Shown: positions 1-64,000 of the stretch, one piece after another
Layout of the letters: every line of letters begins with the position of its first letter
Numbering within the stretch: position 1 is the first letter of the stretch
Origin: Clavelina lepadiformis
Lineage: Eukaryota; Chordata; Ascidiacea; Aplousobranchia; Clavelinidae
Assembly (NCBI RefSeq): GCF_947623445.1
Contig: NC_135245.1
Span: 503,501 to 567,500 of the forward strand
Direction of reading: 5' to 3'
DNA: 64,000 nt
The notes under the pieces: generated by a model
What the model saw: only the letters and a program-made list of their open reading frames with translations
Databases searched by the model: none
Told to the model about the DNA's origin: nothing
Made by a program: the position numbers and the translations under genes

Positions 1-939
1 TACAAATGTGGAATACTGGATAAGTAGGCGGGGGATGACAGGTTGAAGATGAAGTTGTGTAGGTCTGATCGTCATTTCTATATCAAACAACTCTCACTTG
101 TTTTTGGCGTAAAAACGTAAAACGGTTGTGATTTGAGATGAAATTAGTGCAATTCAAAACAGAGCATGCAGAAATTATCCTGAAACGAGGTTACATAATA
201 ATCAAACAAGGGCAGTTACTTTGTTTAACCAAGCAGTATATGGGGGTAGTGTTGTATAATTAAACACAGTCAGTTTATTGAACACATTGGAAATTTACAG
301 ACCTTATGCCATGAGAGTAGTTGAAGAAAAAATCAAATTGGACTCGGCCGAATGTGTTTGATCCTCTTCATACATCGACTGGGACTTTGACTTTAAATAA
401 ACATCACAATCAATGGAGGGGTGCAACACATAACACCTTGAACCTGACAATGCCGCAATAAGGATGCGCGTTGATATCAGTCTATCCAGCCCTGATTTCT
501 AGAACGTTATCGTGGTGCAGGTCTGATAAGATTTTAACATTCTTAGTGATTTGCTTCTGCGTTTAATTTCAAAACGCTCTGCTGTAGTTGGTCTCATTTC
601 ATCTGCTTCATTTACGACTTCATAAGCTGGGCAACCATGCAATGCAGTTGACATTATGTTTCCCATGGAATTACAGTGACGATAACAGAGCGGATAGCAA
701 TTCTTGGAGAAGTTTTATTTATTAAATCAGCATTTGTTCGGCTTATTCAACATAATTTGGCAACAACAGCCGTCATTCATCTTGTTCAATGTCAAGAGAT
801 GTCACTAACTACAGGCGGTTCACGATCATGCGAGCTATGCAGCGATGGAGTCAGGCAAACAATCGATCTACGCAGTACAAGCGCGGAACTTTACCTGGTC
901 CGCGCACTGCTGACTTCAGTAAAGCTCAGCAATCTACCT

Positions 940-971
<32 letters not shown>

Positions 972-1850
972 GTTAGTTAATAATATTTAATAATGACGTT
1001 CACTTGGAAGGGCAACTCAGATTTATAATTTAATTCAGATACAGCGATCACTGCAGCTCAAAGTAGTTCGTATCCTGAAATAGACCTACGACGACTCATA
1101 ACATTCATCACATCTAAGTGCTTCCTTGCACCTCCTTAAACTTATTCCTCACTCGCCGGCAACATCAATCATTTGCTTAGTCTCGATCATGGTCAGATTA
1201 AACGCGAATAACGTACCGAGAATATCGGCGAATGGGCGTCGCTTTTCCATTATTATTTTCTTTTCCGGCTTATTGTCAGGTTTATTTGAAACGGAAACAA
1301 ACGTTATAATATTAAGGAGCAAACGTCATAACAGAAACGCCGGACGTAATGAAGGCGAGAAAAATTTGTACAATTAACAGCGAATGCACAGAATCAGGCA
1401 GAGACAGATAGAAGATGCATAAACTATGATGACCAATACAGAAGAGGTCGGTTGTAAAATCCTTCACACCTGAAAATAGCGCGTTTTATTTGCGCAAAGT
1501 ATTGATTTAGAGCCATTATAAAACTAGAAAGACGATTTCAGTCGTAAAACTAAATGCTTGTAACAATGGTGCTCAGGAAATCGTCTTTTATTAGAACCAG
1601 CCTTTTCTACACACAACTTAAAAACTGAAGGTGACTGCACACGGGGTGCGAGCGCACCGATACTCGAGCATGCAATGATTAGTGGCAGTATAGGCGGTAG
1701 CACATGGATGTACAAATATGTTTGTTTCTGTGCAATCTGTGCTTGAGAATACGTTGGCGTGCTCTCGCATGCAGTGCAGGCTACAGACGAAATCACAGAA
1801 TAGTCCAACGCAAGCTTTGCAAGTCACAAATGAATTTTTTCTTCAGCCAC
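1..1850. other. Intergenic, no gene recognised
   Basis: No open frame here looks like a conserved exon and no RNA gene was recognised. The only clear structure is the TAA microsatellite listed separately. A TATAAAT string at about 1855-1861 lies some 50 bases before the first sulfotransferase-like start codon and could be its TATA element. This is inference from spacing only. Confidence 0.5.
943..970. repeat. (TAA)n microsatellite
   Basis: About nine perfect TAA units in a row, read directly. A related ATT-rich tract lies at about 2478-2545 in intron 2 of the first sulfotransferase-like gene. Confidence 0.9.
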
Positions 1851-1907
1851 CTCGTATAAATGTTTTTAGCCTGTAGCTAACACTTAGCAGAAAAGAACGA
1901 AAATACA

Positions 1908-3176
1908 ATGAAAGTTATATGTGCTGGTTTTCCGAAGACTGGAACCAAGACAATGCAAGTTGCATTGAAAGAGTTGGGCTACGATGTTTACGATTTTATG
2001 GAAAATTACAGTTACTTGGGCAAAGATTGGTTCAAAATATTCAAACATGGAGGAACAACTGAAGATTTTCGTCGAATGTTCGAGAACGTGGACGCGGTTA
2101 CAGATGCACCAGCTTGTTATTTCTGGGACGAAATTCACAAAGCTTTCCCTGATGCGAAGGTAACAACCACTTTGAGCTGTTAACAGCAGTAAAAATAATA
2201 ACAACCACAATTGATTGAAATGTTGTACACATCAGGACTGTCAAGTATTTTGTATTCTTTGATAAACGAGAATGTGCAATACACAGATTATCTTCACTTG
2301 GCGAGACGAGGCTTCATGGACCAGAAGTTTTTGTGCTCAAGGTGCCGCTGAGTGCCAACCGCTTTTCCGCATAGTGCGCGTATTATCCCCGACCTATAGA
2401 AGGTTCAACGCCTTCATGCGCAGTGTAGGTAAGATCATTTTTAATAGTATTATATTCAACCTCACCATTATTAACCAACCATTATTATTATATAATTATT
2501 ATTATTATTATTAACCATTATTATTCAACCATTATTATTATTCAACTTCAATGATATTCAGAATTCATAAACTTCAATCTTGGCAGTTGTTTTCTTGACT
2601 ATTTTTATGGCCGCTTCTAATCAATTGTTTTCTTGCCAAGGTGAACACTCAAGACCATTTTTAGCTATGACATATTTTGTAGGTCGCACGGTATTCGGGA
2701 CAACAGTTCAAAGGCATTGGTTTAAACAAGACACGTTCAGTTCATTGATCGCTAGAATGTCCTGCCGAAGACACAACGCTCATATTTTGCAGGTTGGATT
2801 GTTACTGTAACGAAATTTCTGCTTCGATACTTCCAAAACCTGTGGGTTACATTAGCAGAGTAAACTGCTTCTCACTAAAACGATTTTCTTCACAATTTTT
2901 TGAAAAAAATAATTAAATACTTCCTAGAACGCTCCTAAGGACAAACTGCTGGTGTACAACGTCAAAGAAGGTTGGGAACCTCTGTGTAAATTCCTCGGAG
3001 TTGATGTTCCTTCAAAACCATTTCCTCACAAGAACAAACAAGGTGAAATCATGGAAGAACTGCTGGCAAATGACCCATTGTTTATCCAAGCAAGACGCGA
3101 ATGCTTGGTTTTGGTAACTGGGATGGCTGCTTTGTTTTGCTACGGCGCATACAAACTTGTTGGATATCTTCGATAA
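1908..3176 (+). CDS. Sulfotransferase-like protein with C-terminal membrane helix, copy 1
   Basis: Exons 1908-2159, 2287-2428, 2683-2792 and 2928-3176 join in phases 0, 1, 0 with GT-AG introns to give about 250 aa. Residues 6-15 (FPKTGTKTMQ) look like the 5'-phosphosulfate loop of sulfotransferases, and exon 2 opens with IIFTWRDEASW, matching the R..S 3'-phosphate strand-helix. Exon 4 carries the family signature YNVKEGWEPLCKFLGV, then a hydrophobic segment (LVLVTGMAALFCYGAYKLVG) near the C-terminus. The order matches Sulfotransfer_4 (PF17784) proteins; this is family knowledge, not a search. The start at 1908 is chosen because MKV(I/V)..G..KTGTK is shared by all copies. The likely role is PAPS-dependent sulfation or a derived nucleotide-binding role on a cytosolic membrane face; the substrate is unknown. 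AATAAA occurs at 3341 and 3364. Confidence 0.85.
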
Positions 3177-3199
3177 CAACGTTCTTACAACAATGCGGC

Positions 3200-4430
3200 A
3201 AACGCTTGTTTATTGCAACTTCACCTTATAGCAATGCTTTTGGCATTCTTTCGTGGATGCTTATGTAATTAACATGGAAGCGTGGAACATGAAAGTGAAA
3301 TGAATTTGTAGAAGTTATACTTGAAGTCAGCAGTGCAAGAAATAAACATGAAGTTGAGCCAGGAATAAATTTGCTGAGCAAAAGCTACCAGAATTACACC
3401 AGTTGAGAAATTCGTTTGAGCAAAATGAATAGCGCGGTCACCAGGAGCCCTGATGTTAGCATTTAGTTGTTTATTAATTTCTGGTATCAGCTCGATCGGG
3501 CAAGCTGTTCTTTATTTAGCTCGGTCCGGTTTTACACTCCGCTTATTTTTGTCAGCCGAAGCGTTTGACTTCCATCATCTAATGTTACCCTAATCACTTA
3601 ATACCTGAGATAGATCATGGAATCGCAAAACCGGATAACTAGAAATCAACACAAACACAATCTATTTCAATACAATCATCAGCCAAGCTAGAACAAAATG
3701 AAAGATGACCCACAGCCGACAGACATTCGATCCTGAACACCATTCCACAGCACAGACACAAATATTTCATATAAAGTTTTGTGACGACAATAGCTGCAGT
3801 GTTATTTTCGAAACAAGTTAATAAAACAGCATAAAAGAAAATCTGCTTTTATTTCATATTCTTCGAAAACTGTTTTACGTATTGTGTCGAATCAACAAAG
3901 AATATTCCAATATTGGTTTAATATAAATTACGTTGTTCAGTACCCAAATAATGTTTTGCCCCAATTTACACCCGGACAATTGAAAACTCAACAATTCTGA
4001 CTCTCTATTCCAGAGGGTTTGAATTGTCGCGATGCGCACAAGGATACGTCAGTGTGCCTATTTATGATGCCAGTTTCAAATATCGTTGCTTACCAATCAT
4101 CACTCGATGTATAAAATACAGCAATGTGCTGTACAGGGCACATACCTTATGTCCACGACACATAACATTTTGCACTAAGTCATTTCACAAAGCTGCTTTT
4201 TGTTGGCTAGGTGGTGATTGCTCCAGTTTTTGTAATCTAAGAGAATGTAGAAATATAACTGGACACATCATCGTGGAAAAAGTGGTGAACTCAATGGTTT
4301 GGGTAAAAAGTACCTTAGCCTGCAATGTAAGACATCAAACACTTTGGTTTACTTCGTGAAATAAATCTCTCCGAAATCAGACCAAACTGCAGACATTTTC
4401 CGACTATTGGAATGTTTGTTCTGCAATACA
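3200..4430. other. Intergenic spacer between sulfotransferase-like copies 1 and 2
   Basis: After the two polyadenylation signals of copy 1 no family exon remnant was found. The open stretch at 4024-4359 has no recognisable protein features and no matching splice partners, so it was not called. Confidence 0.5.
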
Positions 4431-4586
4431 CCCGGCCACCGGATTAACTATGTTCCGGACGAAGAAGTGTAAATATTTGATCAGTTTGAGCAAAGCTTGT
4501 TGGTTTCTCGTGTCAGTTTGTACAAGATCGCTTGACAACAGCACGGTTGTTTGCAACTTTTCGAAGCCCTACAAGATTTAGCCAAA
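4431..4586 (+). promoter_or_regulatory. Duplicated 5' flank (promoter/leader) of copy 2
   Basis: This segment is closely repeated at 6863-7015 in front of the orphan exon-1 pseudogene. The two copies share long identical blocks such as AAATATTTGATCAGTTTGA and end in the same GATTTAGCCAAAATG start context. The TTTAG five bases before the ATG is a possible splice acceptor. That a whole 5' flank was copied with the gene is read directly; promoter function is inferred. Confidence 0.6.
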
Positions 4587-5548
4587 ATGAAAGTTATATT
4601 TGCTGGTTTTTCCAAGACTGGTACGAAAACGATGCAAGCTGCGTTGACCGAGTTAGGATACAATGTCTATGATTTTGTTGAACAGTACACCTACTTGGGC
4701 AAAGAATGGGCTAAAATAATGACCGAAGGCGGAACAACAGAAGACTTTCGTCGAATGTTCGAGAATGTGGACGCGGTTACAGATGCGCCAGCTTATTACT
4801 TCTGGGATGAAATTCACAAAGCTTTCCCTGATGCAAAGGTAAACAGGCAAACTGATTTAGCCTCCATAGAAGGTTATAAGTTACTTATGTAAACTTTAAC
4901 TTTCTCGCAACAGATAGTTTTCTCAATGAGAGATGAAGATGCCTGGAACAGAAGCATGCAACGACAGATCGTTGAAAACTCAACTCCTCTGATGCGACTG
5001 CTGAGAGTTGTGTCACCTTCATTCCGAGGATTGTTTAACCACACCGCGAATGCAAGTATGGCGTCATATTAAAGAAACGCTTTGTAGATTCATTTGTAAC
5101 TGACCAGTCTTGACTATGCACAGGGCTGGTGATGTTTGGAACGCAGCTGAAAACAAGTCTCTTCAAGCCTTATGAAAGAAATGAGCTGCTTGAAAGAATG
5201 AGTTACAGGAGACACAACGCTCATGTGCTGCAGGTTTATATGATTTAACTTTTGCAAGTAATCAGATCACCCTTCTTAAAAAACTAAATTCTAACGAATC
5301 ACTTCCAGAACGCTCCAAAGGACAAACTGCTGGTGTACAGCGTCAAAGAAGGTTGGGAACCTCTGTGCAAATTCCTCGGAGTTGATGTTCCTTCCAAACC
5401 GTTCCCTCACAAGAACGTGAGAGGAAGTATAGTAGAAGAAGCATTAGCAAAGGAACCGATTATGATTCGAGCTAAACGAGAATTGATATTTTCAATAACT
5501 CTTCTAATCGCTCTGGTTTCTTTTTTCATTTATCAAGTAATGACATGA
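4587..5548 (+). CDS. Sulfotransferase-like protein with C-terminal membrane helix, copy 2
   Basis: Exons 4587-4838, 4914-5055, 5124-5233 and 5309-5548 have the same lengths (252, 142, 110, then 240 nt) and phases as copy 1 and give about 247 aa. Motifs in order are FSKTGTKTMQ, IVFSMRDEDAW, MSYRRHNAHVLQ at the end of exon 3, and KEGWEPLCKFLGV in exon 4. The tail ends in a strong hydrophobic helix (SITLLIALVSFFIYQV) two residues before the stop, the layout of a tail-anchored protein. An in-frame upstream ATG at 4551 is rejected because the family start is at 4587. No defect is visible. Confidence 0.85.
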
Positions 5549-5930
5549 CGTCAAAACCTCTCACGTGGAACGTGATATGAAAGACCTGGTGACGTAATCA
5601 ATTTAATCATGTTTAGTAGAAAAGATGGGTAGAAATGCTGATTTTCACCGTTAATAATTATGGAAAATTTATTGCTTTTTGTGCGTTTTTGTGTAAACGT
5701 CCATCATCAAATAGAAATCTTTTTCTTCCCACCCTTGTTAAAAAAATAAGGCAGAAAATTGTAAGTTTGTGATTAATTGAATATTTGCAGAGTGCTGTCA
5801 AATTTGTTTTCTTTTAGGGTTTGAACCAGTTAGTTCTCAGAAAATTACACTGTTATGTTGTACGACAAAGCGAGCGAAAAAATACAACGTAAATTGTTTC
5901 AGCATTAAGCTAATTATCAGTAATGAGATC

Positions 5931-6671
5931 ATGAAAGTGATTTACATGGGATTTTCAAAATTAAGTAACAAATCATTTCTGGGATGGAATTCGCAAAGGT
6001 TTTCCTGGTGCAACGGTAACATGACTGAACACAGTAACATGGAAAAGAGATAAAATTAATTTCATTCCCTCAAACAATTGTCCGCCAATTCACAGAATAT
6101 CTCTTCTTCCTTGATTATCTGCTCGTTTAAAATTTTGTGCGAAAAACAGAAGCAACTAGATACCTGAGAATGCCAAGAGCCAATTGCGTCACCAACTACG
6201 ACTGTCGTCACCAACTTTATGAAAGAGTGTTTGTTACGTGCTGCTTAGCATTTTGCGTTTGCTTGCTGTACACAACATACTATGTACATTAACTCGTTCA
6301 ATTAATCATCGGTTTCAGTAAGGTTGAGTGGTATATGGGGCTATGCCACACACTTCACTTTTCAAATGAAAGCAACAACTGCAAGATAAATCTGCACATA
6401 AGACACAACACCAAGCGCCACAACTTAGTTACACTACAACATCAAATCATGGTTTATGATAACAACAGTAGACTATATAGTAAGTATAATAGTTTCAAGC
6501 AGCAGATATAAATCCGGTAAAAGCACGGCTGATGGTAAAGTTATCGATTCCTAGGACGCTCCCTGAGAGAAATTATTGTTGTACAGCGTCAAAGAAGGTT
6601 GGGAATCTCTGTGCAAATTCCTCGGATTTGATGTTCCTTCTAGACCATTCTCTCATAGAAACGTGAAATGA
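5931..6671 (+). pseudogene. Sulfotransferase-like pseudogene A (exons 1 and 4 only)
   Basis: An exon-1 start (MKVIY.GFSK) at 5931 runs through a large internal deletion directly into a relic of the FWDEIHKAFPDAK end of the exon, followed by a GT donor near 6017. About 550 bases downstream, 6555-6671 is an exon-4 relic (VKEGW, KFLG, DVPS) ending in an early TGA. No exon 2 or 3 was found between them. It sits in the same orientation as its neighbours, so it is a decayed tandem duplicate. Confidence 0.85.
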
Positions 6672-7015
6672 AATATAACGATTGACAACTTGGGTGAAAA
6701 TATTTGGATCTCCAGCATACAAAATCAAATACTTTGGCTTTTATTGGGGAAATATGCAGAAAATCAGACCTAACAAAAACACGTTTTTCTTCCAGATCAT
6801 TCGAATATGACGAGAAATATCGTTCATAGTTACGAGTTTGATTATCTGTGCTTCCCTACATTCCCGGCCACCGGCTTAACTATGCTCCGTGCGAAGAAAT
6901 GTAAATATTTGATCAGTTTGATCAAAGCTTGTTGGTTTCTCGTGTCAGTTTGTACAAGACCGCTTGACAGCACAATTGCATGCAACTTTTCGTAACCTTA
7001 CAAGATTTAGCCAAA

Positions 7016-7258
7016 ATGAAAGTTATATTTGCTGGTTTTTCAAAGACCGGTACGAAGACAATGCAAACTGCGTTGACCGAGTTCGGATACGATGTCTATG
7101 ATTATATGGAACAGTACACGTTCCTGGGCAAGGAATGGGCTAAAATAATGAGCGAAGGCGGAACTTTTCGTCGAATGTTTGAGAATATAGACGCGGTGAC
7201 AGATGCATCAGCCTTCTCCTTTTGAGAAGATATCCACAAACCTTTCCCCGAAGCAAAG
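7016..7258 (+). pseudogene. Sulfotransferase-like pseudogene B (orphan exon 1)
   Basis: Exon 1 is nearly intact (FSKTGTKTMQTALTEFGYD) and keeps its donor at 7258/7259, but it has an in-frame 12-base loss of the TTED codons. The Trp codon of the conserved FWDEIHK is TGA. No exon 2, 3 or 4 follows before the next gene starts at 7566. Its 5' flank is a copy of that of copy 2, so this looks like a partial duplication. Confidence 0.85.
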
Positions 7259-7565
7259 GTAGAGACTTACCTACCTATGGAAGTTGAATGCAAACAACTG
7301 GTTTAATTTCCAATAAGTGCGGTGAGTAATTTAACTTTAGAAGAATACAACACACCGCAAAAACTTAACTTTCTCTTCAAATGTCTGAGATGCTTTCGTT
7401 TGTACTTGTAAGTACTTGCAGAGCGCCGCCATATTGGTTTTTAGACTTTGAGCGAGTTATATCGCAGAAAGTAAACTGTTCTGAAGCGCGACAAGATGAG
7501 TAAACATTAAAAAACTACAAAGCAAACTCTTTCAGCAAATTTGTCAGTCAGTCAGCTCAGACATC

Positions 7566-8790
7566 ATGAAGGTTATTTACGCTGGATTTTCAAAGACCGG
7601 CACCAAGTCGATGCAAGCTGCGTTGACCGAGTTAGGCTACAATGTTTATGACTTTATGGAGCAATACAAATACCAGGGCAAGGAATGGATGAAAATATTC
7701 AAATATGGAGGAACAACTGAAGATTTTCGTAAAATGTTCGAGAATGTGGACGCGGTGACAGATATGCCAGCTTGTTATTTCTGGGATGAAATCCACAAAG
7801 CTTTCCCTGATGCAAAGGTAATGGAACCAAGTTAGTATAAAGAAATAGATGTGAGTATTTCACCGTTAGTAAGTCGCGCAGCCTGTTGTTAAAGATAGGC
7901 GGTTAGGTTAGGAGAATGGGTTGAGGATGAGTATTTGCTTTCCCTGATGCAAAAGTGACCTGTGAAGACACAATTAAACGTGAAAAAATTTAGATTAACA
8001 TTAAGTTGTTTCAATTTACCAGTAATTATAATTATTAGTTGAATCAGGAAGAATTTGTTTTTCTTAGATCGTCTTCTCAATTCGCGATGAAGAATCTTGG
8101 ATGAAAAGTTTAAATAAACAGATGCTTGAGAACACCAAACCAATTTTTAGACTTTTGCGTTTACTGTCACCGACCATGTGGCAAATGACTAGTTACGGAG
8201 ATCTGATGAGTAAAATACTTATAGAATGTCTACATGGCATAGCATCGTGTATATTACGTGGCCGGTTTGTTATCGCCGTTTTATTGTTTCAAGGCTTGGT
8301 GATTTTCGGATTTTCAAATTGGATGAACGAAACCGCTGCCAGAATGACTTACAGGAGACACAACGCCCATGTGCTCCAGGTTGTTCAACTTATGACGTCA
8401 CATCGCAATATCAAAATTTGACGTCATGATTACAGCAAAGCAGTAGGCCTAAGTACAAATCGTATAGACTTTTATTTTATTTATGTTCAGAACGCTCCCA
8501 AGGACAAACTGCTGGTGTACAACGTCAAAGAAGGTTGGGAACCTCTGTGTAAATTCCTCGGAGTTGATGTTCCTTCCAAACCATTTCCTCATAGAAACGT
8601 GAGAGGAAATATTTTGCAGGAGATGCTCGAGAAAGATCCAATATTTATTCGTGGACAACGCGAAGTTATGATTTCTATGGCCACACTGTTAGCTTTGTTT
8701 TCTTACGGCTCGTATAGATTTGTGACGTCAAATCCCATGACTTGGTTAGGTCGTTTTCATAGTTTCTTGACCGCTTTTACTTCATCATAG
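7566..8790 (+). CDS. Sulfotransferase-like protein with C-terminal membrane helix, copy 3
   Basis: Exons 7566-7817, 8068-8209, 8294-8379 and 8491-8790 give about 259 aa. Exon 3 is 86 nt instead of 110, an in-frame loss of eight codons just before MTYRRHNAHVLQ. Motifs are FSKTGTKSMQ at the start, IVFSIRDEESW in exon 2 and KEGWEPLCKFLGV in exon 4. The hydrophobic helix (VMISMATLLALFSYGSYRF) is followed by about 25 more residues, so the tail is longer than in copy 2. AATAAA occurs at 8930. Intron 1 opens with a patch almost identical to that of copy 4. Confidence 0.85.
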
Positions 8791-8839
8791 CAGACGTTGT
8801 GTATTGAGTTAAGGAGCATAAATTGCTGCAACACCTTTT

Positions 8840-9700
8840 ATCAACTCAATTTATATCGTTGTGTCAAGAAACAGACAGACTTGATATCTCGATCAGACTT
8901 GATCACAACCAACTGTTGTTGGTTGGAGTAATAAAATGTTGTGGCCTTTTAACGTATTTCAGTTGGTATTGAGTTATAGTTCATGGTTACTTGGTTATAG
9001 CTCGAGTTGTTCCGCCTATATTCAATGAGTGTCCGTCGTGAAATCTTCCGCAGCCAGAATTGTGACGTCATTAAATTTTCTTAAACTGGACAAAGTTTGT
9101 CCATTAAAATGTTCATTTCATTGACATCGCGATATGTTTCAATTCCACTGAAGACTAGAACAAGATTCACAGGATTCAATACTAGAAAGATGAAGGTCCA
9201 AATTAGACTGTTAGAGGAGAACAGTAATAGCAATAATAAGGAATTTTTTGGGTGTCTGCCAATAATAATATTCACAGTTTTTCTGGTTAGTAACGGAAAA
9301 TACGTCACAAAACAAATAAACGTTTAAACGACATGAAGCGCAGACAAAAGAAAACCTTCGACAGGAAATGTTTGCAGACTGTGAGCTAAGCGATATGTCA
9401 CGAAGTTGGACTGGAACCTTATATCTTGCGAGAAATTACAAACAGATAGTTACTGACGTCACATAATTATATTCAATATTTTGTTTCACCGACGATTTGC
9501 AATTTTGCATGCCTCCATACGTCACAGGTTAACATCATAACGTTATTATTCGGTTCACGCATCAGTGCATGGTTGGTTGCTTTGTGTACACTTCAAACCA
9601 GATTATTGACTTTATTATGTAAGACACCCTGAGGCTTTTAACATAATGCACAAGACGAGGTGAAGGTTTATTTTATGTAATTGTTGCGTCATTTAAACCT
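8840..9700. other. Spacer between copies 3 and 4
   Basis: No exon was recognised. The palindrome TGACGTCA occurs twice (about 9062 and 9454). The overlapping open frames at 9081-9327 on both strands show no protein family features. Confidence 0.5.
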
Positions 9701-9738
9701 TTATCTAACACAAGCAGCAGTTTGATAGGCGCTTTGCA

Positions 9739-11170
9739 ATGAAGGTAATATGCGCCGGATTACACAAGACCGGCACCAAGTCGATGCAAGCTGCATTGAC
9801 CGAGTTAGGCTACAATGTTTATGACTTTATGGAACACTACACTTACTTGGGCAATGAATGGACGAAGATAATGAGCAAAGGTGGAACAACAGAAGATTTT
9901 TGTCGAATGTTCAAGAATGTGGACGCGGTGACAGATGTGCCAGCTTGTACGTTCTGGGATGAAATCCACAAAGCTTTCCCTGATGCAAAGGTAATGGAAC
10001 CAAGTTAGTATAAAGAAATAGATGTGAGTATTTCACCGTTAGTAAGTCGCGCAGCCTGTTGTTAAAGATAGGCGGTTAGGTTAGGGTTAGGAGAATGGGT
10101 TTCATTAAAGTCTGATTTAGATGAGAAGGTAGATTTGGGTTGGCTTCAGTTTATTATGCTATAACATTCAAGTTAGATTGTAAGGAGCTGTGAAAATGAA
10201 TTCAAACTTACGTATTTTTCGATGAAATAGTCACAGCTAAAAGAAATTTGTGACATTGTCAGCTCATCAGCTCCTTTCAAAACACCTGCTGAAGCGCTTA
10301 ACTTTACAGATAGTTCTTTGTCTGAGGGATAGCGAAGACGAATGGGCAAAGAGCGTTGGAAATGAAGCAGTTTCTGAAGCCCGTTGGCTCATTCTTATAG
10401 GCCTCGTGTTTTCGCCAACCCTGAGACGCTTGAGAGAACATAAAAATTATTGCAGTAAGTAAAATTATTTCATTCGCTTGGGTGTTTCCAAAAGTTTTCT
10501 ATAAATCTCGCTGTTGCTTCTCTTTCCTTCCTACTTCGCGACGTGCGCAGTGTACAGCGCATTTGGAACCACTTATAACAAGGAATCGCTTTTCAAAACA
10601 CCTCACTACAATCAGATGTTGACCCGGATGCATTATCGTCGTCATAATGCCCATGTACTGCAGGTTTGTGACGTAAAAATAGTTCTAGGTCAGCGATATT
10701 CAAGTAGGAGAGCTTGCTACCCATGCTTAATTCATTGCTAGATTTCTTGGGGTGAGATTCAGGTTTTTACATATCCAGTGTATTTGTACTGATCCAGTGC
10801 GTTGTTGGGTTGTGGTTTTGATCATTTTGTTTACCAATTTCCGGATTTCCTTCGTCTTCGACGCAAATGTGACTTTTTAAAAGTTGTTTAAATTCTAACG
10901 ATCAACTTCCAGAACGCTCCCAAGGACAAACTGCTGGTGTACAACGTCAAAGAAGGTTGGGAACCTCTGTGTAAATTCCTCGGAGTTGATGTTCCTTCCA
11001 AACCATTCCCTCATAGAAATAAAAAAGGTTCAATCGTCGATGAATATCTTGAATCAAATCCAGTGTTGATTCGCGCTCAGCGAGAAATAATTTTCTTCGT
11101 CGCTTTGTTGATCGTCATTATCTCTGTTGCGTCATACATGCTTATTGCCTTGTTTAATAATGATAATTGA
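9739..11170 (+). CDS. Sulfotransferase-like protein with C-terminal membrane helix, copy 4
   Basis: Exons 9739-9990, 10310-10454, 10551-10663 and 10913-11170 give about 255 aa. Exons 2 and 3 are each one codon longer than in copies 1 and 2. The loop motif is LHKTGTKSMQ; exon 2 begins IVLCLRDSEDEW, keeping the Arg-Asp; exon 3 ends MHYRRHNAHVLQ; exon 4 carries KEGWEPLCKFLGV. The C-terminal helix is IIFFVALLIVIISVASYMLI, four to eight residues from the end. AATAAA is at 11278. The gene is tail to tail with the inverted copy 5. Confidence 0.85.
10072..10092 (+). repeat. Short GTTAGG telomere-like repeat in intron 1 of copy 4
   Basis: The intron contains GGTTAGGTTAGGGTTAGG. The matching intron of copy 3 (about 7900-7912) has one six-base unit less inside an otherwise near-identical flank. 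Confidence 0.6.
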
Positions 11171-11835
11171 GAGCTCTTATATATAAACTATAACGTTGTA
11201 TATTATATCATATAACTGCTATTAACTGCACGGTCCAACACTTAAACAATTATGATCAACTAACAATATAGCGAAGTAATAAAACTTCATCAAGTTTACA
11301 AATTGATGTGGTCATCGACCAATCGTTCATTCTGGTTAAAACAAAAATCTTTCAGTTGATTAATCGTTCTAATACAGTAGTTCTTTATGCAAGCACAAAT
11401 TATGCTGCGATCAACGTTTCGAAGGGCCAAATTGTTCAAAATTGAAGTTGTAATTGCTGCTTTGTATCAAGAATAGAATGCAAACATAAGTTGGGCTGTG
11501 CTCTTCATTCATAAGCTTCAACTTAGTAAAGCTTGCTCCAACCATCTCAATTCTCAAGTTGAAAGTATTTGGCGTTGTTGACATTTTGGCGAATTGTCCA
11601 TGTAATCAGGTAAGACAATTTATTTTATTTGACTTCAATTTACAAAAGCGTCTCCATTCAGCAACACATAGGCTATAAAGGGAATAACTCAATTATGTTA
11701 GATTCAGCAATTAAATCAACTTTGTGGCCGAATAATGTTCGCAGTCTGTAGCTATTTAAAAAAATGACCGACATAAAAGAAAGATCAAGTTTTTGTGAAC
11801 AAAGTAATATCATGACCTTTAAGCAAGGGGTCAAG

Positions 11836-13109
11836 TTAGAACTTGGAGGAAGTAAGTTTTCCCCAAAGATTTGAAGCTAAATTAGAAAAGTATGTGGACA
11901 ATGTATTCTGACGTCCACACCGCAGTGTGTAAACGCCAAGGACAGAAAATGTTACAAGCACACCCATAGAAATCATAAGTTCTCGTTTAATACGAATCAT
12001 GAAGGGGTGTTTAGCCCAATATTCTTGTACAATATTTCCTCTCACATTTCTATGAGGAAATGGTTTGGAAGGAACATCAACTCCGAGGAATTTACACAGA
12101 GGTTCCCAACCTTCTTTGACATTGTACACCAGCAGTTTGTCCTTGGGAGCGTTCTATTAAAAAATTATCAGAAATAAAAATTAGAAGCTTGCGGCGACAT
12201 TAAAATTTCATATATTTTAAAGCAGGCCTACCTGTAAGACGTGGGCATTATGTCTTCGATAAGTCATCCTTGCTAAGAGCATGTTGAAACCAACTGGCTT
12301 AAACCAGGACGTCTTAGGGCTACATCCAAACAGCACTTTTCCTGAAAACCAACATCAAGCTGATTAAAAGGTTTAGTCTTTGCGAAAAGACCGGATAAAC
12401 TTAATTACCCAAAACTTACTTAAATTTTGCAATTTATCTGAAAGCTTACACAAGCTGTAGTTGATTTATTACTGCGAGTTACCTAACATATCATTGTATC
12501 CTGTAAATCTTCGAAGACTGGGTGACAAGAACTGGAGATGTTGCACAATTGGTGAAGAACCCGTCACTATTTGGTTGTGCAAGCTTGCTGCCCACGACTT
12601 CTCCTCTCTAAACATGAACACGATCTGCAAAGACATTCAGTGTAACTTCAATTCACCCGAATTTACAGAGAAAAGCTACGTCAATAGCATTGTTCATTGT
12701 ACAACTGCAGAACCATGCACGATACAAGTTATCAGTTTAAAACTCCTAATTTTAATTTGTTATTTTTATCGCGTTTTAGAAGTAGATAACAGTTTAGTTT
12801 CACCTATAATAACAAAAATTCAAAAAACTTAATAACAGTTCTTTACAGCTGACTCACTTTTGCCTCGGGAAAAGCTTTGTGGATTTCATCCCAGAAATAA
12901 AACGCTGGTGCATCTGTGACCGCGTCTACATTCTCGAACATTCGACGAAAGTCTTCCTTAGTTCCGCCATCTTTAAATATTTTCATCCAGTCCTCGTATA
13001 AATATTCAAAGTTTTCCATATAGTCGTACACATTGTAACCTAGTTCCTTCAATGCCGCTTGCACAGACTTCGTTCCAGTTTTGCCAAATCCAGCGCATAT
13101 CACTTTCAT
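11836..13109 (-). CDS. Sulfotransferase-like protein with C-terminal membrane helix, copy 5 (inverted)
   Basis: On the minus strand the exons are 13109-12858, 12624-12483, 12341-12232 and 12153-11836, with the same lengths as copy 1 for exons 1-3 (252, 142, 110), giving about 273 aa. Motifs are FGKTGTKSVQ, IVFMFREEKSW (Asp of the RDE replaced by Glu), MTYRRHNAHVLQ and KEGWEPLCKFLGV. The hydrophobic helix (LMISMGVLVTFSVLGVYTL) is followed by a polar tail of about 30 residues, longest of the five. A TTTCACCAG acceptor-like string ends one base before the ATG. The open frame continues upstream to 13409, but the family start is preferred. Confidence 0.85.
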
Positions 13110-16100
13110 CCTGGTGAAACTACTATTCCTAAGACTTACGAACCTAACGCTGATGTACAAACTGCCGTGATGACACACGGACCAGGTTGTATGACTGCTC
13201 TTGTTTGCTTTAAGTAAATATGTTTCCAGTTTAATCATTGCTATATACAAGAGGTTTAAACAGACACTTAATGCCACCAGATGCGACGTTGATGCACTGA
13301 TGTATTCGTAACTTGTAAAGACGTCATATTCCCTTTCAAAATAACCGCCGTTTCTTCTGGTTAAATGTTCTAAGTGAAAGTTTAAAGGGGCTGTTTGACA
13401 ACGGTGCAATATTATTTGACTGTTATGCTAATACGACGTATTTGTTGCTGCGCAAACATCTGTTGCTGAGAATTGCCCTCGAGTTAGTCGCTGATAACAC
13501 ATTACAATAATCTCCGAGTAACATAATAATATTGAACCTAAACCAAACATAATATGCCTTATATCATCACATACGCAACTCGACTTCAACCCTGTTGATT
13601 GAAGAATTGAATTCAAAGATTGAAACGCAAATTAGTACGTCAGTACATTGACTGAACAACTTATTATTATCAGAACTTTCTCTAATTTCGATCCGCTATG
13701 ATTATTATCATTATCGGCTAAAATGACAGGAAAATGAAATTGTACTGTTGTTCACAGTCGGCCGCATGACGTTGCCAGAGAGCAATTGAGCTGTTGTTCC
13801 ATGAAGAATGAGTCAGCATTCATCCAAGTTATCAATATGTTTAGGCGACAGATGAACAGCACTACCACGCGGTTAATTGCAGCGAAAACATTCTGGTCTG
13901 ATATCATTATTACGTTAAATATTGCCTGACAAATGTACTCTTAAAAATTACAGCGAAGTAGAAAATCATGATGCCAAATAGCTGACTGCTCTTAGTTTGA
14001 AAGCCGTTCCACCGCGTCAAGGTGGCAGTCGTCGGAACGGTTCTTTGGGAACGGAAAGAATTCCCCACTTCGCTAACAGATGCGTATAGATAAGCAGGAT
14101 AAAAACCATTGTAACAAACCGAACACGTCTCTACATGTATAATCAAGCACAGGATTTGGTAGGTTACGATTAAACCTAATGTTGAAATACTGGATTTGTT
14201 CTGTTACAGCCAAACCTAATATGTGACCGTTTTCTCTTTAAGCCAGGGGGAGTCCACCCAACTGTTTCTTGTCCTTTCATTGCATAGAATTATCTGTAAC
14301 CTGCAAATTGGTTGCAAATAAGTTCCGCCATCTAGGGGAGGCGCAAAATGTCGGAGGTCGCTACCCGAATCTAAATACGACACTTTGTCGCCCTATGATA
14401 GGGTAATGACAGTGCAGGCTAGTTTAGGGGCGCGAAGGCTAAAAGTTGATAAAACATTAGGCCGGGGACACTGGATCGCTTTGGGCGAACCCAGTACTGC
14501 ATCGGGTCCTGCAGCCTCCCGACGATAAAACACAGTAAACACAAAACAAATAACTTACACAAGAGAGGAAGAAGAACCCCTTTATCCAAACTATGATCGC
14601 CCCAAACCCACATAGGAGATAAATACAGCAACATGCAATCAAAGGAACACCAACAACAATCCTACCAATTTCAAGTGATAGAAAAGTGACGGTGCTTTCG
14701 ACACCAGTACCTTCACTACCAGTTGTGTTGTATGAACAAAACGTAACGCCAGCAGAGTTTTACTGGACTTGGTTGAGTCTCATTGGTCAAACCGCAAATA
14801 GTTTTTTGAATTTAACTTTAAAATCTGTTGCAATTAACGTTTAAAAATTTTGCGACTTCTTAATTATCAAAACTTAACATAATAAACTGTTATAATTAGA
14901 AACATAATATTGTTAAACTGTCTGTTGTATTGTCATTACTATAAGTTATAAATAGTATATACTACTATACTATAATATACTATATGTGTCCTTACTATAA
15001 AATAAAATGATTTAATAATAGTCAAGTAATGAAATAGGCTACTAATAATAATTGAATATGAAATTAAGCTAATCTAATAGTAATATTATAGTTGACATTT
15101 GAACTGAGGCAACACATAGGGCCTAAGCAAACAAAATATTTGACAATTCACCTCGGATCTTCCAAACTTTTTTCTGAAACAATAATCGGATCAAATTCTG
15201 AATCCACTGGAAATAAACTGAACAGATTCCAACAGAATGTGGCTGACTTGCGTAAAACTGGTGTTCACTGCATGGCCAGGACAGAATTCATAACAATCTT
15301 AAGTAAATATCAAAAATTAAAAAAAAAATTACTTCAAAGACCACTCCAACTCAATAACCACAAAAGCGCAAAAATGCAGCAACGACATAAAATCAATGAA
15401 CAAGACGCAAAAGCGCTCGCACAGAGCATAGCAGCAACAAAGCAGAAATAAAGATTGGCAAAAAACACGCCAAGTGCACAACAAAGACCAACAATTGCAC
15501 AACCCAGCCACAAGCACGAGCTGTTTTCATCCAATAAAATATCACTTGCAGCCCTGACCAAATCTTTATTATGTACTCAACAAATCAGACAAACTGGACA
15601 ACACACTAAAGCCTTAAGGCCAGCAATATAGTTTCAATCTAAAACAGACAAACTGTTGGACTTAAAATCAACCACAGGGTCAAAAATATCCTACACTTGG
15701 CCGTTTTATTCAACAGAACAAACTGAACTTTGCTTTTCTGTGAATCCATTTTTCCTGAATCTCTCTTTACCACCGACCAACCGTCTCAACAACACGAGGC
15801 AAAAGAATAAATTGTGGAAGGAACACACGCATCAAAGACTCGAGAAATCGCGCGCAAATTCCTCAGGCGATGTAATAAGCGCACAAAACCTGTTCCGAGA
15901 CTAACTGGAAGCGAAAAGGTGTCAGCGTCTTGCTGGAAAACTCACGAAAAGGTGTCCCATTGCTGTCCTGTAGCTATAGTATTCCAATGCCACAACCTAA
16001 CATTGAAATGTAGCTTCTTGGTCGTGATGCAATCGAAATGATTGAAACCGGTTTGAGCGGAGCATTGAAATATTTCCCAACTTATCAACGGATTGAAATC

Positions 16101-17056
16101 CTTTCGCTGAAATTTAATTGCAGCCAATTACGACAGATCATTGACTTACCAGAATGGGAATGTTAGTAAACACCGGTCTTTGCTAAAAAAAACTTTCCGC
16201 TGGACGATGAAACAGAGCTGCAGAAATACAGCTAATCTATGAGTGAGATAAAGGTATAAAAGGAAACTAAAATCAGTCTTCGGTTTGTTGTCGTCATCGT
16301 ACTTCAAGTCGACGTAGTCTGGTCAACCAAAGCAAAGCAAAATGTGACCAAAACTTAATCGAATCATTGGCAATTGTTTCTTTAATTACAATCCTGGGTA
16401 CATGTGGAAAAGCTCCATGAATCAAAAGGTTGTCTACGAACCGCAAAAATAATCGTTTTTTTTTATTCGCGGTAGTCGAGGGTGAGGTCATAATGATCAA
16501 GTGTGGCTGAAACTTTATCTCTTTCACGAATCTACAAACGGCCCCATAATGCAGAATGAACGTTCCTCGTCAAAACAAACGCATCCGTCGATACAGATCG
16601 AGCACCAGGAAAGAATCAGCAAAACACCAAGAATCAGAGTTTGTTCTGGATAAACAAAACGTTGGGTCGTTGTAAACAAGTGTGACGTAAACGTTCAGTA
16701 GAGTAAAAGGTCACGGATAAACTGATTAAATTTAGTCGATCACACCGACATCTTATAAAAAATGAAGTCACAGGATGACGTCAACAAATTTACAAAATGA
16801 AGCTGGAAAAGAAATGTTGCAAAGTTGTCGAAATCGAATCCATTGGTGTTTTTGAGTAAACGTTGTTGATCTCACGTAACGTTTGAAGCGCAAGACAAGA
16901 CGACAACGAGTTCACCTGAAAACACGGCACTGGATAGATCGAATGAGCGCTGAACGGTTAAATCAAAGTCATATCAAAATCAGTCAAATCAACTAAATCA
17001 CGGAAGTGTTGCCCCAAACTACACAGTTGGCCTAATTACGCATGGGTGATGCAAAA

Positions 17057-17068
17057 TGCGCATGCGCA
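17057..17068. promoter_or_regulatory. NRF1-type palindrome TGCGCATGCGCA
   Basis: A perfect match to the known NRF1 consensus, read directly. It lies in a gene-poor interval with no called gene within 3 kb, so it may mark an unannotated promoter. An identical 12-mer is in the SR-factor promoter at 51999. Confidence 0.5.
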
Positions 17069-17514
17069 TGGCGGTTGTGACGTTGTTGCTGTCGGTGAAA
17101 GAAAACCAACTGGAGCGTGAAATGCTTCTCATCTGCCTTGTACTCAATTATCTTATTTTACCTAATCCTTTACCCATACCTCCAAATACTTACTTCACCA
17201 AATCAGTATTTTGGTGGCTTCAGCATTGTTTATTTCATCGACACTTTTGCAGCAGGTGCTGAACAAGCTTTATAGCGAATTATTATGTATGCAAGTTAAT
17301 AAAATTGTTGAAAAAATGTAGAAATTGGGCAAACTTTTTATAACGTTCGCGGCACACCTGGAAAATCTCACGACACAGTGGTGACGTTCAGCCGCCCAGT
17401 TTGAAAACCACCGGCTTTATTGACTAAGAGAATATGGGCTTGGTCACGTTTTTGACATGACATAAAAGAAACTTACTCCTGCTAAGTGGTCCTGATTAAC
17501 AGTTCTAAAATCAA

Positions 17515-18309
17515 AAGTGAGACCTCGTTAATCCGGACCACTTCGTTTCGTCAAAAAATGTCGGTTTAGCGAGGTATCCGGATTATCGGAAAGTAAAAAG
17601 TCAATCAATCTTGCAAATGCAGTACCGTGTTCAAAACGCAGTATGCACCTTACTCCAATTCTAAGTACCAAGTTTCTAAGCTCTAGTTTCATGCTCTAAG
17701 CCAGAAGTGACGAACATGCGGCCGCAAATCGGTTTGACAACCGCTCTTGCTTGGCGAAGCATTCCGGCGGGACCAGCAGTCTTGAACTTTCTTTGACCTA
17801 TTTCTAATCTTTGCGCAATGCGATATCAAAAGCTGATAGCACGATTGAGTTGCAGCAGTATGTCTTCAATAGATTGCCGCACTCAACCGATGTACTGTAC
17901 GTATTTTTTTGCGACCGCGGAAGCGTTGTTTGTTGCTGTTGATGAACAATTTATTTTTTCGTTTCTAAAATACTGTACAAAGCGCAATGCTGTACAGTAC
18001 TGTACTTTTGAATCAATAAAGACCGCAACGTTATTATGCGTAGATAATCGGCTATTGTTTCGTCAACTAACTACATACTGTATTAGGACAATGGTGAATC
18101 ATTTTCGCTTAACTGTTAATAATCCGGTTTATCGGATTTTATTGCTATTGATTTAGCACATTTGTTCCAAAACTTTTGTGTCGGAGTCGGACAGCGGGGT
18201 TTCCGGATTAAAGGGGTAAAATGCATAGAAAGAAATCCGTTCCCGGCAGTTTTGTGTCGGTTAGCGGGGATTCCGGTTCATCGGGGTACGGATTAACGAG
18301 GTCTCACTG
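17515..18309. mobile_element. Non-autonomous pogo/Tigger-like DNA element
   Basis: The two ends are inverted copies sharing GTGAGACCTCGTTAATCCG (19 bases). The right end reads CACTG followed by TA, as expected for Tc1/mariner-pogo TA insertion; the left outermost bases have drifted. The inside has no transposase-like frame and has subterminal repeats of TTCCGGATTAAAGG type. A short related string occurs alone at about 20220. Old and internally deleted or MITE-like. Confidence 0.7.
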
Positions 18310-21300
18310 TAATATAATTTAACAAATAAAAAATAAAAGGGACAATATTGAACAAAAGCTCCAGCTCGGTAACCGGGGATCGAGCGATGAGGAATCACCG
18401 CCGGGTTTAAGTCGTGCAAAGACTCAGTCCGAGGATAAAAACTCTGACACCATGTCATGCCCTTTTGGGACAAACTGGACAAAGATGCAGCAATTGAAGT
18501 CAAGCTTGAAGTGGGCTGATATCGCTATAGATAGGTTCAACGTGAATAACAACGATAGAAGGAAACAAGCCGTGCCCAGTACTTGCTGTGATTATCATCA
18601 AACAACTCATCCGTGGAATCAACCCTTGCCTATGTCTTGCAGCGTCCAGGACAGCGATTGCAGCGATATTTTGACCGCAAAATCGCTCGATGTGCATCCG
18701 ATGCTGCAAAAACCGATGGTTGAGTGGTTTGCATCGCGCGCATCGGGAAGCAGAACAAAGCAAACTGAAAACCGACAAACGTATTCGCGATCCAATTACA
18801 CAAAGACGAATTCCTGGAATTAATTGAATCCTTGAATAGATCTAATTTGAAAACCGAGGTTCGTCTCTTCTTGACGCTCTTTATGACATCATAATGTTAG
18901 ACTGAATTTCATATTTTACCTAACCCCGGTAGCTGCCTCCTTAACATGCCAGATTGTGATGAAGACAACCTGGAAATAAGAAGAAATCGTTTTATGCTTT
19001 CATCAAATTGACATTGATTTGAACTTATATGCCATCAAAATAATCGTACTTTGGCAAAGTTCCTTCACTAATGTTCAAAGTGGCGGCCATTTTAAAGATT
19101 TCTTTCCTTTGCGTTGGTTATAAAGTTATCGTTTGAACGCGTTTCATTGGTTCGTCTTGTGCAGTCTATGGCAAAAAAACAAACGAAGTCGAAAAGATGT
19201 TTAGAACGTCAAAATTGATTTTGTGACGTAATAATCAATTCAAAGCTGCTGGCAGTTGTTTTCAACTCGTTTTACTGAGTCACGTTTTCACGCGACAATT
19301 AATTAACTTTAAATCAGTCGTTGAATAAAGTGCTCGGGGAAAAACAAGAAAACACTTCAACACGACGCGATAGTTTTTGCGTTTAGAACGGTCGCTACGT
19401 GGGCCGAGACAAAATGTAATGAAATTATCGATCCAGCGATATATTAAGACGAGATTCGATATGTTTAGTCGTTGTGTTTTTTAAAGATATTTATGGGAAC
19501 CAAAACGGTTTCTTTAATTTCACCGGCGGTTTCTCAAAATTATGTCTCTGCAACTACAGCAGAGAATTAACAGTTAGCAAGCAAGTTAGCAGTTGGCAGC
19601 AATTAGCAAGTCTTTAAAAGTCACGGTCTCTTGGAATTTCTCAGCGATGGCCAAAGTTAAACTTTTAACTCTGTGTTCAGCCGCCGCTTGGTAGTTTTTG
19701 TAAACAAACTTTTGCTCCGTGTTTATGAACAGAATCAAATTCACCCCAAGTATTGATGCTCTTGTTTCTTCATTTCAGTTGTTTGCGGGGACCAAGCCTC
19801 GTCCTGCCATCGAAATAAAAATAATGTAAAAGTTAAATCCGCCTTCTCATCATCACGTGACAGAGGTTAGGTGAGGACAGCGTTGTTTATAAAAAATTCC
19901 AATTGTTTCTTTGATCACAGAAGAGATCATTTTATTAGGCAATGTCGAAGCATCCTCAATTTTCTCTTGAGGTCCCTTTTCAAATTATTTTCAACTTCAA
20001 TGTGAGTTGAATTTTCTGTCATTGTAGCAAAACTAATTTCATAAAAACTAATTTCACTTGTTTATTGATCGTTTTTACCAATTTTTTTCCACAAATTAGA
20101 TTCAGTTTATCGAATGTTCACAACAAAACCCAATTTGACGACGTGTGACGTCGTTGTCAACATGTTTATTAGCACTAACTTACCATCTGCTATAATTGGT
20201 AAAGTTTTGTTGAATCGGACTTCCGGATTAAAGGTGCGAAAATTTATTCCATGGAAGCGAAGCATAAGTTAATTTTTAACAAAGCTACAATATTCCAGAA
20301 ATATTTTCTCCGCAAGTTTGCATTCGAACTTCTCAGAAGTCAGCAGTTGTCATGGCTTGCTTCACAGCAATTGTTTGATCACAATGACAATCTTTATTTG
20401 GTCAACAAACACAGTTTGAAAGACGCGACCAAAACAAGGGCCTGCTATAGAAGCTACTTGAGGAACGCCTCATTGTATCTCGCTCGATTTATTCAGCGGC
20501 AGAATTTTAGCAGATGTTTGCGCGCGTGAACCCAGTAGAAGTATGATTTCGTTTCGTTCACACAGTGCGCAGAAAATCATCAGCTCAACTGGCTCTTTGT
20601 TACGGAATCTGTTTGTTGTACATGCAACGTGACAAACACTCTTGTGACGTTGTAAATAGTAGAGGCAGCTTCTCCATCCAAAATTCGGTAAAATTCTTGC
20701 TTCATTGAGAGAACTCAACACGCGAGCGCTCGGTGTTTACGAGCAGACTCGTCGTTTGTGCAAAGAAAGGAGCAATGATGCCTTTTTCACTGCGAGCGAG
20801 TTGCGATCTTATAAAGAGAGCTCTCTCCTCTCAAGAACGGGACAGTAATGAGAGATAGGTTTTGGAGCTGGACGGTCAGATTTCATTGAAATACAGCGAA
20901 CCATTCATTTAAAGAAGTATGACGTGTTCCCTGTTTAATATTTCTGCTTCATTCTTAGATTGCAAACTTGACAAGAGTCTTGTTCCTTATTTATATTAAT
21001 TGAAATTTATTTTACTGGTTTATCAACGAGCTACAACAAAAGACCAACAAAACATGTAAGTATGCTGGAATGCTTAAAATACTTTACGTAAATTCCGGTG
21101 CAAAGTGCCACCATGTGTGTGGGTGATGCGTTATATGCAACCCGTCCTTGGAATGCCCGCTGCAAACCGATTCATTGTTTGACTAATTCCCCGAAATCTT
21201 TTCAGCGAATATTGGGAGGACCAACGCGGCTTTGGTGAATTAGTCAAACACCAAAGATTTTACAGCGACCAAATCTTTTGTGTTTTCCGCTTTAAAAGAA

Positions 21301-23383
21301 CTACATCCGGGTTTCCCGCTTGTAACCTTAAACAAACGTCACAAACGAACTCGCTTATATGACGTGATAATGGTTTATTATTTGATGTTTAAATTCACAA
21401 TCGATTTTACAAAATCAACAACATGAAAGTTTAGATTAGCTGGAACCAACGCCACATCGGGAATCGCGCTCGCAGCGGGGGTTAAGATGATAAACACTTG
21501 TTTTAGTTTTAAACTCGCCGAACCTCGGCCAACCAATAAGGCCTTTATTATGTCATAATCTCTAGTGTTTTGTCAGAGGCGAGATTGTTGTTTTACATGA
21601 TCTATAAGCCGAGGTCGCCGCCCTTTCAAATTTCAAACTAAACTTGCAAATTTCCATCAGCACTGCCTCCTCTCCGTGAAGTAACAACTGGAGATAGATA
21701 TGACGTCATAATGAGCACTGTAAGCTTATCACATGCTCATAATGAGATTTGTGAGATTAAGTTTGTTTTCTGGAAAAAAATTACTTCAAAAGTGAAAAAA
21801 AAATTTTCGCATTTCCCAAAATAACAATAACATGTGTTTCTTCACAATAGACAACTCTATGACGTTTCAATGCAGGCATTCTTGTCTCGGCCGACAAGGC
21901 AAGACGCTGGTCATATTTACTTCAACTTACATTAAAAGAGTCGGTTTTTACGAATTAATGGTTGAATAGCCACAAAGGTTAAAAGACCGTAGCTTGTTGC
22001 TCCAAATATATTTGAACAACAACCTTGTTTCGATTTTGTCTCTCTATTGCTCGATACGTCACGTGATTTCGTGTGTTATTTGTGACGTAACAATCACAGA
22101 GCTGTCATCTTTTGTATGTGATCGGGAAATGTTTTATTTCACGGACAGGAAATCGTTTGAGCTTGATTTTCGATGCAGAGAACGCATTGTTATGTCATAA
22201 TCACACAATATGACGCAAAAGGGGGTAAAGACGAGACGATTTGAAAATATTATTCCAGGATCAGACTAATTACGTCACAATAAAAGATGATTTACAACTG
22301 CTGGCAACTCTCCAAAACGATTATCATCTGGCGGTAACAGAACATTAAGTTGCCACTTTGTAAGACGTCATAATCAAACTGTCGTTATCACTAAGACGTA
22401 ATAAAAAGTGATAAAACTGACCAATTATGAGATCGTTAAATAACATTTAAATTTCGATTCCTCCCCCATAAACTTCAAAAGCGATTTAAAGCTGAATTCC
22501 CCTCACCCAGGCCAGAAGCGATTTAAAACTGAACAAACAAAAACAAGATTTTACGATCGCGCTTCCACATCCACGAACTCAACTAAATTGAACCAGTGCG
22601 CGGACAATTGTGACATAATAATCATTACAAATCTGTAATACCCACCTGTTTGATCTATGCGCTCTCAAAATTGCTTAATAGGTCTCATTAGCGACGGTAT
22701 TAAGCGTAATAACGCCATCTCCACAGTAACCCAACCACTTTCAATCATCTGCACAAGAAAGCCGATCAACATGGTGTTGTGTGGTCGAATAATACGGCAT
22801 TGTAACGTCATAATAATCACGTGACTGGAAATGTGAAGACATGCTGGAAAGCACAATCGTGGTCTTTGATCAAGTAAACAATTTGTTAAATAACTTATGA
22901 AAAATCCCGCGCGATTTCATTGTGACGTTTTACATTTTGCCGACGAACCGCAAACAGCAGCTTTGCCAACAAAGGCGGCAACGTCCCTCCATTTCTCCTT
23001 AAAACTCGCCAATACGTCAACAATTTACCTTATATGGAAAAGAGACACGTGACACATGTCGACTTGTTTCCCACGAACCAACCTCGCTGTAGCGACATCA
23101 ATTATGACAGCAAAAACATGGCGTAGTGTTGTCATAATAGCGCCATTACGTCACCGAATAAGGTGGTAAACGGAAGTGTGTTTATCGGCCTGAAAGTAAT
23201 TCGGAATTTCGACCAAGACAATTTTTTCTCGACCTCGATCGGAATTATTTATTCCGGTGACGTAAATTGCCACTCGAGTGGTCACTCAAGCGTGAATTAT
23301 TAAAGTGAGTTTCTGTTACTAAACAGTGACGCAACAATATGAAGATAATGGCTACCAAATTTTAAATTGTCTGTTTTTCTCAG

Positions 23384-25428
23384 GGACAATCGACAAAACG
23401 CGATGGAAACGCTTCCGGTTCCGGTGAGCACGGAGCGGAAGTTACGTCTGGTCGTCCTCGGCACTTCTAGAAGCGGAAAAACGCAGCTGATGTCCAGTTT
23501 TCTTGGAAAACCTTTCAGGTGAAAAGATTATTCCATTTATGATATCATAATCGCGATTGTGATTATAACAATGAACTTGACCATTTAGTGACGTATACAT
23601 CCCAACGATCGAGGACTTCCATCGAAAGATCTACACAATCCGGGGAAACACCTACCTCCTTGATATCTTAGAGACGTCAGGGATGAACATCAACCCTCTG
23701 ACGCAGAAGATAACTCTCATGACAGGTGAGATGATCGTGAAATGAAGTATCACTGTGATCACCACATTATCACTAAACAGTCCTCAAGGTCACTCAACTC
23801 AGCTTTCGTCGTTTTGGGGTCATGAACCCGTCACATCATTAATTCTAGAAGCATGCGCCACAATGACATCATCCAATTATCTCTGAGTGGCTCTCATCAA
23901 AATATCGAGTTCGATTCCATCAAAATCTTACAACGGCATCAAAAATCGATTCCGCGCCGGGAAACTTGTCTCATTGTTTCAACACTCCCTCTGGCGCAGA
24001 TCGATTTTGTGCGTCGCTGGGCGCGATTTCGCGGTTGTTCCAGATTATTTACCCACCCCTTGCAACCTGGACTGGCACACCGACCTTTGATTGTGACGCT
24101 ATAAAATCCATTGTCGCGACATAAAGCAGAAAAATGCAAATATTTACCACAAATAATGACCTTTACGAAGATAATAATTTGTCCTAAAATATCGACTTAA
24201 TTTATTTCATTGAATTGAACGAACAAAAACTAATAAAGCGTGAATATATGAACTAAACGACCATAAACATGAGCGTAAAATTTTAGTAATTCTCTTCAGA
24301 TACGAGCAGCCGCTTTTTATAATGCACTGGGTTGAAAGGTGACGCGCTTATGTAACTGTTATAACCTTTGTAACAATCGCAACAGATTGCATTGTCATTT
24401 ATTGCTCTTATGTAACGTCACAATTTGCCTTGTCGATTATGATGTCATAAAGTGAGTCAATTAACCTTAAATAGGGTAAAATTAACCATCGCAGTTCAAA
24501 GAACTCTCATTGTTTCCTAAGAAAGATGATTGATTAATTATCTTTCACAAACACTTCGATCTCACAACGATCTTTCTTTGCAGGCGACGTTTTTCTCATC
24601 GTTTATTCGGTCACTAACAAAAGCAGCTTCGAGCACGCGAAGGAGACAATCGAAATGATCCACGAAGCGAAGAGATCTTTTGCCGCTGATAGCAGACACA
24701 ACAGCGCCCACTCGTGGCACTGGCACGGAAGGAAGAAGCACCACACGTTGGCGACGCCGATAATATTGGCGGGAAACAAGATCGACTTGAATGGGGAACG
24801 AGTTGTGAGCGCGAGCGATGTCGAGGAATATTTGCAGAGGAATCGCAGCTCGGAATGTAGATGCGCTCATGTGGAGGTGTCGGCCACAGATCCATCCAGC
24901 GTCCAAGGCCTCTTCAAACAACTCTTTCTGCTCTCCCATCTACCGCTCGAAATGAGCCCGAACATGCACCGCAAGGTGACGCAAGAGAAGTTTGTTGAAA
25001 ACGCCAGATCGCACAAGCAGTCCAAGTTCCCGCGACACCACAGCGACAACGACAAGATCAAGTCGTTTATCCTCCACCGCAACTCTGACAAGAACTCTTC
25101 ATCATCAGGTTCCAGCTCTTCAATCGCATCATCCAGCGCCTCCGATGACTCTGATTGTGACGTCGCAAACAATTGTCACGACGGTTTGGATGCGATCGCC
25201 ACCTTGTGTCCGAACCAGCGTCGTCCGAGCGCGGCGACGGAGGTTTCTTTCCTCCTCAAGAAGAGCAAGAAGATCCACCAAGGAGGAGAACTCCCGGCTC
25301 ACTGGGCGCCGTCAAAGATTTGCACGCATTCAACCTGCTCGGCCGATACACATCGGGTTGAGAGAGGGGGTTCCCCGCTTAAGAAACTTAAGCAAAAGCT
25401 GAGCAGGGTTACTTCAAGTCACATTTAA
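23384..25428 (+). CDS. RASD: RASD/Rhes (Dexras)-like Ras-family GTPase
   Basis: CDS exons 23403-23518, 23589-23725 and 24584-25428 join in phases 2 and 1 to give 365 aa; 23384-23402 is a 19-nt leader after a strong TTTTTCTCAG acceptor. G1 is GTSRSGKT (20-27), the effector region PTIEDFHRKIYTIRG (44-58) is the RASD/Rhes signature, G4 is NKID (149-152) and G5 is SAT (184-186). LPLEMSPNMHRKV after G5 also matches RASD proteins. These GTPases modulate G-protein and cyclic-nucleotide signalling at membranes (family knowledge). Oddities: the G3 motif is ETSG (67-70) where Ras proteins have DxxG, and the C-terminus is LSRVTSSHI with no CaaX box although vertebrate RASD1/2 are farnesylated. A Ser/Asp-rich insert follows the G domain, making it longer than the vertebrate forms. 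AATAAA at 25770 and 25928. Confidence 0.88.
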
Positions 25429-25875
25429 CCCGGAGTGAATCAAAGCTGAGCCCGATGCAGTGTTTCCATGAGATTAATATCGCCATTGTACTATCGCAGC
25501 CTATATTTGCCTTTTGTGATGTCACGTTTTCGTCATCGTTATATTACGTGTCTGACAAACCTTTTCATTCTTGGGGAAATTTTATGTCTGTTGTCTATGT
25601 AAAGCTATTTTGTGAGATAGGGCTCTTGCCCTGTACGTTCTGTGATAAGATGTCTATGACTGCAATCCGTCCAGATTTTTACCCGGTACTGCCAATTGCC
25701 AAAGCACCTTCCTGTCTACATCCGGGATGTTTTATTAACTTTTGGTGTTGCAATGTTTGTGATCAAACCAATAAACTGGATGAGAGCAAGGGTCGTATTT
25801 TCTGATGATGTTTGTTATTTACGAGCATACAAAGCCCGAGTTTTCATGAACAGGCAAGAATGATAGCCAGCAATG

Positions 25876-25881
25876 TTTATT
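25876..25881 (-). terminator. Candidate polyadenylation signal of the REJ gene
   Basis: TTTATT on the plus strand reads AATAAA on the minus strand about 310 bases past the REJ-gene stop. It lies between the two AATAAA signals of the RASD gene (25770 and 25928), so the convergent transcripts may overlap at their ends. Confidence 0.4.
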
Positions 25882-26189
25882 CACACGCGCACTTATAACT
25901 AGAAGGGAGAAATCAGTGTTCATCTTTAATAAAGTCTTATACTTTCTTTATACGTTCAAGCACAGGTTCGACGCGATAAGAACGTGGCCGATTTGATGAC
26001 GTCAAACCTCACCAAATAAGAGCAAAGTTTCAAAATTGACGTCATACTCTACTTGCGCTAACACCAGGTGTCCAATTCACACACCGGCTTTGAACAACAT
26101 GACAGGAACTAGCAGCCTTAGTGCTTCTACGTCATCACTACAAACTAAGTGGGCTAATATTGGTGATGAAACTTGTGACGTCACAATCA

Positions 26190-26587
26190 TCACACAGTTT
26201 TCACTCTGTCGTCAGTCGGTGTGACGCAGCCTGGGGCCTCATAGTAAGGGGGCGGGGTGTCGTCTGCTAATCTTCCAGCCTTGATTGGTGCAGATGATTG
26301 CACTGCTGGGGGCTGATTGGCTAAGCAGTTGAATGGCTTGACAAGATCCAACTGGAAATACAAGACGAGGCCAAATTTAATGAAAACAGACTCTGGGTAC
26401 GAAATCCGGCGCCGGCAAAGATAACTCGTTGTCACTTTTGTACTTATGACGTCATCTCACCTGCTTCCTCGAGTACAAAATCTTCCCAAGAACAAAACTT
26501 GTTATGATCGCTACGGTAACGATGACGCCAACCAAGCAACCAATCAGGATGCTTTTCCAGCTCTCAGGCACAAACGGATAACCTGAT
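26190..26587 (-). other. Membrane helix and PPxY cytoplasmic tail of the REJ protein
   Basis: The exon at about 26587-26470 encodes WKSILIGCLVGVIVTVAIIT then SFVLGKILYSRKQ: a hydrophobic span followed by basic residues, a classic type I stop-transfer. The final exon 26352-26190 begins LDLVKPFNC and holds TPPPYYEAP and ends DDRVKTV. PPPY is the known ligand for WW domains, including Nedd4-type ubiquitin ligases; that this tail is bound so is inference. Confidence 0.7.
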
Positions 26588-29500
26588 TGGATATAAACAA
26601 GTTCAAAAATCATCCGCGAATAATTTTCTTAAAATTTCTGAGAAAGAGTTGGGTATCCACAGAAGTTACGTTGATTTTAACCAAGTGGGCAAGCTGGGTA
26701 AGTCCTACATATTCGCACTCAAAGCTGTCTGCATATTAGCACAAACCATTATCGGTCGGACATTCGCTCGCTCCTACGCAATCGTTGTCGTCATCAAAGA
26801 CAGACTGCTCAGGGCAGACGCAGAATGTGAGAGGGCGACATCTAGAGACGCATGACGGTGGTGCGATGTGACCGCATCGTGGTATGCACAGGCTGAGTGC
26901 AGAAACGAAATGACAAATAGACATAAACATATTAAAAACAAAGTGTAAGGGTATGACAAATTCTCTGTAAATATGGTCGAGAGTTGTATCGGAACTTGAA
27001 CCTTTTGTCTTTGATTGACTTTACACAAAACAAGGAATTCGGCTCCAACATGGTCGCAAGAATCACGATCGTGAAAATAGCAAATATGGTCGACATACGC
27101 GCGTGTTCGACGCCAAGTGGTAATTTGTTTAAAAACTTTCCATACCTTGAACATAGCTTTCTTTCCACTAGCGGCGCTATACAAGATAGTTCGCCAACTA
27201 AAGGTGACGTCATATCAGTGACAGCAGACGGTTGGACAGTTGTGATCACGTGAGGAAGGGAAAAAAGCCTATAACGGAAAAAATGTCTTGAGAATAAAGT
27301 TGCATGCAGCGTCAGAAAAGACGTGAATTCAAACATGACGTAATCAGCAGAATAGAGACTGACGCGTAATATCCGTGCGCTACATCACAGGAGCAGGTGA
27401 TTCCCCTGATCTGACCATCAAACCCTCTCTTTATCGCCACCACGCGGCAGTCCTCGCCCCACCAAGCGAAGTTGCTCCATCTTCGACACTAAGAGGAGTA
27501 AGAGTAAAACTTTTCAAATTATTATTTAATAAAGATTAAATAAAATATGTGACGTGATAATATGCTTTATTATCTCACATTTCCCACCTCAAGCCTAGTG
27601 GAAGAGTCGGCGTACCATATTTGGTCAAAATCAATTGTGACGGAAGAGTTGCTAGGCAACCTAAAAGATGCATCTCGACCTGATTCCGGGTTCAACAATG
27701 CGACCTACAAATGGGGTCATACTGTTAATACGTCATTTCCAAAATCAAAGTTACCTTTTCTATTTTGCAAGTTGGATAAGGCGATAATACTCACAGCTAT
27801 GACGTTACTAACGCGTTCCGCTTCACTGTCATACCACGTGACCACGTTGTGTTCGAAAATCCCTATGGCAACGCAGGCACCGAGACACTAGAAATGTCAT
27901 CATTAAATTAGGCAAAATCGAAACAGAAGGTTGCATTTGAAACCTACCTCCAAGTTAGCAGCGCACATCCAATCATTGAACGCCTTACTCACTGATGACG
28001 AAAACGAAACCTGTGACGTAGGAAGGCATCAGTACCACACCACAGCATACAAAATAGCACCATTTCTCATAATCTTATCAAAATACCTCTGAGTACTTAC
28101 CTGGTAATCTGCGTCTCCAAACACTGCGCTTTCACTTATGACGTCATACTTGCCCACAACCAACTTTGAATTTTCGCTCGATACTTCCAAAGGAGGTTCA
28201 AAGTACGCCACCGCGCGGCAAAACTGTGTCTAAAAGGGCGAAACGAATCGTTAGAGGAGAACTCACCCTGTAGAGGTTACCCAACTTCACCGCAGTGGGG
28301 TAAATATTTCACCAACCATTTAAAAGTCCCAAAAGATCCAGGTTTCATTTGCTTGGTATCAATTTCAACCAAATATGACGTCACCAGACCTTACCTTAAT
28401 TTCCATGACGTCATTCCGAAAATTCAAGCGCGGACTAATCATATCTCGCGATGCCGGATCACGTGACTCAAGGACTGCGTCATGCAAAGCTAGAATCTCC
28501 ACCACCTGCAACAATGACGTATGATGACGTCACAATAAAGTAGGAAGGTAATCGTGGAGTTCTTCCTCACCATTTCATTGGTCAGGACGGGATCAGAGGA
28601 TTCTAGATCTTCCAGATCTCGCTTCTTTCTTGAAGAGGAAGACCGACCTGAGAAAAGCGTCCTCATGTGAAATCAAATTCAAAAGTATTTCAGCAAATTA
28701 ACCTGAGTCTCAATTTAAGGCGCAAAAACAACTCCATCACAGGAACCGCTGTATACCATTTTCTACCTTTGAATATTGATGTCATAATATTCCCTGGTAT
28801 AGATGACGCGGCGTCTTTCGATTGGTTGGAAACACCAACACGTGAGTAAACGTCATTGGCGGATTGGAGGGTCTCAAGTGCTGCACTATTATGATGTAAT
28901 AAACAAAGTTGAAATAGTAAAAACGAGTGACATCAACTTGATTTGCAAAATGAGGTCGCTAATCTCACTATTCAGTTCTCGGTTTTACGTCATCGATATT
29001 TCTCGTGAAGTCATCAGCAAGTTTCTGTATCTGCTGTTCCTTTGCCACGTCATTATTATCGGAGAAGGCGTCACCAAGTGTCGCGATCAAGGCAGCGGCC
29101 TGGACAGGGTTTCCTTTTGAAAATAAAGCATTTCGATTTGTTACGTCACAGTCGTGATAGCCTGGTGTATTCGACAAAGCGATGACGTACCGGTCAACAA
29201 TGCCTCCTCTGCGAGAGTGTTGACGTTGCTGAATGCGTCATTTCCGCTTGATGGCGTAGTAGCGTTCAGTCTCACCCTGACAGTTACCTGAGCAAAGCTG
29301 CGTTTGACGTCATCATCATCATTTGCAACAAACATAACCACTGTGACATCATCAGCGCCTTCATCTAGAAAAAGTTATAAAATTTCAAAAAATGACGTTT
29401 TTTTAATTGAGGAGAAAAACTTCATAAAAAGACTACCGGGAGGTGGCAGTAGAATTCCACTGATTTCACTCGATTGTGAGAAAGGAACCAACAGAGTGAA

Positions 29501-32500
29501 CTTGAGTTTTGCGCCCGACTTCTTGTAATAACCGAACTTATAGACGAAGCCCCCTATCTCGTCGTCCTCGTTGCCTAGCAACGAATCACTTAAAGGATCA
29601 AACCATCCGGTGGCGCGCAAGGTGAAGGCGGTTGTCATAGTAACGCCAATTGGAGGATCAACCTGACAATCAAAGACAAACATAACTGATGATTGCGACG
29701 TCATTAATGAAGATGACTTGAATTAAATCACCTCAAGTTGTCCTCCCAACGGAAGTGATGACGTGAAGAAATCTACGTCACGTATGACGTCATCAGCTTG
29801 GAGGTGGAGGAGTGTGGCGATGATGCGGATCCTGTACTTCTTTCCAGGCTGTAGAACATTTTGCTTCAGAACGAGAGGAACGTGAGCTTGAGAGGAGCTA
29901 AAATAGAAATCAGATAACCCAGCGCAAATCATCGCCATCTAGTGACGTTTATTTCATTGATGATATGCAAATTAGTTATTTTCGCATATTTAAAATGATT
30001 CCATAGAAATCACTCACCCGCCCACAACAACATCCCTAGTAATTGGGGTCGACGATGAATTGGATAATTCCAGGATTTCACTCAGTCCATCGCCGGCCTC
30101 AGATGACCAGCTTATTCTCACATTTATTGGTGCAGTGTCAGCACTAAAAGTCATGGAAATAAGTGCTGGGTGTTGTAACTAACAATCCTACAGGCATCTT
30201 ATAGTAATCATGGCGGCAAATATTTCACTGATAAATGGCAACTCACTTGCTCACTCGAGCGTAAAATCTGTTAACACGTGACACTGAGAGAGGCTTCAAA
30301 ACTCTCCTCAGTTCTATCCGTGGGAGGGCGACAGAGAGCTTCTTGAAGGTCAGCAAAACAGAGTCTTGACTCGATCTTGCGGATCCTTTACTGACTCTCA
30401 GCGTAAAGTTGTATCTGGTGGAAAGATGATGACTCTAATGCAGTTAGGTTGCAAGCCATGGCTTCAGTGTGACAAGGGCACAGATGCAATTTAGCTGGTG
30501 ACCACAACGATTAGTTGTACGTGGACAAACTTTGAACTCAAATACACAAATCATTAACTGGCACAGATGAGTATGAATTAATTGACAAAAGCCTGTTTTC
30601 GAGTTATTTGGCACAAGATTTTCCGAATCCCCAACTTCGAGCTTCCCAACATCCCAAATCACATCGACAACTTATAACATCCATATCAGGAGGCGCCAGA
30701 TACTCACGTTCCATCTATCGGAAACAACCAAGCAGGAATAGACAACACTTCCGGGATTTCCTGCAAGCGTGAGAATATCTCTTCCGCCCTTACGAGTCTT
30801 CCTTCCTCATCTGGGTCGTGGATGACACAAGGAAGTCCTTCTATGTCATCACAATGCCACGAGTAAATCAAAGGAGTTGGATCTTGATTGGGGTCAAATG
30901 AGTTCACCCCAATTAAGGTCTGTAAATATGGGGTCACAGGTCAAACAATAGTTGTATTATTAAGTAGAAACTTAAGTAGTACACATAAAGTTACTGCTTC
31001 GCTACTAACTCATATGCACCAGCGAGCAAGAGATATAAACCACGTTCATAGTGCCAGTGCTCGGGGAAGCCAGAACACCACCGACATATTGGTTGTGTGC
31101 ATAGTAGTTAGCCACAATGATATACATGAAAAAATTACAACACAAATAATCCACTTGTAACAAACCAGTTGCTCTGATGAGTTGACGAAACCAGATGTGT
31201 GTTGGTGTTCGATCCTGGCAATGAGCGCTTCACTTTTCACAACGACCTCAACCTCAGCGCTGTCGGAACTAGACAAGCCATCACCAAAATTATAAGTGGC
31301 TGCAATATAGAGATCGATCATAATGCATTGGTGCAAGTTAAAATATCAAAAATAGCTGCACGGCACCCTTGGAAAAATTTCACACAACGATGTAAAGGTG
31401 TTTTACGTAAGAGGTCAAGGGTCAGACAAGTTAAATATATTTCTGAAGAGAGCCAAGCTGAAAGGAAGCTTTGTGTTCTTACTTCACATTTTTCATGACT
31501 TACGTTTAAATAAAGCAAGAAACAGCAGACGTTGATGCAATGGAAAATACCAGTTGTACCGTTATTTCTAATTCAAGCTTAATCTAAGTCATAGTAACGC
31601 ACCAGTAACAATAAATCTGTAAGTTACTCCAGCGACTAGAAGTCCTCTTGGGATGAACAGACTCGATCTCCATATTTGATCTACATCCTTAAGATTTTCG
31701 ATTGCAAATCCAACAGAGGACACGACACTCCAGTCATAGACAACTTCTCCATCATCCTGCAGAGTGTTCCGGAGGAAATCCTCACAAGCATCAAAGAGAA
31801 CTTTCGATTTCGCCTGCAGTATGAAATAATGACTCAGCGGATCCAACAACAGTGACTCAGAGAATTTACACCCAGGCAAGTTAAAGTTAACTCAGAAAAC
31901 GGCCAACTTCAAGTTTAGTTTTAACTTTTAACGCACCGCTATCTTCACATTGCGACTTGCAGTTATGACTCGTTCCTTCTCTCCTTGGATTGAAGTTTTG
32001 ATGAATCTTGGACGACCTTCCACGGCAACTGCATGGCTCGCAACTTTGCTAAAAACTCCCAGCACGTTCCTCACTTGCAGATGGAAAGTGTACACAGATG
32101 CACTCTGGGGGGGGGAAGAAAGATTTTGGTAAAAAATAAGCATAGTAATATTCAAGTAAGTGAATAAATAAATATAAATCTACAGAAAAAACATGGTGTT
32201 ATAAATGTCAATACAGGAAAATTATGTCTTCATACTAAACAACTTAAGGAAGACGACATAATAAATAAATGTACAGAAAACTATGGAGGAAAACAATATA
32301 ATAATGTTTAGGAGCAAAATTTTGAGAGTTGCTCATACAAAGAATAAACACCAGCGCCAAAGGTGCTCATACATATTACATATCTTTTAACTCTTGTGTT
32401 CATTCTAAATATTTCTATAATTGTCAAAAAACAGATAAATGGTGTCTTTAGATCAAACAACGTGTGCAAGACAACATGATATCACCTGCACATGGCCAAT

Positions 32501-35500
32501 GTCTTCCGTACCGACTGATTGACGACTTATTCGAGTCCAAGTCACATTGCTGCCATCTGGTGACTGACGCGTCCAAATAAACTTTAGAGGCCAATTGCCG
32601 ATACTTTTCCCAACTTTATAGAATAGCTCTCCGTCACAAACCCCGACCGCTGTGGGCCCACCCAGAGAGAGCTTAGGGGTAACCTGGGTTGAAAATGGGT
32701 TAATGCTGCAGTGGTTTTGTGTAGCTAATATTTATTAATCATTATCTAAGTCATCCTCAAATAATTGATCAAAAGAATCCAATAGAAGCAGTCAAGTCTT
32801 AAATGTTACAAAATCTCATGAGGGGAAAACCCGCAAGTAACTCACCGCGCGTCGAGGATAAAGAATTTCCACCCTGGTGAGAGGGAATTCCCCGTAGAAT
32901 AATTCTCTCCCAAAAACAGTGGCACCCTCCAGCAGAAAAATTTCCCCGATGCTTTCATCCGAGCCACTCCTGTCATCAATTTCATCGGCTAGCACGTGAT
33001 ATGATTGAAATATAGTCAAAAAATACAAAAAGCATTGTTACAGACACAATATAAGCGCAGAACACTACGGGCACACAAACCTGTCACATTGACAAATAGA
33101 TAGTGGTTCAAATGACCTAGCAGTCGTATTGTTACAAGCAAACAGCATGGCACCTACCAGCACGACTGAGGTTATTGAACAGCTTCGAATTTGCAGATGG
33201 TCTGATGTAGACCTTGCTTGATTCCCGCCCTACACAGACTGATTTCGTCCCCAACAACTTAACTGAGTCTGGATGAAGGAAACCGGAACAGGAATAACTG
33301 GGTTTAAAGTGCAAGGGTTTGTCGAATTCAATCACAATGTAATTGAGGTCATCAGAGAGTTGGGCATCGATGACCCTCGGTGCTGTCTCCCTGTGCAAAT
33401 GAGACCAAACAGTATAATGCATGGACAGACCAACTCAGAATACGATGACTATTAAGAGTAAAATAGATTACCAGTAATAGAACTTTACAATTTTGTGTCT
33501 CCTGAACAATTCACCAGCTGAGTTCAACTCTGGCAGCAAAGCCAGGTCAGGCTCGACATAGACATTGACCTGACCTGGACGATGAGATGCCGGCATCAGG
33601 CACATCAGCTTTGTGGCACTGATGTACCTACCAACGACAAACTCACGTTTATGAACAGAAGATAGGACTTTGCTAAAATTGAGCAAATAGCCGACAACGG
33701 AATTAAGATTTTACAAGTTAATCCCTGAAAACATACCTAGATTTTCTGTTGGCAGTTTGGGTAATAATCTTCTTTATGACATCATAAAACTCAAAAACAC
33801 AAACATATGAGAAATCAGCTATGAAACCATTTCCACTGATAATGACAGTTGTGTTGGAGTCGATCTGTGCAGACTTTGGAGTAATACTTCTTACAGCAGG
33901 CCAGTCAGACGTGTAGAACAGCACGTTGTTCGGGAATGTAACAACTAATTCTTCCCTAAAATAAGAAATTTACTTCAACGTTTGTAAACAAACCATTTCA
34001 GTAGCATTACCAGTAGGTTGATGGCAGAGAAAATAAATGCACAGTAAATGAGTAAACATTGTGTAACTATCTATGAATAATGGATGAAGAATAAATTTTA
34101 TTTGACATATGTCATTCTCACCTGTTCTTCTTTCTCAACGAACATGTAACCGTTGCCACAAACACAGGATATCGCACATTAATATTTGATGTCTCTGCTT
34201 TCACCAAAAGCGCAATGACGTAAAAGTTCTTTGGAATAATTTTAAGACCTAAATGTAAGAGTTGTCACTACAATGAGCAAACAAAAAATTCGAAAAGCAC
34301 AAGTCACAATCCAACAACACATCTGGTTGGGCAGGTCCGAGTGGTCTTGGTTACAAACTAATATAGCTATTGACTTCTTCGTACCAGTAGATAACCAACT
34401 AACTTGTGTGCTTAAGATGTTTATGGTACTTCAGCACAGTCTTCGCAGAGGTTATATTCGATGTGCCGATGTCCACAGAGATATCCTTGACATCATACGG
34501 TTTAGTTGAAAAGTCGTATAATGACCCGTCCAGAGTACAAGCTGCGTTGTGGTAATCGGCAAATCTTCCGGTGAGGATGACGTAGAAATAATCTTCATCA
34601 CTCCCCACTTGATAAGAAGGATACAGGACGCTGAGATCCGACACGAAACTCACACAGCCTGTGATGTCAATGAAAGATTCGACCAAATAACGTTCAGTTT
34701 TGGCGAAACCACAGGAAGCAACAATAATAATGTAACAGGAAGAGTGTTCTGTGGTGGTTGTGCGTGTATGACGCCATTTTACTCTGACCAACTTTCAAGG
34801 ATCAATTTGTTTGCAACAAGATTGCAAATTGGAAACACATCATAGCATTGTGTGAGAAAACACTGTAAAGAAAACTCGGCGATGGTTTCGTCATAACTTT
34901 ACCTTGGTTGAATGAGGGGTCATCTGGGTTCAAGCAGGCCCCACAATCATCGAAGACCATCTCGCTGTTGATCTCCCCATCACAGCCCCTACATGTTGAG
35001 TTATCACCCCCACAAACTCCACAAGCATCCTCGATGGTGTACGTGGTGTTGGCGACCACGCACGCCCCACAACTGCAGGGAAACAAAGAATTGAAACAGA
35101 GGCCGATATCAAAAAAGAGCTTTTCACATTTATCCGTTCACTGGGAAAAATGTAAATTAATAATTTTCTCTTAGACACAAACGCTATCACCTGTTGACAG
35201 GAGTATCCCCGAAGCATTTACCAGCACAATCTTTGACCCTATTCGGTCGTCTCCTAAACATGGAAATTATATTTATCCTGTCAAGTTAGAGTAATATCAT
35301 TTGTAGTGAGGAACTGACCTGTTTTGGCAAAACCTGCAATCGTCCCAGTAATTTTCACCCAGGCAACTCCCCCCGCAATCTAGCCCCGCATTCACCTTAA
35401 TACCGGTTGTCCCGTCCGAACAGACCCCGCATTTATCAATACTTGCATCTAAACAGAGATAGTTACTAGATCATTATCAAAACCTATTCATTCTATTTAT

Positions 35501-38500
35501 TCATCAATTCATTTCAATTTGGCGATTACAAAATAGGTTCTCATAAACAGTAGACATAACTTCTTGGATAGAAAACACAATCAAACCCAGAATAAGTATT
35601 TTAGGTCTGGGTGAAGTTTAACTTTTTTTCTTTCCAGTTTTACACGTTTTTCAGATTCTTGTCACAACCGTAAGAGCAGAGCCTACTTCCATGTCTCACT
35701 CCACTGCAGTCAACGCAGAGGTTTCTGCCTCCACAAACACCGCACCGGTCCAACTTGAGAAGAGACGACTTGACCCCATCACATCCGGCACGCTCTATAT
35801 AACCCACCACATTCTCCGCACTCACGAAGCCTGTGATATTACTTGTGATGTCATAGCATGGCTCATCCTGTAATACAAAATCAAAGTCGTAAAACTGTCA
35901 ACCACCGTAAAACACACTGAGATCACATTCAGTAAGTTAAATTTAACTCTGTCAAAGAATAATAAAAAATACAATATCACGAATCAAAATAATAATAATT
36001 ATATTAATGATACAGAAATCTTCACAGACAAAGCAAGACCTACTTAAACAAGCACTTTAAATGAAATGATAATTAATTCATCGAACTCTCACCTCATCTG
36101 CGCAGAGGTCAACCACAATTACTCCTGTTTCCTTGAACTTTTCTATTAAAGAATCAAATTTGCGCGGAAGAATTTCAAGTTTCCGGGCATTCCAGATCTT
36201 TATTTTTAATTTAGTGTTCACTCTTGCCTCATCAGCAGACCAGAAAGTGTCAGATGAAACCGGTTGAAACCGGATCATACAGGATGGAGATACGAAGAGA
36301 GCTGGCTGCATTACAAGGCCATCAGCTAAATAATCCAGAAATATTTTTATGAAACTAAAGAACTCCAGCAGCTGGAAATATGAAATGAAATAAACCACAG
36401 ATCTCAAACCTCTGCCCATAATTTCGGATACTGACAACCACTTTCTTTCATCACAATTGATCTGCCATTCTCCTGTTTAAAGACAATTTTAAAATAATTA
36501 ACTTAAAAACAAACATCCTAAAACCACGTTATGTCCACTTGCCAAGACGGCTCCCTTGTGGATTAGTGACCACAATGCTTAAATTTGCTTGCAGGGGTCC
36601 AAGCCTAGAAAGTTTGCTCGCCATTGTTTGAGTTGGAAATCCACGATTATCGGCGACAATGAAGGGCACAAGCGGAAGGGGAAACCCCTGCAGTAGGTAT
36701 CGAGGATGGACGTTTAATGGGGGATCCACCTACATGAAACATGTGGATTTTTAAAATTTGTTCGTTGTTTATAATTCAAAATGTGATAACGCTCACATAG
36801 ACATCTTACCAAGATATTGAACCTGGTCCACCGAGCACTATGTTGGTATTTTGCGAAGAAATAAAGATTTTGAGGAATTTGTAAAGAAGAAGATTTTATA
36901 ACAAGTTCATCATCAGCGTTGAACAAAAGGTGATTTTCGACATCTAACTTCACCAAAGATCGCTTGACAACCTTCTAAACCAGCAGATAAATACAGAATG
37001 ATAATAGGTTGACAAAGGTAGTAAATGAAAGCATAACTTTTCACAAGTAGCTGAGACCCTTGAAGAAGCTCACCAGGGAGATTCAAGCAATACATTGATA
37101 CCTGGAGCTGCTGGACAGTGAAACCACGCAGAGTGTCTTTGTGGAAAAATATTTCAATTCTTTGTTGTGCGATGAAATCGAACAACTGCTGCACATCTCT
37201 GCTGCTCTTATCAAGTTTCAATAAAGTGGAAAGACCTGCCAAAACATGAACAGAATTCATCTTAATTATGATAATATGGTAAACTACAGTAATAAATACG
37301 GTAACTCAAAATCAAGTTATAGTGAGAATGCGCAAGTACTTCTTTAATTACCAAAGTACATTAAAATATAAATTTTTAAAAGCATCTAGTGCTCACCTAT
37401 GACATCATAATGTAAATATTGGACGACACGAGATACTTCGATTTTAATTGGATTCCATTCATCAGTTGAAAGGAGCGCAGATGATGAAGTGTCTTTAGCA
37501 ATCTCATCCATTATATCGTCCTCACTCAACCCATCTCGTTCCTTGGGATAAACCAATAGACCAACCCGTAAGTCTAAAAAGACAACAGATTGACACCAAT
37601 ATTTCCTAAATTAACATTTTACATCGTGTTTAGGTCACTTTCATTTCATTTGTTGTCGCTTATCTTCAGATTTTGACCCAAGTTATTACAACTATGGGCA
37701 CAGTGGTATAATATCTGACCTTTCTCTTCATCAACTGAAGTGAAAGTTGCCTGCACCAATCCAAACTTGTTTCCATCAGTTGGCACAAACCTTATTATGT
37801 TATTCTTGTCAAGTATTGTGCCTGAAAAATGTTATTGTATATATTCGTGTGTAAGTGTATATGTCATACTTCCTAAACTGTGGCTCAAAAAATGGAACAA
37901 ACTGTTTTGAACAGACTTTATTTGTGACTAAAGCACCACATTTAATATCTATTAACTTTTAAAGTTGTTCCATTTTTCGATCTTACATAAGCCACAACCG
38001 GTTTTGGTAAACGCAAGAATAAATAGACGACTTTATTAACAACAATACATCCTGTACACCTACTGGCTAAGCTGAGTTAATCAAGGCTTAGAGTATTTAT
38101 CAGTTTCTTTTTTATAATTTAAAAAAAAATTTAAGATTAAATTATATGCACGAGTAAGACCTGTAAGATGTTTATTATTTAGTTCCCACCTTCTCTTGCA
38201 CATATCCAGCCCAAAGAACACTGGAGTGATATTCCCGCGAAAGGACCATCGCCAAATTCTGATTCTGCTGGATCTTCATCAAGATCAAGTCTCTTGCGAT
38301 TAACCTCATCAGGATTCTTCACTGGTTTTCTGTCACTCAGATTTGGCTCCACCTCCTCTCTTCTCTTCCTAGAACGCTCCTGGGTCTCTGGAGATCAGGA
38401 AAAGTAAAATAATAGCAACTCAAGAAGATAATACAAGAAATCCTTCATGAAAATATGAGTTTAAAAATCTGCCTAACCTTTATATTCAAGTCTGCCGTCC

Positions 38501-41500
38501 TCAGAGTTTGGCAATTTCTTTACTTCCACAGGACCAGTTACTGGCAAGAGGTTGATCAGCAAGATTCCTTTGTCTTCATCGGCATAACTTGGCTGGTAGG
38601 GAAGTACGACTACTGGAAGGTCTTTGAAGAACAATGGAAGGAGAACGGTGAATGAAAACAATTGAGCATTGCTATGACACGATTATCAATGACTTCTCAT
38701 CATGTTTATCATGATTATGATGCGCACCGTGATTATTGCGATTATTCACATCATGTCAATTGTCTTACCATCATCAAGGTACTCGTGAGGTTGATCGGTG
38801 ATGTGAGGCTTCACGCATGAGCGCAGATGTTGTGAGATTACATCCAATGATGAAGAAGTATTCCTTGAACCTTGACAATATAATTGGTATATGACAAGAT
38901 GGTACGAATGACATATAATTTGTCCTAACCAATGAATAATTTATGAACAGGTGGAAGTACCAGGTGAAGTGCTTTTAACGAAGCCTTTATCAGTTACAGT
39001 GGACAGCAAATCAACTAAAATATCAGCAAACGATGTTAGATTAGTGCCTTCTGGAAAGTTCTCTTCATAAGCTTCATGCATCATTCCTGGAAAATATTAA
39101 AAATTTTCATCCTATATCAGTTAAACATAAGTAGGTTGACACAACTTAAGATAATGATGAGATTATAAAGTCACAAACCTGACATTGTCATATTGTTCAT
39201 CAATGATTTCATGTGTGAAAAATGTTCATGCATAGTAGCATTGGTTATGTTGCTGCCATCTGCTGGATGCTTAAATGGTGTGCGATGAAATTGAGTGAAA
39301 TTCTTCGAAGTGTTACTTACAATTGCGAAGGAATCTTCCATTGTTTGAGCATAATGTTCAGTGGTAGCAAATATGTCAAGTAGTGTACCGTCAATCAAGT
39401 TCACCATTTCAAACGCCTTAATAAATATAAGAAATCGATTTAAAAACACCATGTTTTTAACCATTTTGACTCGAGTGGAGTTGGCAAGGTCTTCATGATC
39501 AGTTGGAATATCTTCATGAAGATCAGAGAAATTATTTCTATAAAGCAGTGTGCTTCCATGCAGTCTCGACCAGACAATGAATTCCCTCAGAGTTTCATAA
39601 AAGACTTTGGTAGACTCTGAGTGTTTAAAGATCGAACAGATAAGATTTTCTTCTCCATTCTCCTGGCAGATCTTCCTCTTTAAGTGACTGCCATCAGATG
39701 GAACATCAACGTTGAGATCTTCCTTTAATGGGAAACTGTCATCTTCATCATCTTTGGAATCATGAGAATCACCACGATCATCTTCGAAATCATCATTAAC
39801 TTTCTTGGAATCATGAGAATTATCACGATCAACTTTAGAATCATGAGAATTATCATCATTACGATCATGGGAGTCTTCATGTTCATCAAACCACTCAAAG
39901 CTAATATCTTGTTCTTGAGCAAACTCAGAATTGATTCCGGTGAGTAAGTCATTAACGTCTCTTACTGATAAGTCAACATACAAATCAGACAACCGATCGC
40001 TGCTAAAAAGATGAAGTGATTCCATGAAGAACTGAATCCAAGGCACAGGAGACATAGTTGTGTCTGCTTTCCTGGTAGCGTTATGGGAATATGGATCAGT
40101 GTCATCGTCATAGAAATCATATTCACCCAGATTATCGTCATACAACGTATCAAATTGATATTGATCATGATAGTAAATATCATAATACTGATCGTAGTAA
40201 AATCCATAAAGGTCATCATAATGTTCATAAAGTTCATCATAACGGTCGTATATTGCATCATAAACGGCTTCAACTCCATCATGATGGTGAAGACTGTGGA
40301 AATTATCCAAAGATAACTCGGAAAGCAGATGCAAAGAGTGAGAAAACGTTTTCTTGAAATTAGTAAAAGATCGTTTCAGCTTCAACAAAATCTTGTGACC
40401 ACTTCTAAGCGCTCCATACTGGATGTCGACAGCATCTCTCAAGCCGTCAATACCCAGGCCATCAGATAGTGACATCACAATTGCATTCTTAAGAGCGATA
40501 TGTCCAATGTGATCTTTCACCTTCAAGCCTAAACGTGGAATCTTCTCAAAAGAACTTCCGTTAACAGATGGCATATATCTAAAATTCAAAATAACTTTAA
40601 CAGTTTAAACTCACAAACCGAAAAACAAACGTCCAGTTATCTATCATGCAACTGGTTCACTGCAATTTAAAAAACCTACTTTTGGGTATAATTTAAAATA
40701 AGATTGGAAACATGATGTTCTGCATGTAACCAGTCATTGGCAAGACTCCTACATCCCTTTCTTTTGGCTGCTTCTATGCTATGCTGGGACAAGGCGTATG
40801 CAATGAGGTCAACACCTGTGTTTCACATGTCTTTTAGGGCATCTCACATTGTTTATAAAAGATTAACAACAAACATGATTAATAAAAAAATAACATATAC
40901 AAAAAAATTATATTGTCTAAACCAGGGATGTCTAACCTTTTATTATAGTGGGCCGCATTGTCACTTGAAATAATTGAATGGGCCGCAAAACCTATTAAAT
41001 TTCAAGAAAAATGGGTACATAAAGTACATACTTTTGGAGTGAAAATGACTAGCGGGCTGCACAAAAATCTCAGGCGGGCCGCACTGTGGCCCGCGGGCTG
41101 CAGGTTGGACATCCCTGGTCTAAACTATAGAACCAAATTATTTTGTGTGCGCCAAGTATAATGCACCAAGTATTATAATTTTACAAAATACCTTTACAAA
41201 TAAAACCAACCAAAACGGAACTGGATTGTGAGTAAAATAAACTCACCAAAGAGTTGTTCTTCAAAATGTTGCATCAAGAATTGCGTGAACCTTTCTTTGT
41301 GGTGTTTGTAAGTGGCGGAATCATTTTCACTGAACAAACCAAGAATAAAACTGATTTTAAAGCCCAAAGTGATACCATTTACAGCACCATGCACCGTAAA
41401 ACAGTTTAAAAGCAAATATTAATGCCTATTTCTTTACATATATCCATCAACTGACTCATCATCTTTATAATGATCGGAGATTCCTCCAGATATCTCAGAT

Positions 41501-44500
41501 GTAAAATTGATCGGTTTTCCCGGTTTTGAACTGTTGCTATTTAAATCATGATCAGGTTTTGGATTTGGTTTTACGCAAGATCGAATTTGACCAATCAGGG
41601 TTCGCCAAGATAACCAGACATTGTTAGAATCTGGAATAGATGGTGAAATTTGCTAAATTGTTCATCTATTTCAGAACAAGTACGCAGGCTATAAGTAGAA
41701 ATATAAATAAAAGGCTTATTAATAGACAAATAGTCTATTAACATAGAAGTAGGCTCATCAACATGAAAACTATATCCAAGCTACCATTAAATATAAACTT
41801 CTTACCACTTTTGTTGCCAGCTGTCCAGTTCTGCGTTACAAAATCTATAAAAAACCTCGTGAAATGAACTTTTTTTGATGTTTTGTTAAAATTTTCGTTT
41901 TTTTGATCAGCAGTTGCATTAAAGACTGGATCTGAAAAGAAAACTTTTTAAAAAAACTACCAACTCAGAATTAACGATGCAATAATAAAACTGAAAATAG
42001 AGATTTAACCAGCGCTTCTCAACCTTTTTTTGTCCCAGGCCGAACTTATGTTTTTAAAAAAATTGTACACCCAGTGGCATATTTAGGCGTTTTTAAAAGC
42101 TGAGTCTAAAATTCCAGCAATTTTCCCACCTTGTACCTCACCCAAAATGCACGAAGTGCAAAAATTTGGAGTTCTTAGGCCTCAAAAATGGCTTTAAAAC
42201 GCCTCGAAATGAGATGTAAATCTCTCGTTTATACAAACAAAAGTTCACTGTTTACGATGTAGAATTTTGAAACCCGTTTATTGTAAACTTTCTCAGTTAT
42301 GTTGTAGCCAATAAGTGGTTGCAAACAAGGGAATGTGATGAACAAAAAGGACCAAAAAAGCTTATGGCCCACAAACAATTGGGTTCATGAGGGCATTTAA
42401 AACAATTGGGTTCATGAGGGGTTGGGAGATGGCCATCCTCTTAGTACACAATCGAACAGGAACAGTTGCATTCTCACTCAATTTCAAAGCGAAAGTTGCA
42501 AAAAGTGATCACATATTTCTTCACAATGACACCCACAAATTTCGCCAAGCCCCATCAGTGGAGCGAAGCCCCACGTTAAGAAACACTGGATTAAAGAGAG
42601 AGGCAATTTCCGCACCTTCATATAAGTCAAATGGTCTTGATTTATTCCCTGCAGTAAACGGTGATTGATGTTCGAATTCTTCATGATATTCATCAAATTG
42701 ATTATGACGGATGTTGTTACTATGAGATGGAATGTTGAGCAAGACAAGTAATTCTGAAGATAAACTCTCGACTTCCAAAATATCAAGGAAGTCAAGAAAA
42801 AAGTCAAAATCACTTCGATTCTTCATCAACTCTCCAGGATGGTGAGTTGTGTTCAAACTTTCAGGCTTTTCTTGCAGCAAATTACTTTTATTTCTAAGCC
42901 AATCAGCAGCTTTCATTATAATGTCACGGCCAACTGCAGCTAAATCCATATCAGTCCAGCAGAGTGTGCCCTTGTGCTCATTATCGTCACAGTTTTTGTT
43001 CAAATTTCCGATAGATTCCACTTGGCCAGTTTCATGAGAGTTTTGCTTCTCATCTTCTTGGGATGGTTTTCTGGGTTCAGTGTTTCCATCTCGCAAATTT
43101 ACTTCAGCTTCCTTTACATGAGACACGTTATGGTCCATTGTGTCTTTCCATTTTGGGAACACTGGCATGTCTTCATTATAATTAGCAACTTTTTCTGCTA
43201 AAACTTTGTGGATTTCTTCTTTAATCAATGACACAAACAAATCCAGCTTTCCAGTTTTTTGCAATTTTAAAAAAGTGTTGAACAACAAATTAATCCATGG
43301 ATTTTCTTCAGCGCCATCTTCATCTGACATTATGATTCCATTACCAGGACTTGTTTGACCGTTCTTAGGATGGTCAGCATGAGTATCAGGTAGCTGGCCA
43401 TCATCAAAATTGCCAGGAAAATCATTTTCATAATCAAACATGCTGCCTTCATTATATGCAGGAGATTTCCACGAAACAGGACCGGCTTGGGCGAAACCAT
43501 TTCCATCGAAATTATTCAAATTCCGGCGGTATTCAGTAGCAGCATGAAGTTTCCACTTCAGACAACTCAGTAACAGTTCAAAGTCAGCCGTGGAAAATGT
43601 GGAGTGGTTCTGATGAGAGGCAGAATGGTTCATATTTTGCAGATGGTGAGCCAACCATGAAATTTTATCCAATGCATCATTTGAAAAATGGTGCTCTTGG
43701 CTCTGGTTCACGCCATTTAGGTTGGCACCGAATGAATGGTTGAAATTTTTAACCATATTAACCAGCTGAGCTGAAGCATTGCTTTGAAGCCGAGTCATTG
43801 AAGTATTTTTGGAATCTCCAACCCACTCTTTCATCAATTCAGCAAAGAATGGAATTGAGTCGTTGCTGGTTTTTTCAGACTCAAAAGTTTTATTGCGTAA
43901 ATCTTGTAAAAGTCGTTGCCAATCACCAACATCCATGAAGTTTGGGAATTTTTCCAAAGCACGATCACAGATTCTGTCTTTCACAGCCGAGTGCTTTTGC
44001 AAAAATATTGCCGAAGATTCTTTCAATCTGGCCACAACATTCCTCAGCTGCAGCCATTTATTAAAGATGTGCGGTTGCAGAAGATGTCGCCTGTACATGT
44101 CAGATTTTACTTCTTCCACTGAGCTGCCTTTTGATAATGATGTCACAACAGCATATTTCATAACAGCATAAACCATGCGATGACTGAAGATGTGAGAAAT
44201 TTCAGACTTCTGAGAGATGTTGAGAGAAGTTGATCTAAATTTTTGATATTTAGCGATGAAATCATCGAAACAACCAAACAATGTCACAACGTTTTATTTT
44301 ATAAGCTCTAACTTCATTGAAATGATGCAAATTAAATTTTTAATCTGAAAACACTAAATTATCTTACTCGTGAAAAAATTTGACGAGCATCTTCGAAACA
44401 TAACGCTCTGCTTCAAACCACTTCTTGCTAAGATCAACGCATTTGTCATTATTCTGCATGAAATGCTTCATCGCATCCATGTTTACAGCTCCTAGAAAAT

Positions 44501-46352
44501 ATTTAAAGTAATTCTACGTCCATAGTTCACGAGAATTGTTTGCTACAGTTTTGCAACTTACATAGCCATGTTATTAAGACAGTACATGCAAGGTGAAAAC
44601 TTTAACATACATTTTCAACCCAGACTCAGCACGAGTTATGTCAAATGGTAGATTACAGGCCTTTCAAGAACAACCACAGGACATTTAAAAACACAACAAG
44701 TCACAACAACACTACAACATGGGATTTTGATAAAACACCTTACGGACATTTTTCGCAAACAGAAAAGTTCACCTTCTCCATAACTTGTGTGGCCGTCGTC
44801 TTCAAGCGGGTTTGTTTTGTGAGAAGAGTGAGGGGTATCTTTATCACTCCCTTGAGGTGACGTCGACATTTCATCATGATGGTCGTTTACACTCGCCCTA
44901 CATAAGTGATTATGACATAAAAAACCAATGAACCTGGTTAACCATTGTTCATACCTCAGGTGACCAGAATTCCCTGGCGCCTGCAGTAAAACGGGGTCTT
45001 CACTACGTGTGATTTGCAGCAACTCTGCAATATAAAATTTGGGTGAAATCACGAACATTTTCAAATTGACTTTGAAATCATTTAAAATGAAAATTTTAAA
45101 AACGGAATTAGTGAGATAAGCCCAATTCAACAACACCATATCGTACCATGTGCTTGCTGAGTTTGCACACCTTCATGGGTGATCTTGCTGGCTTCAAGAT
45201 GTGCTGGAGATGCATAGTTCAGGTCTCTTTTAGGAGGTTCATCGTTAAGAGGCTTCTTTTCACTCTCTCTGTGAAACATTTAACAAAAGCAAGATGAGTG
45301 AGGAGCTAAGTGGACTCATCACAACTGCCAGTTCATGAGCAGAAGATGTCAGCATTGTGCTACAAATTATATTATTGCAAATGCAGTGGCACCATTCTGC
45401 ACTGGCACAGCGCACTCTTTTCCAAAAGCACCAAATTCTTGTATCAAGTTGGTGTTTTCAAGCAATTTTAGTCGATAATTTTAGTTACTTTATGAAAAAT
45501 ATTTCCAGTGCTCACATTTTCGGACGTTAGTATAAGCCTGATTTTGTCAAGTTGTTGAACCTTACTTAATAGTTTTGTTTGCAAGTGTAAATAGCAAATC
45601 AATCTTTAAAGTTTTAAAAAATATATATTTATATTATATGAAGCATGTAGCACATAAAAGTAACGGCAAAGATTGCGGATATTAGTAAATGAGATACCTC
45701 TTAAACATTTAAATTACGCTAAGTTTGTCTAAGAATCCCTTTACAAGAAACTGAGAAAGAACTTCTTTCTTGAAACTGAGCAACCGCCCAAAAATATGTT
45801 GTATTATACCGCATAAAAGTTAAGACACCTTGGTCATTTGTAATTGACAAAAAAATCTGTTTCTTTGATCTATTTTTGAATGTGTCTTGCATAATAATTG
45901 CAGAGTTTTATTCAAAATATTCGGTTAGTTTCATTAATTGTTGTAATTTTTTTAACTGGATACAGAACAGTTCAACTCTTTCTTAGTAAACTTGGGTTTA
46001 GCACAAGTCCATGGCTTGATAAGTCACGAAACTCTGTGAGAAACTTTACAATAACAATTGAGTCCAAACTCAAGAAGTAAAAGACGCAAATATTTACCAT
46101 AAGTTCCAACCCAAATCTACTAATGAAAAATGAGCGCATTGCTTTGAATTCTTAACATGCATATTATAATTATGCTTGTCGGCATAATTATAGAATAGAC
46201 AGACATCTCAAAGAATCACAGACATCTCAAAGTGCAGTCTAAGGTCAAGAATCTTCTCTGATCTTATTTATAAATTAATAATACTAACCCAAGGGGTGGC
46301 GGAACTGGTGGACTAACTTCTTTGCCAAATGCTTGCAAGAACACCAGACATA
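26190..46352 (-). CDS. Giant REJ-domain single-pass receptor-like protein
   Basis: More than 45 exons on the minus strand chain with matching phases from 46352 down to about 27.3 kb, and further exons reach the stop at 26190. Order: signal-like segment (VCLVFLQAFG), two copies of an unrecognised module (44491-41247 and 40773-38769), furin site RKRR (38370-38359), a part with no family match (38.2-36.1 kb), CGVCGG cysteine repeats (35871-34906), two IPT/TIG-like domains (34.66-33.47 kb), REJ region (33.4-28.4 kb), second basic site RKKR (about 28625), GPS-like motif (about 27490-27390), TIL domain (27203-26735), membrane helix (26587-26470) and a 53-residue tail with PPPYY. REJ proteins act as sperm or polycystin-type receptors (sea urchin suREJ1 has one membrane span). 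Length is estimated at 3,000-3,700 aa. The ATG exon before 46352 and the junction into the membrane exon are unresolved; the last exons could belong to a separate transcript. Confidence 0.7.
26735..27203 (-). other. TIL (trypsin-inhibitor-like) domain split by one intron
   Basis: Two exons join in phase 2 to give ten cysteines with TIL spacing: C(9)C(3)C(3)C, then C(3)C, CVC, C and C. Diagnostic pieces are LCSSLCIPRC, PSCVSRC, FCVCPEQ and CVGASECP. The first exon is about 27203-27134, the second begins at about 26895. A TIL domain is not usual next to a GPS motif, so exon membership in the REJ gene rests on phase agreement and position. Confidence 0.7.
27300..27495 (-). other. GPS-like motif of the REJ protein
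   Basis: The exon opens in phase 0 after the preceding exon (ends STRLE) and reads CRRWSNFAWWGEDCRVV, then GITCSCD. The C..W, W...C.V and C.C pattern is that of the GPCR proteolysis site motif. The HL(S/T) cleavage tripeptide is not present after the last cysteine in the open frame. An alternative donor before the C.C pair cannot be excluded. Confidence 0.55.
28395..33400 (-). other. REJ (receptor for egg jelly) region
   Basis: The region opens with APRVIDAQLSDDLNYIVIEF and CSGFLHPDSVKLLG, the usual lead-in of REJ regions, and continues with VCDGELFYK (the C.G motif), WPLKFIWTR, YTFHLQVRNVLG and RYNFTLRV segments typical of the repeated beta strands of REJ, over about 15 small exons with mutually consistent phases. 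Family knowledge: REJ occurs in suREJ proteins and polycystins. The region ends after a basic site RKKR at about 28625. Confidence 0.75.
33475..34656 (-). other. Two IPT/TIG-like immunoglobulin-fold domains
   Basis: The clearer domain is in exons 33956-33730 and 33686-33475: VRSITPKSAQIDSNTTVIIS, GNGF, then CLMPASHRPGQVNVYV, the standard TIG order. The exons before it (from about 34656 and 34250) carry a weaker, similar unit with YFYVILTG and CTLDGSLYDF. Phases 1, 1, 2 and 2 agree between exons. Confidence 0.6.
34906..35871 (-). other. CGVCGG cysteine-rich repeats
   Basis: Four exons carry repeats of a D-x-CGVC(G/S)-G...C.DC.G type: RCGVCGGRNLC, KCGVCSDGTTG, DCGGSCLG, DCAGKCFGD, EDACGVCGGDNSTC and DDCGACLNPDD. 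Similar tandem CGVCGG units are known in many extracellular proteins of protists and animals and once in ADAMTS proteins. Their function is not known to me. Confidence 0.7.
36476..36542 (-). other. GC-AG intron in the REJ gene
   Basis: The upstream exon ends ...CGTCTTG and the intron starts GCAAGT, the classic GC donor. The acceptor CAG precedes GAGAATGG. Only phase 1 keeps the downstream exon open (EWQINCDERKW), and phase 1 is what the GC donor gives; the nearby GT would give a frame that meets a stop. Confidence 0.6.
38769..40773 (-). other. N-terminal module, copy B, of the REJ protein
   Basis: Exons 40773-40680, 40578-39179 (1,400 nt), 39086-38961 and 38870-38769 run in phases 1, 2, 1, 1, 1. 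The long exon has a helical start (HIGHIALKNAIVMSLSDG), a Tyr/Asp-rich stretch with DYYD-like pieces, and an acidic DNSHDSK repeat, then N-glycosylation-type NxT/S sites. It aligns exon by exon with copy A. No known domain is recognised. Confidence 0.7.
40923..41117. mobile_element. hAT-type MITE, 195 bp
   Basis: Ends CAGGGATGTCTAACCT and its inverse with one change, flanked by a perfect 8-bp duplication GTCTAAAC at 40915-40922 and 41118-41125. The interior is rich in GGGCCGC. It is in an intron of the REJ gene between modules A and B. Confidence 0.88.
41247..44491 (-). other. N-terminal module, copy A, of the REJ protein
   Basis: Exons 44491-44368, 44234-42616 (1,619 nt), 41931-41806, 41630-41438 and 41329-41247 join in phases 1, 2, 1, 1, 2, 1. 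The long exon starts in a helical stretch (SHRMVYAVMKYAVVTSLSKG) that matches the same place in copy B, then has NHS/NQS glycosylation-type sites and PWINLLFNTFLKL, matching PWIQFFMESLHLF of copy B. Two hAT-type MITEs lie in introns inside and just after this module. Confidence 0.7.
42010..42588. mobile_element. hAT-type non-autonomous element, 579 bp
   Basis: Ends CAGCGCTTCTCAACCTT and an imperfect inverse copy (TTAAGAAACACTG), flanked by GATTTAAC and GATTAAAG (6 of 8 match). More diverged than the other copies. It lies in the intron after the long exon of module A; that exon's frame happens to stay open into the element. Confidence 0.65.
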
Positions 46353-46399
46353 CTGCGAATAAAAAAATGATGTTAAACTATTGACATAATCAATGTTAA

Positions 46400-47890
46400 C
46401 TCAAGTTTTTATTGAATAAAACTGGCCAAGTGCTATTTCTCTATGGTCTGCATCTCTCATCACAAGAAACATCATCAGCCCAACTAATTAAATTCCTTCT
46501 GGTTAATTGGACAGCTGAGGTTACAGCGAAAGAATTATGCAACTCACCCACAATATGTGAAAGAACAGGGTTCTTTCAGCTTTAGGGTTCTTTCAGCTTT
46601 ACAAGGACAATCAAAATAAACTCTCATTTTAAAAGTTCAACACATTATACAGTCTAAATAAGACTTTCAATTAAGATGATGAGGGGATGCCAGGACAGGC
46701 AAATTGACTACACTTAATATATGGGAGACAACTGCCACACAGAAAGTTATTAAGGCTCCAGTTTACCAAATTATGATATTTTTGAATAAAAGCAATAAGA
46801 AGTGGAGATCATTAATATTTAAAATAGTTCAAAACTGTCCTTTTGTCGAATTGTCTAACACAAGCTATAATTACCAAACAATGAACTTATTATGACAACA
46901 GCAAAACCAACCTGTTATTTGTGATAAAAAAGAAAAGGGTGTCTATAGCTTGTGAACACACCTGATAATGGTGCTTCATGGCACAGACATTTTACAAGGT
47001 TAAACACTTGGTGGTGCCAGACAAAGCAACAGACTTACAATAGCCGAGAAACCAAAAGCATTACAAATAGGACCAACTTGGTAAGTAGTTTTAAAATTTA
47101 GTCAAAGCCAAATCCAATCTTATACCGTGTTGAAGCACTCAGGCAAACTATATACCAGTACAAGGGTCACCAAACTACAGCTCGCGGGCCAGATCTAGCC
47201 CGTTTTACTGAATCACAAATGAGCTTATTGTATGGCAACCTATTAAAGAATATAGGAATTTGGCCCGTGATCGTCAGTTCTCATGCTTATTTCGCCCTTT
47301 GGGAAAAAAGTTTGGTAACAGCTGTACTAGTCGGTTTATTGCTAATTAAAATGTTTCAACTGCATTTGTGGTAGCAATCGCCAATTGCTTGGCAGTCTGA
47401 AACAAGTTTTTTCAAACTTAGATTTTGTTTTGTCAGAAGATGGCACCGAAACTCATCATGGGTGGGACCTGAAGTAGAAATATACAAATATCTCTGAGTG
47501 CGACGGTCCAGCAAACAACAGGAAACTTTACAAATATCACTGCATATACTGAGTATGGTCTTTCTTATGGCTCTTCATATTGCATTTGTAGAACATTGTC
47601 AGGTGCGTCCTTGTACTTACTCTCTAGAATTCATGAAAAATAAAGTCAAAACTATTCACTTATTACTTTCACAAACAAAACATCTTATGTGCATAATAAA
47701 TGTAAAATAAGTGTTGTACAGTTCGCTGGTCAGCTACAATGAGAGCAAAGCAAATGAATAAATGAACCAAGATTGAATCAGACGATGCAGCAAAAGTGAT
47801 AAGACTTAGCACAAACAAGCGTAATAATCAACTTTTTCACATAAAATTTCAGAAAATATTTCCATAAATATCAAACAATGTAAACTAAAG
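46400..47890. other. Spacer between REJ gene 5' end and DARS2
   Basis: The first coding exon of the REJ gene should be here on the minus strand, giving an exon that ends in phase 1, but no single ATG exon stands out. Otherwise the stretch holds one hAT-type MITE and nothing else recognised. Confidence 0.4.
47161..47324. mobile_element. hAT-type MITE, 164 bp
   Basis: Ends CAAGGGTCACCAAACT and inverse of CAGCTGTTACCAAACT, flanked by TACCAGTA and TACTAGTC (6 of 8). The inner CGCGGGCC / GGCCCG pieces resemble the other copies. Confidence 0.65.
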
Positions 47891-47895
47891 CAGCA

Positions 47896-49758
47896 TCACG
47901 TGGAAGAAACGGTCGACTTTATGCGATAAAATGACAACAATTCGTCGTCGATCTCGCAGGGAGCGTCAACCATTGTATCGAAACCTGTTGAGCTTTTAGG
48001 AAATGCAATGACATCACGAATACTGCGGACGTTACATAATACAGCCATCAGTCTATCAATGCCGAGAGCTATCCCACCATGAGGTGGCGCACCAGATTCA
48101 AGGGCTTCAAATAAATAAAAAAGTTGACGGGAATCGAGTTTTAAGATGTCGTTGAAAATGTATCGTTGTAAGTCGGGGTCGTGGACCCGGATTGAACCAC
48201 CTCCAACTTCGTGACCATTTAAGACCAGGTCGTGGGACAAGCTCCTCACGCTGAGAGGATCACTGGAAAGCAACTCCACATCATCCGAGTGAGGAGCAGT
48301 AAATGGATGATGAACAGAACAAAGATCACCTGATTCCTCGTCTCTTTCGAACAATGGGAAATCTTTCACCCATAGAAAACATGGACCATCTCGACAGGGA
48401 ACATCGACGTTGAGTTCCTTGAGCAAGTCAAAAACATTACTTCTCATATTTCCCAAAGTGATATTTGCCATCGTCTCATCACCCCAGGACATGACGGCAA
48501 TGTCGGATTGTCCCATCTTTAAAGATGATGCAAGTTGACTTAAATCGATCAAGTCCTTCATAAAGTTATGCTTGCGGGGAGTTATTCTCCAATCTCCATC
48601 TTTATAGATAAGATACGCAAACTCAGAATGACCGACGACATCAGAGGCCAGTTTTTTCGAAAGTCTTTTTTTAAATCGATCAGAAAAATGGTCAACAGCT
48701 TTCTCAACTTTTATAGCACGACAATTTTCACCAACAATTGCTTTGATGTCTGCTGAAATAATTGTGGAAATGTCTTCGATCTTCATATCGTATCGAATAT
48801 CCGGCTTGTCTGTCCCATACATGGACATCGCCTCTTTGTAAGTCAAAAGTGGAAATGGTTCAAAGGGAAGATCTTCTGGCCATGACAACTTTATCATCTC
48901 TTGCGTTAAGTTGATCACGTCTGATTGGTCAACAAAAGACATCTCAAGATCAAGTTGAGTGAACTCGGGCTGACGATCTGATTTCATCGGTTCGTCTCTA
49001 TAGCAACGAGCGACCTGGTAGTAGCGGTCCATTCCCCCAACCATGAGAAGTTGCTTGAGCTGTTGCGGACTTTGTGGCAGCGTGAAAAACTTTCCTGGCG
49101 CAATGGAAGTTGGCACCAAGAACTCCTTTGCGCCACCTGGTGTAAGTCGAAATAGAGTGGGGGTTTCAATTTCAACAAAATTATTCATCTCCAAGAAACT
49201 TCGCATTTTTGAAATGAATTTTGACCTAGTTCTTAAATTTTTTTGCATCATACCAGTTCGAATGTCCAAGTAGCGATATTTTTGTCGTATCACTTCACCT
49301 CTTTTGGCAAATTTTTTCATCTGAAATGGCAACGGTTTGCAACTGTTCAGTGTCTCCAGTTCCTCAGGAATGACCTCAATTTGACCTGTTGTCATTCTCA
49401 CGTTTTCTTGCCCTTCTGGCCTCGCAGCTACAGATCCTCTCACTTTAATAACAGATTCCACATTAATTTGTTTGACTTTTTTATAAACTTCCAAGGTCAT
49501 CAGTATCTGGGTCGATCCACTGAAGTCCCGAAGAAGAAGAAAGTTATCACCACGTTTCGACTCGACCCAACCACAAAGGGTCACAGCTTGGCCAATATTT
49601 TCCGCTGTCAGCTCACCACAAGTGTGAGTACGATAAGAAAACTTTGAGCGGTCTGTAGAGGCATACCTTGCAAATGCTGGTAGCAATGAAATATTTGGCA
49701 AAAAAACTTGCCGACATTGAAAGGCAAATCTTATAAATCGACAGCCTGTAAACTGCAT
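47896..49758 (-). CDS. DARS2: Aspartyl-tRNA synthetase, mitochondrial
   Basis: A single uninterrupted frame of 620 aa. It charges mitochondrial tRNA-Asp with aspartate. The first 35 residues are basic and hydrophobic (a likely matrix-targeting peptide), then the OB-fold anticodon domain (VTLCGWVESKR, 60-70), class II motif 2 with RCYRDEPMKSDRQPEFTQLD (251-270), the bacterial-type GAD insert, and motif 3 GGIALGIDRLMAVL (561-574). The bacterial-type insert separates it from cytosolic AspRS. The start is chosen for the presequence; TTTCTATAG, acceptor-like, ends 4 nt before it. Vertebrate DARS2 has many introns, so the intronless state here is notable. All motifs look intact. Confidence 0.97.
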   Translation of the reverse strand: MQFTGCRFIRFAFQCRQVFLPNISLLPAFARYASTDRSKFSYRTHTCGELTAENIGQAVTLCGWVESKRGDNFLLLRDFSGSTQILMTLEVYKKVKQINVESVIKVRGSVAARPEGQENVRMTTGQIEVIPEELETLNSCKPLPFQMKKFAKRGEVIRQKYRYLDIRTGMMQKNLRTRSKFISKMRSFLEMNNFVEIETPTLFRLTPGGAKEFLVPTSIAPGKFFTLPQSPQQLKQLLMVGGMDRYYQVARCYRDEPMKSDRQPEFTQLDLEMSFVDQSDVINLTQEMIKLSWPEDLPFEPFPLLTYKEAMSMYGTDKPDIRYDMKIEDISTIISADIKAIVGENCRAIKVEKAVDHFSDRFKKRLSKKLASDVVGHSEFAYLIYKDGDWRITPRKHNFMKDLIDLSQLASSLKMGQSDIAVMSWGDETMANITLGNMRSNVFDLLKELNVDVPCRDGPCFLWVKDFPLFERDEESGDLCSVHHPFTAPHSDDVELLSSDPLSVRSLSHDLVLNGHEVGGGSIRVHDPDLQRYIFNDILKLDSRQLFYLFEALESGAPPHGGIALGIDRLMAVLCNVRSIRDVIAFPKSSTGFDTMVDAPCEIDDELLSFYRIKSTVSST

Positions 49759-49762
49759 GTTG
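49759..49762 (-). promoter_or_regulatory. Possible trans-splice acceptor leader of DARS2
   Basis: On the minus strand ATATTTCTATAG is followed by CAAC and then the ATG. A leader of four bases from a cis transcript start would be odd, so a spliced-leader acceptor is plausible. Inference. Confidence 0.4.
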
Positions 49763-49975
49763 CTATAGAAATATCACTTTATTAAACAAACAAAATGTAC
49801 TTTAAAAGCTTTACTGACCAGTATTAAACAAAAGAAGTTAGTAAAAGATAAACAAAATCAAGTAACTCAGTGCCTGACCGCTCAGTCTGCCAGTGCCAAT
49901 TTCTCAAAAGTCCAAAAAATGTATAAACATGTGATATCAACTTGGGGTATTTCCCTAACAAGATTTCACAAAAAC

Positions 49976-50533
49976 CACCCACTTCGTCAAGGATTAGCTC
50001 ATAGGAAAGGGAAAAAGGAATGCACGGATTAGCCATTCGTATGGGCTAAAAGGAATAATTCCATCTTTTAAAGTAATTGTTGTAAGGCTAATCGTGTTGG
50101 AATGAGTAATCCATTTTATGTGAAACTATGGCTGGTCATTCTACGGTGAAGGCTACTGCTGTACATTATTGAGATCTATAGGCTGTTGTGTTGATACCAA
50201 CTACAGTATAGTACAGTGTGATTACTGGTTAGTTTAGCATATAGCATAGGTTTATCTGTGCAAATGGCATTGGTACTGCAGTTACAACCGTTGGAATGGC
50301 CTTGCACAAAGTATTAACGGATACTGCGTCATAGACTGCTTACAGGCTATCTATATAAGGCTTGTAGGCATTAGAATAGCCGTATGCGACAAAATGGATT
50401 ACTCATTCCAACACGATTAGCCTTACAACAATTACTTTAAAAGATGGAATTATTCCTTTCCGCCCATACGAATGGCTAAATCCGTGCATTCCTTTTTCCC
50501 TTTCCTATGGGCTAATCCTTGACGAATGGCCTG
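49976..50533. mobile_element. Foldback element with about 137-bp inverted arms
   Basis: Bases 49983-50119 reappear in inverse at about 50391-50526 with only a few differences (about 97% by eye). The loop between is about 265 bases and has no protein frame. A 7-bp duplication CAAAAAC flanks the element at 49969 and 50534 if the ends are CACCCAC and GGCCTG. The near-identity of the arms says the copy is young. It lies upstream of DARS2. Confidence 0.8.
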
Positions 50534-50539
50534 CAAAAA

Positions 50540-51260
50540 CATATGAGTTTCGACTTTTTTATATTTCAACTCAATGCAATTAAAGCAACGCGACGCTCGG
50601 TTACCATGTTTGCATGGATAGACTTGTAGCCTCGCTACCCGAGTGGTTAAAACCGACGAAGATAATCTATTAACTGCAACCTGTACATATGCTTGCACAA
50701 AACAACCAATATTTTCAAATGGAAGACGTAACGCCACTTAAGGATTTTCCGTTAAATTACGGCAACGATTAGTTGAATGCGATATCGAACTGCATATAAC
50801 CTACACCTATGTTTATAACAACACAAAATTGGCTAACTTTGCTTCTAGCTATGCATGTTCTGCTTGATTGCTTTCGGCGAAAAAAATGATTGATTGACTA
50901 TTATTAAAAAGTATTTCATGTAGCATTTGCATAACCAGAAATTTTGGTTGGTCAGTTGACAGTTAAAGTTGGTCAATAATCTATTATTACTCATTGATAA
51001 GATATAAGTCACACTCAATCAGCTGTTCCAAGAAAAACTCTTATACTGTATAATACAAATTAAGGGAATATTAATTAAACCGCGGTGTTAAAAAATGGAA
51101 AAACAAACTTGACATGAGTGATGTAGCTGACCATATTCTAGTCCCTTTGACAACCGATTTGTGTAAAATATTCGTGTACAAGTATCGTGTACTCCCCACT
51201 CCCCACTCCCCTTACTGGGACTCCAGTCCCATGGATGGAGTTCATTTTAGTGAGGATTTT
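50540..51260. other. Spacer, no gene recognised
   Basis: No exon seen. A repeat-like C-rich string CCCCACTCCCCACTCCCC lies at about 51193-51212 next to GGGACTCCAGTCCC, a short palindrome. Otherwise AT-rich. Confidence 0.4.
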
Positions 51261-51272
51261 CTTCTTCTATCC

Positions 51273-51582
51273 CAGCGGTTCCCAAACTTTTCTAAGAATT
51301 TTGCTTGGTGGACCCTTTGCAATTATTTTGATATTTCGCGGCCCTATAAAAATCAAAGAATGCTATTAGAAAAAACGCAAAAACCACACCAATGAAAGAA
51401 AAAGCAAAAACTAACAAATACAGTAAACTTTTAATGGGATGGGTGCACTTGTTTAGCTGCAATTAACTCATCTATGTTTGGTTTGGTTTTGGATAGCGCA
51501 ACTCTCTGAAACTGCTTTAAAGACTAATTCTCATTGCGGACCCTCTTAAACTGCTTTACGGACCCCAGTTTGGGAACCGCTG
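51273..51582. mobile_element. hAT-type MITE, 310 bp
   Basis: Perfect 16-bp inverted ends CAGCGGTTCCCAAACT, flanked by TTCTATCC (51265-51272) and TTCTATCT (51583-51590). No coding frame. This end sequence is the common hAT form. Confidence 0.9.
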
Positions 51583-51986
51583 TTCTATCTAGACACACAG
51601 GCTGTTTCCATCTTAAAGGTGACACAACGCTTATGATCTTCCAAACTATCAGCTTAACTTTTGTTTGATATTAAAGTATTGAATAATATAAAATTATAAA
51701 TGATGTTTTTCGTAATTTGAGTGTGGTGGAAGTACTGAAGCCAGTAAGATTTTTCATTCTCGTAATATTCCGTAATTTACGTTTTTTCGCTCGAAACCTT
51801 GCGACATTGGCCCGTGTAACTTGTAGAAATTATTATCATAACTATTAACATATATGCGACCATCTGCATCAGCACAATTTCTTGTCCTCCACATTGAAGG
51901 CAAAAAATAAAATAATCAGATTTTATATCTTGTTTCGAATACCCGCGTTTTTTTAACATTCCGCGGATGAATACAATGATCGTGAC

Positions 51987-52010
51987 TGACGTCAAATTTG
52001 CGCATGCGCA
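51987..52010 (+). promoter_or_regulatory. CRE and NRF1 palindromes in the SR-factor promoter
   Basis: TGACGTCA at 51987-51994 and TGCGCATGCGCA at 51999-52010 stand 95-115 bases before the start codon. They match the known CREB/ATF and NRF1 sites and fit a housekeeping-type promoter. A GATCGATAAAGCGATCGC string follows. Binding is inference. Confidence 0.55.
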
Positions 52011-52103
52011 TAGATGGGATCGATAAAGCGATCGCTTCATTTTGACCAAGTTGTTCATTGAGTTGGTGTGTTTGGGAGGCAATTTGTACAATTTATACGA
52101 AAA

Positions 52104-53851
52104 ATGTCTTACCGAAATTCTGGCCCGCTTGACTGTAAGGTGTACGTTGGTAATCTGGGCAACCAAGGTTCAAAAAGTGAACTTGAAAGAGTATTTGGTT
52201 ATTACGGGACCTTAAAAAATGTTTGGGTTGCCAGAAACCCTCCAGGTTTTGCGTTCGTCGAATTTGCTGACCATCGTGATGCCGAAGATTCTGTTCGGGC
52301 GTTGGATGGAAGGTGAGCGTACTTATCAAAGTTTATGCCGTATTGCAAAAACTTGTTGGAATTCAGATTCACCTACCCTTAAAAGTAGACTATTACTATG
52401 AAAGATTTTAATGAGAAACCGTGCGTGCGTCCAGCCAAAATTTTACCGTGATGCCTTGGACCGAAGTTTCCATTTATGCATGTTGATGAGGCTTGTTCTT
52501 TGCTTTCCGTTATACTGGTAATAGTTTATAGGCTAGACTTTATTTTTCAATTGGTGTTAACAGAAACATTTGCGGTGTTCGTGCCAGAGTAGAAATGTCA
52601 TCTGGTATGTCCAGACGAGGGGGCGGTGGTGGCGGCGGCGGTGGTAATTACGGAGGGGATCGTGGCCGCGGTTCATATCGTGACCGCAGAGATGATGATG
52701 ATTATTACAGGGGAAGAAGGTAAACCTTGTCACAAGTTAATTAGTTTTTTAAGTAGCTTATAACGCATTTGTTTTGTGTATTTCAAATATTAAACCTGTT
52801 GTTTCATTTTGCCTATGACCAGAAAATGAAAAGAATTTAAAGTTGTTGAAAAGATACCGTACCGGTAGTGTCTGACAACCTGGAAATATTAATGATGTTG
52901 TGCAAAAATTTTTTAGGCTCTTCAGTACTACACCCCAAGTACATCTTTTATCAGCGCTTGTAACCGTTATTTAACCTCTCGCCAACATCAGTTCTGCAAC
53001 TTTTTAACAACATCTACTGCACGTCCCACTTCTCTTTAAATTTCCATGGCAGTGCTACTACCGTCGCTTCCGTAATGTCTATATCGTAGCCAACTGTACA
53101 TCGTGACAACCCAACATTTCGACTCAGCGACGCTTTCAATGTATAGTTTTAGTTTCAAAGTTTGCTGAAAATTTCTAGGTTTTGTATTGCTGAATATTCG
53201 GCATTTACCACCTGGTCTGGCTTCCTGGCTAAGTATATTTATATGTTGCTTAAACCTGTTAAAAATTGGTTTCGTTCATTCTTTGAAATCAATTCAAGCA
53301 ATTGAAACCTTTTTGTTAACGGTGATGGTTTGGCGGTTAATTTTAAAATAATGATCAAACTTGACTTCATCTTGAAGGTTTTTGCCTTTCCATTTAAACA
53401 AGCTTATCAGTTGTAAATTCTGATCGATCTTGTAATATTTAGATCTCGTTCCCGTAGTCCTCGCCGAAGACATTCTCGAAGCTATTCGCGATCTCCTGTG
53501 CGTGGAGGGAAAAAAAGGTTGGTGTCCCAGATGCATTCTATGGTGGTTGTCATGTCAGTTTATTAAATTTTTATTTTATAGGAGCCGTAGTCGGTCCCCG
53601 TACCATAGAAGAAGATCTCCCAGTCCGAGAAGGTAATTTCTTTACTGGCCTGTGTTGCTTTGGTTTGCCAGTGCCTAAAAATTTCATATTGCAGGTCAAT
53701 GTCTCCAGTCCGTGATACCATAAGATCAAGAAGTCGTTCTGCCTCTCCAGGAGCTGTGGAAAATGGCAGAAGCCGGAGTCGAAGCCACCAGGAAAGGAGC
53801 CGGAGCCGCAGTAAAAGTCACAGCAGCAGAAGCAGCCACTCTTCCGGTTGA
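52104..53851 (+). CDS. SRSF3/7: SR splicing factor, SRSF3/SRSF7-like
   Basis: Exons 52104-52312, 52564-52719, 53443-53517, 53582-53632 and 53695-53851 give 215 aa. One RRM (residues 9-85) with RNP2 VYVGNL and RNP1 [10 protein letters not shown], nearly the SRSF3 sequence ([20 protein letters not shown]). It is followed by a Gly run, an Arg/Asp stretch and an RS domain. No CCHC zinc knuckle is present, so it is nearer SRSF3 than SRSF7. It acts in the nucleus in exon definition and mRNA export. All four introns interrupt an Arg codon after AG (phase 2), and the three internal exons are multiples of three. An in-frame ATG at 52068 is not used because [10 protein letters not shown] matches the family start. 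AATAAA at 53987. Confidence 0.95.
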
Positions 53852-54249
53852 AAATCAATTATGTAGCTGCAATGTTGCAATGCAAAAACTCTAGATGTGT
53901 CAACACAAGCTCACATTTGCAATTCTACCAGTTTTCATAACTCCTGTGTAAATCGCAGTTTTGTCGCCCCTATTGCTTATACGTTTAATAAAACTTCGTT
54001 AAAATTTCATATGTATGGTCTCCATCGATTTTATTTTGAAATCCACAAAGCTAAACTAGTTAAACAATGCAATGAAGCTTAGGCTTACAAATAATGCTAA
54101 CTCAGTAGTTAGAAACATCAGCACAGGCAGGAAAGGGTTTCAAATGTAGTAGCAGTGACTTATTTTTCCCGGTCTGCAACGGTCAATTGCTATGCATTGA
54201 GCATCATGACCACCCATGGTTTGGTCATATAACAACATAAACTCTTCTA

Positions 54250-54777
<528 letters not shown>

Positions 54778-54792
54778 TCACAAAACCTAAAC

Positions 54793-54808
54793 GCTGTAAA
54801 AGAAAAAA
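54793..54808 (-). promoter_or_regulatory. Splice acceptor in the POLR2G leader
   Basis: Minus-strand TTTTTTCTTTTACAG followed by CGTTTAGG, 25 nt before the start codon. It is either the end of a 5' UTR intron or a spliced-leader trans-splice site. Confidence 0.5.
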
Positions 54809-55633
54809 CAAACTTAAATGTAATTGTCTTATTATTACTTTTCAGGTTCAACTTCAGCTAAATTAAAACATAACATATAACACTCCCCCTGGCTACAATG
54901 CTGGGCAAAAAGAAAACTCAAATGTGATTTTCATGACACTTAGTAGTGCACAATCACGAACAAATATGCACTAATCTTGGACATAGGTTTTGTGCATTTT
55001 TATGTAATTTACAGATGTTTTATAGTACACAGGCATTACGCAGGTTTGCTAAAGTATCCAAACTGGCACATAACAGCGTCAGTGTGCCCTTAGATTGATA
55101 TCTTACAAAAACCAAGGTCTTGACCAAAAAAGGCCAAAAACTGCAGAAAATGACACATATTCTGAAACGGAATGATTGTTTTGATAGGACTTCTTTCACT
55201 AGTCCAGTGCAGAAGTGCACAACCAATGATGCATTTGTAAACTGGACTCCTGCTATTTCAATTGTGGCTTCATTCAGTTGTGCATTTCTGAACTAAACCC
55301 GTTTTCACTTCGTAAAATTTCCGTATTACTTCCAAAGCAATACTTGGCAGAGATCATAACAAACCTTTAATAGCCTAGTTCGAATTCAACCCTTTGGATA
55401 CAATAAGCATGAAATAAAGCTATCATTTGCTGAAGTTAACAGGGGTTGAATTCACATGCATTCGATAACCTACTTAACACCTAAAATTCAAACTTACGTG
55501 ATACGGCAGTACAGTGATGTACAACTGCACAAGTAACATATCTCACTGTCCTAACCTATCCATGTCCTTGCCTTGATGAAGCTAACCCTGAGCAGACAGA
55601 AATAAATTCCTGTAATGTAGCGGGTGTGCGTTG

Positions 55634-56000
55634 TATTTGATGTTAATGTGGCTGCTGGCAGCAACACTATTCCGGATTATGTTACAAATACAACCAAAGT
55701 TTCGCTGACAAGAAGCCGGCGAAAAATTGCTTTGAACCGTAAGTACAGTAGTCTATCATGACTTTTCGGGTCTTTTTTACTTTTGTACTTCCATACCAGG
55801 AACGAGTATTAAAGAATTATTACATCATAATTTCTTCTATATTACTTCAAATAACTTCTTCCCATTCAGGCCTTCAAGTCGAAGTGCAAAGTACGAGACC
55901 AGACTTTCCCGTGAAATGGCAGAATGGTGACAGCCTGACATCGCCATTAACATGTAATGGAAAACAAAATGTTTTCCAACTTCAGATATTTATTTGTTAG
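55634..56000 (+). CDS. Possible small two-exon gene
   Basis: A CC/GTAAGT donor at 55738/55739 and a CATTCAG acceptor before 55870 join two open stretches in one phase; the second ends in TAG at 55998-56000 and AATAAA follows at about 56005. No in-frame ATG is present in the first stretch and the product has no recognisable feature. It may be a UTR or non-coding transcript instead. Confidence 0.22.
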
Positions 56001-56009
56001 ACGTTAATA

Positions 56010-57240
56010 AATGATTGGTCATTGCCACTATGTGTGTGTGGCCAAAATATTTTTCCAATGCAAGAATATTTTTATTACGCGTTAATAGTTATGTGGTTAA
56101 ATTCGCTTCTTCAAGTAAAAGACAGAAAGTAGTAACTACGACATAACGCACCTACACACGTTTGCATTTACTGCTGAATAGAGATACCAGCTAGTAAATA
56201 GACATCGCATTTTCAAACACTCGAATCAGTGAGAAATTTAGCCAATTAAAATTGCCATCAGGATCTGGTTATAATAACTACAGTACTTCAACCGGAGGTG
56301 AACAGCAGAAAGTTTTACCGATTCGAGATAAAGAATTAAGCTTTTACCTTCGCTCCACGAGCATTTCCATTTCGCCGTTAGCCAGCCTGAGCTAGCAGCA
56401 CACAGCAATTTCTTGGTAAAATATTTTCACGTTTTTTAATTGAAGCAGCTCGCTTGATTAGACTGAATAAATGTTTCATCTTACAGTATCCTTTGTCTTA
56501 ATTTACCGTGGGAGCACGACAAAAACAAAGGCTGATGCGCAATTAAAGAAGTCAGAAAGCGGTTTAAAGTGCGAAATGTTCAATATAATGGAATGATGCC
56601 ATATCGATGACAGGTTAGCATGGCCGCCAAACTCAACATCAGCTCGAAAGAAAATTCTTCCCATTTTATCCTTCCTCTGCCATAACCTTGGTAAGAAGCA
56701 AAATAATGAGCATGGATGCTTCGTCGACATGATACGGACGTATATTCATCGTCTCTGGGGTATCTGGCGTGATTGAAGCTTATGTGAGAACAACCTGGAA
56801 ACCGGAGATGAAACTATGAATTGGCCTCGATGTACACAACCCCATACATAGGAATATTTCTTTCTGACTTACAAATGAGAGCAATGCCGAACCAACGAAG
56901 CGAGTTTTGGCGCGCATCGGACGAGTTGAGCGAGAACGCAGAAACCAGCAAGCTACCGCGACGATGGTGGCGAATATTTTTCTTTCGGGCCGAATAATGA
57001 CGCCAATTTTTACGTCAAAATTAAACGATATTTCCGATCGAATTCACCAAACAGAAGTTTTATTTGGACACGTTTCAGTATTTACATTTATTGGCAGGTC
57101 ACGGCACGAATGACGTAAAACATACAAAGATTACAACAGCTGCATCAACCGAACTCCCGCTGACGTCACAAATCAGTGGATTCATAAACGATCAGGTGTC
57201 GGTGATGACGTTAAACAACAATTTCAATCAGAGTTCTGTA
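56010..57240. other. Spacer downstream of YLPM1
   Basis: No exon recognised. The plus-strand frames at 56907-57405 overlap the last YLPM1 exon and its 3' UTR and are shadows. TTTATT at about 57058 reads AATAAA on the minus strand, about 185 bases after the YLPM1 stop, a likely polyadenylation signal. TGACGTCA at about 57171. Confidence 0.5.
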
Positions 57241-57243
57241 ATC

Positions 57244-60200
57244 TCAAATAAATTTGGTCCGATTAAGAGCCTGCGTGGCGTGCGTGTCATCCATGATGCG
57301 AGACCAATCCTGGCCCACGACAAATCCAACGTCTCGCATCCTCTGCTGATTCTGCCGCTCATTGATGTCGGCCCAGCGCACCTGCAGACAAGAGTGAGAG
57401 CATAAAGTGGGAGAAGGAAGCAACGCAACCACAAAAGCAAATGAAAACAAGAATTGATAAAACTCTTAAAGCCTGTTTAAGTCTCTGGGTATGAGTTGCA
57501 GTTTAAGAAATCCTGGAGGGTGACAATATTATGTTAACAAAACCTTAAACTTTCAAAGTTTGCTTCTAACTCAATTTCCTGCCAACCAATTTGAACAAGG
57601 AGACAATGTAGGCTACCGTGGCAAAATAGCTAGCCTAGCCCTGCATATAATGTAAGAAGCATAAAGATTACCCTCTTTTTGCCAGGGGCGGATTTCCTTG
57701 AGTTATAATCTTCAGTTACGCTGAGAAAGTCGTCCATGCTTTGCTTGACAACCTTCCTGCTCACTCCATCGAGCTTGTCTGGGCGGCGAAGAAAGTTTCG
57801 TCCAAAGTTAGAAGAAATTACGATAATTTAGTTGTGCTTTATAAAATCTAGGCTCGAAGCTCTCGGCCGTAAACAAGAGAATATATTTTCAAGATTTCTG
57901 GTTCTGGGCTTCGTCACCATAAGCAAAACTATTAACCACACCTCATATAAAGACTTAAACTTTTAATATTTATCACGTATTTGGTAATATTTGCAGCTCA
58001 AGCATTTTTACATTCTACAGCAGTAAACAGCAATTGCCGTAATATTGTTATAATATGGCGGCTGAACACGGACCACCACATAAAAAATCAACTTACCAAG
58101 TTGGGCCGCTGCTGAGTCGGTCTCCCATTTGCTCTTCGGAATTGCCTGCACAAGATTGGGCAATATGTTTTGTTAAATGCCTGAAACTCATCCAAAACTT
58201 GTTACAATAAATCGTACGATTCACAGCGTAATCAAAACCAGAACAGATAAATTTCCTAACTCGGTTAAAATCGATATATTCCATATTTTTAGACACAAAA
58301 AAGCAACAGTTTAGATAAAAAAAAAGAAAAAACTTAAATTTTAAAAATTGAAAAATTAATTAATTATTAAATAAAACATTAAATTATAAAATATTAAAAT
58401 TGGGAATATTTGGCTTGGTTTAATAGGACTTCATGGATTTTACTTTTATAGCCATTTTTGATCTAAGAGACCCCCAAATACAACCTAAAACACTCCCACT
58501 CTCTCAAAAACCTTAAATACTGACTGATAGCTTTTCAAAATAAAACGCAAAGATTATTAAAAAATCAAATCCAATCTTGAACCACTGCATTTCTTTCGAG
58601 AAATCCGATCAAATTTCGTATATCACCTCATGTGCTATTTAGATACAACCAATACCTACTGTACATGGGTAAAACTACACTTCTGATTTTATGAGAGTAG
58701 CGACACACATCCAACAAAAGTAGACTGCATCAAATCAGCCATACAAGAACACTTCTCTAAATGCAAATCACATGAAACCACCGTTAACAATTTTCAGATG
58801 CTAAAACCAAGCAAAAATGACCCTGATAGCAAAATCCATGAGATTTCCAATCTTAACAAACTTTTAACATTTTTATTCCCTACATGCCTTAAGTTTCACC
58901 GCTCGATTCAACGTATCTATCAGAGATAACCGACGTTGAAGTTTCAAACCTTCTCAGCATCTACCAATCTCTCCGGTATTTAAAAACTTTCATAAAAGTA
59001 ACATTTATACGATCTGGTATGTGGCTTGTTGCACGCTATGCCATGTAATGTATGATTTTTAGGTTTTTCCAAACCTTGACTGTCAACTTGCAACTTTAGC
59101 ACTTGAGGATCCTCGAATTTAATATGTACTCGCCTCATCAAAGTGGTTTTTTTTTTCAATAAATGCATTTGATGCGCAGTCCTTTAGCATTTGGAGTTCA
59201 AGAAATTTTTTCTAAAATTCTAATCAGTTTCAGAAATAGATCAAAGGTTACATATCACTATTGCACCACGTTATCACTAATCAACCATCAGTCCATCATC
59301 AACCCATTTCATAGCATGTTTCATCAAAAACACTGAGATTACTACACCCAACTACAGTGTTAGGCTTCTCAGTAATATACAACCTACCATGAAAATAAGC
59401 TGAAATGCAGCAAGTACCAAAGCTTTGGTGACTGTCTTTTCATTAATTTTTTGAATAAATATTAACAAAAAACAGTGATACTTTGAATTTGTAGAAAATT
59501 CCATTATACCCTATATCAAAATTCGAAAGGTATATCTAATTTATCTATACAACATAATATCACAGGTTTTTAGGCCATCTCCTAAAAATAGAGCCTACAG
59601 GCAAAAAATACAAAACCCAGCTTCATCTTCAAAGAGACAAAGCCGATTCCAAACAAGCTAATATTCTCTCGATTTCAAAAGAATCAGCAAGAAAAACAAC
59701 TTTGTTTGCAATTTGCGATGAAATTTAGTAAACATAAATTGCAAGCTGAGTTCATTGTTAAGTTTCATGATGAATACAAAAAAATTTACTTTGTATAAAC
59801 AGAGAAAACTTTTGTTCATTGAAGCCATCCATCACCAACATAAAAGTTTTGGTTGATGTCAGCAAAACCAGAAAAGTGTTTTTAAAACAACTTCTTTTAA
59901 TTTCATTGGTTTCCTAAAATTTCAACAACGACCGAAAAAGCAATCAACAGTTTGTCTTAGTTATTATCTGACCTGCAGCCGCAGTGAAAAGTGTCAACAG
60001 TGTTGTTATAGATTTGATACCAAAATGAGGCTTTCCGCTATTTCCCTAATCCCTAAATCATCAATTTTTATAACCGTACCATCGGTATCCCTACTATTGA
60101 ACACCTACACCTCACCTACAAATGCCAGTCCTACCTAACACTGTCTTTGTTGATATTTAGGTCAAATTTCAAAGGAAAAATTTTAAACTACGAGAATTTA

Positions 60201-63200
60201 AAAATAAAAATTCTTAAGATTTTATCCAAAAGATCAAACCATGTCCGGTGATGTTGATTCCTGCTCCCTTGGTTTGTCCTCATTATCATTTGATTCTTTC
60301 TCCTCATCTGTAATATCTCCCATCTCCACCTACAAGACCAACATCAATTTATATCGCAAGGGTTAACACACTCATCGTTAATTTTACTTCCAGTCAAAAT
60401 CGTTTCTTTTCAGTATTTTTGTTTATCATTTTATATCAGTTCAACATTGACTGTATTTCTTCTTGCAAACACATTTGAAATTTAATATTTCTAGTTCACA
60501 CAATCAGTGCTTATGACGCCATCAAACATCTTCTGTGTCATCACAATCCTACCTCCTGTATCTCAGAATCTTGCAGCATCTGACGAAGATCGATCTTATT
60601 CATGCTCGACAGAGTTGCTTCCCATCCCTCTTTTAACTTTTGTATTTCCTCCACCGAACGATCGTGGACGTTTCTCCGCGAGCACACATGGACATCAGCT
60701 ACTATCTCAGCCACATAAACCTGATGAATACACAAGCTGCCGTGATGATAAAAAGTAAAACACAGACCACTTCCACTACAAAGCATGTCGTTGATTGAGA
60801 AAGTTTCCCGTATCACATAAAAATAAGCATTCTTAAAAATTAAAAATTTTTTAGGGGGCCATAACTTGCAAATTTAAAAAATGCTTTTACATTGTGGGTG
60901 TGACACACTACAATTTAAAATTTTTTTCTGCTCGGTTTTTGTGAAGCATTTGCACCTTTGTACGTATATACCAGTTACATAAACACATCGTCACAGGGTA
61001 CTCCAGGTCAAAAAAACACATTGTACATCACACTTTACAACTTATGACAGAGAGAGCTGACAGTTGGCAGTAAAGTTAAACTAACTACAAACTTTTAAAT
61101 TATGATCCAACCCCAACACTTCAACAGATTTTACACAACATCCATTGTTGGGTCAACTCACTTCAAAGCCGAGCTTCTTCGAGTAGTCGTAGCACTCATT
61201 GAAATATCGGAGTTTGTCATTCACTGCGTCCATGATGACGAATGTGAAGAAGCCGTCATCGAGGGTTTTCTTGAAAGACCGGATGAGATTGCCACGATAT
61301 GAAGCCTCCATCTCCTCTTCGTATTCATATTCATACACCTTCACGTGATGGTGATAAACTCACGTCATGATCATATGAACTTAATATAATGAGTATATGT
61401 AATATAACTTAAACATAACCAGTAAACTATGGGCAGACTCACTGATCAAAAACTTACTTTTTTCTTCACATTCTTGCCGGTGTCTGGATCCTTGATTGTC
61501 TTTTCAACTTCCGTCATGAAATAATCATCAAGACCGAGCACACGCGTTGTGATGTCATAATTACTCTCTTTGTCCTGTAATTCAACTTTTCCCTGAATTC
61601 AAGTACAACTCAACACTAGAAGAAGCACAGAGCAACTAGAGAAATCCAAAATTATGATTCTGAGCGAAAATTGAAAAAAGTAGCACGCAGGCAGTAAGAG
61701 ATGAGCAGAACATGTCACAATGCATCTGCTGACAGCTTAAAACTGATGAGCGTTGCACGAAATATAACATCATAATAACTCACCCTTATTGCCTTGGCTA
61801 TGTGGGTCTTCCCACAACCGGGTAATCCTCTGAGAATCAACACAATCTACAACATGTTACAATAAGCACTGTCAGCTTCCTTTCACAACTAAACCAGCAC
61901 TTTAGATTCCAAATGGTCATTTCTGCAGTTTTTACCGTTCAAAGTAGTTTGTCACCTTATTTGGTCTTCCCATCCTTCCTGGCATGTTGATTAAGTCTTC
62001 AATGTTGACAGTTTGGGGCACGCTGGCTGGTATCACAGCTGCAGGTTTCGGACTTTTAACTGATGCTGAGTCTTGGAAATCAGCAAATGTAACTGGTCGA
62101 CCGGGCTGTTTAGGTCTGCAACAACAAAAAGTAATTACAACTGGTTCAAGCATTTTACCATTAGAAGCCAGTGACATGTTGCATGACATCGAAGCAAACA
62201 GCAGCTTCGCCAAACGCCAAACCTCAAACTGCGAAGCTCAAACTTCAACTAATAACACAATATTTCTTATGGTAAGTCATAATTCAGAAGTAATGATGAC
62301 AGCAGCCGTGTACAAGCTGCGAATCAGCACGTACAGTTGTGTGGTTGGAGCTGGTGGGGTTTTGGCTCTGGTTGGTTGGCTGCCACCGGCCCTGCTCTCA
62401 AAACTTCCGCCATGTCCCAGATTTTCCCTTTCCTTTGTAGGAGTCCAGCTTCTGGCTGCTTTGTGATCTCGGAGTGGAATATCACGGCCAAACCGGTCCT
62501 TGACCCCACTTCTTGGCGGAGTTCTGCAAAAACAATAAAATCGGTGACATAACAATCAACATGGTGTCACAGAAGGAAATAGACGAAGTAGAACGTTGCC
62601 TAGTCCAACCAAAAGGTAGATTTGCCTCTGGCAGAATAAAAGAAAATGTGCAAAACCAACATCGCTCTTAAGCTTTTAGCCTTATTCGAGTGAAATTATC
62701 TACCTGGATCGAGACTTCCGGTATCGACGAGGTGGCGATCTCCTCCTTGGAGGACTCCGATCCCTTCCTCGAGGTCGTCTTTCCATCTCCATGGACCTGT
62801 CGTCACGCGGAGATCCACGTCTACCACACAGCAGCTTGATTAATTAAGAACACAACAATATACGGCCATGACAGCTCGGCACAAGTGATTGAACATTGTT
62901 ATCCTTATACATGTGATCTTTATAATTTCTTGAAATGATTCCTGATGCATTATGCATGGCAATCCTGTTCAATTTGCTGACGTCTCAGTTAAACAGTGGA
63001 AAGACTTTTCAAGTAGTTTTGGCTTTCAAGATCTGAGCGCACATTTATCCGATTAACACATTTTAGAACTATTTGGCTGGAAATAAAAACATAGCAACAA
63101 CGTGACCCACAAAACCTGAGAGCAAAAATTTTATATTTTCAATTGTCAAAATCGGTACCGATTTACGATCACAGTATTTTTATTTTTTCTCTATTATTAA

Positions 63201-64000
63201 TTATCAGCGTCCTAATTAAATTGATGAAAATTTTGGAATTGTCCAATCACTATTTGTTACATCATAAACATTCCACGAAAACGTTTCACAGAAACACCCA
63301 AGAAATATTTCAAGATAAAACAACATAAGCGTCAATCTTACTCTCTTCTTGGTGATGGAGATCGCATGCGAGCATCACGTGGCGCATAGTCCCGAGGAGG
63401 CATATCACGATCATATGAAGCGTAGTCACGACGAGAAAAATCACGAGGTGGATAGTCATGATTCATGCGTGGAAAGTCACGTTCACCGGGAAAATGAAAA
63501 TCACGATTGTAACCATGTGGAGGTGGTGGGGGGCTTCGGCAACCTTTACGGTCTCCTGTGAACCTTGAAGGACTTGGGCTGGAATAGCAAATATTAAAAA
63601 TAGCAATATTAGAAATTGCAAAGTTGTCATTAATAGTAGTTTAAATGCATGTTAAATACCTTCTGTGCATATCACGAGGCATTGGTGGTGGCATTCCGTC
63701 CTCGAAGCGTCGAGTTCGACTGGGTGAAGAATGACGCAGAACTTCATGCAAAGCTCTTTCCCTCGCTATCAAATCCTCTTCTCTCTTTCTCAGCTCTGCT
63801 TCTCGGACATGAAGACGTTCAAGGCTCCGTTCACGACGTGCCCGCTCCTCTTTCACATCATCATCTTTTGTTTCATTCGACAGACTTTCCTTCTGTTTTT
63901 GCAACATTTCTAAATCGCGATTAATGGCTTCATGTCTCCGTTCGAGCGACGCTCTCTCTCTTTCACGGAAGGGAGATTTGTCCCGATCATTGCACGATCT
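57244..64000 (-). CDS. YLPM1: YLPM1 (ZAP3)-like nuclear NTPase-fold protein, 5' end outside the window
   Basis: Minus-strand exons: 64000(+)-63660, 63578-63342, 62820-62704, 62523-62335, 62115-61956, 61846-61784, 61574-61458, 61338-61162, 60720-60553, 60329-60240, 58145-58097, 57778-57672 and 57381-57244, phases all agreeing. Early exons are Arg/Ser/Pro-rich with a charged ERARRERSLERLH helix. The P-loop NTPase domain starts IVLILRGLPGCGKTHIAKAI (Walker A) and continues YEYEYEEEMEASYRG, FKKTLDDGFFTFVIMDAVND and VCSRRNVHDRSVEEI. The C-terminus VRWADINER...FVVGQDW...ALNRTKFI is the diagnostic YLPM1 end. The vertebrate protein is nuclear, binds PP1 and has been linked to telomerase regulation. 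Introns in the NTPase part are phase 0. The 2.1-kb intron 58146-60239 is much longer than the rest and holds nothing I recognise. Confidence 0.93.

Follow-up and report, generated by a model that had tools for sequence, protein, structure and literature searches.

REJ proteins act in gamete recognition of sea urchins and ascidians, and their ectodomains vary greatly between members. The Ciona s-Themis proteins are polycystin-1-like sperm receptors with a paired, fibrinogen-like v-Themis gene and N-terminal polymorphism. The REJ/PKD1 family is defined by a REJ domain, a GPS upstream of the first transmembrane helix, and a signal sequence together with a transmembrane helix; the sea-urchin proteins SpREJ1, 8 and 9 have one transmembrane helix each, and the first of them carries heavy glycosylation and is a binder of egg jelly (PMC1934368).

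We analysed a 64,000-nucleotide stretch of Clavelina lepadiformis DNA, hereafter the window, which carries a REJ gene on the minus strand. The modelled gene runs from 46979 to 26190 and encodes about 3,350 aa, with some exons doubtful. From the family features listed above, we observed the REJ domain, a signal sequence (judged by eye) and a transmembrane helix (from hydropathy). Two blocks of exons, both on the minus strand, lie at the N-terminal end of this gene. The initial annotation had described them as a five-exon module duplicated in tandem; the exons compared are as follows.

44773..44897, minus strand: exon X1 (gene-finder), preceding module 1, phase 2 to 1; proposed as a fifth exon, unlike E1
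44368..44491, minus strand: exon A1, with C..L...W..AE..VS..L, phase 1 to 2; forms the best of 1,081 exon pairs with A2
42616..44234, minus strand: exon B1, long exon of 1,619 nt (or 44183-42616, 1,568 nt), phase 2 to 1
41806..41931, minus strand: exon C1, 126 nt, phase 1 to 1; weak likeness to C2
41438..41630, minus strand: exon D1, with RSCVKP, phase 1 to 2; its donor is weak
41247..41329, minus strand: exon E1, linker between the modules, outside the repeat, phase 2 to 1; unlike X1
40680..40815, minus strand: exon A2, same motif as A1, phase 1 to 2; its acceptor is weak, and the main support for the exon is its homology to A1
39179..40578, minus strand: exon B2, long exon of 1,400 nt, phase 2 to 1
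38961..39086, minus strand: exon C2, 126 nt, phase 1 to 1
38769..38870, minus strand: exon D2, with RSCVKP, phase 1 to 1

The sequence comparison indicates that the blocks are homologous beyond chance and that the repeat comprises four exons, not five: exons A to D match, while the proposed fifth pair, X1/E1, is only at rank 154 of the 1,081 exon pairs (p 0.11). These pairs came from a hand-picked list of 47 exons. Among them A1/A2 ranked first (shuffle p about 4e-5), B1/B2 third (p 5e-4), D1/D2 fifth (p 2e-3) and C1/C2 66th (p 0.04, near chance when taken alone). As unrelated pairs also ranked high (X1/R1 second with p 2e-4, A1/S4 fourth with p 1.6e-3), no single pair except A is decisive. 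Among 820 pairings of four consecutive exons, A1-D1 against A2-D2 ranked first with a score of 12.7, compared with 5.4 for the best pairing outside this register, and the next four rows were the same register offset by one or two exons. Hence, the old and well-diverged tandem duplication proposed earlier is supported by both the exon-pair ranks and the four-exon register.

Alternatively, the blocks might be unrelated, their likeness reflecting a common composition (helical, Asp/Ser/His-rich, secreted) and motifs chosen by eye. Several observations point that way. Exons B and C are weak when taken alone, and the linkers are acidic and repetitive (Tyr/Asp-rich and Asp/Ser/His-rich in B2). Shuffles that preserve windows reduce the B signal to p 0.004 and 0.026, and the B stretch from the Cys pair to the exon end is not significant (p 0.36). 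The top BLOSUM45 alignment between complete modules begins out of register, with A2 on the interior of B1, and unrelated exon pairs reach p 2e-4. Most of B1/B2 aligns poorly in other comparisons too: a whole-exon MAFFT alignment misplaces the start of B2, and BLASTP of B1 against B2 gives a single piece under E 0.05, starting at the PWI segment (E 0.001). When exon segments were searched against 8,716 ORFs, the B and C queries did not have their partner among the best four rows listed. Against the compositional account, the A segments found each other at E 0.08 and 0.12 and the D segments at E 4.1 and 1, in each case as the best or equal-best non-self row; the block pairing leads its list; and phases, the 126-nt exon and the cysteines agree in the same order. 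We therefore regard unrelated blocks as very improbable.

The structural details reinforce the reading of an old block duplication. The motif-bearing short exon, the exon of exactly 126 nt, the RSCVKP exon and the PWIN/PWIQ pairing within exon B, all noted previously, are present in both modules. Intron phases were said to be kept, and they are equal at four introns of both modules (chance about 0.01), but the D exons end differently, D1 running from phase 1 to 2 and D2 from 1 to 1. Exon B1 has a helical start, a PWI segment and C-x9-C. Four cysteines are collinear in both copies, one in A, the C-x9-C pair in B with identical spacing, and one in the RSCVKP of D. N-glycosylation sequons are in excess in each module: copy 1 has 20 against 8.3 expected (reached by 0 of 2,000 shuffles) and copy 2 has 12 against 4.9 expected (3 of 2,000). 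The long exons lie in stop-to-stop ORFs of 590 and 477 codons, where runs of 466 or more are expected at about 3e-8. The ten joined exons from X1 to D2 keep an open reading frame. When the modules are left out of the training of the codon table, B1 and B2 show coding-frame preference, and C1, E1 and A2 score a little below zero.

Not all exon borders are equally firm; weak splice sites were found at the B1 acceptor, the A2 acceptor and the D1 donor. The long exons were recovered with lengths of 1,619 and 1,400 nt and with phase 2 to 1 in each, but the 1,619-nt form of B1 needs an acceptor that scores poorly (-4.0). Another acceptor, in frame at 44183 and giving 1,568 nt, was picked in all three listed gene-finder runs, whereas sequence similarity prefers the longer form (score 74 versus 54), and we consider the two lengths equally likely. 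The gene finder was home-made and restricted to the minus strand and to one gene. Among the nine module and linker exons, run 1 reproduced three exactly (A1, C1, B2), run 2 five at each of three penalties (A1, E1, B2, C2, D2) and run 3 six (A1, C1, D1, E1, C2, D2), with B2 split. A2 was missing from two of the three runs and truncated in the third, and B1 was shortened in all. The codon table of runs 1 and 2 contained B1 and B2, so their B coding scores are circular; run 3 drew its splice and codon tables from the very exons under judgement and thus offers no independent agreement.

In line with the earlier statement that no known domain fits, the modules gave nothing over the family cut-off in Pfam, including a scan covering exons C1 to D2, and B1 and B2 gave no match in NCBIfam. 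Matches below the Pfam cut-off were BORCS6 (0.053), Nop14 (0.4), TetR_C_19 (0.036) and Spectrin_7 (0.039). Searches of the PDB with B1, B2 and a profile of the helical start returned no credible relative. The lone match under 0.01 was 8gbe, which we take to be protein A47 of a poxvirus, to B2 (E 0.0012); it was judged a chance match because B1 does not share it. AlphaFold models of the exons alone were of very low confidence and unusable (pLDDT 35 for B1 and 40 for B2); both display three helical blocks and two coil linkers, which is no evidence at such pLDDT.

Further members had been named as a sign of a new family, but searches of the genome with B1 and B2, of the remainder of the window and of the regions preceding 13 other REJ loci yielded none. 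In the genome, B2 as query found itself and not B1, and B1 found itself and one match at E 5.6 and not B2; the B1 query thus misses a known copy, so a diverged third copy may still exist. Segment profiles run on the 10–20 kb upstream of the 13 loci, a sample of the places behind 74 REJ matches (20 stretches of 10 kb at ten loci and four stretches at three more), yielded no match outside the window with an E-value under 0.04. Genome searches with the REJ end of the protein and with the IPT part each returned the gene itself only. It is unlikely that the module founds an undescribed tunicate family of glycosylated, four-cysteine helical extracellular domains, duplicated as a two-headed region on a single-pass REJ receptor for gamete or colony recognition in Clavelina.

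We next considered the gene that carries the modules. Its remaining features are listed below.

46289..46979 (46979-46962, 46911-46875, 46352-46289), minus strand: candidate signal-peptide exons, MKHHYQVGFAVVIISSLFVCLVFLQAFG; in two gene-finder runs, missing from a third
33737..33955, minus strand: IPT/TIG domain exon; Pfam TIG 22.5 bits (cut-off 20.9), E 1.1e-4, single ORF
28969..31813, minus strand: REJ domain over about nine modelled exons; Pfam REJ
27326..27488, minus strand: GPS-like exon, judged by eye, CRRWSNFAWWGEDC...ITCSCDVAHGYY; W- and C-pattern
26744..26892, minus strand: TIL cysteine-rich domain exon; Pfam TIL E 7.7e-6 on joined exons, splice sites set by hand
26461..26582, minus strand: single transmembrane helix exon; hydropathy 2.68
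26190..26351, minus strand: last exon, encoding a short cytoplasmic tail that contains PPPYY and ending in the stop codon

On joined exons PF02010 (REJ) matched almost over its full length (E 6.7e-36, profile positions 13-451 of 452), and on one unspliced frame it matched at E 1.1e-7. The TIG match falls under the cut-off on a long unspliced frame. HL-S/T is the usual GPS cleavage triplet; the GPS-like exon is without it and had no Pfam match at E up to 10.

The REJ domain proposed earlier for this gene is supported, and from the exon model we infer that module exons and REJ exons belong to one transcript. Otherwise the blocks could be part of another gene, one that lies upstream of the REJ gene, encodes a secreted protein and has them as its N-terminal exons. 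Several splice sites are weak, Pfam matched nothing in the exons from 38.6 to 36.8 kb, and the chaining of exons by a gene finder limited to the minus strand and to one gene is no independent proof, all of which would suit such a gene. Against it, signal-type hydropathy occurs only at the start of the model (46.98-46.29 kb; 2.6 for the joined first exons, the signal peptide being judged by eye) and the transmembrane type only in the penultimate exon, 26582-26461, which in a list of 49 exons holds the sole 19-residue window above 1.6 within a single exon. One secreted single-pass protein needs exactly such a pattern, with the two stretches at the two ends of the model. Moreover, the exons that follow D2 (38621 to 37397) keep phase 1 to 1. 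We consider a separate gene unlikely.

In the reading that we prefer, a four-exon block, A-B-C-D, underwent an ancient tandem duplication at the N-terminal end of a single-pass REJ-family receptor-like gene. Each copy would encode about 590-690 residues of a secreted segment that carries N-glycosylation, is probably mostly helical and has long acidic linkers as well as the four conserved cysteines. The sequons are presumably used and the cysteines may form disulfides; the pair of modules would project from the cell surface on a Cys-rich/IPT/REJ stalk and, by analogy with the binding of egg jelly by SpREJ1, might make ligand or matrix contacts, and the PPPYY tail may serve trafficking. Taken whole, this explanation, a duplicated block in a glycosylated single-pass REJ receptor-like protein, appears to us reasonably probable. 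We read the modules as a glycosylated recognition stalk that arose by duplication of an orphan domain. Exon-block duplication is common in evolution, and the event itself is an ordinary one of this kind. A duplicated, sequon-rich orphan N-terminal module on a single-pass REJ protein is an architecture of which we found no account in the literature searched, a search whose scope lay mostly outside subscription papers. The module offers a tangible way into the question of which partners the REJ ectodomains of colonial ascidians bind.

Polycystin-1 (PKD1) shares the REJ domain with the Clavelina gene. Polycystin-1 proper has PLAT after the first transmembrane helix, 11 transmembrane helices and a PKD cation channel, whereas the Clavelina model has one transmembrane exon only and a GPS-like exon recognised by eye. 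In the minus-strand frames of 24-42 kb, Pfam found neither PLAT nor the PKD cation-channel family.

The Ciona s-Themis-A, B and B2 genes are likewise ascidian, with a REJ domain and a divergent N-terminal ectodomain (PMC7018956). On these grounds the Clavelina gene might be the local counterpart of this sperm self-recognition receptor, with the modules as its hypervariable recognition region. However, GPS and LH2/PLAT are part of s-Themis, the B type of which also has a PKD channel. For the Clavelina gene, the minus-strand frames of 24-42 kb gave no PLAT, none of the 50 genomic PLAT matches listed is on contig C6, and the model has one transmembrane exon and then stops, at 26190. We hold a counterpart of s-Themis to be most unlikely. 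Because no PLAT was found, the layout is likened to SpREJ1/8/9 rather than to polycystin, and it resembles that of a single-pass REJ-family receptor-like gene.

The likeness to the sea-urchin proteins has its limits. SpREJ1, of 1,450 aa, is much shorter than the Clavelina model; it has C-type lectin and EGF domains and SpREJ9 has Ser-rich regions, unlike the Clavelina gene, and the excerpt of PMC1934368 does not name the module, IPT or TIL for sea-urchin REJ proteins. SpREJ1/8/9 and the Clavelina gene nevertheless share the REJ domain (partial in SpREJ8 and 9), the signal sequence and one transmembrane helix, and the glycosylated ectodomain of SpREJ1 is comparable with the sequon-rich modules predicted here (PMC1934368).

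We observed two blocks of four exons on the minus strand (44491..38769), in a modelled gene that runs on that strand from a start at 46979 to a stop at 26190. All the elements named in the initial annotation were found in two copies with their order kept: exon A (C..L...W..AE..VS), the long exon B, exon C of 126 nt in both copies, and exon D with the RSCVKP motif. The introns before A, B, C and D have phases 1, 2, 1 and 1 in either copy (identical phases at four introns have a chance of about 0.01), and the joined frame is open over ten exons. The proposed fifth exon did not hold: the exon before A is X1 (44773..44897) in module 1 and the linker E1 (41247..41329) in module 2, and as these are dissimilar (rank 154, p 0.11), the repeat unit is four exons. 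The observation is real and was correctly spotted, but was mis-sized by one exon.

The gene finder was home-made, handles a single strand and a single gene, and was trained partly on this same gene. The splice sites at A2, B1 and D1 are weak, and these exon calls rest more on homology than on signals. For B1, sequence similarity prefers the annotated length of 1,619 nt, whereas the gene finder chose 1,568 nt; the acceptor at 44183 of the shorter form scores 2.4 versus −4.0 and was picked in all three listed runs, so that B1 may be 1,568 nt long. At 36532-36760 on the minus strand there is also a coding-like stretch (VDPPLNVHPRYLLQGFPLPLVPFIVADNRG...) that does not join the next exon cleanly in splice phase, and the gene model around it is uncertain. 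The intron E1-A2 carries a MITE-like element (40908-41132; 31-nt inverted arms, 84% complementary, CAGGGATGTC-type ends), which is putatively hAT-like. By eye, the ends of a repeat-like stretch in the intron B1-C1 (41994-42600) resemble a hAT MITE; an inverted-repeat search left them unpaired. Upstream on the same strand, a class II (D, K, N) tRNA synthetase is encoded in a single ORF (47899-49773; Pfam E 2.5e-100); it is presumably of the mitochondrial aspartyl type.

To compare the copies with chance, every pair among 47 hand-picked model exons (1,081 pairs) was scored with 100 shuffles each. A1/A2 ranked first (p about 4e-5), B1/B2 third (p 5e-4), D1/D2 fifth (p 2e-3) and C1/C2 66th (p 0.04); unrelated pairs occupied ranks 2 and 4 (p 2e-4 and 1.6e-3), and therefore single ranks other than that of A carry little weight. 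The four-exon register carries more. When runs of four consecutive exons were paired without overlap (820 pairings, scored by summed −log10 p), A1-D1 against A2-D2 ranked first with 12.7, the next four rows were the same register shifted, and the top pairing outside it reached 5.4. The relation between the blocks is above chance, and this control slightly lowers the odds that they are simply unrelated, a reading we consider very improbable.

Much of exon B is too diverged to align between the copies. For segments of B picked post hoc, once the sequence had been seen, we obtained p 0.004 (helical start), 4e-4 (PWIN/PWIQ stretch) and 0.36 (Cys pair to end). Window-preserving shuffles weakened B (p 0.004 with BLOSUM62, 0.026 with BLOSUM45) and left A unaffected, and the whole-module BLOSUM45 alignment was out of register at its start, where A2 was set against an internal part of B1. 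Against 8,716 ORFs from the window and 20 other stretches, the partner was the best or equal-best non-self row for the A and D segments, at weak E values (0.08 to 4.1), and was absent among the best four rows listed for B and C. Four cysteines shared by the copies are collinear (17, 456, 466 and 641 in module 1; 21, 349, 359 and 572 in module 2) and identical in their C-x9-C spacing, and module 1 carries two additional cysteines. A genome search (209.06 Mb, 95 contigs) with B1 did not recover B2, and that it showed no further copies therefore carries little weight. The kaClaLepa1.1 assembly has 210.1 Mb in 102 scaffolds, according to the available part of its report (PMC10884593). With all tests on the sequence combined, an old tandem duplication is the sole reading that we judge likely; it is an exon-block duplication, an ordinary kind of event, in the orphan N-terminus of the modelled REJ-family gene.

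As annotated, no known domain fits the modules: Pfam and NCBIfam matches were all below cut-off, and sequence search gave no credible PDB relative. PDB 8gbe (protein A47) matched B2 (39180-40577) over 85 residues with E 0.0012; B1 had no match, and we judged this to be chance. AlphaFold models made without relatives (pLDDT 35 and 40) were set aside. N-glycosylation sequons number 20 in module 1 and 12 in module 2, versus 8.3 and 4.9 by composition (reached in 0/2,000 and 3/2,000 shuffles), an excess that fits secretory-pathway passage. Both modules are acidic (net −21 and −50), and in module 2 there are linkers rich in Tyr/Asp and in Asp/Ser/His, which include two short tandem repeats.

The REJ assignment was borne out by a nearly full-length domain downstream on the same strand (E 6.7e-36, profile 13-451/452), which is accompanied by further features.

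Other features downstream of the modules
Same strand: IPT/TIG exon, E 1.1e-4
Same strand: TIL domain, E 7.7e-6
Same strand: single transmembrane helix, then a short PPPYY tail

An ADAMTS-type cysteine-rich match (E 0.0028) was under its cut-off, and a GPS-like motif was seen by eye, with no Pfam match. The minus-strand frames of 24-42 kb yielded no PLAT domain, and of the 50 PLAT matches listed for the genome none is on this contig (C6). In the genome, REJ exon matches at E up to 0.1 number 74, and 60 of them fall in four regions on other contigs.

REJ-rich regions of the genome
C2, 21.5-24.7 Mb
C3, 23.08-23.73 Mb
C5, 22.45-23.84 Mb
C9, 12.92-13.27 Mb

Several of the PLAT matches listed on C5 have REJ matches at a distance of about 3 kb. 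These regions suggest a large REJ/PKD1-like expansion in Clavelina lepadiformis, possibly recognition-related. The window itself also holds several clustered Sulfotransfer_4 (PF17784) genes on both strands (1881-13427; E 2.2e-25, 7.4e-26 and 1.4e-27 for three sampled ORFs).

The best-supported role, judged from position, sequons and REJ relatives, would be that of a surface recognition or adhesion receptor. A signal-type start would come first, and the two sequon-rich modules would stand at the outer end and make the contacts, on a Cys-rich/IPT/REJ stalk followed by the single membrane span and short tail. This layout is unlike that of polycystin-1 and, as far as the available part of PMC7018956 describes it, Ciona s-Themis; it is like the single-TM REJ proteins SpREJ1, 8 and 9 of sea urchin, as portrayed in the accessible portion of PMC1934368.
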